From Streptomyces sp. NRRL S-337 (GTDB lineage: Bacteria > Actinomycetota > Actinomycetes > Streptomycetales > Streptomycetaceae), in the NCBI RefSeq assembly GCF_000720175.1, contig NZ_JOIX01000087.1, forward strand, positions 1 through 40,080: DNA of 40,080 nt, read 5' to 3'. Both the position numbers and the translations under genes were made by a program. Below the pieces are notes generated by a model that was not told where the DNA came from, searched no databases, and was given only the letters and a program-made list of their open reading frames with translations. This document shows positions 1 through 40,080 of this stretch, in pieces (the first letter of the stretch is position 1; the number at the start of each line of letters is the position of its first letter).

Positions 1-381
1 GTGGCGGACGGCGATCCAGCGGCATGCCAGATCGTCGCCTTCGGGCGCGACGCCGGCGGCGGCCACGATGCGCTGGGCGATCTCGCCCCATTCGGCATCC
101 GAGAGGTAGCGGTCCTCAGGTGCGGCGCGGACGGGGCAGTGCCAGACGTGATCGGTGATCTTCTTGCCGAACTCGCTGTTGCGCAGGCGGACGGGCTCGT
201 CGAGGTGGCGGGCGAGTTGGGTGAGGGTGGCGTGCTCGTCGCGGCCGGGGTCGGGCATGCCGAGCATGGCGAAGCCGGCGACTATGTGCGGGTCGAGGTG
301 TTCGTCGTGGCGGCCGGGTCCATAGAGGTAGGCAAGCAGACCGCGGGTCTTGGAACCTGGTCGCTTGATGGCGGCGATCAT
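1..381 (-). CDS. Relaxase / mobilization nuclease, N-terminal part (cut by window edge)
   Basis: The frame is open from an ATG at 381 through to base 1, so only the first 127 residues are visible. The protein starts MIAAIKRPGSKTRGLLAYLY and continues with the pattern LDPHIVAGF, VWHCPVRAAPEDR and ACRWIAVRH. This matches my recollection of actinobacterial relaxases of the MobA/VirD2 type, where the N-terminal region carries the catalytic tyrosine or histidine cluster; the HxHxH motif would lie just past the edge. A relaxase nicks oriT and pilots the strand during conjugative transfer. Its ATG overlaps the stop of the upstream MobC-like gene (ATGA), the usual arrangement for translational coupling. 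Together they indicate that element A is mobilized through a relaxase rather than by the TraB double-strand route of element B. The family call is from remembered similarity. Confidence 0.75.
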   Translation of the reverse strand, partial: MIAAIKRPGSKTRGLLAYLYGPGRHDEHLDPHIVAGFAMLGMPDPGRDEHATLTQLARHLDEPVRLRNSEFGKKITDHVWHCPVRAAPEDRYLSDAEWGEIAQRIVAAAGVAPEGDDLACRWIAVRH

Positions 382-1113
382 GCGGCAACGTCCTCCCCTG
401 GGTCGGCAGGCTGGCGCAGGGCCTTGGCTATCAATTCCAGCAGGCGGTGGAGTTCGTCGAGGCGCTGGCCTATGTCGGGCGGGGTGAGGTCGCTGTTGAG
501 GGCGCGGGCGATCTGGTTGACATTGACGCCGATGCGGTTGAGCTGGCGCAGCACCTGGGCACGGAAGATGTGGGTACGGCGGCGGGTCTTCCGACAGGGG
601 CAGGTTGGCGGTGAACCGGCCGGTGAGGAAGGCCAGGACGATGTCGGCGGCGAAGCCGGATTCCCCTTTGTAGCCGTGCTCGTCGGCGGCCTCTTGCAGC
701 TGGGTGTGCTCGTCGCCGGTGAACCGCAGCGGGCCGACGCGGACGGTGCGCTTGGTGCCGGTGAAACGGCGAATCGTGGGCTGCACGCTCTGCACGGTGG
801 GCTCGCCAGCGGCGAGGACGTCAGCTGGCACGGGCCGCAGAATCTCGCGCTGGACAGCGTGGAGCGTGTCCGGGTCGGGGCTGCCCTCGGCCCCGGCCTC
901 CAGGCCCTGCGCCCCCTGGCGCTGGGCCGTCTCCGCCACCCCCGGGGCGGAGATCCCCGAAGACCGGCCTTGAGTCGGACTCGGGGTACTACTGGCTCCG
1001 CCAGGGGCCGTCCTTCCGAACGCCCGCCGCAAACCGGCCATCAGCTTAGGGGACTTCGTCAGGGGCGAGGGCGCGTTGTCGGTGTGGTCAGGGTGGTGTG
1101 GGGGGTGCGGCAT
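378..1113 (-). pseudogene. MobC-like relaxosome accessory protein, frameshifted
   Basis: Reading from ATG at 1113 gives a proline- and alanine-rich N-terminus, then a conserved block (TIRRFTGTKRTVRVGPLRF, DEHTQLQEAADEHGYKG, FAADIVLAFLTGRF). At about 584-586 the frame breaks. One extra base in a run of three G (plus strand) moves the rest to another frame, which then reads THIFRAQVLRQLNRIGVNVN, QIARALNSDL and LDELHRLLELIAKAL up to the stop at 378-380. The motif LNRIGxNxNQIARALN is typical of MobC accessory proteins, which help the relaxase bind and melt oriT. Both halves look coding, so this is one gene broken by a single-base insertion, or an assembly error. The stop overlaps the relaxase ATG. 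If the break is real, relaxase translation by coupling may also suffer. Confidence 0.7.
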
Positions 1114-1297
1114 GGATGGTTCTCCGGTACGGGCCGGGAGGCGTTGAGTAGGGCAGGCGGACTGGTGGGGGCGGGCAGGCACTTCGGTTCGGTGTCGCTT
1201 GAGCGGTCCCAGCTCCGGTCCACGGGTGTGGACAGGCGCTCGGAAGGCGGGGACGGCCGTTGGTGGGGTGGTCGGAAGGGTTCCGGTCACCCTGCGG

Positions 1298-2020
1298 TCA
1301 GTCCCCGTTCGGGTCGGTCCCGAGTTCGGTCCGCAGGATGTTCATGACCTCGGTCAGTCGTTCGCCGCCGACCTTGAGGCCCTTGCCCCGTACGGCTTTC
1401 AGGACGACCGTGCGGGAGAGGCGCCCCTGCTCGCCAGCGGCAATGCGCCCGACCTCCACGAGCTTGTCCAGGGTGGCGTCGGCCGGACGGCCGCCTCGGC
1501 GCTTGGCCTCTTGAACTCCCGCGCCCTGAACCCGGGTGTCCTGAACCGCGGCGACCGGTTCCGACGGGCCATCGTCGGTGGCTTCGCGGGTGACGAGGAT
1601 GTGGAGATGGACGGCTCCGGCCAGGGCGAGCGGGGCAATGGTGGACAAGAGGCCGATGGTGGCATCTCCCAAGTGCAGTTCGCCTGAGGCGCCCTGCTGA
1701 TTGAGGCGGATGGCATGGAGGGCGTTGGCCCAGATGCTCGCGGCGGTGGCAGTACCGAAGAGTGTCCATACGTAGAGGCGGGCCCGGAAAGGGGCGGTGC
1801 GCAGGACGAGGAGGGCGCGGACGCCGTAGGCGATGAACCCGTCGATCACGAGCGGGAAGAGGTAGGTAAGCAGGCCGCGGATGTGAATGGCTACGGCCAT
1901 CTGCTGGAGAGCGTCGTACGAGAGGGCGCACGCGGCGGCGCCGAGAGTGAGGATCGCGGCGTGGTCCCAGCTGGTGACGTGGTGGCTAGTGGTGCCGGCG
2001 GGTATGGCGAGCGTGGTCAT
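1298..2020 (-). CDS. DUF2637-type membrane protein with C-terminal helical domain
   Basis: This 240-residue protein has about four hydrophobic segments in residues 20-140 (AAILTLGAAACALSYDAL, LLTYLFPLVIDGFIAYGV, LYVWTLFGTATAASIWAN and LLSTIAPLALAGAVHLHIL). That layout is typical of the DUF2637 proteins found on Streptomyces plasmids and integrative elements, often described as spread or transfer-associated. After a charged linker (about 145-180) comes a soluble, probably helical domain (RPADATLDKLVEVGRIAAGE, TVVLKAVRGKGLKV, RLTEVMNILRTELG) resembling a DNA-binding or partner-binding tail. It lies 43 bp downstream of the replication gene and upstream of mobC on the same strand, so it belongs to the element A replication/mobilization operon. 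The molecular role is unknown. A second DUF2637 protein is encoded in element B at 23278-23970. Confidence 0.75.
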   Translation of the reverse strand: MTTLAIPAGTTSHHVTSWDHAAILTLGAAACALSYDALQQMAVAIHIRGLLTYLFPLVIDGFIAYGVRALLVLRTAPFRARLYVWTLFGTATAASIWANALHAIRLNQQGASGELHLGDATIGLLSTIAPLALAGAVHLHILVTREATDDGPSEPVAAVQDTRVQGAGVQEAKRRGGRPADATLDKLVEVGRIAAGEQGRLSRTVVLKAVRGKGLKVGGERLTEVMNILRTELGTDPNGD

Positions 2021-2063
2021 GCGGGGGTGCTCCGGGTGCTTCTGGGGCGGTCGATCACGGTGT

Positions 2064-3806
2064 TCACGGAGGGGGCGTACACGCGAGCCCCCTTCTAAAG
2101 GGGGGCTCGCGCGTGAACGCTGGGGCGCGTGTACGGCGTGTACGGTCGCGTGAACCTTTGACCTGCGGATTTGCGGTCAGCGTGGGCGCGCGAGGCGTGG
2201 CGTGGAACCGGGGTGACGACAGTGGTGCGTGTACGCCCCCGTGTACGGTCCTGCTGGTCTCGGGGCGAGGCCAGGAGACGGCGCCGATGTGGCGGACGGA
2301 GGCGCAGTACCGGGCTTGCTGTCCGCCTCCGGTGCCGCCTGCGGAACCGTCTGCCTTGGCGGCGAGCCCGGCCTTGACGAGTCGGTCCAGGGTGCGCCTG
2401 GCCTTCTCAGTGGCGGCGCGGCCCGGGGCGGCGGTGCCGCTCTGAATGGCGGCGAGATCGCGGACAGTCAGTCCGTCGGGCCGGGCGCGCAGGATCGCGA
2501 CGGGGTCGAGGGCGGGGTCGACCGTGGTGGTGCCGCGCTCGTGGTCGTGGATCACCTGGAGAGGGCCGACCTCGCCGTTCGGGGTCTTCAGGTGGTGAAC
2601 GGTGACGGCGGGGTCGCCGGCCTTGCCGTTGACGAACAGGACGCTGCCCGCACCGGACGTGTACCAGGTGGAGCCGTAGACCTGGTCCATGGTGGGTTGC
2701 TGGGCGCGCGGGGACTCTGCGGTGGCCTTGCGGCAGTGGTGGGTCTCCATGATCTCCACGTCTTCGCGCAAGGTGCGCTGGCGGGCGTTGTGGAAGGCGA
2801 CGGCGAGCGCGTCGTCGACCATCGTGCTGACCGCGTCCTTGAGGCTGTCGATCACGATCGTGTCGGCCTGGTGGGCGGCGGCGAGGTCGGCGAGGAGGTC
2901 GGGCTCCTTGTCGAGCGTGGCGGGCAGCGGGCCCTGCCAGACGACGAGCCCATGCCGTATCCGCTTCTCGTGCTCGGGCCGGATGCGGCGGAACATGGCC
3001 TTGGCGATCTGCTTGGGGCGGTCCATCGCCAGGTACAGCACGCGCTGGCTGGGCGCGACGGGCATGTCCAGGACGCTGCCTGCGAGGCCCAGGCGGGCGA
3101 GGACCACCTGGTGGGCGATCGTGGTCTTCCCGACACCGGGCGGTCCGACGATCATCAGGCTCTCGCCCGAGGACCATGCGGTCTGCTCGGGAGTCCCCCA
3201 CAGAGGGGCGGTCGCCGCGCCGGTCTCGGTAAGGAACCGCCAGCCGTCGACGGCGAAGCGGGACAGGCGTCCCTGCCCGGAGGACAGGGCCCGTTCTCGC
3301 TCGGCGCGGACATCCGACTCGACATCACTGCGGATCAGGTCGGGATCGGCGCCCGGCTCCATGGTGCGCTGCACGGTGCGGAGGCCGGACGCGCGCAGTC
3401 GGCGCAGGTCGGCCATCTTGCGGACGATGCCGGCGTAGTGGGCCGCTCCGCTGACGGAGGGCGGGGCGTCTGCGAGCCGGTGCACGTAGACCCGGCCGCC
3501 CACGCGCTCCAAGTCGTCCTGCTCATGCAGCCGGTCGCATAAGACGATCGGGTCGGTGGGCTTCTCCTCGCTGCGCAGGGCAAGGACGGCGCGCCAGATC
3601 GTCTCGTGAGCCGGGCGGTAGAAGTCGGCGCCGTCGAGGAGGTTGCGTACGGCGTTGACCACTGCCGCGTCGTGCATGCAGGCGCCGAGGACCGCTGCCT
3701 CGGCGTCCATGTCGTGCGGTGGAACCGCGGTGATGTCGGCGGGCGGAGTGGCTCCTGCTGCCTGGCGGGATGGCGTCTGCCGCGGCTGGGCCGTAGGCTG
3801 TGCCAA
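2064..3806 (-). CDS. DnaB N-terminal domain plus RepA/AAA_25-like replication ATPase
   Basis: The 580-residue protein begins at a TTG (3806) placed just after GAGGAG. Residues about 30-135 resemble the N-terminal domain of DnaB helicase (MDAEAAVLGACMHD, FYRPAHETIWRAVLAL, DPIVLCDRLHEQ, GGRVYVHRLADAPPS). A RecA-fold ATPase follows: Walker A is GPPGVGKTT (about 220), the Walker B-like strand is DTIVIDSLKDAV (about 317), and a histidine-containing loop is VEIMETHHCRK. This matches bifunctional helicase-loader or RepA-like proteins of actinobacterial integrative elements and phages. It is the best candidate for the replication protein of element A, whereas element B uses a rolling-circle initiator. 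The last 80 residues are arginine- and proline-rich and poorly structured; the real end may be functionally dispensable. It is preceded by the leader repeat at 3826-3879. Confidence 0.85.
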   Translation of the reverse strand: MAQPTAQPRQTPSRQAAGATPPADITAVPPHDMDAEAAVLGACMHDAAVVNAVRNLLDGADFYRPAHETIWRAVLALRSEEKPTDPIVLCDRLHEQDDLERVGGRVYVHRLADAPPSVSGAAHYAGIVRKMADLRRLRASGLRTVQRTMEPGADPDLIRSDVESDVRAERERALSSGQGRLSRFAVDGWRFLTETGAATAPLWGTPEQTAWSSGESLMIVGPPGVGKTTIAHQVVLARLGLAGSVLDMPVAPSQRVLYLAMDRPKQIAKAMFRRIRPEHEKRIRHGLVVWQGPLPATLDKEPDLLADLAAAHQADTIVIDSLKDAVSTMVDDALAVAFHNARQRTLREDVEIMETHHCRKATAESPRAQQPTMDQVYGSTWYTSGAGSVLFVNGKAGDPAVTVHHLKTPNGEVGPLQVIHDHERGTTTVDPALDPVAILRARPDGLTVRDLAAIQSGTAAPGRAATEKARRTLDRLVKAGLAAKADGSAGGTGGGQQARYCASVRHIGAVSWPRPETSRTVHGGVHAPLSSPRFHATPRAPTLTANPQVKGSRDRTRRTRAPAFTREPPFRRGLACTPPP

Positions 3807-3825
3807 GGAAACTCCTCACCCGGCG

Positions 3826-3879
3826 GGCCATATGGGGCGGCAACCCCGGCCGGGCCGGTAGGTCGTTCAGGGATGGGCG
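3826..3879 (-). promoter_or_regulatory. Shared leader repeat, copy 1 (upstream of replication gene)
   Basis: Read on the minus strand, this segment begins with 19 bases identical to 4671-4689 (CGCCCATCCCTGAACGACC). A 10-base variable spacer follows, then 25 bases identical to 4701-4725, including CCGCCCCATATGGCC. It ends about 20 bases before the TTG start of the replication gene, with the RBS between. The spacer differs in length by one base from copy 2, so the conservation is not for a peptide. It may be a promoter/operator for the XRE regulator encoded between the two copies, or an RNA leader. Confidence 0.75.
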
Positions 3880-3901
3880 GTCGTGAGGTTTCTGATTCGG
3901 G

Positions 3902-3929
3902 CCCCCGGTGTCGTAGCACCGGGGGTTTT
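3902..3929 (+). terminator. Rho-independent-type hairpin
   Basis: A perfect 9-bp stem (CCCCCGGTG / CACCGGGGG) with a 6-base loop is followed by TTTT on the plus strand. No plus-strand gene ends here. It may shield the XRE gene from upstream transcription, or act as an attenuator in a long leader. Confidence 0.6.
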
Positions 3930-4066
3930 CGCATGTCTGACGCCGTTCGGCGGCGGACGCCCACAATGCGCTCCCGAACGAGTTGCGTTTGGCTCCGAAA
4001 TGAGGTTACCTGTTCACCCCGGGCCACAGCGGTCCGGCCGAGGCATGCCCGCGAGGAGGTGTGAGG

Positions 4067-4612
4067 GTGAGCAGTGACGACGGTGCGTCCCGCGCCGGCC
4101 CCGAGCGGCCCCTGCCGGAGAACAACGTGGCCGAGCGCATCAAGCTCGAACGCGAGATCCGCGGCTGGAGCACGCAGAAGCTCGCCGAGAGGATGGCCGA
4201 GGTCGGCCACCCGGTAAACCAGTCCGCGATCTGGCGCATCGAGAGCGGCAAGCCACGCCGGAGGGTCAACCTCGACGAGGCACTCGGCTTCTGCAAGGTC
4301 TTCGACATCCCCCTCGACGACCTGACCAGCCCTCCGGGCCACGTCTCCAACGCCGAGGTGCGCAGGCTCATCGGCGAATACGTCGAGAGATGGAAGGACT
4401 GGCGGGCCGCGCGCAAGCCGATGGACCGCGCCAGGGACGACATCGACGAGTACATCAAGGCCCACCCCGACCAGGAAGACATGGTCAAGGCCCTGCTCAC
4501 CTACGAGGTCTCCGGCGCCTCCGGCAACGACTTCAGGCGCCACCGCGACGTGCCCTACTCGCACAGAAGCCTCATCGGCGACGACGCCCCTGCCAAGCCC
4601 GACGCCGATTAG
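4067..4612 (+). CDS. XRE-family helix-turn-helix regulator of element A
   Basis: The best start is GTG 4067, seven bases after AGGAGG; GTG 4061 is too close to it. The 181-residue protein has an N-terminal HTH of the XRE/Cro type at about residues 20-75 (NVAERIKLEREIRGWSTQKL, SAIWRIESGKPRRRVNLDEAL, FDIPLDDLTSPP). A helical region with many charged residues follows (VRRLIGEYVERWKDWRAARK). Such proteins control excision and replication in actinobacterial integrative elements. It lies between the divergent replication/mobilization operon and the xis-int operon, each preceded by the same leader repeat. The simplest inference is that this protein binds both leaders and coordinates replication with excision. 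There is no sequence evidence for a ligand or a protease site. Confidence 0.85.
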   Translation: MSSDDGASRAGPERPLPENNVAERIKLEREIRGWSTQKLAERMAEVGHPVNQSAIWRIESGKPRRRVNLDEALGFCKVFDIPLDDLTSPPGHVSNAEVRRLIGEYVERWKDWRAARKPMDRARDDIDEYIKAHPDQEDMVKALLTYEVSGASGNDFRRHRDVPYSHRSLIGDDAPAKPDAD

Positions 4613-4670
4613 ACGGACTACCTGTCGTCCGATGCTACGAACACCGGACACCAGGCCCCACCAACACCAA

Positions 4671-4725
4671 CGCCCATCCCTGAACGACCAGTACGGCATG
4701 GCCGGGGTTGCCGCCCCATATGGCC
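4671..4725 (+). promoter_or_regulatory. Shared leader repeat, copy 2 (upstream of xis-int)
   Basis: Plus-strand partner of 3826-3879: identical blocks 4671-4689 and 4701-4725 around an 11-base variable spacer. It ends about 20 bases before the TTG start of the excisionase gene at 4746. Two divergent operons with the same leader, the same start-codon type and similar spacing suggest co-regulation. Confidence 0.75.
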
Positions 4726-4745
4726 TGCCGAGACGAGGATCCCCC

Positions 4746-5045
4746 TTGCCCCAGCACAACCTGCCCATACCCCAGATCGCCCACCTCCTCGGCGTACCGG
4801 AGGAGAACCTCCGCGCCCTGATGGTGGAGCGTGACGGCTCCCAAGGTGACCCCACCCTTGTCGGGCTTACCGTCGCCGAAGCCGCCCGCCGCATCGGCAT
4901 CGGCCGCACCAAGATGTACGAGTACGTCAGCTCCGGCGAGATCCCTTCCGTCAAGATCGGAAGCCTTCGTCGCATCCCTGCCGAGGCGGTGAACGAGTTC
5001 CTCGCCAGGCGTCTGAGCGCCGGCGACTTCGTGGCTGCGGCCTGA
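4746..5045 (+). CDS. xis: Excisionase-like helix-turn-helix protein (element A Xis)
   Basis: The start is taken as TTG 4746, eight bases after GAGG; the frame is open further upstream, but that part is the leader repeat. The 99-residue protein has a MerR/excisionase-type DNA-binding domain (excisionase DNA-binding family, helix_turn_helix_17) in its C-terminal half: LTVAEAARRIGIGRTKMYEY, SSGEIPSVKIGSLRRIP, VNEFLARRL. Xis proteins bend DNA at the att arms and tip the integrase towards excision. It sits 11 bp upstream of the integrase gene in the standard xis-int pair and resembles the element B Xis (26191-26400) in the motif ExARRLxIGRT. The N-terminal 40 residues (IAHLLGVPEENLRALMVERD) are extra compared with the 69-residue Xis of element B. 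Confidence 0.8.
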   Translation: MPQHNLPIPQIAHLLGVPEENLRALMVERDGSQGDPTLVGLTVAEAARRIGIGRTKMYEYVSSGEIPSVKIGSLRRIPAEAVNEFLARRLSAGDFVAAA

Positions 5046-5056
5046 AGGCGGCGGAC

Positions 5057-6813
5057 ATGGCAAAGAACCGTCAGCCCAATGGGGCGTCGTCCATCTACCT
5101 CGGCAAGGACGGCCGCTGGCACGGCCGCGTCACCGTCGGAGTCAAGGACGACGGCACCCCCGACCGCCGACACGTCTCCCGCAAGACCCGAGCTGAGGCC
5201 ACCAAGGCCGTCCGCGAGCTGGAGCGGCAGCGCGACTCCACCGGAATCCGCAAGGCCGGCCAGACCTGGACCGTCACAACCTGGCTGACCCACTGGGTGG
5301 AGAACATCGCCGCACCCAACGTCGGCGAGAACACCATCGACGGCTACCGCGTGGCGGTCTACCACCACCTATACCCGGCCTGGGCGCCCACCGCCTGGAA
5401 AAGCTGGAGCCGGAGCACCTGGAGCGCTTCTACCAGAAGATGCGGGCCAACGGCAGCGCCGCCGGCACCGCCCACCAGGCGCACCGCACCGTCAACACGG
5501 CGCTCAACGAGGCCGTACGCCGCCGCCATCTCACCACCAACCCGGCCTCCATCGCCAAGTCTCCCAAGGTCGAAGAGGAGGAGGTCGAGCCGTACTCGCT
5601 GAAGGAGGTCCAGCGCCTCCTCGCCGAGGCCGCCAAGGTGCGCAACACCGCTCGCTGGGTCATCGCGCTCGCACTCGGCCTGCGTCAGGGCGAGGCGCTC
5701 GGCTTGAAGTGGGAGGACGTCGATTTCCAGGCGGGCGTGATCCTCGTCCGGCGCGGACGGCTGCGGCCCCGCTACAAGCACGGTTGCGGCAACCGCTGTG
5801 GGCGCAAGCCGGGTTACTGCCCACAGAAAATCAACACCCGGCGCGAGACGAAGGACACCAAGACTCGCGCCGGCAAGCGCCCGATCGGCGTGCCGGAGGA
5901 ACTGCTCAAGCTGCTACGACGGCACAAGGAGCAGCAAGAACGCGAGCGGGCCCTCGCCCGTGACCTGTGGGTGGAGAAGGGGTACGTCTTCACCTCGCCG
6001 ACCGGCGAACCGCTCAACCCCAACACCGACTTCCACAGGTGGAAGGACCTACTGAAGGCGGCGAAGGTTCGCGACGGCCGCCTGCACGCCGCCCGCCACA
6101 CTGCCGCGACCGTCCTGCTGATCCTCGGCGTCCCCGACGCGGTCGTCGACCGCATCATGGGCTGGGAGCCCGGCAAGTCCGCCCGCATGCGCCGCCGCTA
6201 CCAGCACCTCACTGGTCCCGTGCTTCAGCAGACGGCCGCGAAGATCGGCAGCTTGCTGTGGGGCACGAGGGCGCATGTGCTCGAACCGGTCCCAGGAGGT
6301 CCAGTGCCTGGCCTGAGTCAGGCATCTGTCCCGGCGGGGTCGACGGTGTACGTGGCTCTCCTCGGCGAGCGCCGTATCCCGTTCCTGCACCGCGAGCATG
6401 CGGACGGGGTGGCCTCGCAGTGGGGCGCCGACCATCCTGACCATGCTGCGGAGGTCGAGGAATGGGATCGAGAGAAGTGGGCGGACAAGGGTCCCGGCGG
6501 TATGCGGGCCATCCGCGACGGCGTGCCCGACCGCCGGATAGTCCACCACGCCCACGCCGTGTACCTGCCTGGCGGCGGGCGGCTCAACATCGGCCGTGAT
6601 GATCAATGGTCTGTGGTGGCCTGGGAGTTCGAGAGCGGCCTCTACACGGACTTGCCGGTTCGCTGGCACACCATGCGTCGTCCCGGTCAGGAGGTCGAGG
6701 CCCGCGTCCGTGGCACGGACAAAGAGGCCGTGGCCGTCGCTTTCGCTGAGGCTTGCGCACAGGCTGTGGACCGCGCGCGGCATCCCGGCAAGTACGGCGA
6801 CATGGGGGACTGA
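5057..6813 (+). pseudogene. int: Tyrosine site-specific integrase of element A, frameshifted, with C-terminal extension
   Basis: The N-terminal part (from ATG 5057) reads QPNGASSIYLGKDGRWHGRV and continues parallel to the element B integrase. At about 5374-5376 one C is missing from a C run relative to element B (CCC against CCCC). The next block (LGAHRLEKLEPEHLERFYQK in the restored frame) continues one frame over, to the stop at 6813. The catalytic domain has arginine in LGLRQGEALGL, the HxxR-type motif HAARH, W in MGWEPGKS, and the nucleophile tyrosine in RRRYQHLTG. A cysteine-rich insert (CGNRCGRKPGYC) is shared with element B. After the normal end (IGSLLWG) the frame continues for about 180 residues of unknown fold (STVYVALLGERRIPFLHREH, GVPDRRIVHHAHAVYLPGGG, VAVAFAEACAQAVDRARHPG). 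The fusion is unusual. If the frameshift is real, element A cannot make full-length integrase. Confidence 0.8.
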
Positions 6814-7087
6814 TGTCTCTGTCGCCTCGCCTCTGCTGGTAATGGGCAGGGCGAGGCGACAGCCGGGCCGGAACAGCAATACGTACTCGGCATTTCGGGC
6901 TCTGCGTCTTGCCTTTACAATGGTGGCGCATGGCCGGAATCGCGGTAGGGAATTTCGTCGGGATGCAGACGGACCCTCGCCAGCCGCCAGGCCGCATCGC
7001 GTGAGAGCTGGTGGCGGTGTGCCCGTCGTAGGCGGGATGCGAGGATGCTGGTTCGTGGGGCCAGAAGCCAGCGCAACATGTTGAGTT

Positions 7088-7822
7088 TCACTGGCGTTCC
7101 TCGATGGCGGCCACTTCAGCGGCCAGTTGTTTGTGCCCGAGGGCTGTTATCGCGCTGCGCAGGATCTTCAACAGGTCGCGGGCGTTGTCCTCGGTGAGCC
7201 TTTCTACGAGCGTGTGCAGGACCTTGGCGATGAGGATCCATCGGGATTCTGGATGCCACTGGTGAATCTGCTGGACCAGTTCTTCGGGGGCGAGACTGGG
7301 CGGAGGCCCTCCCAGCCGCGGGGAGGGTTGCAGCAGGGTGTACAGGCGAGCGGACGAAGGGTTCGCGAGGAGTTCGTCACGCAGGAACTCCATACGAGCG
7401 CGGGCCTGACGGCGCTCCAGCTCATCCAGTTCGAGCTCGTGCCGAGAGCGTTCTCTCCGGCGAGCGGCGGCGCTGACTCCCTCCTCGACCTGCAGTGAGG
7501 CAGTGGCGGCTACTACCTCCACTCCGTCGCGGCATAAAGGCAGTTCGTCTCGCAGTGCGACGACAAGGTCCTGTGCCGCGGCCTGAGGTCGGAGCACTGA
7601 TGCTCCGGACAGAGCCTCCTCGACGATCTTCCGGACAATGTGGCCCGCAATCTGAGGTGCGTCGCTGATAGCTGTCCCTGGTGGCGCGAGCCGCCAGGTG
7701 ACGCGGATATCCACCTCGAACGGCAGTCCCTCGTCGCGGCTGTCAGGGCGGTCGGCGAAGACGCAGGACCATATCGGTGCTGGGGATTCAGGTTCCCTGG
7801 CGCGGTTACGGCGCCACCTCAT
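7088..7822 (-). CDS. SPFH/band-7-like protein with long helical region, third gene of cassette
   Basis: This 244-residue protein overlaps the NTPase gene upstream by four bases (ATGA), so the two are probably coupled. Residues 30-110 have the alternating pattern of an SPFH/band-7-like domain (FEVDIRVTWRLAPPG, IAGHIVRKIVEEALS, AAAQDLVVALRDEL, GVEVVAATASLQVEEGVSAA). Residues 110-160 form a strongly charged helix or coiled coil (RERSRHELELDELERRQARA, RMEFLRDELLANPSSARLY). A helical C-terminus follows. No signal peptide or membrane segment is seen. SPFH proteins make ring- or cage-like oligomers and often partner with ATPases, which fits the neighbouring gene. The SPFH assignment is by pattern only and should be tested by structure prediction; the coding call itself is strong. 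Confidence 0.7.
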   Translation of the reverse strand: MRWRRNRAREPESPAPIWSCVFADRPDSRDEGLPFEVDIRVTWRLAPPGTAISDAPQIAGHIVRKIVEEALSGASVLRPQAAAQDLVVALRDELPLCRDGVEVVAATASLQVEEGVSAAARRRERSRHELELDELERRQARARMEFLRDELLANPSSARLYTLLQPSPRLGGPPPSLAPEELVQQIHQWHPESRWILIAKVLHTLVERLTEDNARDLLKILRSAITALGHKQLAAEVAAIEERQ

Positions 7823-10185
7823 ACCGGGTGGTCCGTAACGTCGGGGTCCGCCATGCTCTGTTGGAAAGATTCAAGAAGGCCGTCATCGAGCATCTGTGTC
7901 ACTTCGGTGTACACGGTGCTGTGGCTCGGGGCATGCGGGGGTACGTCAAATGCGGTGGTCAGCTCCTCGTCTTCGCCGGCTCGTGCCCATTCGCGGACGA
8001 TCGCACGCAGCCGGTCCCGTGGGCTCTCTACGGGCCGAGTCGTGATGTCTGTCTGGCCGTCGTCCGTGGTGTCCTTGACTGCGGCGCTGAGGATCGTGAG
8101 GACGCTGTCCTTGAGGTCCGGGTAGTGACGCACAGCGTCCAGCCAGAGACGGACCGCCAGCGCGTCCTCCCCGTCGCGTTCGAAGGTGTCATTTCCGTGC
8201 AAGACCGCCCGCCAGCCAGTGGTGAGGTCGGTTGCAGACGGCTTGAAGCCGCTCTCGCCATCGCTGGCCAGCAGCACCGGTAGAGCAGGGGAGGCCGGAT
8301 CCGTTGACACAGTCAGCGTCCTGAATGCCTTTTGCCCTGCTTCCAGGGTGTTCGCCTCCCCGCACCACGCCACGACGTACTCGAAGAGGGTGGGGCGGGC
8401 GGTGGGGTCGTGCCACAGCGTTTGCACGGCCCTTTGCAACGCCTGACGCACCTCGCGGTCCTCGGAGCCGGCCGCATGCCGCAGGCGTCGCAGGGCCTTT
8501 ACGGTGTACTGGAGTCCGAATTCTCCAGCACACACCTCCACGGCGGCGAGGCGCTGTGCGGCGGTGCCCGTCTTGGCCCATTGCAGGAGCATCTCGTGCA
8601 CGTAGGAGGCGCTCGCTGTATGAAGGCTGGCCGAAGTGAGCAGCTCGATGAGTGTGGGCCACAGTGGCTTGTCCTTCCAGCGCACCGCGAGGACACGCAG
8701 GGGATCCTGGCGGCGTTGGCGCACCGCCCAACGCACAGCGAAGCCGCCGATGCGCTGAGCCATGGCCTGCTGCTCCTGCGCGCTGAGGCTCTCCAGCGCT
8801 TCCCGCTTTTCCTTCAAAGGGGCCCCGGCCAGCCAGTCCAGGAACTTGGTTCGCGACAGCGGGCGGTCGATCCAGAAGTAGTCAAGTGCCGCGTCGTCCC
8901 AGTCAGGCCGGTTGAAGACGACCGTGTCATCCGGCTGCAGTTCGGCGTCGAGGGAGTCGACCATCTCGATGACTCCCGGCTCCCGCTGTCCTCTCAGCGA
9001 TAGATCTCCGTCCCCAAGTGCCTCGGACAGGTCTGCCGCGCCGGCGTAGAGATGGGCGACCGGGGCCCCACGAAGGGCGGAGCAGGACATCAGGAAGTTC
9101 CGCTGGAAGCTGGTGCGTTCGGGAGCTTTGTGCCATTCCAGAAGTTGACTGCGCCAGTTGCTGCGAGCGGCAAGCACGCTGAGCACCTGCCGGTCAAAGG
9201 GGGTGTCGGTGCCCCTTTTAAGCTTGTGCGCCAGAGACTTCAAATTGGGCAGCTTGGTGTCGTTGGCTCGGTGGGCGTCCAGGATGTAACCGACGATCTC
9301 CAGGACTTCCACTGGCGGTTGCCCCTCCAGCAGGGTCAGGATGTCCTCATCCCTCAGCCAGCGATCGACCGGGAGCTCCGGCGCTTCCGCATGCAGCCAC
9401 TTACGGGCGATCTCTATGGGCGGCGGTACGCCGAGCGAGGGCCGGATGCCTTCGGGAGCCCCGCTACCGATACGTCGCCACTGCTCGGGGGTGGTCAACA
9501 CGACTAGGCGTGCCTTACGGCGTGCTAGTTCGGCTTGGAGAGACTCAAGTAATGCACCGAACGTGTCGGATACCTTGAAGTCCTCTTCATCGGGCGGGAG
9601 CTCCATCACGTAGGCCCAATTCTCGGGCCGGGGCAGGCGGTGCACCGGGAACTCGGGGAAACCACCGTAATTGAGCTGACCGGCCCTCACGCCTGGGTAC
9701 TCGTGCCTCAGCTCAGCCAGCAGCGCGCGGCCCATAGTCGTGCGTCCCTTACCCGGACCTTCCGCGAGTACGGTGATAGACCCGGGATGTTTCCACGACT
9801 TATAGAGGTCGTCAAAGTCCACCCCGCCCGTGGGCCGGACGTACACCGCGCGAACGGCGGCCAGAAATGCGTCCGAGAACTCACCGTGGTCGAGCGGACT
9901 GTCGAAGCTGGCGTTGACCTTTACGGCGTTCATTTCGCCCAGGTTCAGCAATGCCAGCTGCCGTAATCGCGTTACCGCGTCGCTGTCCAGAATCGAACTC
10001 AGTCCCAGGGCGTCCAGTTCGTCTTTCCGGGGCTGGTCCGGGGGGCTCGGCACACCAGGGGCGACATCCGGTGGTGTAGGTGCATGCGGCGGTCCATAGA
10101 ACCCGCGCTCCTGCTGATTCGCTGTGCCGCTGTACTCGCCGTCGGGCCGTGGGCCCGTGCCATATCCCTGCTGTTCCTCTTGCAT
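7819..10185 (-). CDS. Large NTPase-like protein with atypical P-loop, second gene of cassette
   Basis: The start is ATG 10185 after a GGGGGGA RBS. The 788-residue protein has a disordered Gly/Pro-rich N-terminus (1-55). A P-loop-like site follows at residues 142-150 (EGPGKGRTT), where the canonical GxxxxGK(S/T) is replaced by ExxxxGRT, so the lysine is arginine and the first glycine is glutamate. Downstream strands WAYVMELPPDEED (about 190) and ARLVVLTTPEQW (about 240) are in the places expected for Walker B and sensor strands. The remaining 500 residues are mostly helical and repeat-like, resembling a solenoid (QDPLRVLAVRWKDKPLWPTL, YTVKALRRLRHAAGSEDREV). This architecture recalls STAND-like NTPases of bacterial conflict systems, many of which have degenerate P-loops. 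Function is not proven. Base composition appears less GC-rich than the element backbone, consistent with separate acquisition. Confidence 0.7.
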   Translation of the reverse strand: MQEEQQGYGTGPRPDGEYSGTANQQERGFYGPPHAPTPPDVAPGVPSPPDQPRKDELDALGLSSILDSDAVTRLRQLALLNLGEMNAVKVNASFDSPLDHGEFSDAFLAAVRAVYVRPTGGVDFDDLYKSWKHPGSITVLAEGPGKGRTTMGRALLAELRHEYPGVRAGQLNYGGFPEFPVHRLPRPENWAYVMELPPDEEDFKVSDTFGALLESLQAELARRKARLVVLTTPEQWRRIGSGAPEGIRPSLGVPPPIEIARKWLHAEAPELPVDRWLRDEDILTLLEGQPPVEVLEIVGYILDAHRANDTKLPNLKSLAHKLKRGTDTPFDRQVLSVLAARSNWRSQLLEWHKAPERTSFQRNFLMSCSALRGAPVAHLYAGAADLSEALGDGDLSLRGQREPGVIEMVDSLDAELQPDDTVVFNRPDWDDAALDYFWIDRPLSRTKFLDWLAGAPLKEKREALESLSAQEQQAMAQRIGGFAVRWAVRQRRQDPLRVLAVRWKDKPLWPTLIELLTSASLHTASASYVHEMLLQWAKTGTAAQRLAAVEVCAGEFGLQYTVKALRRLRHAAGSEDREVRQALQRAVQTLWHDPTARPTLFEYVVAWCGEANTLEAGQKAFRTLTVSTDPASPALPVLLASDGESGFKPSATDLTTGWRAVLHGNDTFERDGEDALAVRLWLDAVRHYPDLKDSVLTILSAAVKDTTDDGQTDITTRPVESPRDRLRAIVREWARAGEDEELTTAFDVPPHAPSHSTVYTEVTQMLDDGLLESFQQSMADPDVTDHPV

Positions 10186-10233
10186 CTTTATCCCCCCGAT
10201 GAGCTGGGACGCTCCCTGCCTGGCCTGATGTGC

Positions 10234-10767
10234 TTATCCGAGCGTGCCGTCGACTTCCAGCCCCGTGACCTCTCCGCCCCGATGCACAGTCTTGGTGCGC
10301 TGGTCAATGTCGACCGATGCCTTGTCGGTAACGTTCTGGGCTCTGACTGCCCGTGCCACGGCGTCCTGTTCGATCTCGTCCATACGCTGGACGACCCGTA
10401 CTCCGGCAGCGGGACGCTGCTCACCGACGAAAGTGAAGCGCTGTCCGTAGACGATTTCGAGGTCATCGCGTACCTGGCTCAGCGTCCGCACGAGGACGTC
10501 GTCCTCAAGTCGAATGAGGTCAGGATTGCGCCGATAGACGGCCATTTCCCGGGCGGCACCTTCCAGACGGCGGAGGCGCTCCTCGGTCAGCTCCTCTGGC
10601 CGCAGACGGAACGGTGTTGGAGCCGCGACAAGTGCCGGACAAGTGGGCTCCTGCTCCTGCGGCTGTGCGCGTCGATCAAGGGCAGCCCCCAGGCGGCCGA
10701 ACAAGAATCCGAATATTTGTGGCAGCGCGGAAGTGGCCACCGTTGCCAACGACAAAGGATCTGTCAT
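10234..10767 (-). CDS. Small membrane-associated protein, first gene of cassette
   Basis: The start is taken as ATG 10767 (MTDPLSLATVATSALPQIFG); an upstream in-frame ATG at 10803 lacks support. The 177-residue protein has an N-terminal hydrophobic stretch of about 20 residues (SLATVATSALPQIFGFLFGR) that may lie on or in the membrane. A Pro/Gln linker follows, then a helical region (TEERLRRLEGAAREMAVYRR, DDVLVRTLSQVRDDLEIVYG), and a C-terminus rich in beta strands (TFVGEQRPAAGVRVV, ALEVDGTLG-like ending). I recall similar proteins in Streptomyces next to SPFH-like and NTPase-like genes, but no named family. It is 48 bp upstream of the NTPase gene and probably leads the three-gene transcript. 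A role as anchor or sensor for the NTPase is inference. Confidence 0.6.
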   Translation of the reverse strand: MTDPLSLATVATSALPQIFGFLFGRLGAALDRRAQPQEQEPTCPALVAAPTPFRLRPEELTEERLRRLEGAAREMAVYRRNPDLIRLEDDVLVRTLSQVRDDLEIVYGQRFTFVGEQRPAAGVRVVQRMDEIEQDAVARAVRAQNVTDKASVDIDQRTKTVHRGGEVTGLEVDGTLG

Positions 10768-11272
10768 TCGTCCCCCGATCTGCAATGTAACGCTCGCGCC
10801 CAAGCGGGCTTGCGTATGGCCCCCTATCCGGGGGCTCTTGAAAGATCGCAGACCAGGCTAAGGCCGGGAGCGGTTCGTGGGTGAAGAGGGAATTCCGCCA
10901 GGCCCATAACCGCGATATCTCGCCAAGTGCGGTCAAGATCCCGAGCTGTTTCGGTTTGTGCCAATGGAAGATGCCTCTGGCGGATCCGTCTCGGCGGGTT
11001 TCCTGGGCCGTTGCGTGTGCCTCCGCGTCTGAGCTGCGGGTTCAGGGATACCAGCCGACCCGGAGATCGCCTGTGGTGAGCGTGGCGCAGGAGACACACT
11101 TGGATACCAAGGGGGCACAGAACGCGACGTTCGCTCTGGCTGATCCACTCAGTCTCTCTGGCCTAGTGGTGGCCGGATCCTGCTGAGCTGCCCGCTGGGC
11201 GACGGTGTCGGTGGGCGCGCCCCTGCAGCTGCGTAGGCCGCCTCATCAAGTGCTGCTGTCGTCTAGCCGCAC
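10768..11272. other. Intergenic region upstream of the three-gene cassette
   Basis: No convincing gene is seen; the short open frames here lack ribosome binding sites and recognisable domains. The minus-strand promoter of the cassette should lie in the first 100-150 bases. I could not pick a confident -10/-35 pair. Confidence 0.5.
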
Positions 11273-11294
11273 AACTGAGACCAAAACTGAGACC
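11273..11294. promoter_or_regulatory. Candidate integrase arm-type site pair, right end of element A
   Basis: AACTGAGACC occurs twice with a 12-bp period (11273-11282 and 11285-11294), 130 bp from the att core. The same kind of pair is found at 11594-11615 and 28190-28211, always beside an att copy. Paired arm sites beside the core are typical of tyrosine integrases of the lambda type. Confidence 0.65.
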
Positions 11295-11301
11295 ACGCAA
11301 C

Positions 11302-11340
11302 GACGAGGGCCCCGACCAAGATCTGGTCGGGGCCCTCGTC
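11302..11340. terminator. Perfect 17-bp hairpin near left att copy
   Basis: GACGAGGGCCCCGACCA pairs exactly with 11324-11340 around a 5-base loop. It is one of three related hairpins (also 11362-11403 and 28222-28255) downstream of the 3' end of the tRNA fragments. It probably derives from a tRNA transcription terminator. Confidence 0.7.
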
Positions 11341-11361
11341 TGCCCTGCCGGGCGGAGAAGC

Positions 11362-11403
11362 GACGAAGGCCCTGACCAGCCGAAACTGGTCAGGGCCTTC
11401 GTC
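11362..11403. terminator. Perfect 18-bp hairpin beside left att copy
   Basis: GACGAAGGCCCTGACCAG pairs exactly with 11386-11403 around CCGAAA. It is 21 bp from the 3' end of the tRNA fragment on the minus strand, the position expected for the tRNA-Ser terminator. Confidence 0.75.
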
Positions 11404-11424
11404 GTATTGCCCGGTGAAGGCAAT

Positions 11425-11477
11425 GGCGGAGGATACGAGATTCGAACTCGTGAGGGGTTGCCCCCAACACGCTTTCC
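11425..11477 (-). other. att site: 3' part of tRNA-Ser(GGA), junction of elements A and B
   Basis: On the minus strand these 53 bases read from the anticodon loop (GGAAAGCGTG) through the variable arm, the T arm (GAGTTCGAATCTC) and the acceptor end (TATCCTCCGCC). They are identical to 28261-28313. The plus-strand flank (AAGTCTGG) keeps a few more tRNA bases and then diverges, so the 5' half of the tRNA is absent. This is the shared boundary of the two tandem elements. Confidence 0.9.
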
Positions 11478-11593
11478 AAGTCTGGTGGTGCCGACAAGGG
11501 CCGTGTTCATCGGTGTCCAGCCCCGTTCACGCCCGGTCGGAGCGCCGGCGAAATCCGCAGGTCGCACGGTCTTGAACTCTGGCGTACGAAGGT

Positions 11594-11615
11594 GAATGAG
11601 ACGAAAACTGAGACG
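11594..11615. promoter_or_regulatory. Candidate integrase arm-type site pair, left end of element B
   Basis: GAATGAGACG (11594-11603) and AACTGAGACG (11606-11615) are repeated with a 12-bp period, 116 bp on the element B side of the att core. Together with 28190-28211 they would give an excised attP of element B one arm pair on each side of the core. Confidence 0.6.
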
Positions 11616-11659
11616 GGCTCGGACCAGCGCCCCATGCCTCATCAGACGGGCATAGCAGC

Positions 11660-11914
11660 TCAGTTGAGGAGTTCGGCCCGCTCTCGAACCCGGTCGTCCA
11701 GCTTCCCTCTCTCCAGGTCGTCAAGCGCGGCTGCGTAACCCGCCATAGCTGCCTCCTGAACAAGATCGTGTAGGTCGACCGGAATCGTCTCGAAGACCCC
11801 GGAGCAGATGTTCGCGGCTACGTCGTACGAAGGTTGGTAGTGCCGATCGCTGATGTCGGCGCCCAAGGCGCTGACGAGATCGCGTAACTCTTTCCTCTGG
11901 GCATCACTCATGTC
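11660..11914 (-). CDS. Small acidic protein of unknown function
   Basis: The start is taken as ATG 11914, preceded by GAGGCGGAC. It gives 84 residues (MSDAQRKELRDLVSALGADI and on to DDLERGKLDDRVRERAELLN) with good codon bias. It is predicted to be helical, acidic and cytoplasmic, with no recognisable domain. The frame stays open to ATG 12181, which would add about 89 basic, Pro/Arg-rich residues. That part has lower third-position GC, and its start overlaps the start of the divergent pentapeptide gene, so the short form is preferred. It is the first gene inside element B from the left att copy. Nothing in its neighbourhood suggests a function. Confidence 0.5.
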   Translation of the reverse strand, partial: DMSDAQRKELRDLVSALGADISDRHYQPSYDVAANICSGVFETIPVDLHDLVQEAAMAGYAAALDDLERGKLDDRVRERAELLN

Positions 11915-12179
11915 CGCCTCGATACCCTCCGGCCCTGGACGAGAACCGCTCTGCCTGCGCCTCGGCTTAGGGCCCTGATCTTGGGAGGCATCGTGCGTTT
12001 CGTGCCTTCTGCGGGGCTGTGCTGCGCGAACAGCGGCTGCTGGCGGATGAGCGTGATAGATGGCGAGAGGCGTGCTCAGGGCGACTACGTGGCGGGTACG
12101 GAAGGCTAGAGCCCACAAGTCTCCGGCGGGCCGGCAGACTTGTAGCAACCGGGTATGAACCTTGGGGCGTCCTCGGGGC

Positions 12180-13952
12180 ATGACTGTTCCTGGCACTCCC
12201 GTACCTTCGCCGGTACCGCCCGATTGGCCGCATTGCGCGCTCGGCGCCGACTCCGCAGATCCGGTCGGTTGCCGCGGGCGCCGGGTGGAGCCCTACACGA
12301 GGTGTCTAGCTCACCTGGCCGGGCCCGATCGCACGGCCTACCTGGCGAGTCTGGCGCCCGGCAACGACCTGGACCACCGCGGCACCGTCCTGACACCTGA
12401 ATTGCTCGATGGGCTCGTCAACAAGATTCGCGATCCCACGACGAATCGGCCACGCATGGGCGCCGTCGACTTCAGCGAGGCGACGTTCACCGGCGATGCT
12501 GGGTTCAAGAACGCGATTTTCACCAGCCGTGCTTGGTTTGACGGGGCTACGTTCGCCGGTGCCGCCTCGTTCAACAGGGTGACGTTCTCTGGCATCACTG
12601 GGTTCCGCAACGTGACATTCACCGGTCGAGCCGGGTTCGAGAACGTGATTTTTACCGATCGCGCATTGTTCGGCGGGGTGACGTTCTCTGGTGCCGCCTT
12701 GTTCAGCAGGGTGACGTTTTCCGGCGACGCGGAGTTCCGCATAGCGACCTTTGCCGGTCGAGCCGGGTTCGAGAACGTGATTTTCACCGAACGGACCTTC
12801 TTCGGCGGAGCGACGTTCGCTGGTGCCGCTCGGTTCTTCTCGGCGACGTTCGAGGCAGCACCGCAGCTGGGGCCGCTGGTCTGCAAAGAGGCGCTGGACC
12901 TCTCGGGGGCGGTGTTCAACGCTCCTGTGAGCATTGAGGCCGCCGCAGCGTACCTGGTCTGTCGGCGTACCCGGTGGGCCTCTACCGGGTCCCTACGTCT
13001 CCGCTATGCCACTGTGGACTTGAGCGATGCGGTTGTGGAGCATCCGCTGCGCGTCACCTCTCATTCGTCCGCTCCCATTGGTATTCGTGGGCGCGCCCTT
13101 GACGAGTCGCTGCTCACGGAACGGGACGCGGGTGTCCGGATCGTCTCGCTGAGCGGCATCGATGCGACTCATCTGGTCCTGACCGACATCGACCTTGCCG
13201 GCTGCCTGTTTACTGGCACCGTCCATCTCGACCAGCTCAATCTTGATGGCCGCTGCACCTTCGCTCGTGCCCCCGCCGGCTTTCACTGGCAAGGGCGCCG
13301 CCTGCTCCGCTGGACGCCACGTCGCACGCTTGCCGAGGAACACCACTGGCGTGCCGCCCGGGGAGCGGCCGGATGGATGGCTGAACCTGACGGTGCGGAA
13401 TCCGCGGGTCCGGAGGTGCTAGCGACCGTGTACCGCCAGCTGCGCAAATCCCTTGAAGACGGCAAGAATGAGCCGGATGCGGCGGACTTTTACTACGGCG
13501 AGATGGAGATGCGCCGCCACGACCAGGATCGTCCCTGGGCTGAGCGGGCCCTGCTCGCGGTGTACTGGGCCGCCTCCGGCTACGGGCTGCGCGCCTCCCG
13601 CGCCATCGGGTGGCTACTGGCCGCGATGACTATCACGCTGCTGGCCCTGATGTTGTGGGGCCTACCGAAAGACGGCCCGAAGCCTGAGAGCACCGGGCAA
13701 CTCACTGGCCAGCGCATCACGCTGACCACCGACACTCCCGACCTGGATAACCCCGACGGTCCGCTACCTGAGCGCATCACGAGCGAGCGGTTCGATAAGG
13801 CCCTTCGGATCGTTATCGACTCCGTGGTATTCCGCTCCTCTGGCCAGGGACTAACCAACGCCGGTGCCTACACCGAGATGGCTTCTCGCATTACCGAGCC
13901 GGTCCTGCTTGGCCTCGTCGTCCTCGCCGTCCGTGGCCGTGTCAAGCGATAA
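12180..13952 (+). CDS. Pentapeptide-repeat membrane protein
   Basis: From ATG 12180 the protein has 590 residues. The N-terminus (about 1-95) holds the pattern WPHCALGADSADPVGCRG, CLAHLAGPDRTAYLASLAPG and DLDHRGT, which I recall as common to Streptomyces pentapeptide proteins. Residues about 95-215 contain degenerate pentapeptide repeats (ATFTGDAGFKNAIF, VTFSGITGFRNVTF, ATFAGRAGFENVIF and similar) that would fold as a right-handed quadrilateral beta-helix. After a second, weaker repeat region comes a predicted transmembrane segment (AIGWLLAAMTITLLALMLWG, about 480-500), an extracellular loop, and a final hydrophobic stretch (EPVLLGLVVLAVRG). Such proteins resemble bacterial pentapeptide/ion-channel-associated proteins, but no pore motif is seen. 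The function is unknown; as cargo of element B it may protect or mark the host membrane. Confidence 0.8.
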   Translation: MTVPGTPVPSPVPPDWPHCALGADSADPVGCRGRRVEPYTRCLAHLAGPDRTAYLASLAPGNDLDHRGTVLTPELLDGLVNKIRDPTTNRPRMGAVDFSEATFTGDAGFKNAIFTSRAWFDGATFAGAASFNRVTFSGITGFRNVTFTGRAGFENVIFTDRALFGGVTFSGAALFSRVTFSGDAEFRIATFAGRAGFENVIFTERTFFGGATFAGAARFFSATFEAAPQLGPLVCKEALDLSGAVFNAPVSIEAAAAYLVCRRTRWASTGSLRLRYATVDLSDAVVEHPLRVTSHSSAPIGIRGRALDESLLTERDAGVRIVSLSGIDATHLVLTDIDLAGCLFTGTVHLDQLNLDGRCTFARAPAGFHWQGRRLLRWTPRRTLAEEHHWRAARGAAGWMAEPDGAESAGPEVLATVYRQLRKSLEDGKNEPDAADFYYGEMEMRRHDQDRPWAERALLAVYWAASGYGLRASRAIGWLLAAMTITLLALMLWGLPKDGPKPESTGQLTGQRITLTTDTPDLDNPDGPLPERITSERFDKALRIVIDSVVFRSSGQGLTNAGAYTEMASRITEPVLLGLVVLAVRGRVKR

Positions 13953-14168
13953 GCAGTGATGGCCCTTCCAGCGAAGTCGCCAACTAGGTATCTCAGAATT
14001 GCCAACCATGGCGCACAGTCAAATCAGTGATTGCAATTAATGCGGTTTAGGGACCATTCCCTGCCGTGTCTGACCCGCGCCGTAAGTGGATTAATCCCCT
14101 GCAGCAGGGGGATGCCTCCAGTCCCAAAGGTTTGGCGAGTGCACCTTCCATACAACTTAGGGGCGGAT

Positions 14169-14618
14169 ATGCAGTGGACAGCAGTTGTGGCGACGGCTGT
14201 GGGTACGGTCCTTGGCGTGGTCAGCACGCTTGTTGCCGACCGTGTCCGGTGGCGCCGAGAGAGATCGGAGAGGGACCGCGACGCGCTACGCACCTCATTC
14301 ATGGAATACCTGGGCGCCCTCGCTCAAGCCCGTGACGCCTTCACTCGGGCTGAGCCTTCCCAGGTTCGTATCGGTAGGGGCCACATCGCGGTCAGCGAGT
14401 ACGGCGTGTATACCGCGCAGCACCAACTGGAGTTGGTTGCGCCGCAGCTGGTCCTTGACAGGGCCCGCCAAGCCACCCTCGCGGTGCTCGACTTCCATGA
14501 TGCCGTGGTTGCCGGTCACGACGCGGGCTCGGACGAGTATCTAATAGCGTGGCGAGCTGTAGGTGAGGCCCGCAGCAGGTTGGTTGAGGCTATGCAGACA
14601 GCTCTGAGGCGTTACTGA
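14169..14618 (+). CDS. Small membrane-anchored protein of unknown function
   Basis: The 149-residue protein starts at ATG 14169 after GGGCGG. Residues 1-22 form a single transmembrane or signal-anchor segment (MQWTAVVATAVGTVLGVVST), followed by a positively charged stretch (RVRWRRERSERDRD) that places the rest in the cytoplasm. The remainder is helical (LRTSFMEYLGALAQARDAFT, VVAGHDAGSDEYLIAWRAVG, EARSRLVEAMQTALRRY). I recall similar short anchored proteins in Streptomyces genomes without a known function. The gene stands alone between the pentapeptide gene and the convergent GntR gene; a short palindrome (TCCCCTGCAGCAGGGGGA, about 14093-14112) lies upstream. Confidence 0.7.
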   Translation: MQWTAVVATAVGTVLGVVSTLVADRVRWRRERSERDRDALRTSFMEYLGALAQARDAFTRAEPSQVRIGRGHIAVSEYGVYTAQHQLELVAPQLVLDRARQATLAVLDFHDAVVAGHDAGSDEYLIAWRAVGEARSRLVEAMQTALRRY

Positions 14619-14713
14619 GGGAGCAATTTGGCCGTCTGCTGTTCCCATGCGAGCCCGTACGTCCCTGATTCGGTTTCGCGGGCGGGAGTCATATTCTCGC
14701 CTTAGTCGTCTGA

Positions 14714-15472
14714 TCACTTGTCGTCGATCGGGATCTCGTAGACGATCTCGCACAGAGAGGCGGGGACAATGATGTCTGCCGTCTCCACGGGCCGACCCTG
14801 GTCGCTGTAGTAAGTCCGCCGAATGTGCGTGACCAGGCTGGCCTTCTGGATGCCGAGGAGCGACGCCTCCTCGGCGTTTGCTTGCCGCGGCTCCGGCTGC
14901 TCCACAGCGTGGCTGACCGTGATGCCGATCTCGGCCATGCGGTTCACCACCCCTACACCGGCGTGCGGCCCACCCTCCGGGAGGACGACGAGCGTGCCGC
15001 CCGTGAGGTCGTACGGTTCCCAGCTCGTCGACAACTGCACCGGCTTGCCGTCGGCGAGGAACTCGTACACGGTGCGGACGCACAGGCCGCCCTCGTCGAT
15101 ACCGAGGCGCGAGGCAATCTCAGCCGGTGCCGGCACCTTCGCCTCGGTCCGGCTTTCCCAATCTCCCTGCTTGCCCACGGCCTTCATGTCCGCGCGGAAC
15201 GGGGAGCCGTCAGGCTGCTCGCGTGCCGACGAGCGGACCACGCGTACGCGCTGACGAGGAGCGGCGACGTACGTGCCGGAGCCGGCGCGACCTTCCAGCA
15301 CTCCCTGGGAGATCAGCAGCTCCTGAGCCCGACGAACCACGTTCTCCCCGACGCCGCACTCCTGCCCGATCTGGGCTCGTGACGGGAGTCGGTCTCCCGG
15401 CGCCCACTCATGCTCCGCGATCCGTCGCCGTAGTTCGTCAGCGATGCGGAGGTACGGCGGCTGCTCAGGCAT
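14714..15472 (-). CDS. GntR-family regulator with UTRA domain
   Basis: The 252-residue protein has an N-terminal winged helix (residues 5-70: YLRIADELRRRIAEHEWAPG, DRLPSRAQIGQECGVGENVV, ELLISQGVLEGRAGSGTYV). A UTRA-type ligand-binding domain follows (residues about 95-250: VRTVYEFLADGKPVQLSTSW, ASLLGIQKASLVTHIRRTYY, PVETADIIVPASLCEIVYEI). GntR/UTRA regulators of the KorA/TraR group control transfer genes on Streptomyces plasmids and AICEs; others sense metabolites. It is transcribed away from the six-gene operon at 15552-17506. The interval between them contains two CTAGnnnnCTAG palindromes just upstream of its ATG, so autoregulation together with repression of the divergent operon is the likely mode. 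The ligand is unknown. Confidence 0.85.
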   Translation of the reverse strand: MPEQPPYLRIADELRRRIAEHEWAPGDRLPSRAQIGQECGVGENVVRRAQELLISQGVLEGRAGSGTYVAAPRQRVRVVRSSAREQPDGSPFRADMKAVGKQGDWESRTEAKVPAPAEIASRLGIDEGGLCVRTVYEFLADGKPVQLSTSWEPYDLTGGTLVVLPEGGPHAGVGVVNRMAEIGITVSHAVEQPEPRQANAEEASLLGIQKASLVTHIRRTYYSDQGRPVETADIIVPASLCEIVYEIPIDDK

Positions 15473-15481
15473 ATGGAAAAT

Positions 15482-15512
15482 CTAGTCCACTAGCTCTAAT
15501 CTAGTTAACTAG
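15482..15512. promoter_or_regulatory. Paired palindromic operators for the divergent GntR regulator
   Basis: CTAGTCCACTAG (15482-15493) and CTAGTTAACTAG (15501-15512; the second is a perfect palindrome) lie 19 bp apart, with CTCTAAT between. They begin 10 bp upstream of the GntR ATG and 40 bp before the start of the divergent operon. Position and symmetry fit a dimeric GntR regulator bound on both sites. Confidence 0.75.
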
Positions 15513-15551
15513 CTTTACTCCAAGTGATCGCCCGACGACGGAGGCTGCTCT

Positions 15552-15830
15552 GTGCCTGCTGCGGAAGCAAGAGCCGAAGGCATCGCAGCCCGGTTGTCCG
15601 CCGTCGGACTCACCCCGCGCGTGGAACAGCACGCCCGACACACGTCGATCGAAGCGGAGGTACCGGAATCGCTCGCCGCCGAGTCGTGGCGGGAGCTCTT
15701 GGAAGCCGTGGCAGAGGCCGATCGATTCGGGCTTCTCGCCAACAGCTTGAACGGCCGCACCTTATGGGCGGCCGTACGCACAGCGGCCCCCGCGACGGGC
15801 GATGTCCGGGGGCCTGGCCATCAGCGATAG
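15552..15830 (+). CDS. Small hypothetical protein, first gene of GntR-linked operon
   Basis: GTG 15552 follows GGAGG at 15540-15544. The 92-residue product (PAAEARAEGIAARLSAVGLT, VEQHARHTSIEAEVPESLAA, SWRELLEAVAEADRFGLLAN) looks like a small alpha/beta protein ending in a Pro/Gly tail. It is cytoplasmic, with no signal peptide. It starts just after the CTAG operators and is followed within 12 bp by the next gene. I recall conserved short proteins of this type beside GntR regulators in Streptomyces; no function has been assigned that I know. Confidence 0.65.
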   Translation: MPAAEARAEGIAARLSAVGLTPRVEQHARHTSIEAEVPESLAAESWRELLEAVAEADRFGLLANSLNGRTLWAAVRTAAPATGDVRGPGHQR

Positions 15831-15842
15831 GAGCTGATCAGC

Positions 15843-15995
15843 GTGTTCAACCGTATCTGCCACACCGTCTCGCAGACCGATGAGAGGCCCGCCATGCTGG
15901 GCCGGCGCCACCATTCCCCGAGGCCCGTCCAGCCGGCGGCCGCCCCTCGTGATCGCCTTGCGCTCCACTGGCACGCGACGGCGGAGGCTCTCTGA
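15843..15995 (+). CDS. Very small hypothetical protein (50 residues)
   Basis: GTG 15843 has AGGAG 10 bases upstream and opens a 50-codon frame (FNRICHTVSQTDERPAMLGR and on to LALHWHATAEAL) that ends exactly at the start of the next gene (TGATG). The spacing and overlap, rather than any domain, support it as a gene. The product is basic and histidine-rich with no recognisable motif. It was too short for an automatic ORF cut-off, so it would be easy to miss. Confidence 0.5.
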   Translation: MFNRICHTVSQTDERPAMLGRRHHSPRPVQPAAAPRDRLALHWHATAEAL

Positions 15996-16198
15996 TGCCT
16001 CCTCGTAAGCGGCTCGGCGTGACCCACACGAAGGCCGTTACCTACCAGTCCAGTTCTTGCCGCATGGGTACGCACTGCGAGTGCGCGCATTCCTCTCCTG
16101 CGATTGCCCCGATCGGCATCCCCGTGGTCTATGAGGCGTGCAACTGCTCCTGCCACACAGCGGCCGCCCGCGCTGACCGAACGGATGGCCTTCAGTGA
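15995..16198 (+). CDS. Small cysteine-rich protein
   Basis: The ATG at 15995 shares its A with the preceding stop codon. The 67-residue product has five cysteines (SCRMGTHCECAHS and ACNCSCH). This is a pattern that could bind zinc or another metal, though no classical finger spacing is seen. The gene ends by overlapping the next start by four bases (GTGA). The tight overlaps place it in the middle of the six-gene operon. Function unknown. Confidence 0.55.
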   Translation: MPPRKRLGVTHTKAVTYQSSSCRMGTHCECAHSSPAIAPIGIPVVYEACNCSCHTAAARADRTDGLQ

Positions 16199-16422
16199 GG
16201 GGCCGGACACCAAATGGTGCGGCGGTCGCCGCCCCCATCGAGATCACATCTGCCAGCGTGCAGCGCGGCGACGTCATCCAGATCGGCGGTTGCCCGTGCC
16301 GCGTCACCGACTTGCTCCAGCTTCCCGGCGGAGCGAAGCGCCTGTGGTTCGAGTCGGGCGAACTTCTCACCATGCACTCCCGGACTCGGCTCGTAGCCCT
16401 ACGAACGCTGAGAAGGTGGTGA
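16195..16422 (+). CDS. Small hypothetical beta-rich protein
   Basis: GTG 16195 overlaps the previous stop. The 75-residue product contains the sequence GDVIQIGGCPCRVTDLLQLP then GGAKRLWFESGELLTMH. This is a beta-hairpin-rich pattern, similar to short Streptomyces proteins I recall beside regulators of this kind. The stop TGA (16420-16422) shares its A with the ATG of the GntR gene. Function unknown; it is likely to be cytoplasmic. Confidence 0.6.
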   Translation: MRGRTPNGAAVAAPIEITSASVQRGDVIQIGGCPCRVTDLLQLPGGAKRLWFESGELLTMHSRTRLVALRTLRRW

Positions 16423-17162
16423 TGCGGTCCGTGCCCTCTCTCCGCCACACCATCGCCGATGACATCCGAAACAAGATCTCGACCGGCCGGTTCAAGGCCG
16501 GCGAACGTCTCCCCTCCGAGGCACAGCTAGCTTCCAACTACAAGGTCAGCACAGCGACGCTGCGAAGCGCCCTTGCGGTCCTCCACGGTGAGGGGCTCGT
16601 CGAGAAGATCCACGGCAAGGGCAACTTCATCCGCTATCCCCTCCGCCGAATCACCTACGTCGGGGGCGGTCTGACACCCAGGACGGAGCCCTCGGCTGAG
16701 TCGGCGTTATGCGTCAGCATCCGCGCCACCAACCTCCAGGCGCACGGTCAACTGATCGGCCTGCTAGGGGTGTCGGCAAGTAGCCCCCTGACCGAATTCC
16801 ACTGCCTCAGTCACCAGGGGAACGCAGTGCACAGCCTCGCCCGCATCTACGTACCCCGCGACCTATCGCCGACTGACGTTCCCGCCGAATCGCACTCCTA
16901 CGAGGGCGTTGAGGCAAAGCTGGCAAAACTCCGCCCACCACTGGCCGAGGTCCGGGAGCGAATCAGCGCTCGCCCTCCGACACAGGAGGAAACGACGACC
17001 CTTCGAATCAGCTCGGCCCTGGCAGTGCTCGCGATCACGCGAGTGGCGTCCGACCACACGGGACGCGTGGTCGAGGCCGCGCACCTGGTGCTCCCCGGCG
17101 ACCGCGCCGACGCACTCTTCACCACCCACTACATGCCCCACCAGAGGACGAGCGGACAATGA
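16422..17162 (+). CDS. GntR-family regulator with UTRA-like domain
   Basis: ATG 16422 (MRSVPSLRHTIADDIRNKIS) overlaps the preceding stop by one base. The 246-residue protein carries a winged-helix domain at about residues 5-70 (GRFKAGERLPSEAQLASNYK, VSTATLRSALAVLHGEGLVE, KIHGKGNFIRYP). An UTRA-like effector domain follows (LTEFHCLSHQGNAVHSLARI, LRISSALAVLAITRVASDHT, GRVVEAAHLVLPGDRADALF). It is the second GntR regulator of this locus, encoded inside the operon that the first one probably controls. Whether the two share operators or ligands cannot be told from sequence. Confidence 0.85.
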   Translation: MRSVPSLRHTIADDIRNKISTGRFKAGERLPSEAQLASNYKVSTATLRSALAVLHGEGLVEKIHGKGNFIRYPLRRITYVGGGLTPRTEPSAESALCVSIRATNLQAHGQLIGLLGVSASSPLTEFHCLSHQGNAVHSLARIYVPRDLSPTDVPAESHSYEGVEAKLAKLRPPLAEVRERISARPPTQEETTTLRISSALAVLAITRVASDHTGRVVEAAHLVLPGDRADALFTTHYMPHQRTSGQ

Positions 17163-17506
17163 CGCCCCACAACGAGCTGCGACTCCTCCCGTGGTCAGGC
17201 CCCGACGGCAGGCCCTGCTTCTTGAGCACCGATGACCGCGGCGGCTTTCTCGCCCGCCTGGCTGACAACACCGAGGAGTTGCAGCTGGACATCGCAGCCG
17301 AGCTCGGAGAGCACGCGCTCGAAGTGCTCAGTGACAGGGAGGACTGGCCCAACGAGCTACGGCTGCTGGTGATGGACATGGCTGGTGCGTTGCGTGACGT
17401 ACGTCGCGTAGCGATCAGCCGCGGTCACCGCCTCCCGCCCACAGTTCCTCCCGAGTGCGAGGCGGGCGACGAAGGCCCTCAGCTGCCGGCGGCATCCTTC
17501 GGCTAG
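17159..17506 (+). CDS. Small hypothetical protein, last gene of GntR-linked operon
   Basis: The ATG overlaps the GntR stop by four bases (ATGA). The 115-residue product (ELRLLPWSGPDGRPCFLSTD, DRGGFLARLADNTEELQLDI, LRLLVMDMAGALRDVRRVAI) is an acidic alpha/beta protein without membrane segments. It resembles Streptomyces hypothetical proteins that I recall next to GntR regulators. A strong hairpin (17521-17563) follows 14 bases after its stop and should end the operon. Confidence 0.7.
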   Translation: MTPHNELRLLPWSGPDGRPCFLSTDDRGGFLARLADNTEELQLDIAAELGEHALEVLSDREDWPNELRLLVMDMAGALRDVRRVAISRGHRLPPTVPPECEAGDEGPQLPAASFG

Positions 17507-17520
17507 CAGCGCCAAAGCGA

Positions 17521-17563
17521 ACGGTAGGGGAGCCCCATACTGAATCTGGGGCTCCTCTACCGT
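17521..17563. terminator. Strong bidirectional hairpin
   Basis: ACGGTAG plus GGAGCCCCA on the left pair with TGGGGCTCC and CTACCGT on the right, around TACTGAATC, with short bulges. It ends the six-gene operon. The rest of the 17507-17819 gap holds no convincing gene. Confidence 0.8.
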
Positions 17564-17708
17564 TTGATTAGACCCGCCGGGGCTCACTCAGTTCAATCAC
17601 CAGCTCCGCGCCATGGAGACACCTGGGACCTCCGACTGTAGTCCTGGGATTGCTCGAGGGCGGGACTCTATATTCCTGTTGATTTCAGGAAATCTTCCGC
17701 AGTCAGCA

Positions 17709-17738
17709 ATTGTTGACCGCGTAAAAGTGGTCAACAAT
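17709..17738. repeat. Inverted repeat ATTGTTGACC / GGTCAACAAT
   Basis: Perfect 10-bp arms surround a 10-base AT-containing loop (GCGTAAAAGT). It lies about 80 bases past the stop of the low-GC oxidoreductase gene, in DNA of similarly low GC. It may be a terminator without a T-run or an operator left from the donor DNA. Confidence 0.6.
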
Positions 17739-17819
17739 GCCGAGGTTACGACCGGCCCAGCTGCACGAAGACTCGCGCCGGGAGAGATCGGCAGCGTGTT
17801 GGGCGGCGCTTGGATGTGA

Positions 17820-19574
17820 TTACTTCATCTTCTCCAGTATTCGATGTCGCATGTAGGCCACACTTGTGGGGTCCGCAAGAACGCTGCGATGCCGGTGTTT
17901 TTCGTTAAGATATCGATCCATTGAGGCAACGGCTGCCACTCCTTGTCCAACTGCTTGCCCGACGCGCCCCAATGCGGCGACGCGAACGTCCCCTGCCGCG
18001 AACACTCCCGGTAGATTAGTTTCAAAGGTATAAGGTTTCCGTCGCAATCGACGGATACCGCGAGGGTACCGTGTAAGCTGGGAGAGACGCTTCAATGGAG
18101 ATGATACGGAGAGCATTCGAGGTAGATGGCCGTACTCCAAGTAAACATCTGTCTTGACACTTTCTTCCTCGCTCAATTCGACCTTCTCCTCACTCTCGCG
18201 AAGCCACTTTGTATTCGATTCGCCGCCAATCAAGATGTAGGCCGAGGATGCGGCAAGGGTTGTAGGTGCTTCAGCGCTCTCCCTGTCTCTAACCTTCACA
18301 CCCGTTAGGTGCTCTACGCCCAGGAAACCTGATACCTCATGATGTGGAAGAACATTGACTTTATGCCTCACTTCCCGCGCCAGCGGTTTCGCCATAGTGA
18401 GCCCAAAGGGTGTAACGATGGTGACGGATGCGCTACCCCTCTTTGCGAGGAGAAGGGCGACCTGTCCCGCAGAATCTCCGCCTCCAACGATGACGACGTG
18501 ATTGCCCGGATCGCGGTGGCAGATCTGAGCGCCGTAATAAATCCCTCGATTAAGTAGACCTGTCTCGATTCGGCGCTCCTCTGACGGAAGCGGCAAGCGC
18601 AGTTCTACCTTTCCACATGCCAGAAGAACCATACCTGCCGAAATGAATTCCTCGACAGTGTCACCCACCTGAATTCGATATCTACCACGATCCTCTTTCA
18701 TGAGCTTTCGGGCCGTCATTGTGGGGCGCCAGTCGATATCGAGATCCCTCATTTGCTGTAGTGCCAGCTTGGCGAGATTGGTGCCACTAATTCCGCCAGG
18801 GAATCCGAGGTAGTTCTCGATTAGGTTAATCGATGTAGCAGCTGTTCCACCAGGTCGTTTACTTTCGATCACTAGTGGCCGAAGTCCGTAATTGACGCTC
18901 GCGCTCAGCGCTGCGGACAAGCCGGCCGGACCTCCCCCCACAATTACGAGGTCGTATGGATAGTCTAGCGGCCGCTGCGGTTCCGGGATCATTCCCAGTG
19001 CGGTGTAGATTTCTCCAGGGCTAGGCGGGAAGGGCCCCGGGAATAGGTGCCCTTGTATACGCACTTCAACTTCCGTGGAGTTTGATTCGCCATCCCATCT
19101 GTAAGGTATTCCGTTAAGATAGAGGAAGTGTCGAAATGCTCGCTCTTCGTGACCCTCTTTAGGGCCGTGAATCTCCAAAAGTGGATCGGTCGGATTCCAG
19201 GCGAAGAATAGCTCTTCGAGGGCCAATTCGAGCACTTCTGGGGCCTCGTTGAATTCAAATATATCCTTGTCGAGGGCATTGTTTTCCTTGCATGTCAAGA
19301 TGGCCAATGCTGTACCAGGGGCGTTGGGTCTGAGCCCTAGGAGGAATTCCCTCACATTGAATTCGCATCCCTCGTGAGCTACTACGGCAGCCAAGCGCTC
19401 GCTAATATCCTTCTTACTGGTGATCCAGTCATAGGCTTCTCTGTCGTTAGCTGCAGGGAGTATCTCGAGGCTGCTGTCACACCAGACGTTCATATCGCTG
19501 GTGAGGTCTCGTCGAGTCTCGGCGTCGTGGTGAACGAGCAGGACGACTGGCCTACTAGTGTCGGAGTGAGTCAT
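17820..19574 (-). CDS. Degenerate receiver domain fused to thioredoxin-reductase-like flavoprotein, lower GC
   Basis: ATG 19574 follows GAGGTG; an upstream GTG/ATG at 19619 lacks an RBS. The 584-residue protein begins with a receiver-like domain (RPVVLLVHHDAETRRDLTSD), but the expected phosphoacceptor strand reads AAVVAHEGCEF with no aspartate. From about residue 210 comes a two-domain flavoprotein: FAD site VIVGGGPAGLSAALSAS, then NLIENYLGFPGGISG, then NAD(P) site VVIVGGGDSAGQVALLLAKR, and the closing LPGVFAAGDVR. The order matches fused response regulator/thioredoxin-disulfide reductases, but the CxxC redox pair is missing (GIYYGAQICHRDPG instead). It therefore probably oxidises NAD(P)H without reducing thioredoxin. 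Base composition is clearly lower in GC than the neighbours, with many A/T-ending codons, so it was acquired from a different host. Physiological role unknown. Confidence 0.8.
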   Translation of the reverse strand: MTHSDTSRPVVLLVHHDAETRRDLTSDMNVWCDSSLEILPAANDREAYDWITSKKDISERLAAVVAHEGCEFNVREFLLGLRPNAPGTALAILTCKENNALDKDIFEFNEAPEVLELALEELFFAWNPTDPLLEIHGPKEGHEERAFRHFLYLNGIPYRWDGESNSTEVEVRIQGHLFPGPFPPSPGEIYTALGMIPEPQRPLDYPYDLVIVGGGPAGLSAALSASVNYGLRPLVIESKRPGGTAATSINLIENYLGFPGGISGTNLAKLALQQMRDLDIDWRPTMTARKLMKEDRGRYRIQVGDTVEEFISAGMVLLACGKVELRLPLPSEERRIETGLLNRGIYYGAQICHRDPGNHVVIVGGGDSAGQVALLLAKRGSASVTIVTPFGLTMAKPLAREVRHKVNVLPHHEVSGFLGVEHLTGVKVRDRESAEAPTTLAASSAYILIGGESNTKWLRESEEKVELSEEESVKTDVYLEYGHLPRMLSVSSPLKRLSQLTRYPRGIRRLRRKPYTFETNLPGVFAAGDVRVAALGRVGQAVGQGVAAVASMDRYLNEKHRHRSVLADPTSVAYMRHRILEKMK

Positions 19575-19738
19575 CAGGCACCTCGGTGGTCCAACGCGTT
19601 CGTGGTTGCTGCCACTCACTTCCTAATGCCATCGTTACTCCACTGGCACCCTTGCGCCACTGGGGAGGATGGCGGTAGCTACAAGGGAAGTTGACTTGGC
19701 GACTGACTGTGTGAGAAAGGCTGACGTAATCTGCGTGA

Positions 19739-19906
19739 GGTCGGCGGAGCGGCTTTGGGCTGGAGCTGCTTTGGGGCGAGTGATCATGGCCCCGTAAGCT
19801 GATGGCGCGTCGGGCAGTCTGTGGACCTGCCCGGTAAAGCACGACGTTGGGGCCATGATCTTAGAGGCTCGCCCCAAAGTGGCTGCCTAAAGCCGTGGAG
19901 CCGACC
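19739..19906. repeat. Long imperfect inverted repeat with nested hairpin
   Basis: The left arm 19739-19793 and right arm 19849-19906 are inverted copies. They share GGTCGGC, CGGCTTT, CTTTGGGGCGAG and ATCATGGCCCC in the same order, with small insertions. The 55-bp loop contains another hairpin (CGGGCA 19811-19816 / TGCCCG 19828-19833). No gene is seen between 19575 and 20076. The layout could be the remnant of a small transposon, a single-strand replication origin, or a protein-binding cruciform. Confidence 0.7.
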
Positions 19907-19958
19907 GCCCCAGCCACGACGTACCCCTTCTCTGACATCAGGCGGCTGATTGCTCGGT

Positions 19959-20033
19959 GCGCGGCACGGGCGCCGGCCGGGCTGGAGCGGGGCGGAGACA
20001 GGAGCGCAGGCCCGGCCGGGGGTCGTGCCGCGC
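19959..20033. repeat. GC-rich inverted repeat with 24-bp arms
   Basis: GCGCGGCACG (19959-19968) pairs with CGTGCCGCGC (20024-20033), and GCCGGCCGGGC with GCCCGGCCGG inside it. The loop of about 27 bases is purine-rich. It lies 43 bp beyond the stop of the Nudix gene, so it could serve as its terminator, or form part of the element B origin or transfer region together with 19739-19906. Confidence 0.65.
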
Positions 20034-20076
20034 GCGGCGAGCGTGAGCGAGCCGCCTTGATGAAGTAGGGAAAGTT

Positions 20077-20532
20077 CTATCGCACCGGCGTCAGGCGCTT
20101 GCCGTCATGGCTTCGTACGTGAGGGCCTGCTCCGTCCAGGGCGTCCAGGAATCGGATCGAGTAGACCTCGGACATGGACCCCGCCACCTCGTCTGGCGTG
20201 AGCCAGGTGACTGCCGTCGACTCGCTGGAGGTTCGTTCCTCGCCGCCGACCGGCTTGCAGCGGAAGACCAGGGCGACGATGCCTCGCGTCGTGTTCTTGT
20301 AGACCCCGGTGAGCTCGTCGACCTCGACGTGGATGCCCGTCTCTTCCCAGACCTCGCGCCGTACGCCGGCCTCCGGGGTTTCGTTGAGTTCGAGTACTCC
20401 GCCCGGGAGCTCCCAAGCGCCGTTGTCGGCCCGCCGGATCGTGAGGAGCTTGCCGTCCTCGCGGACCACGACCCCGGCCACGGACACGGAGTGCAGTGGC
20501 GTTGACTGGGCTTTCGCGGCGCTGTTACTCAT
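20077..20532 (-). CDS. pif: Nudix hydrolase, Pif-like (pSAM2 immunity factor)
   Basis: ATG 20532 (MSNSAAKAQS) is preferred over 20544. The 151-residue protein has a complete Nudix box at residues 45-67, matching GX5EX7REUXEEXGU with E51, R59-E60, E63-E64 and G66. Nudix enzymes cleave nucleoside diphosphates linked to another group. In pSAM2 the Nudix-motif protein Pif prevents redundant transfer between cells that already carry the element, and it sits next to korSA. The same pairing is seen here: the gene is divergent from the KorSA-like regulator, and its start codon lies inside the operator at 20527-20541. The Pif role is therefore inferred from context; the substrate is unknown. Confidence 0.8.
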   Translation of the reverse strand: MSNSAAKAQSTPLHSVSVAGVVVREDGKLLTIRRADNGAWELPGGVLELNETPEAGVRREVWEETGIHVEVDELTGVYKNTTRGIVALVFRCKPVGGEERTSSESTAVTWLTPDEVAGSMSEVYSIRFLDALDGAGPHVRSHDGKRLTPVR

Positions 20533-20541
20533 GTACAGGAG
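20527..20541. promoter_or_regulatory. KorSA-type operator between pif and korSA genes
   Basis: ACTCATGTACAGGAG is nearly identical to 21395-21410 and to the perfect palindrome at 21431-21446. It overlaps the start of the Nudix gene and lies just upstream of the KorSA RBS, so binding would repress both genes. Confidence 0.75.
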
Positions 20542-20562
20542 CATAGGAGGATGGGAAGAGCT

Positions 20563-21342
20563 ATGGGAACCGCGGTAGGAGGGGGTAAGGCCGTACCTCG
20601 GTACGTGCAGATCGCCGACGACATCGTGCAGCAGATCAGGGCCGGCGTTCTCAAGCCAGGCGACATGGTGCCGAGCGAGTCAGAGCTCGTCGAGCGGTAC
20701 GGCGTCGCGGGCGGCACGATCCGGAAAGCGATGGTGGAGGTCCGCGCGAGTGGTCTGGTGGAGACCCGCCACGGCAAGGGCTCGATCGTGAAGGACCGAC
20801 CGCCGGTACGGCACCGTTCCTCCGACCGCTTCCGCCGCTCGCACCGGCAGGGTGGCAAGGCCGCGTATCTGGCGGAGTCGGCGCAGTCGGGAGCCACGGC
20901 CAAGGTCAGCGTTCTGTACATCGGCCCCGTCGAGGCCCCGGAGGATGTGGCCGAGCGCCTCGGAGTCGAGCCCGGTGCTCAGGTCCTCGCTCGCCGGCGG
21001 CTCTACTTCCGCAATGGCACTCCGGTCGAGACGGCCAGCTCGTACCTGCCGTGGGACGTCGTGAAGGACATCCCTGAGCTCTTCGCCGAGAACCCCGGCG
21101 GTGGCGGCATCTACGCCCGACTCGAAGACAACGGGCACGAGTTCGCCGAATTCGTGGAGACCTTGCAGGCTCGGCCAGCATCGAAGGCGGAGGCGTCCGA
21201 GCTCGCTCTCAGTCCTGGTGCTCCCGTCGTACATCTCGTCCGCGAGGCGCTGACCACCGAGGGCCGCGTGGTGGAGGTCTGCGACACCCTCATGGCGGCT
21301 GACCAGTTCGTTTTCAGCTACCGCGTCCCTGCCACGGACTGA
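20563..21342 (+). CDS. korSA: KorSA-like GntR repressor of element B transfer
   Basis: ATG 20563 is preferred; an ATG at 20551 directly abuts AGGAGG and is too close. The 259-residue protein has a winged helix (PRYVQIADDIVQQIRAGVLK, DMVPSESELVERYGVAGGTI, KAMVEVRASGLVETRHGKGS). After a basic linker a UTRA domain follows (VLYIGPVEAPEDVAERLGVE, ARRRLYFRNGTPVETASSYL, ELALSPGAPVVHLVREALTT). KorSA of pSAM2 is a GntR repressor that keeps transfer and replication silent; here the gene stands between pif and the transfer genes. The palindrome family ACTCATGTACATGAGT in front of pif/korSA and of the 21482 gene is the obvious target. A short hairpin follows at 21363-21391. Confidence 0.85.
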   Translation: MGTAVGGGKAVPRYVQIADDIVQQIRAGVLKPGDMVPSESELVERYGVAGGTIRKAMVEVRASGLVETRHGKGSIVKDRPPVRHRSSDRFRRSHRQGGKAAYLAESAQSGATAKVSVLYIGPVEAPEDVAERLGVEPGAQVLARRRLYFRNGTPVETASSYLPWDVVKDIPELFAENPGGGGIYARLEDNGHEFAEFVETLQARPASKAEASELALSPGAPVVHLVREALTTEGRVVEVCDTLMAADQFVFSYRVPATD

Positions 21343-21362
21343 CGCTCGCTCAACTCCCCTCA

Positions 21363-21391
21363 GCCCGCCCCGACTTCTTCGTCGAGGCGGG
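21363..21391. terminator. Hairpin after korSA-like gene
   Basis: GCCCGCC (21364-21370) pairs with GGCGGGT near 21386-21392 around a loop containing CGACTTCTTCGTCG, itself partly self-complementary. It probably ends korSA transcription before the operator cluster. Confidence 0.55.
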
Positions 21392-21394
21392 TTG

Positions 21395-21446
21395 ACTCAT
21401 GTACAGGAGTGGGGCACTCTTCTTCATGTCACTCATGTACATGAGT
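21395..21446. promoter_or_regulatory. KorSA-type operator pair before the transfer operon
   Basis: ACTCATGTACAGGAGT (21395-21410) and the perfect palindrome ACTCATGTACATGAGT (21431-21446) have a 36-bp centre distance. A degenerate third half (TAGAGGAGT, 21465-21473) overlaps the RBS of the 21482 gene. These match the operator at 20527-20541. Confidence 0.8.
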
Positions 21447-21481
21447 GGCGGAGTTCGTCATCTGTAGAGGAGTGATCCGTA

Positions 21482-21838
21482 GTGCGTCAGATCCCCGTCG
21501 ACACCTCCGCCGCGACCGTGATGGTTGCGAAGCAGCCGCAGATCAAGGTCAAGGACCGCCGTACCGGTGAGGTCGCCCTCGACGTCGAGACCGGGGCGAA
21601 GCTGATGACCGTGGACGTGATGTTCGCGGCCAACGACGAGGTGGAGATCCTCTCCGTCACCGTCCCCGAGACCGGTATCTCCGGCGAGCTGGGCATGGGC
21701 GTGCCGGTGGCGCTCACCGGCCTGATCGCCCGGCCGTGGGAGAACGAGTTCAACGGGCAGAAGCGGCACGGCATCGCCTTCCGCGCCGTGGCCGTCACGT
21801 CCCTCGCCGCCGGTGGCCCCCAGGCTGAGGCGGCCTGA
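21482..21838 (+). CDS. Conserved AICE protein of unknown function
   Basis: GTG 21482 follows GAGGAG by nine bases. The 118-residue protein (IKVKDRRTGEVALDVETGAK, LMTVDVMFAANDEVEILSVT, VPVALTGLIARPWENEFNGQ, GIAFRAVAV) is mostly beta strand. It looks like a small OB-fold, as in single-stranded DNA-binding proteins, although no standard SSB motif is seen. I recall close relatives in pSAM2-type elements of Streptomyces, always just before the transfer ATPase gene, as here (2-bp gap). It is the first gene of the KorSA-controlled operon. An ssDNA-binding role in transfer or rolling-circle replication is inference. Confidence 0.75.
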   Translation: MRQIPVDTSAATVMVAKQPQIKVKDRRTGEVALDVETGAKLMTVDVMFAANDEVEILSVTVPETGISGELGMGVPVALTGLIARPWENEFNGQKRHGIAFRAVAVTSLAAGGPQAEAA

Positions 21839-21840
21839 TC

Positions 21841-23196
21841 ATGGCCCGCCTTGCGGTCGTATTGCTGCTGGTCGTCGCCACCGCTCTCGTGCTGCGGTGG
21901 CGACGCCCCGCCTGGTACTGGATGACCTTCGGGGTCGCCCTCGCCGCGCTGCGGGTCTTAGTCCGGTACGCCTCGGTCATGGATGCCTGTGGACTGACGG
22001 TCCCGCCGTCGCGCTGGCGGCTCGCGCTCTCCCGCATGACCGATCGCCCGGCCCCCGAGCCGCGTGCCCCACGCATCCTGCGTCTCCGGCCGACCCGTAC
22101 GGGGCTCGTCCTGCGGCTCAAACTCCGGCCCGGCCAGGACGCTTTCGACGTCTCTGCCGCCACCGACCGGCTGCGGCACTCCTTCGGGATGTACGGCGTC
22201 ACCGCCCGGGAGATCCGCTCCGGCGTCGTCGAACTGCGAATGACGGGCTACGACGTGCTCAAGCGCGTGCAGATGCCCGCCAAGATCGACCGCGCTCCGA
22301 TGCGGATACCCGTCGCACTGCGCGAGGACGGATCGGTCCACTACCGCGATTACCGGACCGTTCCGCACGGTCTCACGCTCGGGGCCACCGAGTCGGGCAA
22401 GTCCGTCTACCAGCGCAACCTGGTGGCCGGCCTCGCCGCTCAGGATGTCGCGCTCGTCGGCATCGACTGCAAGCAGGGAGTGGAGCTGTTCCCGCTCGCT
22501 CGCCGCTTCTCCGCCCTCGCTAGCGACCAGGACACCGCCCTCGAACTGCTCGAAGCCCTGGTGTCGCACATGGAGTCCGTCTACCAACTCGTGCGCGAAC
22601 AGCAGCGCATCAGCGTGGACGTCCCCGATGCGGAGATAGCCGCCGACATCTGGGACCTGGCCGAGGACCTGCGGCCTCCTCCCGTGGTCGTCCTGGTGGA
22701 CGAGGTGGCCGAACTCGCGCTCTTCGCTTCCAAGGAGGAGGAGAAGCGCAGGGACCGAATCATCACCGCGCTCGTCCGCCTGGCCCAGCTCGGCCGCGCC
22801 GCCGGCATCTACCTTGAGATCTGCGGCCAGCGCTTCGGCTCCGAGCTCGGTAAGGGCATCACGATGCTCCGGGCCCAACTCACCGGACGTACCGCGCACC
22901 GCGTCAACGACGAGACCAGCGCCAACATGGCCTTCGGTGACATCTCGCCGGACGCCGTACTGGCGGCCATCCAGATTCCCGCGGACGCTCCCGGCGTTGC
23001 GGTCGCCGGTGACTCGACCGGTGGCTGGTCACGCATCCGCGCCCCGCATACCTCGCTTCGCGCGGCGGTCAACCTCTGCAACAAGTACGCCGACCGCACG
23101 CCGTACGTACCCGCGCTCGCGCCCTTCCGGCCCGCCGTCGCCTCGTCGGCCTCCGGTGCTCTGACGCTGAACAAGGCGTCCACCGCGACTGCTTGA
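21841..23196 (+). CDS. traSA: FtsK/SpoIIIE-like DNA transfer ATPase (TraSA/TraB family)
   Basis: The 451-residue protein has one or two N-terminal membrane segments (ARLAVVLLLVVATALVLRW and AWYWMTFGVALAALRVLVRY). A small domain follows, then the motor domain with Walker A GATESGKS (about residues 181-188) and Walker B VVVLVDEVAEL (about 282). A conserved later block is GRAAGIYLEICGQRFGSELG and the following ITMLRAQLTGRTAHRV. TraB-family proteins form hexameric pores that move double-stranded DNA from donor to recipient mycelium without a relaxase. This gene is the defining conjugation gene of an AICE, so element B is likely self-transmissible. It follows the 21482 gene and precedes the spread genes in one operon under KorSA-type operators. 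Confidence 0.9.
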   Translation: MARLAVVLLLVVATALVLRWRRPAWYWMTFGVALAALRVLVRYASVMDACGLTVPPSRWRLALSRMTDRPAPEPRAPRILRLRPTRTGLVLRLKLRPGQDAFDVSAATDRLRHSFGMYGVTAREIRSGVVELRMTGYDVLKRVQMPAKIDRAPMRIPVALREDGSVHYRDYRTVPHGLTLGATESGKSVYQRNLVAGLAAQDVALVGIDCKQGVELFPLARRFSALASDQDTALELLEALVSHMESVYQLVREQQRISVDVPDAEIAADIWDLAEDLRPPPVVVLVDEVAELALFASKEEEKRRDRIITALVRLAQLGRAAGIYLEICGQRFGSELGKGITMLRAQLTGRTAHRVNDETSANMAFGDISPDAVLAAIQIPADAPGVAVAGDSTGGWSRIRAPHTSLRAAVNLCNKYADRTPYVPALAPFRPAVASSASGALTLNKASTATA

Positions 23197-23277
23197 CCCT
23201 CCCCGCCATAGGTCGGCGCTACCTCGACGCGCCAAGTCCCTACCCCCTCCATGCCAGATTCCGGAAGGACAACCGTC

Positions 23278-23970
23278 ATGGGACGCATTCGCCCGGACCC
23301 CGTTCTCGTACAAGCCGTCATCGCCGGAGCGCTCTCCTTCGCCCACCTTCACGACCTAGCCGCCGCTGCCGGACAGGACGGCTGGAAGGCGTGGGCCTAC
23401 CCGATCAGCGTCGACCTGCTGCTGGTCGTGGCCTGGCGGCGGCTCCGCGGCGGCGGACCGTCCCGGCTCGCCTGGTGCTGGTTCCTGATCGCCCTGGTGG
23501 CGTCGCTCGGCGCCAATGTCGCCACCGCCGGATTCCTCGATCTCCGGCACCCGCCCGCCTGGCTCCGCTTCGGCATCGCCGGATGGCCGGCACTCGCCTT
23601 CCTCGGCGGGACCTTGCTGGCCCATACGCGACACGCAGCTGAAGCCGCCGATCCCGTTTCGCTGGCCGACGGGACTCCGCCCCCGGCCCCCAAACCCGTA
23701 TCGGTTCCGGGCGGGGAGCCTGCGGCCGGTCCGCCCGAATCGGAATCCGCCGATCGCCCCGCGGCTGCACTGCCCGCCGAAACGCCCCGGCCTGCACCCG
23801 CACCCGCACCGGCACCTGCGCCCGTCCCAGCCGCCCTCGTCGCCCACGCCCGGAAGGTCGCCGACGAGCACCGCGCCCGGACCGGAGACCGAATCGACAC
23901 CGACACCCTGCGGGCCCGCCTCGGCGTCCCGCCTCAGCTCGCCGAATCCATCGCCGCCCAACTCACCTGA
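23278..23970 (+). CDS. DUF2637-type spread membrane protein
   Basis: ATG 23278 lies ten bases after GGAAGGA and is preferred to ATG 23251. The 230-residue protein has about three to four hydrophobic segments in its first half (VLVQAVIAGALSFAHLHDLA, WAYPISVDLLLVVAWRRL, LAWCWFLIALVASLGANVAT, GIAGWPALAFLGGTLLAH). A long Pro/Ala-rich region with a PAPAPAPAPAPVP stretch follows, and a short C-terminal helical domain (VADEHRARTGDRIDTDTLRA, RLGVPPQLAESIAAQL) that resembles a helix-turn-helix. DUF2637 proteins of Streptomyces plasmids are linked to intramycelial spread. It is the partner of the element A protein at 1298-2020, with a different C-terminus. Confidence 0.8.
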   Translation: MGRIRPDPVLVQAVIAGALSFAHLHDLAAAAGQDGWKAWAYPISVDLLLVVAWRRLRGGGPSRLAWCWFLIALVASLGANVATAGFLDLRHPPAWLRFGIAGWPALAFLGGTLLAHTRHAAEAADPVSLADGTPPPAPKPVSVPGGEPAAGPPESESADRPAAALPAETPRPAPAPAPAPAPVPAALVAHARKVADEHRARTGDRIDTDTLRARLGVPPQLAESIAAQLT

Positions 23971-23988
23971 TCAGGAAGGAAATCCACC

Positions 23989-24180
23989 ATGCCCGCCCGC
24001 GACCACTTCCACTCCGTCATGCGGATCGGCCCCGTACAGATCGGCACCTACCGCGATCGCTACGGACACACCAAGCACGCTGCCGTCTGCACCGCCGACC
24101 GCTGCGGCTGGTCCGCCGACTTCAACAGCCGCTCGGCCGCCCAGCTCGCCGCCCGCACCCACCGCTGCACCGTCCGCTGA
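23989..24180 (+). CDS. Mobile element transfer (spread) protein, 63 residues
   Basis: ATG 23989 follows AGGAAGGAAA. The product (HFHSVMRIGPVQIGTYRDRY, GHTKHAAVCTADRCGWSADF, NSRSAAQLAARTHRCTVR) has two cysteine-containing segments (CTADRC and HRC) that could bind zinc. Such proteins are annotated as mobile element transfer proteins in Streptomyces AICEs and occur between the DUF2637 and SpdD-like genes, as here. It is cytoplasmic and basic. A role in plasmid spread is known only by association. Confidence 0.75.
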   Translation: MPARDHFHSVMRIGPVQIGTYRDRYGHTKHAAVCTADRCGWSADFNSRSAAQLAARTHRCTVR

Positions 24181-24198
24181 CCGACTGAGGAAATCCCC

Positions 24199-24354
24199 AT
24201 GAACGTCCCGCTCTGGCTCGCCCTGATCGCCGTCGGTTACCTCGGCATCAAGCTCATCCGCCCGCCCTGGTGGCTCGTGGCCGTGCTCCTGCTGGGCGGC
24301 TACCTGCTCGCTGACAGCCTTCTGGCCCCCGTCATCGACACCGCCGTCAAGTAA
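24199..24354 (+). CDS. Very small membrane protein of the spread cluster (51 residues)
   Basis: ATG 24199 lies eight bases after GAGG. The 51-residue product consists of two hydrophobic segments (VPLWLALIAVGYLGIKLI and WWLVAVLLLGGYLLADSLL) joined by the turn RPPW. It is a double-spanning membrane peptide of the type found among spd genes of pSAM2-like elements. It lies 18 bp after the previous gene and 29 bp before the next, all with strong RBSs, which marks it as part of the same operon. It is too short for common ORF cut-offs. Confidence 0.75.
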   Translation: MNVPLWLALIAVGYLGIKLIRPPWWLVAVLLLGGYLLADSLLAPVIDTAVK

Positions 24355-24383
24355 CGCCCACGTCCGCGGAAGGAAGAGCCCTC

Positions 24384-24692
24384 ATGTTCCGCCCCAAGGT
24401 CCCGACTAACCCGACGCCCACCGGGCTCGTCGTTACTCCCACCGCCGAACCGACCGCCATCGTGCGGCAGACCACGCCGTCGGCCCCCGTCGCTCAGTCC
24501 TCGCCCGGCCCCGCGGTCCAGCTCACACCCACCACCGCGCTCGCCCTCGTCGGCGGTGGCGCGGCCGTGGTCCTGGTCGTCGGCGCCGTCCTGGTCTCGA
24601 TGCTCCTCGCGGTCGCCATCAGCGGGGCGTCCGTCGCCGTCTGCGCGGTCGTCCTCCGCTCGCTGCTCGCCTCCGGGCGTACGCACCGCTGA
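24384..24692 (+). CDS. SpdD-like spread protein
   Basis: ATG 24384 follows GGAAGGAAG. The 102-residue protein has a Pro/Thr/Val-rich N-terminus (about 1-45: FRPKVPTNPTPTGLVVTPTA, AVQLTPTTALALVGGG) and a long hydrophobic part with one or two transmembrane segments (AAVVLVVGAVLVSMLLAVAI and ASVAVCAVVLRSLLA), ending in a short basic tail. This is the layout of SpdD-type proteins of Streptomyces conjugative plasmids, which affect pock size and intramycelial spread. It precedes the replication initiator gene by 89 bp. Confidence 0.75.
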   Translation: MFRPKVPTNPTPTGLVVTPTAEPTAIVRQTTPSAPVAQSSPGPAVQLTPTTALALVGGGAAVVLVVGAVLVSMLLAVAISGASVAVCAVVLRSLLASGRTHR

Positions 24693-24781
24693 CCGGCCCC
24701 CGGGCGGCCTCAACCGCCAAGTCTCCGCCGCCCGGGCGCCGTGCTCCTGTCCGAACCGCAGATCCGGAAGGAACCCCCATC

Positions 24782-26194
24782 ATGACCGACCACACCCGCG
24801 TACGCGGGAGGTCGCCCGTGCCTGCCCCTCTCCTCGACCCGACCACCCTCGGCGACCTACTGAGGGTGGCCTCGGCCCCCGACTACGACCGCTGGGCCGA
24901 CCAGATCCGCCGCACCGGCGGCTGCTCCGACCCGATCCACCTCGCCGGCTGGACCGTCACCAAGGACCGCACGTCCGGCGAGACCCTGCACCGCTACACC
25001 ACCGCAGGCGAACCGGGCGGACGCCTCCGCCTCGCCTGCGGCAACCGTCGCGCCTCCCGCTGCCCCGCCTGCGCCTGGACCTACGCCGGGGACACCTACC
25101 ACCTGATCCGCGCCGGCCTGGCCGGAGACGACCGCCGCGACATCCCCGCTACCGTCCGAGAACACCCCCGCGTCTTCACCACCCTCACCGCGCCCTCCTT
25201 CGGCCCCGTGCACAACCGGCCCGACCGAGGCGCCTGCCGCTGCGGCACACAACACCGCACGGACGACCCGGCGCTCGGCACCGCCCTGGACCCCGACACG
25301 TACGACTACGCCGCCGCCGTCCTGTTCAACAACCACGCGGGCGACCTCTGGCAACGCTTCACCACCCGACTCCGCCGCGAACTGGCCGCCCGCGCCGGCC
25401 TCACCCAACGCGACCTCAAGGAATCGGCCCGCGTCTCCTACGGCAAGGTCGCCGAGTTCCAGAGGCGCGGCGCCCTTCACTTCCACGCGGTGATCCGCAT
25501 CGACGGACCGCACGGGCCCGGATCACCACCTCCGTCCTGGGCGAGCATCGACCTGCTGTCCGAGGCGATCCGAGCCGCCGTCACGCACCCCTACACCTCG
25601 GTCACGTCCCCGGCTTCCGGGGACCAGCCCACCCGGACCTTCCGCTGGGGCAAGCAGCTGGACGTGCGGCCGGTCAAAGCGTTCGGCGACGGCTCCGACA
25701 TCACCGAACAGGCCGTGGCCTCCTACGTGGCGAAGTACGCGACCAAGGCCGCCGAGACCACCGGCACTCTGGACCGGCGCATCGGCGAACTCGCCGAGCT
25801 GGACCGCCACAGGCTCCCCGAACACACCCGCTGCCTGATCACCGCATGCAAGAACCTGGACCCGCTCTACCCGGACCGCCGCCTCTGGGCCTGGGCTCAC
25901 ATGCTCGGCTTCCGCGGCCACTTCTCCTCCAAGTCCCGCCGCTACTCGACCACCCTCGGCGAGCTCCGCGCGGCCCGCGCCGACTTCCGCGCGGCCCAGG
26001 AGCGTGAAGCCCTCGGGCTCGAAGCCCCGGAGCCGGACACCGTCCTCGTCCTGACCGACTGGCAGTACGTCGGCCACGGCCACACCCCCGGCGAGTCCGC
26101 CCTCGCCGCCACCATCGCCCGCGACATCCAACTCAACCGTGAGACCGCCCGAGAAGCCCTCCAGGAACTCCACGGCGAAAGGACAGACCAGTGA
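24782..26194 (+). CDS. repSA: Rolling-circle replication initiator, RepSA-like
   Basis: The 470-residue protein has a cysteine cluster near residues 80-100 (LACGNRRASRCPACAWTYAG) and conserved HVFTTLTAPSFGPVH-like sequence at about 130. A HUH-type metal site follows (RRGALHFHAVIRIDG, about 225-240), then a tyrosine/lysine motif (AVASYVAKYATKAAETTG, about 310-325) expected to contain the nicking tyrosine. This is the set of motifs of RepSA of pSAM2 and related actinobacterial initiators, which nick the double-strand origin and start rolling-circle synthesis. The start ATG is eight bases after GGAAGG. The gene overlaps xis by four bases (GTGA), giving the pSAM2 order repSA-xis-int. It means element B can replicate after excision. 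Confidence 0.9.
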   Translation: MTDHTRVRGRSPVPAPLLDPTTLGDLLRVASAPDYDRWADQIRRTGGCSDPIHLAGWTVTKDRTSGETLHRYTTAGEPGGRLRLACGNRRASRCPACAWTYAGDTYHLIRAGLAGDDRRDIPATVREHPRVFTTLTAPSFGPVHNRPDRGACRCGTQHRTDDPALGTALDPDTYDYAAAVLFNNHAGDLWQRFTTRLRRELAARAGLTQRDLKESARVSYGKVAEFQRRGALHFHAVIRIDGPHGPGSPPPSWASIDLLSEAIRAAVTHPYTSVTSPASGDQPTRTFRWGKQLDVRPVKAFGDGSDITEQAVASYVAKYATKAAETTGTLDRRIGELAELDRHRLPEHTRCLITACKNLDPLYPDRRLWAWAHMLGFRGHFSSKSRRYSTTLGELRAARADFRAAQEREALGLEAPEPDTVLVLTDWQYVGHGHTPGESALAATIARDIQLNRETAREALQELHGERTDQ

Positions 26195-26400
26195 ACGCAC
26201 AGCACGACATCGGCCCCACGCTGGTTCTGCTGACCGTCGAGGAGGCCGCTCGACGCCTGCGCATCGGTCGTACGACGTGCTTCCGGCTCGTCGCGGACGG
26301 CGAGATCGAATCCGTGACCGTCGGACGACTTCGGCGTATCCCAGCCGACGCTGTGCCGGCGTACGTGGGCAAGCTCCGCGGCCTGGCCGTGGCCGCGTAA
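26191..26400 (+). CDS. xis: Excisionase (element B Xis)
   Basis: GTG 26191 overlaps the rep stop. The 69-residue protein is a MerR/excisionase-type helix-turn-helix protein (LLTVEEAARRLRIGRTTCFR, LVADGEIESVTVGRLRRIPA, DAVPAYVGKLRGLAV). It is the standard size for AICE Xis proteins and lies 10 bp before int. It directs excision together with the integrase by binding near the att arms. It shares the core motif with the longer Xis of element A but is not a recent duplicate. Confidence 0.9.
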   Translation: MNAQHDIGPTLVLLTVEEAARRLRIGRTTCFRLVADGEIESVTVGRLRRIPADAVPAYVGKLRGLAVAA

Positions 26401-26410
26401 GGGGGCTGAG

Positions 26411-27655
26411 ATGCCGGAGCACAACCGCACACGTCAGCCCAACGGTGCCTCCTCCATCTACCTCGGCAAGGACGGCAAATGGCACGGTCGGGTGACCGTC
26501 GGGACTCGCGATGACGGCAAGCCGGATCGCCGCCACATCGAGCGGAAGACCCGTGCCGAAGTCACCAAGGCCGTCCGCGAGATGGAGCGGGCGCGCGACG
26601 CCAAGAAGCTCAGGAAGCCGGGTCAGCGCTGGACCCTGCACAGCTGGCTTGAGCACTGGGTCGAGAACATCGCCAAGCCATACGTCTCCGAGAACACGTA
26701 CGACGGGTACGAGGTCGATGTCCGCGTACACCTCGTCCCCGGCCTGGGCGCTCACAAGCTGGACCGCCTGGAGCCGGAACACCTTGAGCGCTTCTACCGG
26801 AAGATGCAGGACTCCGGGAGCTCGGCCGGTACTGCCCACCACGTCCACCGGACCATCCGCACCGCCCTCAGCGAGGCAGTACGACGCGGACATGTGGCCA
26901 CGAACGTTGCCGAGATCGCCAAGGCTCCTCGCCTCGAAGAGGAGGACATCGAACCCTTCACGATCGAGGAGGTGCAGAGCCTGCTCGTCGAGGCTTCCAA
27001 GCTCCGCAACAGCGCGCGGTGGGTGGTCGCCCTGGCGCTTGGCCTGAGGCAGGGGGAAGCGCTCGGGCTGCACTGGGAAGACGTCGATCTTGAGGCGGGG
27101 TACGTCCGTATCCGGAAGAACCGCCTGCGGCCGAAGTACGAGCACGGGTGCGGTGGCACCTGCGAACGGAAGGCCGGCTACTGCCCGGATCGCCGGGAGG
27201 TCCGGAGAGAGTTCAAGAGCACCAAATCCCGTGCCGGCCGTCGCACCATCGGACTCCCCGACCCGATCATCAAGCTGCTGATCAAACACAGGGAAGAGCA
27301 GGAGCGGGAGCGGCAGGAGGCCGGGGAGCTGTGGCAGGGCACGGGGTACGTCTTCGCCTCGCCGATCGGCGCGCCCCTCATCCCGAACACCGACTACCAC
27401 CAGTGGAAGCACCTACTTGCGGCGGCGGGCGTACGCGACGGGCGCTTGCATGATGCCCGTCACGCGGCTGCCCAGGTGCTGCTTCTGCTCGGGGTCCCCG
27501 ACGTGATCGTGGACGCGATCATGGGGTGGGAGCCGGGCGGGGCGGCGCGCATGCGGGCCCGCTACATGCACGTCACCGGCCCGCTTCTGAAGAAGGTCGC
27601 CAAGCAGATCGCTGGCGCCCTATGGGGTGAGGCGGCACAGGAGGGGGAGGCGTAG
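26411..27655 (+). CDS. int: Tyrosine site-specific integrase of element B
   Basis: The 414-residue protein has an N-terminal arm-binding-type domain (QPNGASSIYLGKDGKWHGRV), a SAM-like core-binding domain (about 75-170) and a catalytic domain. The catalytic set is complete: R213 in LGLRQGEALGL, H347-xx-R350 (HDAR), W373 in MGWEPGG (the usual H/W position) and nucleophile Y385 (RARYMHVTG). Residues about 246-259 form a cysteine-bearing insert (HGCGGTCERKAGYC) that is shared with the element A integrase. It recombines attP with the 53-bp tRNA-Ser 3' site seen at 11425-11477 and 28261-28313. The gene lies about 600 bp from the right att copy. It ends at a bidirectional hairpin (27661-27704). Confidence 0.95.
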   Translation: MPEHNRTRQPNGASSIYLGKDGKWHGRVTVGTRDDGKPDRRHIERKTRAEVTKAVREMERARDAKKLRKPGQRWTLHSWLEHWVENIAKPYVSENTYDGYEVDVRVHLVPGLGAHKLDRLEPEHLERFYRKMQDSGSSAGTAHHVHRTIRTALSEAVRRGHVATNVAEIAKAPRLEEEDIEPFTIEEVQSLLVEASKLRNSARWVVALALGLRQGEALGLHWEDVDLEAGYVRIRKNRLRPKYEHGCGGTCERKAGYCPDRREVRREFKSTKSRAGRRTIGLPDPIIKLLIKHREEQERERQEAGELWQGTGYVFASPIGAPLIPNTDYHQWKHLLAAAGVRDGRLHDARHAAAQVLLLLGVPDVIVDAIMGWEPGGAARMRARYMHVTGPLLKKVAKQIAGALWGEAAQEGEA

Positions 27656-27660
27656 ACGCT

Positions 27661-27704
27661 GTGTCTCGGCGGTGGTCTCTCCCCTGAGGCCAGCGCCGAG
27701 ACAC
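27661..27704. terminator. Bidirectional hairpin between int and lipoprotein genes
   Basis: GTGTCTCGGCG (27661-27671) pairs exactly with 27694-27704. It separates the convergent int (plus) and lipoprotein (minus) genes. Confidence 0.8.
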
Positions 27705-27717
27705 GCGCAGCAGCCCG

Positions 27718-28119
27718 TCAGTACTTGTAGGTGTCCTCGTTCATCGACCAGATGAGGTCACCCCAGGTCGTGATCGGAGACCGCTTGGCGTTGTCGTTCG
27801 TGCCGCAGAGCTGGATCGTCTGGCCCTTGAAGCGAGTGACGAGGGACTTGGCCGGCTTCTTGGTCACTCCGATCTCACCGCGCTTGGTGGTGAGGATGTC
27901 GAATGCCGCGACGGTCTTCTGGTGATCGTCCATCTTGCTCAGGTAGTCGCCACAGGAGGTCTCGGCGTACGGCTTCGTCCACGTCTGCTCGTACTCATCG
28001 ACGCTCTTGGTGGGCTTCGGACGCTGTGGCGGATCGTTGTGCGCCTCGCCGCCGCAGCCCCCGAGCGCGATGGTCGCGACAGCCACGCCAAGCACCCAAG
28101 CAGCTCTGTTGATGCCCAT
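27718..28119 (-). CDS. Putative lipoprotein, cargo between int and att
   Basis: The start is taken as ATG 28119, preceded by AGGGGGACGG; an in-frame ATG at 28191 would put 24 charged residues before the signal peptide. The 133-residue protein begins with a lipoprotein signal (MGINRAAWVLGVAVATIALG followed by GCGGE), where the lipobox is ALGGC and the modified cysteine is about residue 22. The mature part (TSCGDYLSKMDDHQKTVAAF, TRFKGQTIQLCGTNDN) has two more cysteines that may form a disulfide. I do not recognise a family with confidence. Being encoded between the integrase gene and the att site it is element cargo; an entry-exclusion or surface role is possible but unproven. Confidence 0.7.
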   Translation of the reverse strand: MGINRAAWVLGVAVATIALGGCGGEAHNDPPQRPKPTKSVDEYEQTWTKPYAETSCGDYLSKMDDHQKTVAAFDILTTKRGEIGVTKKPAKSLVTRFKGQTIQLCGTNDNAKRSPITTWGDLIWSMNEDTYKY

Positions 28120-28189
28120 CCGTCCCCCTGCGTTACGCGCCGTGCGCCCACGGTAGGTTCCCGCGGTCTCGGACGGGGGCTTATCGGTC

Positions 28190-28211
28190 AACTGAGACGG
28201 AAAGTGAGACG
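28190..28211. promoter_or_regulatory. Candidate integrase arm-type site pair, right end of element B
   Basis: AACTGAGACG (28190-28199) and AAGTGAGACG (28202-28211) are repeated with a 12-bp period, 49 bp from the att core. They are the counterpart of 11273-11294 (same side of the core) and 11594-11615 (opposite side). Confidence 0.65.
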
Positions 28212-28221
28212 GGAGAACGAC

Positions 28222-28255
28222 GAAGGCCCCGACCGGCGAACCGGTCGGGGCCTTC
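28222..28255. terminator. Perfect 15-bp hairpin beside right att copy
   Basis: GAAGGCCCCGACCGG pairs exactly with 28241-28255 around CGAA. It is just downstream of the 3' end of the tRNA fragment on the minus strand and related in sequence to 11362-11403, so it is a tRNA-type terminator. Confidence 0.8.
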
Positions 28256-28260
28256 CATCA

Positions 28261-28313
28261 GGCGGAGGATACGAGATTCGAACTCGTGAGGGGTTGCCCC
28301 CAACACGCTTTCC
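28261..28313 (-). other. att site: 3' part of tRNA-Ser(GGA), right end of element B
   Basis: Identical over 53 bases to 11425-11477. The plus-strand flank (GAACATGATCC) does not continue as a tRNA-Ser 5' half; within 100 bases it leads to the SRP RNA gene. So the right chromosomal junction carries only a tRNA remnant. The two copies enclose 16.8 kb. Confidence 0.9.
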
Positions 28314-28410
28314 GAACATGATCCGGGGGCGGGGTCCGGGAGGGGGTGGAGGAGGGGCGGGGTGGGGCGCGGGTTCGTGGGTTGGGGGTGGGATCCGCTA
28401 GGGTGGGTCG

Positions 28411-28500
28411 CAGCCCCTCACGTGGCGCTATCTGACTGAACTCCCCCAGGGCCGGAAGGCAGCAAGGGTAGGTCGGCTCTGGCGGGTGCGTGAGGGGCGC
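28411..28500 (+). ncRNA. ffs: Small SRP RNA (4.5S-type)
   Basis: The conserved SRP domain IV is present around 28444-28473 (CCCCCAGGGCCGGAAGGCAG then CAAGGG), which is the Ffh-binding hairpin. The ends close with GCCCCTCAC (28413-28421) against GTGAGGGGC (28490-28498). TAGGGT at 28399-28404 is a candidate -10 box, seven bases before the proposed 5' end. The SRP RNA with Ffh targets ribosomes making membrane proteins. Its place just upstream of dnaX is the normal Streptomyces arrangement. Ends are approximate by a few bases. Confidence 0.9.
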
Positions 28501-28567
28501 TTGCGTTTGCGGGGTCCGGTCGATCGGGGCCGGTCGATTGTCGGTGGGGCCCGATATCGTCGTAAGC

Positions 28568-31156
28568 GTGTCGTCCCTTGCGCTGTACCGCCGCTACCGC
28601 CCCGAGACCTTCGCCGAGGTCATCGGGCAAGAGCACGTGACCGATCCGCTGCAGCAGGCGCTGCGGAACAACCGCGTCAACCACGCGTATCTGTTCAGTG
28701 GTCCGCGCGGCTGCGGCAAGACGACCAGTGCGCGGATCCTGGCCCGGTGCCTGAACTGTGAGGAAGGTCCCACTCCCACGCCCTGTGGGACGTGCCAGTC
28801 CTGCGTGGACCTGGCCAGGAACGGGCGGGGCTCGATCGATGTGATCGAGATCGACGCGGCGTCCCATGGTGGTGTCGACGACGCGCGTGAGCTGAGGGAG
28901 AAGGCGTTCTTCGGGCCGGCCAGCAGCCGGTACAAGATCTACATCATCGACGAGGCCCACATGGTCACGTCGGCGGGCTTCAACGCGCTGCTCAAGGTCG
29001 TCGAGGAGCCGCCGGAGCATCTGAAGTTCATCTTCGCCACGACCGAGCCCGAGAAGGTCATCGGGACGATCCGGTCGCGTACGCATCACTATCCCTTCCG
29101 GCTGGTGCCGCCGGGGACGCTGCGCGAGTACCTGGGACAGGTCTGCGGGCAGGAGGACATTCCGGTCGAGGACGGGGTGCTGCCGCTGGTCGTACGGGCC
29201 GGTGCCGGGTCCGTGCGTGACTCGATGTCGGTGATGGACCAGCTGCTCGCCGGGGCGGGCGCCGACGGTGTGACGTATGCCATGGCCACGGCCCTGCTCG
29301 GGTACACCGACGGTTCGCTGCTGGACTCCATCGTGGAGGCGTTCGCCGCGGGGGACGGGGCGGCGGCGTTCGAGGTCGTGGACCGCGTCATCGAGGGCGG
29401 GAACGATCCGCGCCGGTTCGTGGCGGACCTGCTGGAGCGGCTGCGGGACCTGGTGATCCTCGCGGCGGTGCCGGATGCGGGGGAGAAGGGGCTGATCGAC
29501 GCCCCCGCGGACGTCGTGGAGCGGATGACGGCGCAGGCCTCGGTGTTCGGCGCGGCGGAGCTGAGCCGCGCCGCCGACCTGGTCAACACGGGGCTGACGG
29601 AGATGCGCGGCGCGACCTCGCCGCGGCTCCAGCTGGAGCTGATCTGTGCGCGGGTCCTGCTGCCCGCGGCGTACGACGACGAGCGGTCGGTGCAGGCGCG
29701 GCTGGACCGTCTGGAGCGCGGCGCGGGCGCGGCGCTGCTGGGCGGCGCGGGCGCGGGCGGCCTCGGTGGCGTGCCCGGCGGCCCCGGGGCGGGCCTCGGG
29801 GCCGAGCCGGTGCCCGTCGTGGCGTCCGGTGGCGGGCCCGCGGCCGGATACGTACCGGGTCCGGAGGCGCATCCGCCGATGCCGGCACCCGGCGGCCCGT
29901 CGGGACCGGCTGCCGCGCGGGCCGCGGTACGGGGCACGGGGGCGGGCGCCGCTCCCTCGGCTCCTCCCGCTGCTGCTCCCTCGGCGCCGGACGCCCCGGC
30001 TGCGGGGGGCGCGCAGGGCGGCGAGGGCGTGGCCCCGCAGGCCGGCGGGCCGGCCGATGGCCGCGAGGGTGGCCCGGCGCGGCCAGGTGCGTGGCCCGGA
30101 GGGGCGGGCCGGGGCGGTGCGGGCACGGGTGCAGGCGTGGGTGCCGGCGCCGGTCCTGGTGGCGCAGCTTCCGGTGGTGCCGCCTCCGGTGGTGCGGCTC
30201 CCAGCGGCGGTGGCGCGAGCAATGGCGGCGGAGCCGGTGGCGGTGGTGCGGCGCGGCAGCCCGGGGGCTGGCCCACGGCCGTGGCGCCGGGGCAGGGCGG
30301 CGGTCAGGTGCCGGCGCCGCAGGGCGGCAGGACGCCCGCCGGGCCGCCCGCCGCGAGCGGCCCGGCCGGTGGCGCGCCCGGTGGAGTGTCCGCGCCCGGT
30401 GGGGCGTCAGGACCCGCACCGCAGGCCGGGGGACCGGCTCCGGGGACGGCGCAGGGTGCCGCCCAGGTACGTCAGATGTGGCCGGACATCCTGGAGGCGG
30501 TGAAGGACCGCCGGCGCTTCACCTGGATCCTGCTGAGCCAGAACGCCCAGGTCTCCGGCTTCGACGGCACGACCCTGCAGATCGGCTTCCCCAATGCCGG
30601 AGCCCGCGACAGCTTCGCCAACGGCGGCAGCGAGGACGTACTGAAGGACGTCCTGGCCGAGCGGTTCCAGGTGCAGTGGCGGGTCGAGGCGATCGTCGAC
30701 CCGTCGGGCGGCGCCAATCCGCCGGCCGGTGGCGCGCCCCGGAGCGGGGGCGGTGGCTTCGGCGGTGCGCCGGCGCAGCCGTCCGCACCCCAGGCACCGT
30801 CCTCGCAGGGCGGACCGGCGGCGCCGGCAGCGTCCGGCGGGGCGTACGGCGGCTCGTACGGCCAGGGCGGCGGGCCCGCCGGTGGCCCCGGCGGCGGTGC
30901 AGGTGGTGGCGCCGGCGGGGGCGGCCAGGGGGCCCGGATGGCGCGGGAGGCCGTGGCCCCGTCCGCGTCCGCGGGCGGCGCCCCGGGCGCACCCGCCGCG
31001 GAGCCCTCGTACACCCCCGAGCCCCCGCCGATGTCGATCGAGTACGACATGCCGGCCGAGGACGACCCCGACCTCGTCGACTCCGCGCTCAGCGGGCACG
31101 ACCTCATCGTCCGCGAGCTGGGCGCGACGGTGATCGAGGAGTTCAACAACGAGTAG
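28568..31156 (+). CDS. dnaX: DNA polymerase III subunits gamma and tau
   Basis: GTG 28568 begins SSLALYRRYRPETFAEVIGQ, the usual DnaX N-terminus; further upstream codons overlap the SRP RNA. The 862-residue clamp-loader ATPase has Walker A GPRGCGKT (residues 45-52) and a zinc module (CLNC at 61-64 and CGTCQSC at 73-79). A Walker B motif (KIYIIDEAHMV, about 125) and the SRC-type motif region around TEPEKVIGTIRSRTHHYPFR follow. Domain III runs to about residue 370. Residues about 385-625 are an extreme Gly/Ala/Pro-rich low-complexity linker. Then comes a folded tau-type domain (VRQMWPDILEAVKDRRRFTW, SGFDGTTLQIGFPNAGARDS, LAERFQVQWRVEAIVD), another linker and an acidic C-terminus (DDPDLVDSALSGHDLIVREL). 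It loads the sliding clamp at the replication fork. Confidence 0.95.
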   Translation: MSSLALYRRYRPETFAEVIGQEHVTDPLQQALRNNRVNHAYLFSGPRGCGKTTSARILARCLNCEEGPTPTPCGTCQSCVDLARNGRGSIDVIEIDAASHGGVDDARELREKAFFGPASSRYKIYIIDEAHMVTSAGFNALLKVVEEPPEHLKFIFATTEPEKVIGTIRSRTHHYPFRLVPPGTLREYLGQVCGQEDIPVEDGVLPLVVRAGAGSVRDSMSVMDQLLAGAGADGVTYAMATALLGYTDGSLLDSIVEAFAAGDGAAAFEVVDRVIEGGNDPRRFVADLLERLRDLVILAAVPDAGEKGLIDAPADVVERMTAQASVFGAAELSRAADLVNTGLTEMRGATSPRLQLELICARVLLPAAYDDERSVQARLDRLERGAGAALLGGAGAGGLGGVPGGPGAGLGAEPVPVVASGGGPAAGYVPGPEAHPPMPAPGGPSGPAAARAAVRGTGAGAAPSAPPAAAPSAPDAPAAGGAQGGEGVAPQAGGPADGREGGPARPGAWPGGAGRGGAGTGAGVGAGAGPGGAASGGAASGGAAPSGGGASNGGGAGGGGAARQPGGWPTAVAPGQGGGQVPAPQGGRTPAGPPAASGPAGGAPGGVSAPGGASGPAPQAGGPAPGTAQGAAQVRQMWPDILEAVKDRRRFTWILLSQNAQVSGFDGTTLQIGFPNAGARDSFANGGSEDVLKDVLAERFQVQWRVEAIVDPSGGANPPAGGAPRSGGGGFGGAPAQPSAPQAPSSQGGPAAPAASGGAYGGSYGQGGGPAGGPGGGAGGGAGGGGQGARMAREAVAPSASAGGAPGAPAAEPSYTPEPPPMSIEYDMPAEDDPDLVDSALSGHDLIVRELGATVIEEFNNE

Positions 31157-31416
31157 GACGGCGACGCGTGGGCCGGGAAACGGCGGGAGGGACAGCAGGA
31201 CATACCGCAGGAGATACGGCAGAACTACGGCAGAACACAGGGCAGACGCACGGCACGGGGAGCGGTGCGTCAGGGGTCGTGACGGTGTGTGGCCGGAGAG
31301 GCGCATGTACACGGGACGTACACCTGTGCTCCTCCCTGCGGCGTAGGGCGCAGGGGCGTCGAAACACGTAGGCTCGGGCTACCGCACAATCGTTGTCGTA
31401 TGGCAGGAGTCACGTC

Positions 31417-31767
31417 GTGATCCCCGGTGGTCAGCCCAATATGCAGCAGCTGCTCCAGCAGGCCCAGAAGATGCAGCAGGACCTTGCGGCCGCCCAGCAG
31501 GAGCTGGCGGAGACGCCCGTGGAGGGTTCCGCGGGCGGCGGCCTGGTCAAGGCGACGGTGACCGGCTCCGGTGAGCTCAAGGGCCTGGTCATCGACCCCA
31601 AGGCGGTCGACACCGACTCCGCGGAGGAGACGGCCGAGACGATCGCCGACCTCGTGCTCGCGGCGGTCCGGGACGCCAACGCCAAGGCCCAGCAGCTCCA
31701 GCAGCAGAAGCTCGGTCCGCTCGCCCAGGGTCTGGGCGGCGGCGGCATTCCCGGCCTCACTTTCTGA
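31417..31767 (+). CDS. YbaB/EbfC family nucleoid-associated protein
   Basis: GTG 31417 lies eight bases after CAGGAG and gives a 116-residue protein starting [20 protein letters not shown]. The remainder ([60 protein letters not shown]) fits the YbaB fold: a helix, three strands and a long helix. These dimers bind DNA non-specifically and are almost always encoded between dnaX and recR, as here. The 31157-31416 interval upstream has no gene; it contains short ACGGCAGAAC-type near-repeats (about 31210-31240) and presumably the promoter. Confidence 0.9.
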
Positions 31768-31842
31768 GGAATCCCCGGTCTCCCTTTCTGAGGAGTAGCC
31801 AACTAGCGTACGCAGCACGGCAGAAGAGAGAGAAGACGTTCC

Positions 31843-32442
31843 GTGTATGAAGGCGTGGTCCAGGACCTGATCGACGAGTTGGGCAGGCTGCCCGGCGTCG
31901 GTCCCAAGAGCGCGCAGCGGATCGCCTTCCACATCCTTCAGGCCGAGCCGACCGATGTCCGCCGGCTCGCGAACGCGCTGATGGAGGTCAAGGCGAAGGT
32001 CCGGTTCTGCAGCGTCTGCGGCAACGTGGCGCAGGAGGAGCAGTGCCGGGTCTGCCTGGACCCGCGGCGTGACCCGGCGGTCATCTGTGTCGTGGAGGAG
32101 CCCAAGGACGTCGTGGCGATCGAGCGGACCCGCGAGTTCCGCGGCCGCTACCACGTCCTCGGTGGGGCGATCAGCCCCATCGAGGGCGTCGGCCCCGACG
32201 ACCTGCGGATACGGGAACTGCTGACCAGGCTCGCGGACGGCACCGTCACGGAGCTGATCCTGGCCACCGACCCGAATCTGGAGGGCGAGGCCACGGCCAC
32301 GTATCTGGCCCGCATGATCAAACCCATGGGTTTGAGGGTGACACGACTGGCGAGCGGTCTGCCGGTCGGAGGCGATCTGGAGTATGCCGACGAGGTCACG
32401 CTCGGGCGGGCCTTCGAAGGGAGGAGACTTCTCGATGTCTGA
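31843..32442 (+). CDS. recR: Recombination mediator RecR
   Basis: GTG 31843 gives a 199-residue protein of normal length. It has the N-terminal helix-hairpin-helix ([20 protein letters not shown]), the C4 zinc motif ([16 protein letters not shown], about residues 57-72) and a Toprim domain ([60 protein letters not shown]). A C-terminal Walker-like segment ([35 protein letters not shown]) follows. RecR acts with RecO and RecF to load RecA onto SSB-coated gaps. It overlaps the next gene by eight bases and forms the dnaX-ybaB-recR cluster found in most bacteria. Confidence 0.97.
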
Positions 32443-33112
32443 TGCCACGCTGCACAACGCGCGACAGAACCCGGATGACTTCGCCGTCTCGATCTCCGAC
32501 TCGATCGAGAGCTTCATCGTCGCGGTCACGGAGGTCGCCAAGGGGGACGAGCCGGACAGCGCGGTGCCCTTCCTCCTCCTGGAGGTCTCCCAGCTGCTGC
32601 TCACCGGCGGCCGGCTGGGCGCGCACGAGGACATCGTCCCCGACGAGCGCTACGAGCCGGACACCGGGCCGGAGCCCGACGTGGACGACCTGCGGGAGCG
32701 TTTCGCCGCCCTGCTCGACCCGGTGGACGTGTACTCCGAGGTCTTCGACCCGTACGTGCCGCGCAGCGAGCCGGTGGCCTGCCGGATCTCGGACGACCTG
32801 GCGGACATCATCACCGACCTCCGGCACGGGCTGGCGCACTACCGCGCCGGGCGGATCGTCGAGGCGCTGTGGTGGTGGCAGTTCTCCTACCTGACCAACT
32901 GGGGCCCGACCGCCTCGGCCGCCCTGCGGGCGCTGCAGTCGCTGGTCGCCCACGTACGCCTGGACCAGCCGCTGGACGAGCTGGACGGGCTGGACACCGA
33001 CAGCGGCGTCAACGGCGACGGTGACGAGGAGCGGCTCGCGGAGGAGGCCGGCAAGGTCATGGCGGCGGAGATCGCCGGGCCGCTGGGGCTGCGGGAGCTG
33101 CGGGGCACCTGA
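32435..33112 (+). CDS. DUF5063 domain protein
   Basis: ATG 32435 lies eight bases after GGGAGGAG, inside the last codons of recR. The 225-residue protein ([100 protein letters not shown]) is a cytoplasmic, acidic, helical protein. I recall it as the DUF5063 family, regularly encoded after recR in Streptomyces. No catalytic motif is visible. The tight overlap suggests co-translation with RecR, but a role in recombination is not established. Confidence 0.85.
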
Positions 33113-33426
33113 GCCCGCGGGAGCCGGCTGCCGGGCCGGTGGCTGTGACCTGGGTTACCTTTCCGTGTGTACCGGCCCGTAGCGGGCATGTGCTCGCCGA
33201 GCGGGCGCGACGGTGCGCCACGCGGAACCGACCGGCGGGAGATCATCACGCGGTGGGCCGGGCGTCTCCCGACGTACGGCGCGGACGGTCCGTCTCACGG
33301 ACGCGTCTCACCATGTGATAACAGCAGGGCGGACTCCGCTTGCTCGTTAGACTGAGCCGACCGCAGTACCCCCATGTCCGGGGGTCCGGGAGGAAACTCC
33401 CGAAGAGACAGTTGCGAGGAGCGCAC
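33113..33426 (+). other. Intergenic region upstream of ask-asd
   Basis: 314 bases without a convincing gene. It should hold the ask-asd promoter. The most suggestive sequence is CTTGCTCGTTAGACTGAGCC near 33339-33360, where TAGACT could be a -10 box. A GGAG-type RBS (AGGAGCGC) lies just before the ask GTG. Confidence 0.4.
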
Positions 33427-34698
33427 GTGGGCCTTGTCGTGCAGAAGTACGGCGGCTCATCCGTTGCGGATGCCGAGGGCATCAAGCGCGTTGCCAAGCG
33501 AATCGTCGAGGCCAAGAAGAACGGCAACCAGGTTGTCGTGGTGGTTTCGGCGATGGGCGACACGACGGACGAGCTGATCGATCTCGCGCAGGAAGTGTCC
33601 CCGATTCCGTCGGGGCGCGAGTTCGACATGCTGCTGACCGCCGGAGAGCGGATCTCCATGGCCCTGCTGGCGATGGCGATCAAAAACCTCGGTCACGAGG
33701 CGCAGTCCTTCACCGGTAGCCAGGCCGGTGTCATCACCGACTCCGTGCACAACAAGGCACGGATCATCGATGTCACCCCGGGGCGTATCCAGGCCTCCAT
33801 CGACGAGGGCAACATCGCCATCGTCGCCGGTTTCCAGGGCGTGTCCCAGGACAAGAAGGACATCACCACGCTGGGGCGCGGTGGCTCGGACACCACCGCG
33901 GTGGCACTGGCCGCCGCGCTGAATGCCGACGTCTGTGAGATCTACACCGATGTGGACGGCGTCTTCACCGCCGACCCCAGGGTCGTCAAGAAGGCCCGGA
34001 AGATCGACTGGATCTCCTTCGAGGACATGCTGGAGCTCGCCAGCTCCGGCTCCAAGGTGCTGCTGCACCGCTGCGTCGAGTACGCACGCCGTTACAACAT
34101 CCCGATCCACGTCCGCTCCTCCTTCTCCGGGCTGCAGGGCACGTGGGTCAGCAACGAACCGCAAGGGGACCAGCCGATGGAGCAGGCAATCATCTCGGGC
34201 GTCGCACACGACACCTCCGAGGCGAAGGTCACGGTCGTCGGAGTCCCGGACAAGCCGGGCGAGGCCGCGCGCATCTTCCGTGCGATCGCGGACTCCGAGG
34301 TCAACATCGACATGGTCGTGCAGAACGTGTCCGCCGCGTCGACCGGTCTGACCGACATCTCCTTCACCCTCCCCAAGGCCGAGGGCCGCAAGGCCGTGGC
34401 GGCCCTGGAGAAGACCCGGGCCGCGGTGGGCTTCGACTCGCTGCGCTACGACGACCAGATCGCCAAGATCTCGCTGGTCGGCGCGGGCATGAAGACCAAC
34501 CCGGGCGTCACCGCGACGTTCTTCGAGGCGCTGTCGAACGCCGACGTGAACATCGAGCTCATCTCGACCTCCGAGATCCGCATCTCGGTCGTCACCCGCG
34601 CCGATGACGTCAACGAGGCCGTGCGCGCCGTGCACACCGCGTTCGGTCTGGACTCGGAGAGCGACGAGGCCGTGGTCTATGGCGGCACCGGTCGATGA
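33427..34698 (+). CDS. ask: Aspartate kinase
   Basis: GTG 33427 begins [20 protein letters not shown], the class-typical KYGGSS motif, and gives 423 residues. The N-terminal kinase domain (about 1-240) includes [32 protein letters not shown] and [20 protein letters not shown]. The C-terminal regulatory region holds two ACT domains (about 265-340 and 345-420: [33 protein letters not shown] sequence). It phosphorylates aspartate in the first step to lysine, threonine, methionine and, in actinomycetes, diaminopimelate; ACT domains give feedback control. An internal ATG at residue 251 may start a separate beta subunit (see its own entry). The stop overlaps the asd start (ATGA). Confidence 0.97.
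34177..34698 (+). CDS. Possible internal start: aspartate kinase beta (regulatory) subunit
   Basis: In frame with ask, ATG 34177 is preceded by AAGGGGAC at 34163-34170. It would give a 173-residue protein, [20 protein letters not shown] and onward, containing only the two ACT domains. In Corynebacterium and Bacillus the corresponding internal start makes the beta subunit of an alpha2beta2 enzyme, and the sequence at the start ([10 protein letters not shown] against MEEAVLTGVA or VEEAVLTGVA as I recall it) is in the same place. The RBS-like sequence is also constrained by the protein, so it is not proof. Confidence 0.55.
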
Positions 34699-35948
34699 TT
34701 CCGGCCGAGGCGGGCCGTCCGTCCCTCGCTGATACGGCGGGGGCGGACACCCGCACGGCCCGGGAGCCGGCCGGCAAGCCGGATCTCGCCGTCGTCGGTG
34801 CCACCGGCGCCGTCGGCTCGGTCCTGCTCGGCATCCTGTCCGAGCGGGCCGACATCTGGGGCGAGATCCGGCTGATCGCTCCCCCGAGCTCTCCACTGCG
34901 TTCGAGCAGGGGGGAGCCCCATTCGAGTCCTCCACTGCGTTCGGGCAGGGGGGACCCCGACCCGTGCTCGGCCGGCCGCAAGCTGACCGTACGGGGCGCG
35001 GAGGTCGAGGTCCTTCCGCTGAGCGAGGACGCCTTCGACGGCATCGACGTGGCGATGTTCGCCGTCCCGGACGAGGTCGCCGCGCAGTGGGCGCCGGTCG
35101 CGGTGTCCAAGGGCGCGGTGGTCATCGACTCCTCGCGCGCGTTCCGGCGGGACCCGGACGTGCCGCTGGTCGTCCCCGAGATCAACGCGCACACGGCACG
35201 GGTGCGCCCGCGCGGCATTCTCGCCGGCCCCGGCTGCACCACCCTCGCGATGATCGTCGCGCTCGGTGCGCTGCACGCCGAGTACGGACTGAGCGAGCTG
35301 ATCGTCTCCTCGTACCACGCCGCCTCCGCGGCCGGCCGGGCCGGCGCCGAGACGCTGCGGGCCCAGCTGGCCGCGGTGTCCGGTACGGACCTGGGCGCCA
35401 CGCCCGGTGACGTACGGCGGGCCGTCGGCGACACCCTGGGGCCGTTCCCGGCGCCGCTCGCGCTCAACGTCGTGCCCTGGGCCGGCACGCTCCAGGAGGA
35501 CGGCTGGTCCTCGGAGGAGCTCGACGTCCGTCACGAGTCCCGCAAGGTCCTCGGACTGCCCGACCTGCCGGTCGCCGCGACCTGCGTGCGGGTGCCGGTG
35601 ATCACGACCCACTCGCTGACCGTCCACGCCCGTTTCGAGAACGAGGTCACGGTCGGCGGCGCCCACGAGATCCTGGCGGCGGCCCCCGGCGTCGTGCTGT
35701 GCGACGCCCCCGAGGAGGACGAATACCCCACCCCGTCCGACGTCGTCGGCACGGACCCCACCTGGGTCGGACGCGTACGGCGCTCCCTGGACGATCCGCG
35801 GGCGCTGGAACTGTTCGTGTGCGGCGACAATCTCCGCAAGGGCGCGGCCCTGAATACGGCCCAGATCGGGGAGTTGGTGGCGGGGGAGCTGCGGGAGATG
35901 TCGGGCATGCGGGGGGCTCGGGCGGAGCGGGGCGCGCGGGCGGAGTGA
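34695..35948 (+). CDS. asd: Aspartate-semialdehyde dehydrogenase with in-frame repeat insertion
   Basis: The 417-residue protein starts at ATG 34695, overlapping the ask stop, and has an N-terminal extension of about 29 residues before the NADP-binding loop ([10 protein letters not shown]). Catalytic cysteine is in [13 protein letters not shown] (about 178). The later conserved sequences [20 protein letters not shown] and [19 protein letters not shown] include the substrate-binding histidine/arginine region. It reduces aspartyl phosphate to the semialdehyde after Ask. Residues about 62-88 ([20 protein letters not shown] and on) are not part of the family: they are the translation of a duplicated palindromic repeat (34878-34958) inserted in a surface loop after IRLIA. 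The enzyme presumably tolerates it. The C-terminal tail [12 protein letters not shown] is low complexity. Confidence 0.95.
34878..34958 (+). repeat. Streptomyces palindromic (REP-like) repeat, two tandem copies inside asd
   Basis: Copy 1 covers 34889-34920 and copy 2 34927-34958, both containing TCCACTGCGTTCG then GCAGGGGGGA, with a 39-bp period. Outer arms GCTCCCCC (34878-34885) and GGGGGAGC (34910-34917) pair. Similar hairpins (CCCCC near GCTCGAGCAGGGGGG) are, as I recall, common between genes in Streptomyces. A period divisible by three keeps the asd frame open. Confidence 0.75.
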
Positions 35949-36499
35949 GGCGCGCGGGGGTAGGTGTCGGTAGGTTTCCCTCCCCGGTGCCCGTGTGCTG
36001 TCCGTGTGCCGTCCGCATGGTGCCCATGTGGCGCCCTTGTGGTGTTTGGGGCTTCTGGGGTTTTGGGTTCGGAGCTCGGCCCGGTGGGGGTCGCTGGTCG
36101 GCCCGGCGGAGGTTGTCACTCGGCCTTGTGAAGGGGTGACTTGGCGGGATTGGCCGTGGCGGGCCGACCGTCTGGGGGATACTTTGATGGACGTGTGAAG
36201 ATCCTGTGAGCGAATCGCTGGTCCGTACCTCTTGATCTGGGCTGACGATCTGTTCGACCATTCGCTCCCCGCCACACTGCAACCGGCAGTTCGGCGGGGA
36301 GCGTCTTTGTGGCCATCCCGAGGGGGGTGGTTCGGGATGCCTGCGGGTCTGCACATGTGAGCCCTCGGGTGTCAGGGCGAACTCAATTGGATAAATGGGG
36401 CATTCGGGAAGAGCTGGTACGCATGAGGGCATTTGATGCATCGTCAAAAGCGGTGCCTTGCGCGTACAACCCTTATAGGGGGAAGCGTGTCCAACAGGC
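35949..36499 (+). other. Intergenic region between asd and sigma factor gene
   Basis: 551 bases without a convincing gene. It contains the hairpin at 36263-36310 and T/G-rich low-complexity sequence at 36040-36090. The promoter of the sigma factor gene should be in its last 100 bases; TATAGG at 36474-36479 is the only box-like sequence I see. Confidence 0.5.
36263..36310 (+). terminator. Hairpin with U-rich tail
   Basis: CGCTCCCCGCC (36263-36273) pairs exactly with GGCGGGGAGCG (36293-36303), followed by TCTTTGT. It lies 315 bp after asd, so it may end the ask-asd transcript or a small RNA from this interval. Confidence 0.7.
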
Positions 36500-37162
36500 G
36501 TGGCAGAGGTACTCGGATTCACCATCGCCCCGGCGGGCGCGGCAGGCGCGGCAGTGCGTCCGCAGCGGCCCCGTGCAGTCGGGGGCATGCCAGTGATCGC
36601 GCCCTGGCCCACCACGCGTCCCGCGCAGATTCCTTCTCAGCGTGGGGACACTGACGACGCGATGGCCGTGGGCACCACAGTCGACCACCTCACCGAGACC
36701 TACCGCGCGCACTACCGCTCGCTGCTCGGTCTCGCCGCGCTGCTCCTCGACGACACCGCCTCCTGCGAGGACGTCGTACAGGAAGCCTTCATCCGGGTGC
36801 ACTCCGCGCGCGGCCGGGTGCGCGATCCCGAGAAGACCCTCGCCTACCTCCGGCAGACGGTCGTCAACCTCTCGCGTTCCGCGCTGCGCCGCCGCATCCT
36901 CGGCCTCAAGCTGCTCTCCAAGCCGATGCCCGACATGGCCAGTGCGGAGGAGGGTGCGTACGACCTGCTGGAGCGGGACCAGCTGATCAAGGCGATGCGC
37001 GGGCTGCAGCGCCGCCAGCGCGAGGTGCTGGTGCTGCGCTATTTCGCCGATATGACCGAGGCGCAGGTGGCGCAGACGCTGGGCATATCGCTCGGCTCGG
37101 TCAAGGCGTACGGGTCGCGGGGCATCGCGGCGCTCCGCGTCGCGATGGAGGCTCCGGCATGA
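36500..37162 (+). CDS. ECF-type RNA polymerase sigma factor
   Basis: GTG 36500 starts a 220-residue protein with a variable N-terminus of about 60 residues, after which the conserved part begins (VDHLTETYRAHYRSLLGLAA). Region 2 is LLDDTASCEDVVQEAFIRVH, region 2.4-like sequence is KTLAYLRQTVVNLSRSALRR, and region 4 is LQRRQREVLVLRYFADMTEA then VAQTLGISLGSVKAYGSRGI. I recall near-identical proteins at this place in other Streptomyces. It directs RNA polymerase to specific promoters. Its stop overlaps the start of the next gene, whose product has a transmembrane segment and could be its anti-sigma partner. Confidence 0.9.
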   Translation: MAEVLGFTIAPAGAAGAAVRPQRPRAVGGMPVIAPWPTTRPAQIPSQRGDTDDAMAVGTTVDHLTETYRAHYRSLLGLAALLLDDTASCEDVVQEAFIRVHSARGRVRDPEKTLAYLRQTVVNLSRSALRRRILGLKLLSKPMPDMASAEEGAYDLLERDQLIKAMRGLQRRQREVLVLRYFADMTEAQVAQTLGISLGSVKAYGSRGIAALRVAMEAPA

Positions 37163-38982
37163 GTGGCAACAGGTACGGCCGGTACGGGCCGTTCGGCGCG
37201 GGTTCTCCGGGGGGCGCGGCTGGGGCGTGGGGTGCGGCTGGGTCGGTTGGTTCGGGCGGTTCCATCGGTCCGATCGGGCCGGTTGGTTCAGTCGGACCGG
37301 TTGGTTCAGTTGGTTCAGGCGGTTCAGTCGGTGCTGAGGGTGGTCCGGGTGGCGTGACCGGCGGGCGCACGGTTCCGGGCTGGGCGACCGGGTTGGCCGG
37401 CGTGGACGACGCCCGGTACCGCACGCGCAGCGCGTCGGGCCATGGGCCGCAGGGGCTGTACCTCGTACGCGAGGCACAGGACGGCGGTCCGGGCGGCGGT
37501 CGGGACGGCGGTCCGCGTGGCGGGCAGGGTAGCGGTCGGGGCGGCTACGAGACCTACGAGAACCACGAGAAGCACGAGAAGCACGAGAACCACGACGCCC
37601 AAGGGCTTCGCGGGGGGCATGGGGCCCGCGATACCTGTGGGAGCCGTGAAACCCGCGAGAGTCATGAGTACGACCGGGGAGTGCGGGACCGTGAGACGCG
37701 GGCCCGTGAGGCTGAGGCGGAGGAGACCCGGTCCCGTGGTGGCGAGGCCGGTGGTACCCGGTCCCCTGGTGGCGAGGCCCGTGATGCCCGCTCCCGTGGG
37801 GGCGTCCGCGACAACGATGCCCAAGCCGGCGGAGCGTTCGACGGCTCGGCCTCCGCGGTTCCTGCCTCTGCCGGTTCTGCCTCCGCGGGCAGTGGTGACG
37901 ACGGTGACGGCGACGACCACGGGCACAGCCACCCCACCGGCGGCGGATTCGGTGGCGGCTTCGGCGACGAGGACGACCTGAGGCGCCTCCTGCAGTCCAG
38001 CGTCGGCGGCCTCGAACCGTCCCCGGACGCCCTGGACCACCTGCGCCGCGCCGTACCCGCCCGCCGCCAGCGCCGCCGCCACGCCGTCGTCGGCGCGGCC
38101 GCCGCACTGCTGCTCGGTGGTACGTCGATCCCCGCCATGCTCCACGTCGCGAACCTCGCCGACGGCTCCCCCGACCGGGCCGCCAACGCCGCGAACAGCC
38201 AGCGCGCCCACGACGCCGACGGAGGTGCGCACGGCGAGGGCACCGAGCAGGCCGGGCCGCGCCCGACCGACCAGGGCGGCGCCAAGCCGGGCGGCGGGCA
38301 ACCCGCGGGCAAGGGCAAGGCGAGGGAGAAGAACGGCACCGGCCACGGCCCGGGTGCCGGAACCCCCGCCCCCGACGAGACCATGGACGTCACCTCGCCG
38401 GTCTGCGGGCGCGACCAGCTCGGTCAGGGAACGAGCAAGGTCGGCCCGGCGGACGCCAACGGCCGCGTCTACGGTGCGTTCCGGGTGGTCAACACGTCCG
38501 CCACGCCCTGTTCCGTCCAGGGCGGCGGCACCGTCGTCGTGGCTTCCGCGCAGGGGTCCACCAATCCCGACCACATCCACGTGGTCGACCACACCTCAGG
38601 CGACGAGGCCACCGGTCTGCCCGACCCGGCCACCACCCCCGACCAGCTGGTGCTCAAGCCGGGCGAGGCGTACGAGGTGAAGTTCGCCTGGATCCCGCAG
38701 GCCGGCGGCGGCCCGACCGGGTGCGTCAACCCGGGGCCCTCGCCCACTCCCGACCCCTCCAAGGATCCGGGGCAGTCCCCGGACGCGGGCGCCACGACGG
38801 GCACGGACACCGGCGGTCAGGCGGGTGGCGACGACGGCGGTGCCAGCGGCGGCGGAGCCGCGTCCGGAGGGATCGTTCTCAGCCATACCCCGGAGGCCGG
38901 CGAGCCCGCCGCAACCGACGCCAAGATCGCCGACGCCTGCGCCGGAACGGTTTACCGCACGGAGGCGGTGGCGGCCGAGTAG
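37159..38982 (+). CDS. Low-complexity membrane protein, possible sigma-factor partner
   Basis: The ATG overlaps the sigma factor stop (ATGA), indicating coupling. Of 607 residues, about 1-270 are low complexity: Gly/Ser/Val repeats (GPIGPVGSVGPVGSVGSGGS), Glu/His/Asn/Lys repeats (ENHEKHEKHENHD) and Arg/Glu/Gly repeats (SRGGEAGGTRSPGGEARDAR). Then comes a short folded part (DEDDLRRLLQSSVGGLEPSP, ALDHLRRAVPARRQRRRHAV) resembling the cytosolic end of anti-sigma-type proteins, a single transmembrane helix (VGAAAALLLGGTSIPAMLHV, about 313-335) and an extracytoplasmic domain. That domain carries two cysteines (SPVCGRDQLG and SATPCSVQGG) and further Gly/Pro-rich sequence. Topology and gene pairing suggest an anti-sigma role, but no ZAS motif is present. 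Function unproven. Confidence 0.75.
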   Translation: MSGNRYGRYGPFGAGSPGGAAGAWGAAGSVGSGGSIGPIGPVGSVGPVGSVGSGGSVGAEGGPGGVTGGRTVPGWATGLAGVDDARYRTRSASGHGPQGLYLVREAQDGGPGGGRDGGPRGGQGSGRGGYETYENHEKHEKHENHDAQGLRGGHGARDTCGSRETRESHEYDRGVRDRETRAREAEAEETRSRGGEAGGTRSPGGEARDARSRGGVRDNDAQAGGAFDGSASAVPASAGSASAGSGDDGDGDDHGHSHPTGGGFGGGFGDEDDLRRLLQSSVGGLEPSPDALDHLRRAVPARRQRRRHAVVGAAAALLLGGTSIPAMLHVANLADGSPDRAANAANSQRAHDADGGAHGEGTEQAGPRPTDQGGAKPGGGQPAGKGKAREKNGTGHGPGAGTPAPDETMDVTSPVCGRDQLGQGTSKVGPADANGRVYGAFRVVNTSATPCSVQGGGTVVVASAQGSTNPDHIHVVDHTSGDEATGLPDPATTPDQLVLKPGEAYEVKFAWIPQAGGGPTGCVNPGPSPTPDPSKDPGQSPDAGATTGTDTGGQAGGDDGGASGGGAASGGIVLSHTPEAGEPAATDAKIADACAGTVYRTEAVAAE

Positions 38983-39099
38983 GGGCCGTGGTGGCCTGGG
39001 GCGTAGGCGGGGGCCGCGGTCGGGCCCGTCGAGTGGGCCGTGAGCGGGCGGCGAGGGGGCGGTGAGGCCTCGCGGTACGGGCCCCGTACCGTTGATGGG

Positions 39100-40041
39100 G
39101 TGTACCGGTTCCTGCTGACCCCGCGGTGGTGGGGAATCAACGTCTTCGCCGTACTGGCGATTCCCTTCTGCATCTTCATGGGCAGCTGGCAGCTGGGCCG
39201 CTTCGAGGACCGCGTCGACACCCACCGGCAGCAGGAGGACCGCTCGGCCCAGGCGAAGGCCGCGGCCGCCCGGCCCCTCGACAGTCTGCTGCCCGTCGAC
39301 AAGGTGACCTCGGGACGCCAGGCCAGCGCCCGCGGGCACTACGACACCGAGCACCAACTGCTCGTACCGGACCGCACGCTGAAGGACAAGCACGGCGAGC
39401 GGCAGGGCTTCTACGTCCTCACCCTCCTGCGCACGGACCACGGCAAGGCGCTCCCGGTCGTCCGCGGCTGGCTGCCCGGTGACGCCGACGCGAAGGCCGA
39501 CACGGCGAAGGTGCCCGCACCGCCCAAGGGTGAGGTGACGGTCACCGGCGCGCTGCAGGCCTCCGAGAACCAGGGCACCGACGGCGTCCAGGCGGGCGGC
39601 GGACTGCCGCACGGTCAGCTCGGCATGATCAGCGCTGCGTCGCTGGTCAACATCGTGCCGTACGACGTCTACGACGCCTGGATCACTCTGACCGACCCGC
39701 AGGCCCCGCTGCAGCCCGTCCCCCCGGCCGCCGCCGAGGGCAGCGGCCTGGACCTCAAGGCCTTCCAGAACCTCGGGTACACCGGCGAGTGGTTCGTCTT
39801 CGCCGGCTTCGTGGTCTTCATGTGGTTCCGCCTCTTCCGCCGCGATGCCGAAGCCGCCAAGGACGCAGCCCTGGGCCTCCTCCCGGAGGCGGACGAGAGG
39901 GCGGATGCGCAGGTGGGGGCTCCGGACGCGCCGGCCGGGGCTCCGGACGTGCCGGCTGGGGCTTCGGGTGTGGCGGCTGAGGCGGCGGACGGGCTGACTG
40001 GTCAGGCACGGGGCGGGGCTGCGGGGGTGGGGCGGGGCTGA
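39100..40041 (+). CDS. SURF1-family protein
   Basis: GTG 39100 begins YRFLLTPRWWGINVFAVLAI, the usual SURF1 start with the first transmembrane segment; the upstream frame lacks an RBS. The 313-residue protein continues with CIFMGSWQLGRFEDRVDTHR, RQASARGHYDTEHQLLVPDR and GFYVLTLLRTDHGKALPVVR then GWLPG. It has a second transmembrane segment near the end (WFVFAGFVVFMWFRLFRR, about 230-247). SURF1 proteins assist assembly of cytochrome c oxidase. The last 60 residues are Ala/Gly/Pro repeats (GAPDAPAGAPDVPAGASGVA), typical of a tail with little constraint. It is the last gene before the contig edge. Confidence 0.92.
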   Translation: MYRFLLTPRWWGINVFAVLAIPFCIFMGSWQLGRFEDRVDTHRQQEDRSAQAKAAAARPLDSLLPVDKVTSGRQASARGHYDTEHQLLVPDRTLKDKHGERQGFYVLTLLRTDHGKALPVVRGWLPGDADAKADTAKVPAPPKGEVTVTGALQASENQGTDGVQAGGGLPHGQLGMISAASLVNIVPYDVYDAWITLTDPQAPLQPVPPAAAEGSGLDLKAFQNLGYTGEWFVFAGFVVFMWFRLFRRDAEAAKDAALGLLPEADERADAQVGAPDAPAGAPDVPAGASGVAAEAADGLTGQARGGAAGVGRG

Positions 40042-40080
40042 GGGGTTCGGCGGCTGCTCCCCCCGGGGGCTGTCTCTTAT

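Follow-up and report, generated by a model that had tools for sequence, protein, structure and literature searches.

The original paper on BASS motifs is reportedly that of Dyrka et al. 2020. In BASS/Bell systems, an effector carries at its C-terminus a motif that recurs at the N-terminus of an NLR-like protein encoded next to it, the effectors are small helical proteins with a hydrophobic segment or TIR proteins, and the motifs occur mainly in actinobacteria and cyanobacteria (PMC7889193). In the fungal HET-S/NWD2 pair, a small executor is encoded beside an NLR, and two accounts describe two pseudo-repeats of ~21 residues at the C-terminus of the executor and one related copy at the N-terminus of the NLR (PMC7889193, PMC8086366). 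The vWA-MoxR-VMAP ternary conflict systems described by Kaur et al. 2020 (PMC7159879) are actinobacterial and NTPase-based, and Band-7, cNMP cyclase and HEAT modules can occupy their effector positions.

Here, we analysed a contig stretch of 40,080 nucleotides from Streptomyces sp. NRRL S-337 (hereafter the window), which carries a compact cassette of minus-strand genes with the following features.

10234..10767, minus strand: gene H, an ORF of 177 aa
7819..10185, minus strand: gene N, an ORF of 788 aa
7088..7822, minus strand: gene S, an ORF of 244 aa
6915..7091, minus strand: gene T, 58 aa; its GTG start lies in a 4-bp overlap with the end of S
5057..6813, plus strand: the carrying element's tyrosine integrase (5440-6813 matches Phage_integrase at E 4.6e-20)
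11425..11479, no strand assigned: att-like repeat, resembling the 3' end of tRNA-Ser by eye

Gene calls were made by an in-house caller based on codon usage, and start positions are approximate. The initial annotation had described three minus-strand genes with a 48-bp gap between H and N and a 4-bp overlap between N and S; all three ORFs and both spacings were as claimed, but a fourth gene, T, had been overlooked. The cassette lies between int and att, as had also been proposed, with the catalytic part of the integrase (5440-6813) on one side and the att-like repeat on the other. Frame comparison placed the N-terminal part of the integrase (5057-5602) in a different frame from this catalytic part. 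Identical copies of the repeat (53–55 bp) occur at window positions 28261-28313 and, elsewhere in this genome, on contig C88 (C88:11406-11460); ARAGORN detected no tRNA. Mobile elements carry the cassette as cargo; in the window, it sits within a tandem of two.

H, N and S had no significant family in Pfam, PADLOC or NCBIfam (E ≤ 1) or in PHROGs (E ≤ 0.1), and searching PDB sequences with profiles of the three proteins brought up nothing convincing. Membership of the vWA-MoxR-VMAP systems was ruled out, as none of the three had a vWA or MoxR Pfam match at E ≤ 1, and Pycsar membership was ruled out by the lack of cyclase or nucleotide-activated effector matches for them in Pfam and PADLOC. Our search of the freely accessible journal literature found no description of a conflict cassette combining SPFH and NTPase proteins.

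Conservation of the gene set across related genomes ruled out chance ORFs and places the H-N-S arrangement beyond chance. S followed N in all 31 related loci searched by tblastn (one S being only a fragment), while H was found in 28 by tblastn and in two more by profile on the opposite strand, and adjoined N in each of these 30/31 loci (divergently in two). The expected co-occurrence of the three genes elsewhere was thus borne out. T was present in 20/31 loci, often in translational overlap with S, and the gene set was retained in six of eight distant genomes where N identity was 27–31%. The window-type cassette was patchy within the genus (16/199 genomes), and mobile-element genes (integrases or Tn7-like) lay near it in 10/31 loci. 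PADLOC scans covering 200 of the 217 selected neighbour proteins, run with no control set, gave scattered matches, among which TniQ was listed for three proteins, GajA models for two, and ThsB and SduA for one each.

N has a disordered N-terminus with one motif copy at about residues 73-92, an AAA+/STAND-like P-loop region at about residues 97-343 that contains GKGRTT, and then a helical solenoid that extends to the C-terminus. The EGPGKGRTT previously noted at the expected Walker A site is present, and the solenoid-like C-terminus agrees with a C-terminal half modelled as consecutive helices; HEAT_2 was a sub-threshold Pfam match (E 0.016). AAA+-like structure matches hint at the predicted NTPase fold. 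When the N model was searched with Foldseek, NACHT and STAND structures were among the weak matches, none at E ≤ 1e-3, and no Pfam NB-ARC or NACHT match was obtained at E ≤ 1. Arg148 occupies the position where the Walker A lysine is expected, and D199/E200 are, by their position, putatively Walker B-like. Among N relatives, the Walker A position was R in 34/35 and Q in one, E200 was conserved in 35/35 and D199 in 32/35; in a wider NTPase set it was R in 44/47 and K in three (two of the 47 were missed by the search pattern and read by eye). This family-wide replacement of the Walker A lysine excluded N as a canonical ATPase and makes nucleotide hydrolysis doubtful; as judged from sequence, N may use nucleotide.

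The superfamily that includes N is represented in 102/150 genomes of the genus; the usual gene order is effector, NTPase, SPFH-like protein, and the first position can be taken by a TIR, cyclase-like or small helical protein. A same-strand gene lay directly upstream of the NTPase in all 47 superfamily loci, from which L074, a single weak match that gave no NTPase gene, was left out. TIR and PycTM accounted for 9 and 18 matches, respectively, among 121 scanned proteins encoded upstream of or after these NTPases; TIR proteins take the place of cyclase-like ones in sister operons, and a CRP-like regulator together with a cyclase-like protein is often encoded directly upstream. In some sister operons, a gene that appeared vWA-like by eye lies third downstream. 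The sister operons are like Pycsar in their PycTM-matching and cyclase-like proteins, but differ from it in that PADLOC PycC was matched by only one of the 121 proteins (E 5.1e-4) and in that the cyclase-like and PycTM genes are separated by one for an NTPase and one for an SPFH-like protein.

S consists of an SPFH domain (about residues 16-113), a long charged helix (114-153) and C-terminal helices. That the third protein combines an SPFH-like domain with a charged helix had been suggested from the outset, and all 15 Foldseek matches at E ≤ 1e-3 were SPFH-family or vault chains, the best being HflK/C, stomatin, MVP vault and flotillin. The cassette is thus like HflK/C-FtsH SPFH-AAA assemblies, vault, stomatin and flotillin in the SPFH fold of S, but unlike them in that N has no protease domain match and S has no visible N-terminal membrane segment and no Band_7 Pfam match at E ≤ 1; nor was an SPFH match for S found among PDB sequences. 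S was homologous to the TIR-type SPFH-like neighbour of sister operons (E 7.2e-7, with seven negative controls). Matches of S to the DUF4407-type (E 0.0048) and 'cyc_other' (E 0.025) neighbours were weak alone, and the 'cyc_other' group matched the PycTM-type group at E 1.2e-50; these comparison groups leave out L051, L129, L134, L135 and L141 (5/47 loci).

H comprises an N-terminal hydrophobic segment (about residues 5-23), a helical middle and two C-terminal pseudo-repeats of ~21 residues each (about VRVVQ..RAVRA and VDIDQ..LEVDG), which aligned with each other in hhalign at E 2.1e-6, a value reached by 0/100 column shuffles. The hydrophobic N-terminus noted earlier is present but moderate: the best 19-residue Kyte-Doolittle mean was 1.54 in the window protein, and 1.6 was attained by 6/36 H family members. 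No homology between H and the small effectors encoded in sister operons was detected by hhalign (best E 0.12). T carries the motif LRW.L.P.TS..A.R...AAWRLAR..HPDE and had no Pfam family at E ≤ 0.01. Overall, the small H protein is more likely to be the executor than is S, which is more likely a scaffold.

Two copies of the motif in H and one in N were found in the window family. The H C-terminal profile matched the N pre-P-loop profile with a score of 18.9 (shuffle maximum 11.7, 0/60), and repeats 1 and 2 each matched identical N columns (0/100 shuffles each); hhalign probabilities for H against N were low, at 24.9 and 10.7 percent. Tested locus by locus, the match within the window family was weak at three clusterings (p 0.011, 0.042 and 0.018), with the own partner best in only 3/16, 2/14 and 5/9 and several best segments falling outside the motif. 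Across 12 clusters of the superfamily, comparison of the upstream C-terminus with its own NTPase N-terminus gave 59.2 vs 27.9 (p ≤ 5e-5), or 37.7 vs 20.9 (p ≤ 5e-5) with low-complexity masking, and control regions were not significant. With masking, the own partner was best in 6/12 clusters, or in 8/12 with other representatives (p ≤ 5e-5 for both). Without masking, L111 and L130 matched best in low-complexity stretches; masking removed the glycine-rich motif of L122 and L150. The protein upstream in L135 was CRP-like and lacked the motif, L076 gave no clear match, and in the small-effector operons L125 and L129 a short helical protein ends in a motif common with the NTPase.

Compared to HET-S/NWD2, the cassette has a like layout, with two C-terminal pseudo-repeats in H and one N-terminal copy in N, a likeness for which no sequence relation is claimed; it differs in that N lacks a Pfam NACHT match and in that the fungal pair, as far as the available descriptions go, has no SPFH and T partners. 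The likeness to BASS/Bell, drawn from the description above rather than from motif profiles, lies in an effector gene adjoining an NLR-like gene across the 48-bp gap, in the placement of the motif at the effector C-terminus and NTPase N-terminus, and in the kinds of effector, small helical proteins with a hydrophobic segment as well as TIR proteins. The lack of Pfam NB-ARC or NACHT matches, the Walker A position taken by arginine instead of lysine and the SPFH-like gene that follows set the cassette apart.

We lean towards the view that the cassette is an NLR-type signalosome, possibly amyloid, with N as sensor-switch, H as executor and S as scaffold; it is probably defensive, and its layout suggests an undescribed cell-alarm system. 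N would be inactive at rest and would sense its trigger through the helical solenoid. Once activated, N would oligomerise, probably binding nucleotide with little or no hydrolysis, as the conserved change from lysine to arginine in Walker A would suggest. Its clustered N-terminal motifs, the sharing of which was detected by profile, may then template the two H pseudo-repeats into a beta-rich, possibly amyloid, assembly, and clustered H would enter the membrane by way of its hydrophobic N-terminal segment and stop or kill the infected compartment. Lacking a membrane segment of its own, S could use its predicted SPFH fold to build an oligomeric platform placing N and H at the membrane, and T may be an accessory subunit or regulator. 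The patchy distribution of the cassette, the mobile-element genes near it, the homology of S to the SPFH-like neighbour of TIR-type operons and the motifs of L125 and L129 speak for this view. Against it stand the weak locus-by-locus match in the window family, the low hhalign probabilities for H with N, the lack of detected homology between H and the small sister effectors, the moderate hydrophobicity of the H N-terminus, and the absence of Pfam NB-ARC or NACHT matches for N and of PADLOC matches for H, N and S. The initial annotation had proposed a conflict-type logic of anchor or sensor, NTPase switch and oligomeric effector. This logic gains from the gene co-occurrence, the SPFH fold of S, the AAA+-like matches of N, the presence of TIR or PycTM genes in sister operons and the motif common to effector and NTPase, but its roles shift, as S is more likely scaffold than effector with H as executor, hydrolysis is doubtful and T joins the set.

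The motif common to H and N may, though we think this unlikely, be an ordinary folded docking element, that is, a co-assembled beta-structure in a stoichiometric complex rather than an amyloid-type template. Instead of varying from locus to locus, it is kept throughout the window family, as a docking interface would be; on the other hand, the motif pairs of sister operons diversify fast and contain RHIM-like IQIG/IQVG cores and glycine-rich repeats, like those described for bacterial amyloid signalling (PMC7889193, PMC8086366).

The cassette as a whole could also serve a regulatory or developmental membrane-microdomain complex, in which an SPFH platform and an NTPase chaperone steer a membrane process in a flotillin-like manner and mobile copies derive from a chromosomal signalling superfamily. 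The frequency of the superfamily (102/150 genomes) could fit such a housekeeping role, and the CRP-like regulator and cyclase-like protein often found directly upstream could reflect cAMP-type signalling. We nevertheless regard this explanation as rather improbable, given the patchy window-type cassette (16/199), the integrases or Tn7-like genes in 10/31 loci and the TIR proteins that replace cyclase-like ones in sister operons. Still less probable, in our estimate, is a module acting at the membrane to maintain the mobile element by addiction or to bar related elements by entry exclusion, for which the cargo placement, flanked by integrase and att within two tandem elements, and the similar neighbours (integrase, HTH, DUF2637) of L010, L013, L053 and L060 would speak. 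The carriers are, however, of unrelated types, integrase-type and Tn7-like, and many of the 31 loci have no recognised mobile gene inside the fetched flanks; the cassette is therefore not tied to one transfer system.

Returning to the NLR-type signalosome, we tentatively suggest, while holding it short of probable, that a large, unnamed class of NLR-like immune receptors exists in actinobacteria, with an arginine P-loop NTPase that has lost the catalytic Walker A lysine as its core, binding-locked assembly, signalling that always starts from an SPFH membrane platform, interchangeable executors (TIR, PycTM/cyclase-like and small membrane-acting proteins) and fast-evolving amyloid motif pairs, of which the window cassette would be a mobile HET-S-like branch. 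If true, this would add a widespread receptor class missed by family-based defence finders (PADLOC, NCBIfam, Pfam) and would tie SPFH membrane platforms to NLR-type signalling. The four-gene cassette would also give bacteria a counterpart to HET-S/NWD2, one open to direct tests of templating, of membrane attack and of whether ATP hydrolysis is needed.

The cassette consists of four open reading frames (ORFs) on the minus strand. Three of these, genes H, N and S, had been described in the initial annotation, and their coordinates and spacing were confirmed in the window sequence; a fourth ORF, T, follows S, and the end of S and the start of T share 4 bp.

10234-10767, minus strand, ORF, gene H (177 aa)
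7819-10185, minus strand, ORF, gene N (788 aa)
7088-7822, minus strand, ORF, gene S (244 aa)
6915-7091, minus strand, 58-aa ORF, gene T (GTG start at 7091, stop at 6915)

H, N and S had no significant match to any curated family and T had no Pfam match. The NTPase N has lost the Walker A lysine, and S is predicted to adopt an SPFH fold.

The gene set is conserved. Searching proteins with N as query gave 57 hits (N itself among them), and those in the named records listed were all actinobacterial (Streptomyces, Amycolatopsis, Labedaea, Micromonospora). A single genome-contig scan gave 31 loci from Streptomyces, Kitasatospora, Embleya, Amycolatopsis, Nonomuraea, Labedaea, Micromonospora and Umezawaea. 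The neighbourhood conservation in actinobacteria on which the three-gene reading depended was borne out, as tblastn placed S directly after N in 31/31 loci (in L030 as a 29-residue fragment beside a truncated N) and detected H in 28/31. Profile labels on called genes added H in L012 and L024, and L030 lacked H. In L012 and L024, both from Nonomuraea, H was on the strand opposite to N and S, with one further called ORF between H and the rest of the cassette in L012. T was found by profile in 20/31 loci; those where it was lacking or escaped detection included the Amycolatopsis, Nonomuraea, Labedaea, Micromonospora and Umezawaea loci. In distant-type loci L052, L053, L054 and L056, T preceded H rather than following S. 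The charged helix of S was far longer in L014, L025 and L028, with repeated RE/RQE-rich units.

In a sample of 199 genomes from the window's genus, N was present at E ≤ 1e-10 in 16, eight with at least 42% identity (own genome included) and eight with 26-31%. By profile, six of the eight distant genomes carried H, N and S, one N and S, and one N alone; the two without H had other effectors upstream instead. Across the phylum, the N profile matched at least 6 of 296 genomes (own genome included), a lower bound since few candidates were scored per genome. One genome carried the distant-type cassette twice on its linear chromosome (L041 and L049), ~140 kb from each end and with equal match scores.

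The proposed position of the cassette between an integrase and an att site was also upheld, with an integrase on one side and an att-like repeat on the other. A further copy of this repeat lies beyond a second, pSAM2-like element, which also carries three GntR-UTRA regulators.

5057-5602, ORF, integrase N-terminal part
5440-6813, ORF, integrase catalytic part
11425-28313, second, pSAM2-like element, between two att-like repeat copies
12285-13952, pentapeptide-repeat protein just past the att-like repeat (Pentapeptide_3, 9 copies)
21841-23196, FtsK-like, second element
24818-26194, RepSA, second element
26411-27655, integrase of the second element

The two parts of the first integrase (5057-6813) are in different frames, which reflects either decay or a sequencing error. 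Sequence clustering identified relatives of the window integrases in at least 6 of the 31 loci and a Tn7-like transposase set (rve, TniB and TniQ matches) in at least 4, both lower bounds.

N belongs to a wider NTPase superfamily: in the genus, 102 of 150 genomes had a match at E ≤ 1e-8 to a profile built from nine distant NTPases. The window's own genome has a second such operon (L073, on contig C63), encoding CRP-like, cyclase-like, NTPase, SPFH-like, PycTM-like and vWA-like proteins. Genes were called in 47 NTPase loci (40 regions plus seven earlier loci), and a same-strand gene was directly upstream of the NTPase in 47/47 and directly downstream in 46/47. By eye, the commonest order was CRP-like regulator, cyclase-like protein, NTPase, SPFH-like protein, two-helix membrane protein and vWA-like protein; a second type comprised an XRE-like regulator, TIR, NTPase and membrane-anchored SPFH-like protein. 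A Pfam scan of 121 neighbour proteins (47 upstream, 45/46 downstream, 29/40 second downstream) matched PycTM (18), TIR_2 (9) and DUF4407 (7), with no Band_7 among them. In profile comparisons, S matched the downstream proteins of L125/L050 (E 9.4e-10), the TIR type (E 7.2e-7), the cyclase-PycTM type (E 2.3e-5) and, weakly, L150 (E 2e-4), with no clear match to the DUF4407 type (E 0.0048) or 'cyc_other' (E 0.025); E values were no better than 0.07 when seven such comparisons were made against unrelated neighbour proteins. Effectors are swapped between these operons. L125 is a variant cassette in which N, S and a relative of T accompany a different small effector (T vs L125/L050 genes, E 2.4e-10).

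In sister operons, effector and NTPase share a short motif, which the upstream protein carries at its C-terminus and the NTPase ahead of its P-loop. The motif varies between operons, for example GGVFGG.NHGIGGGTFHGD in L150, NNTG..IQ[IV]GRDN in L129, PQGPVH.G.G in the TIR type and GA.FGFG in L122-L124. Using one representative from each of 12 NTPase clusters (45% identity), the mean best ungapped score was 59.2 within loci vs 27.9 between loci (p ≤ 5e-5), and control regions gave p 0.86 (upstream N-terminus), 0.62 (downstream N-terminus) and 0.24 (NTPase C-terminus). Low-complexity masking gave 37.7 vs 20.9 (p ≤ 5e-5; controls p 0.84, 0.16 and 0.89), and other representatives under masking 41.1 vs 22.4 (p ≤ 5e-5).

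Applied to the 36 loci of the window's family, the own-locus test was weak (26.4 vs 23.7, p 0.011, 16 clusters; p 0.042 with 14 clusters and 0.018 with 9); the own partner was best in 3/16, 2/14 and 5/9, respectively, and 12/16 clusters scored above their own shuffles. Sequence profiles pointed more clearly to an H/N motif than this locus-by-locus test. The H C-terminal profile aligned to N immediately ahead of its P-loop domain (V.Q..d.V.G..tGv with lrQ.Al.N.GeM.gvK), scoring 18.9 vs at most 11.7 across 60 column shuffles, and the H N-terminal profile did not align to this region (E 0.48). H contains two pseudo-repeats (E 2.1e-6 against each other), each of which alone aligned to the same columns of N (E 7.8e-4 and 0.0029); 0/100 shuffles reached the score in each of these three cases, and the reported H vs N probabilities were low (24.9 and 10.7 percent). 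In L017, the string GEQVG was present in both H and N. PMC7889193 and PMC8086366 describe a HET-S/NWD2 layout in which the executor carries two repeats and the NLR one, and the window's family likewise has two repeats in H and one copy in N.

Overall, the conserved gene set, the predicted SPFH fold, the lost Walker A lysine, the swapping of effectors and the shared motif support reading the cassette as an NLR-type signalosome partnered by an SPFH protein. Assembly would be nucleotide-locked and templating may be of the amyloid type, with H attacking the membrane, S providing a platform and T possibly contributing; the purpose of such a system would be anti-phage.
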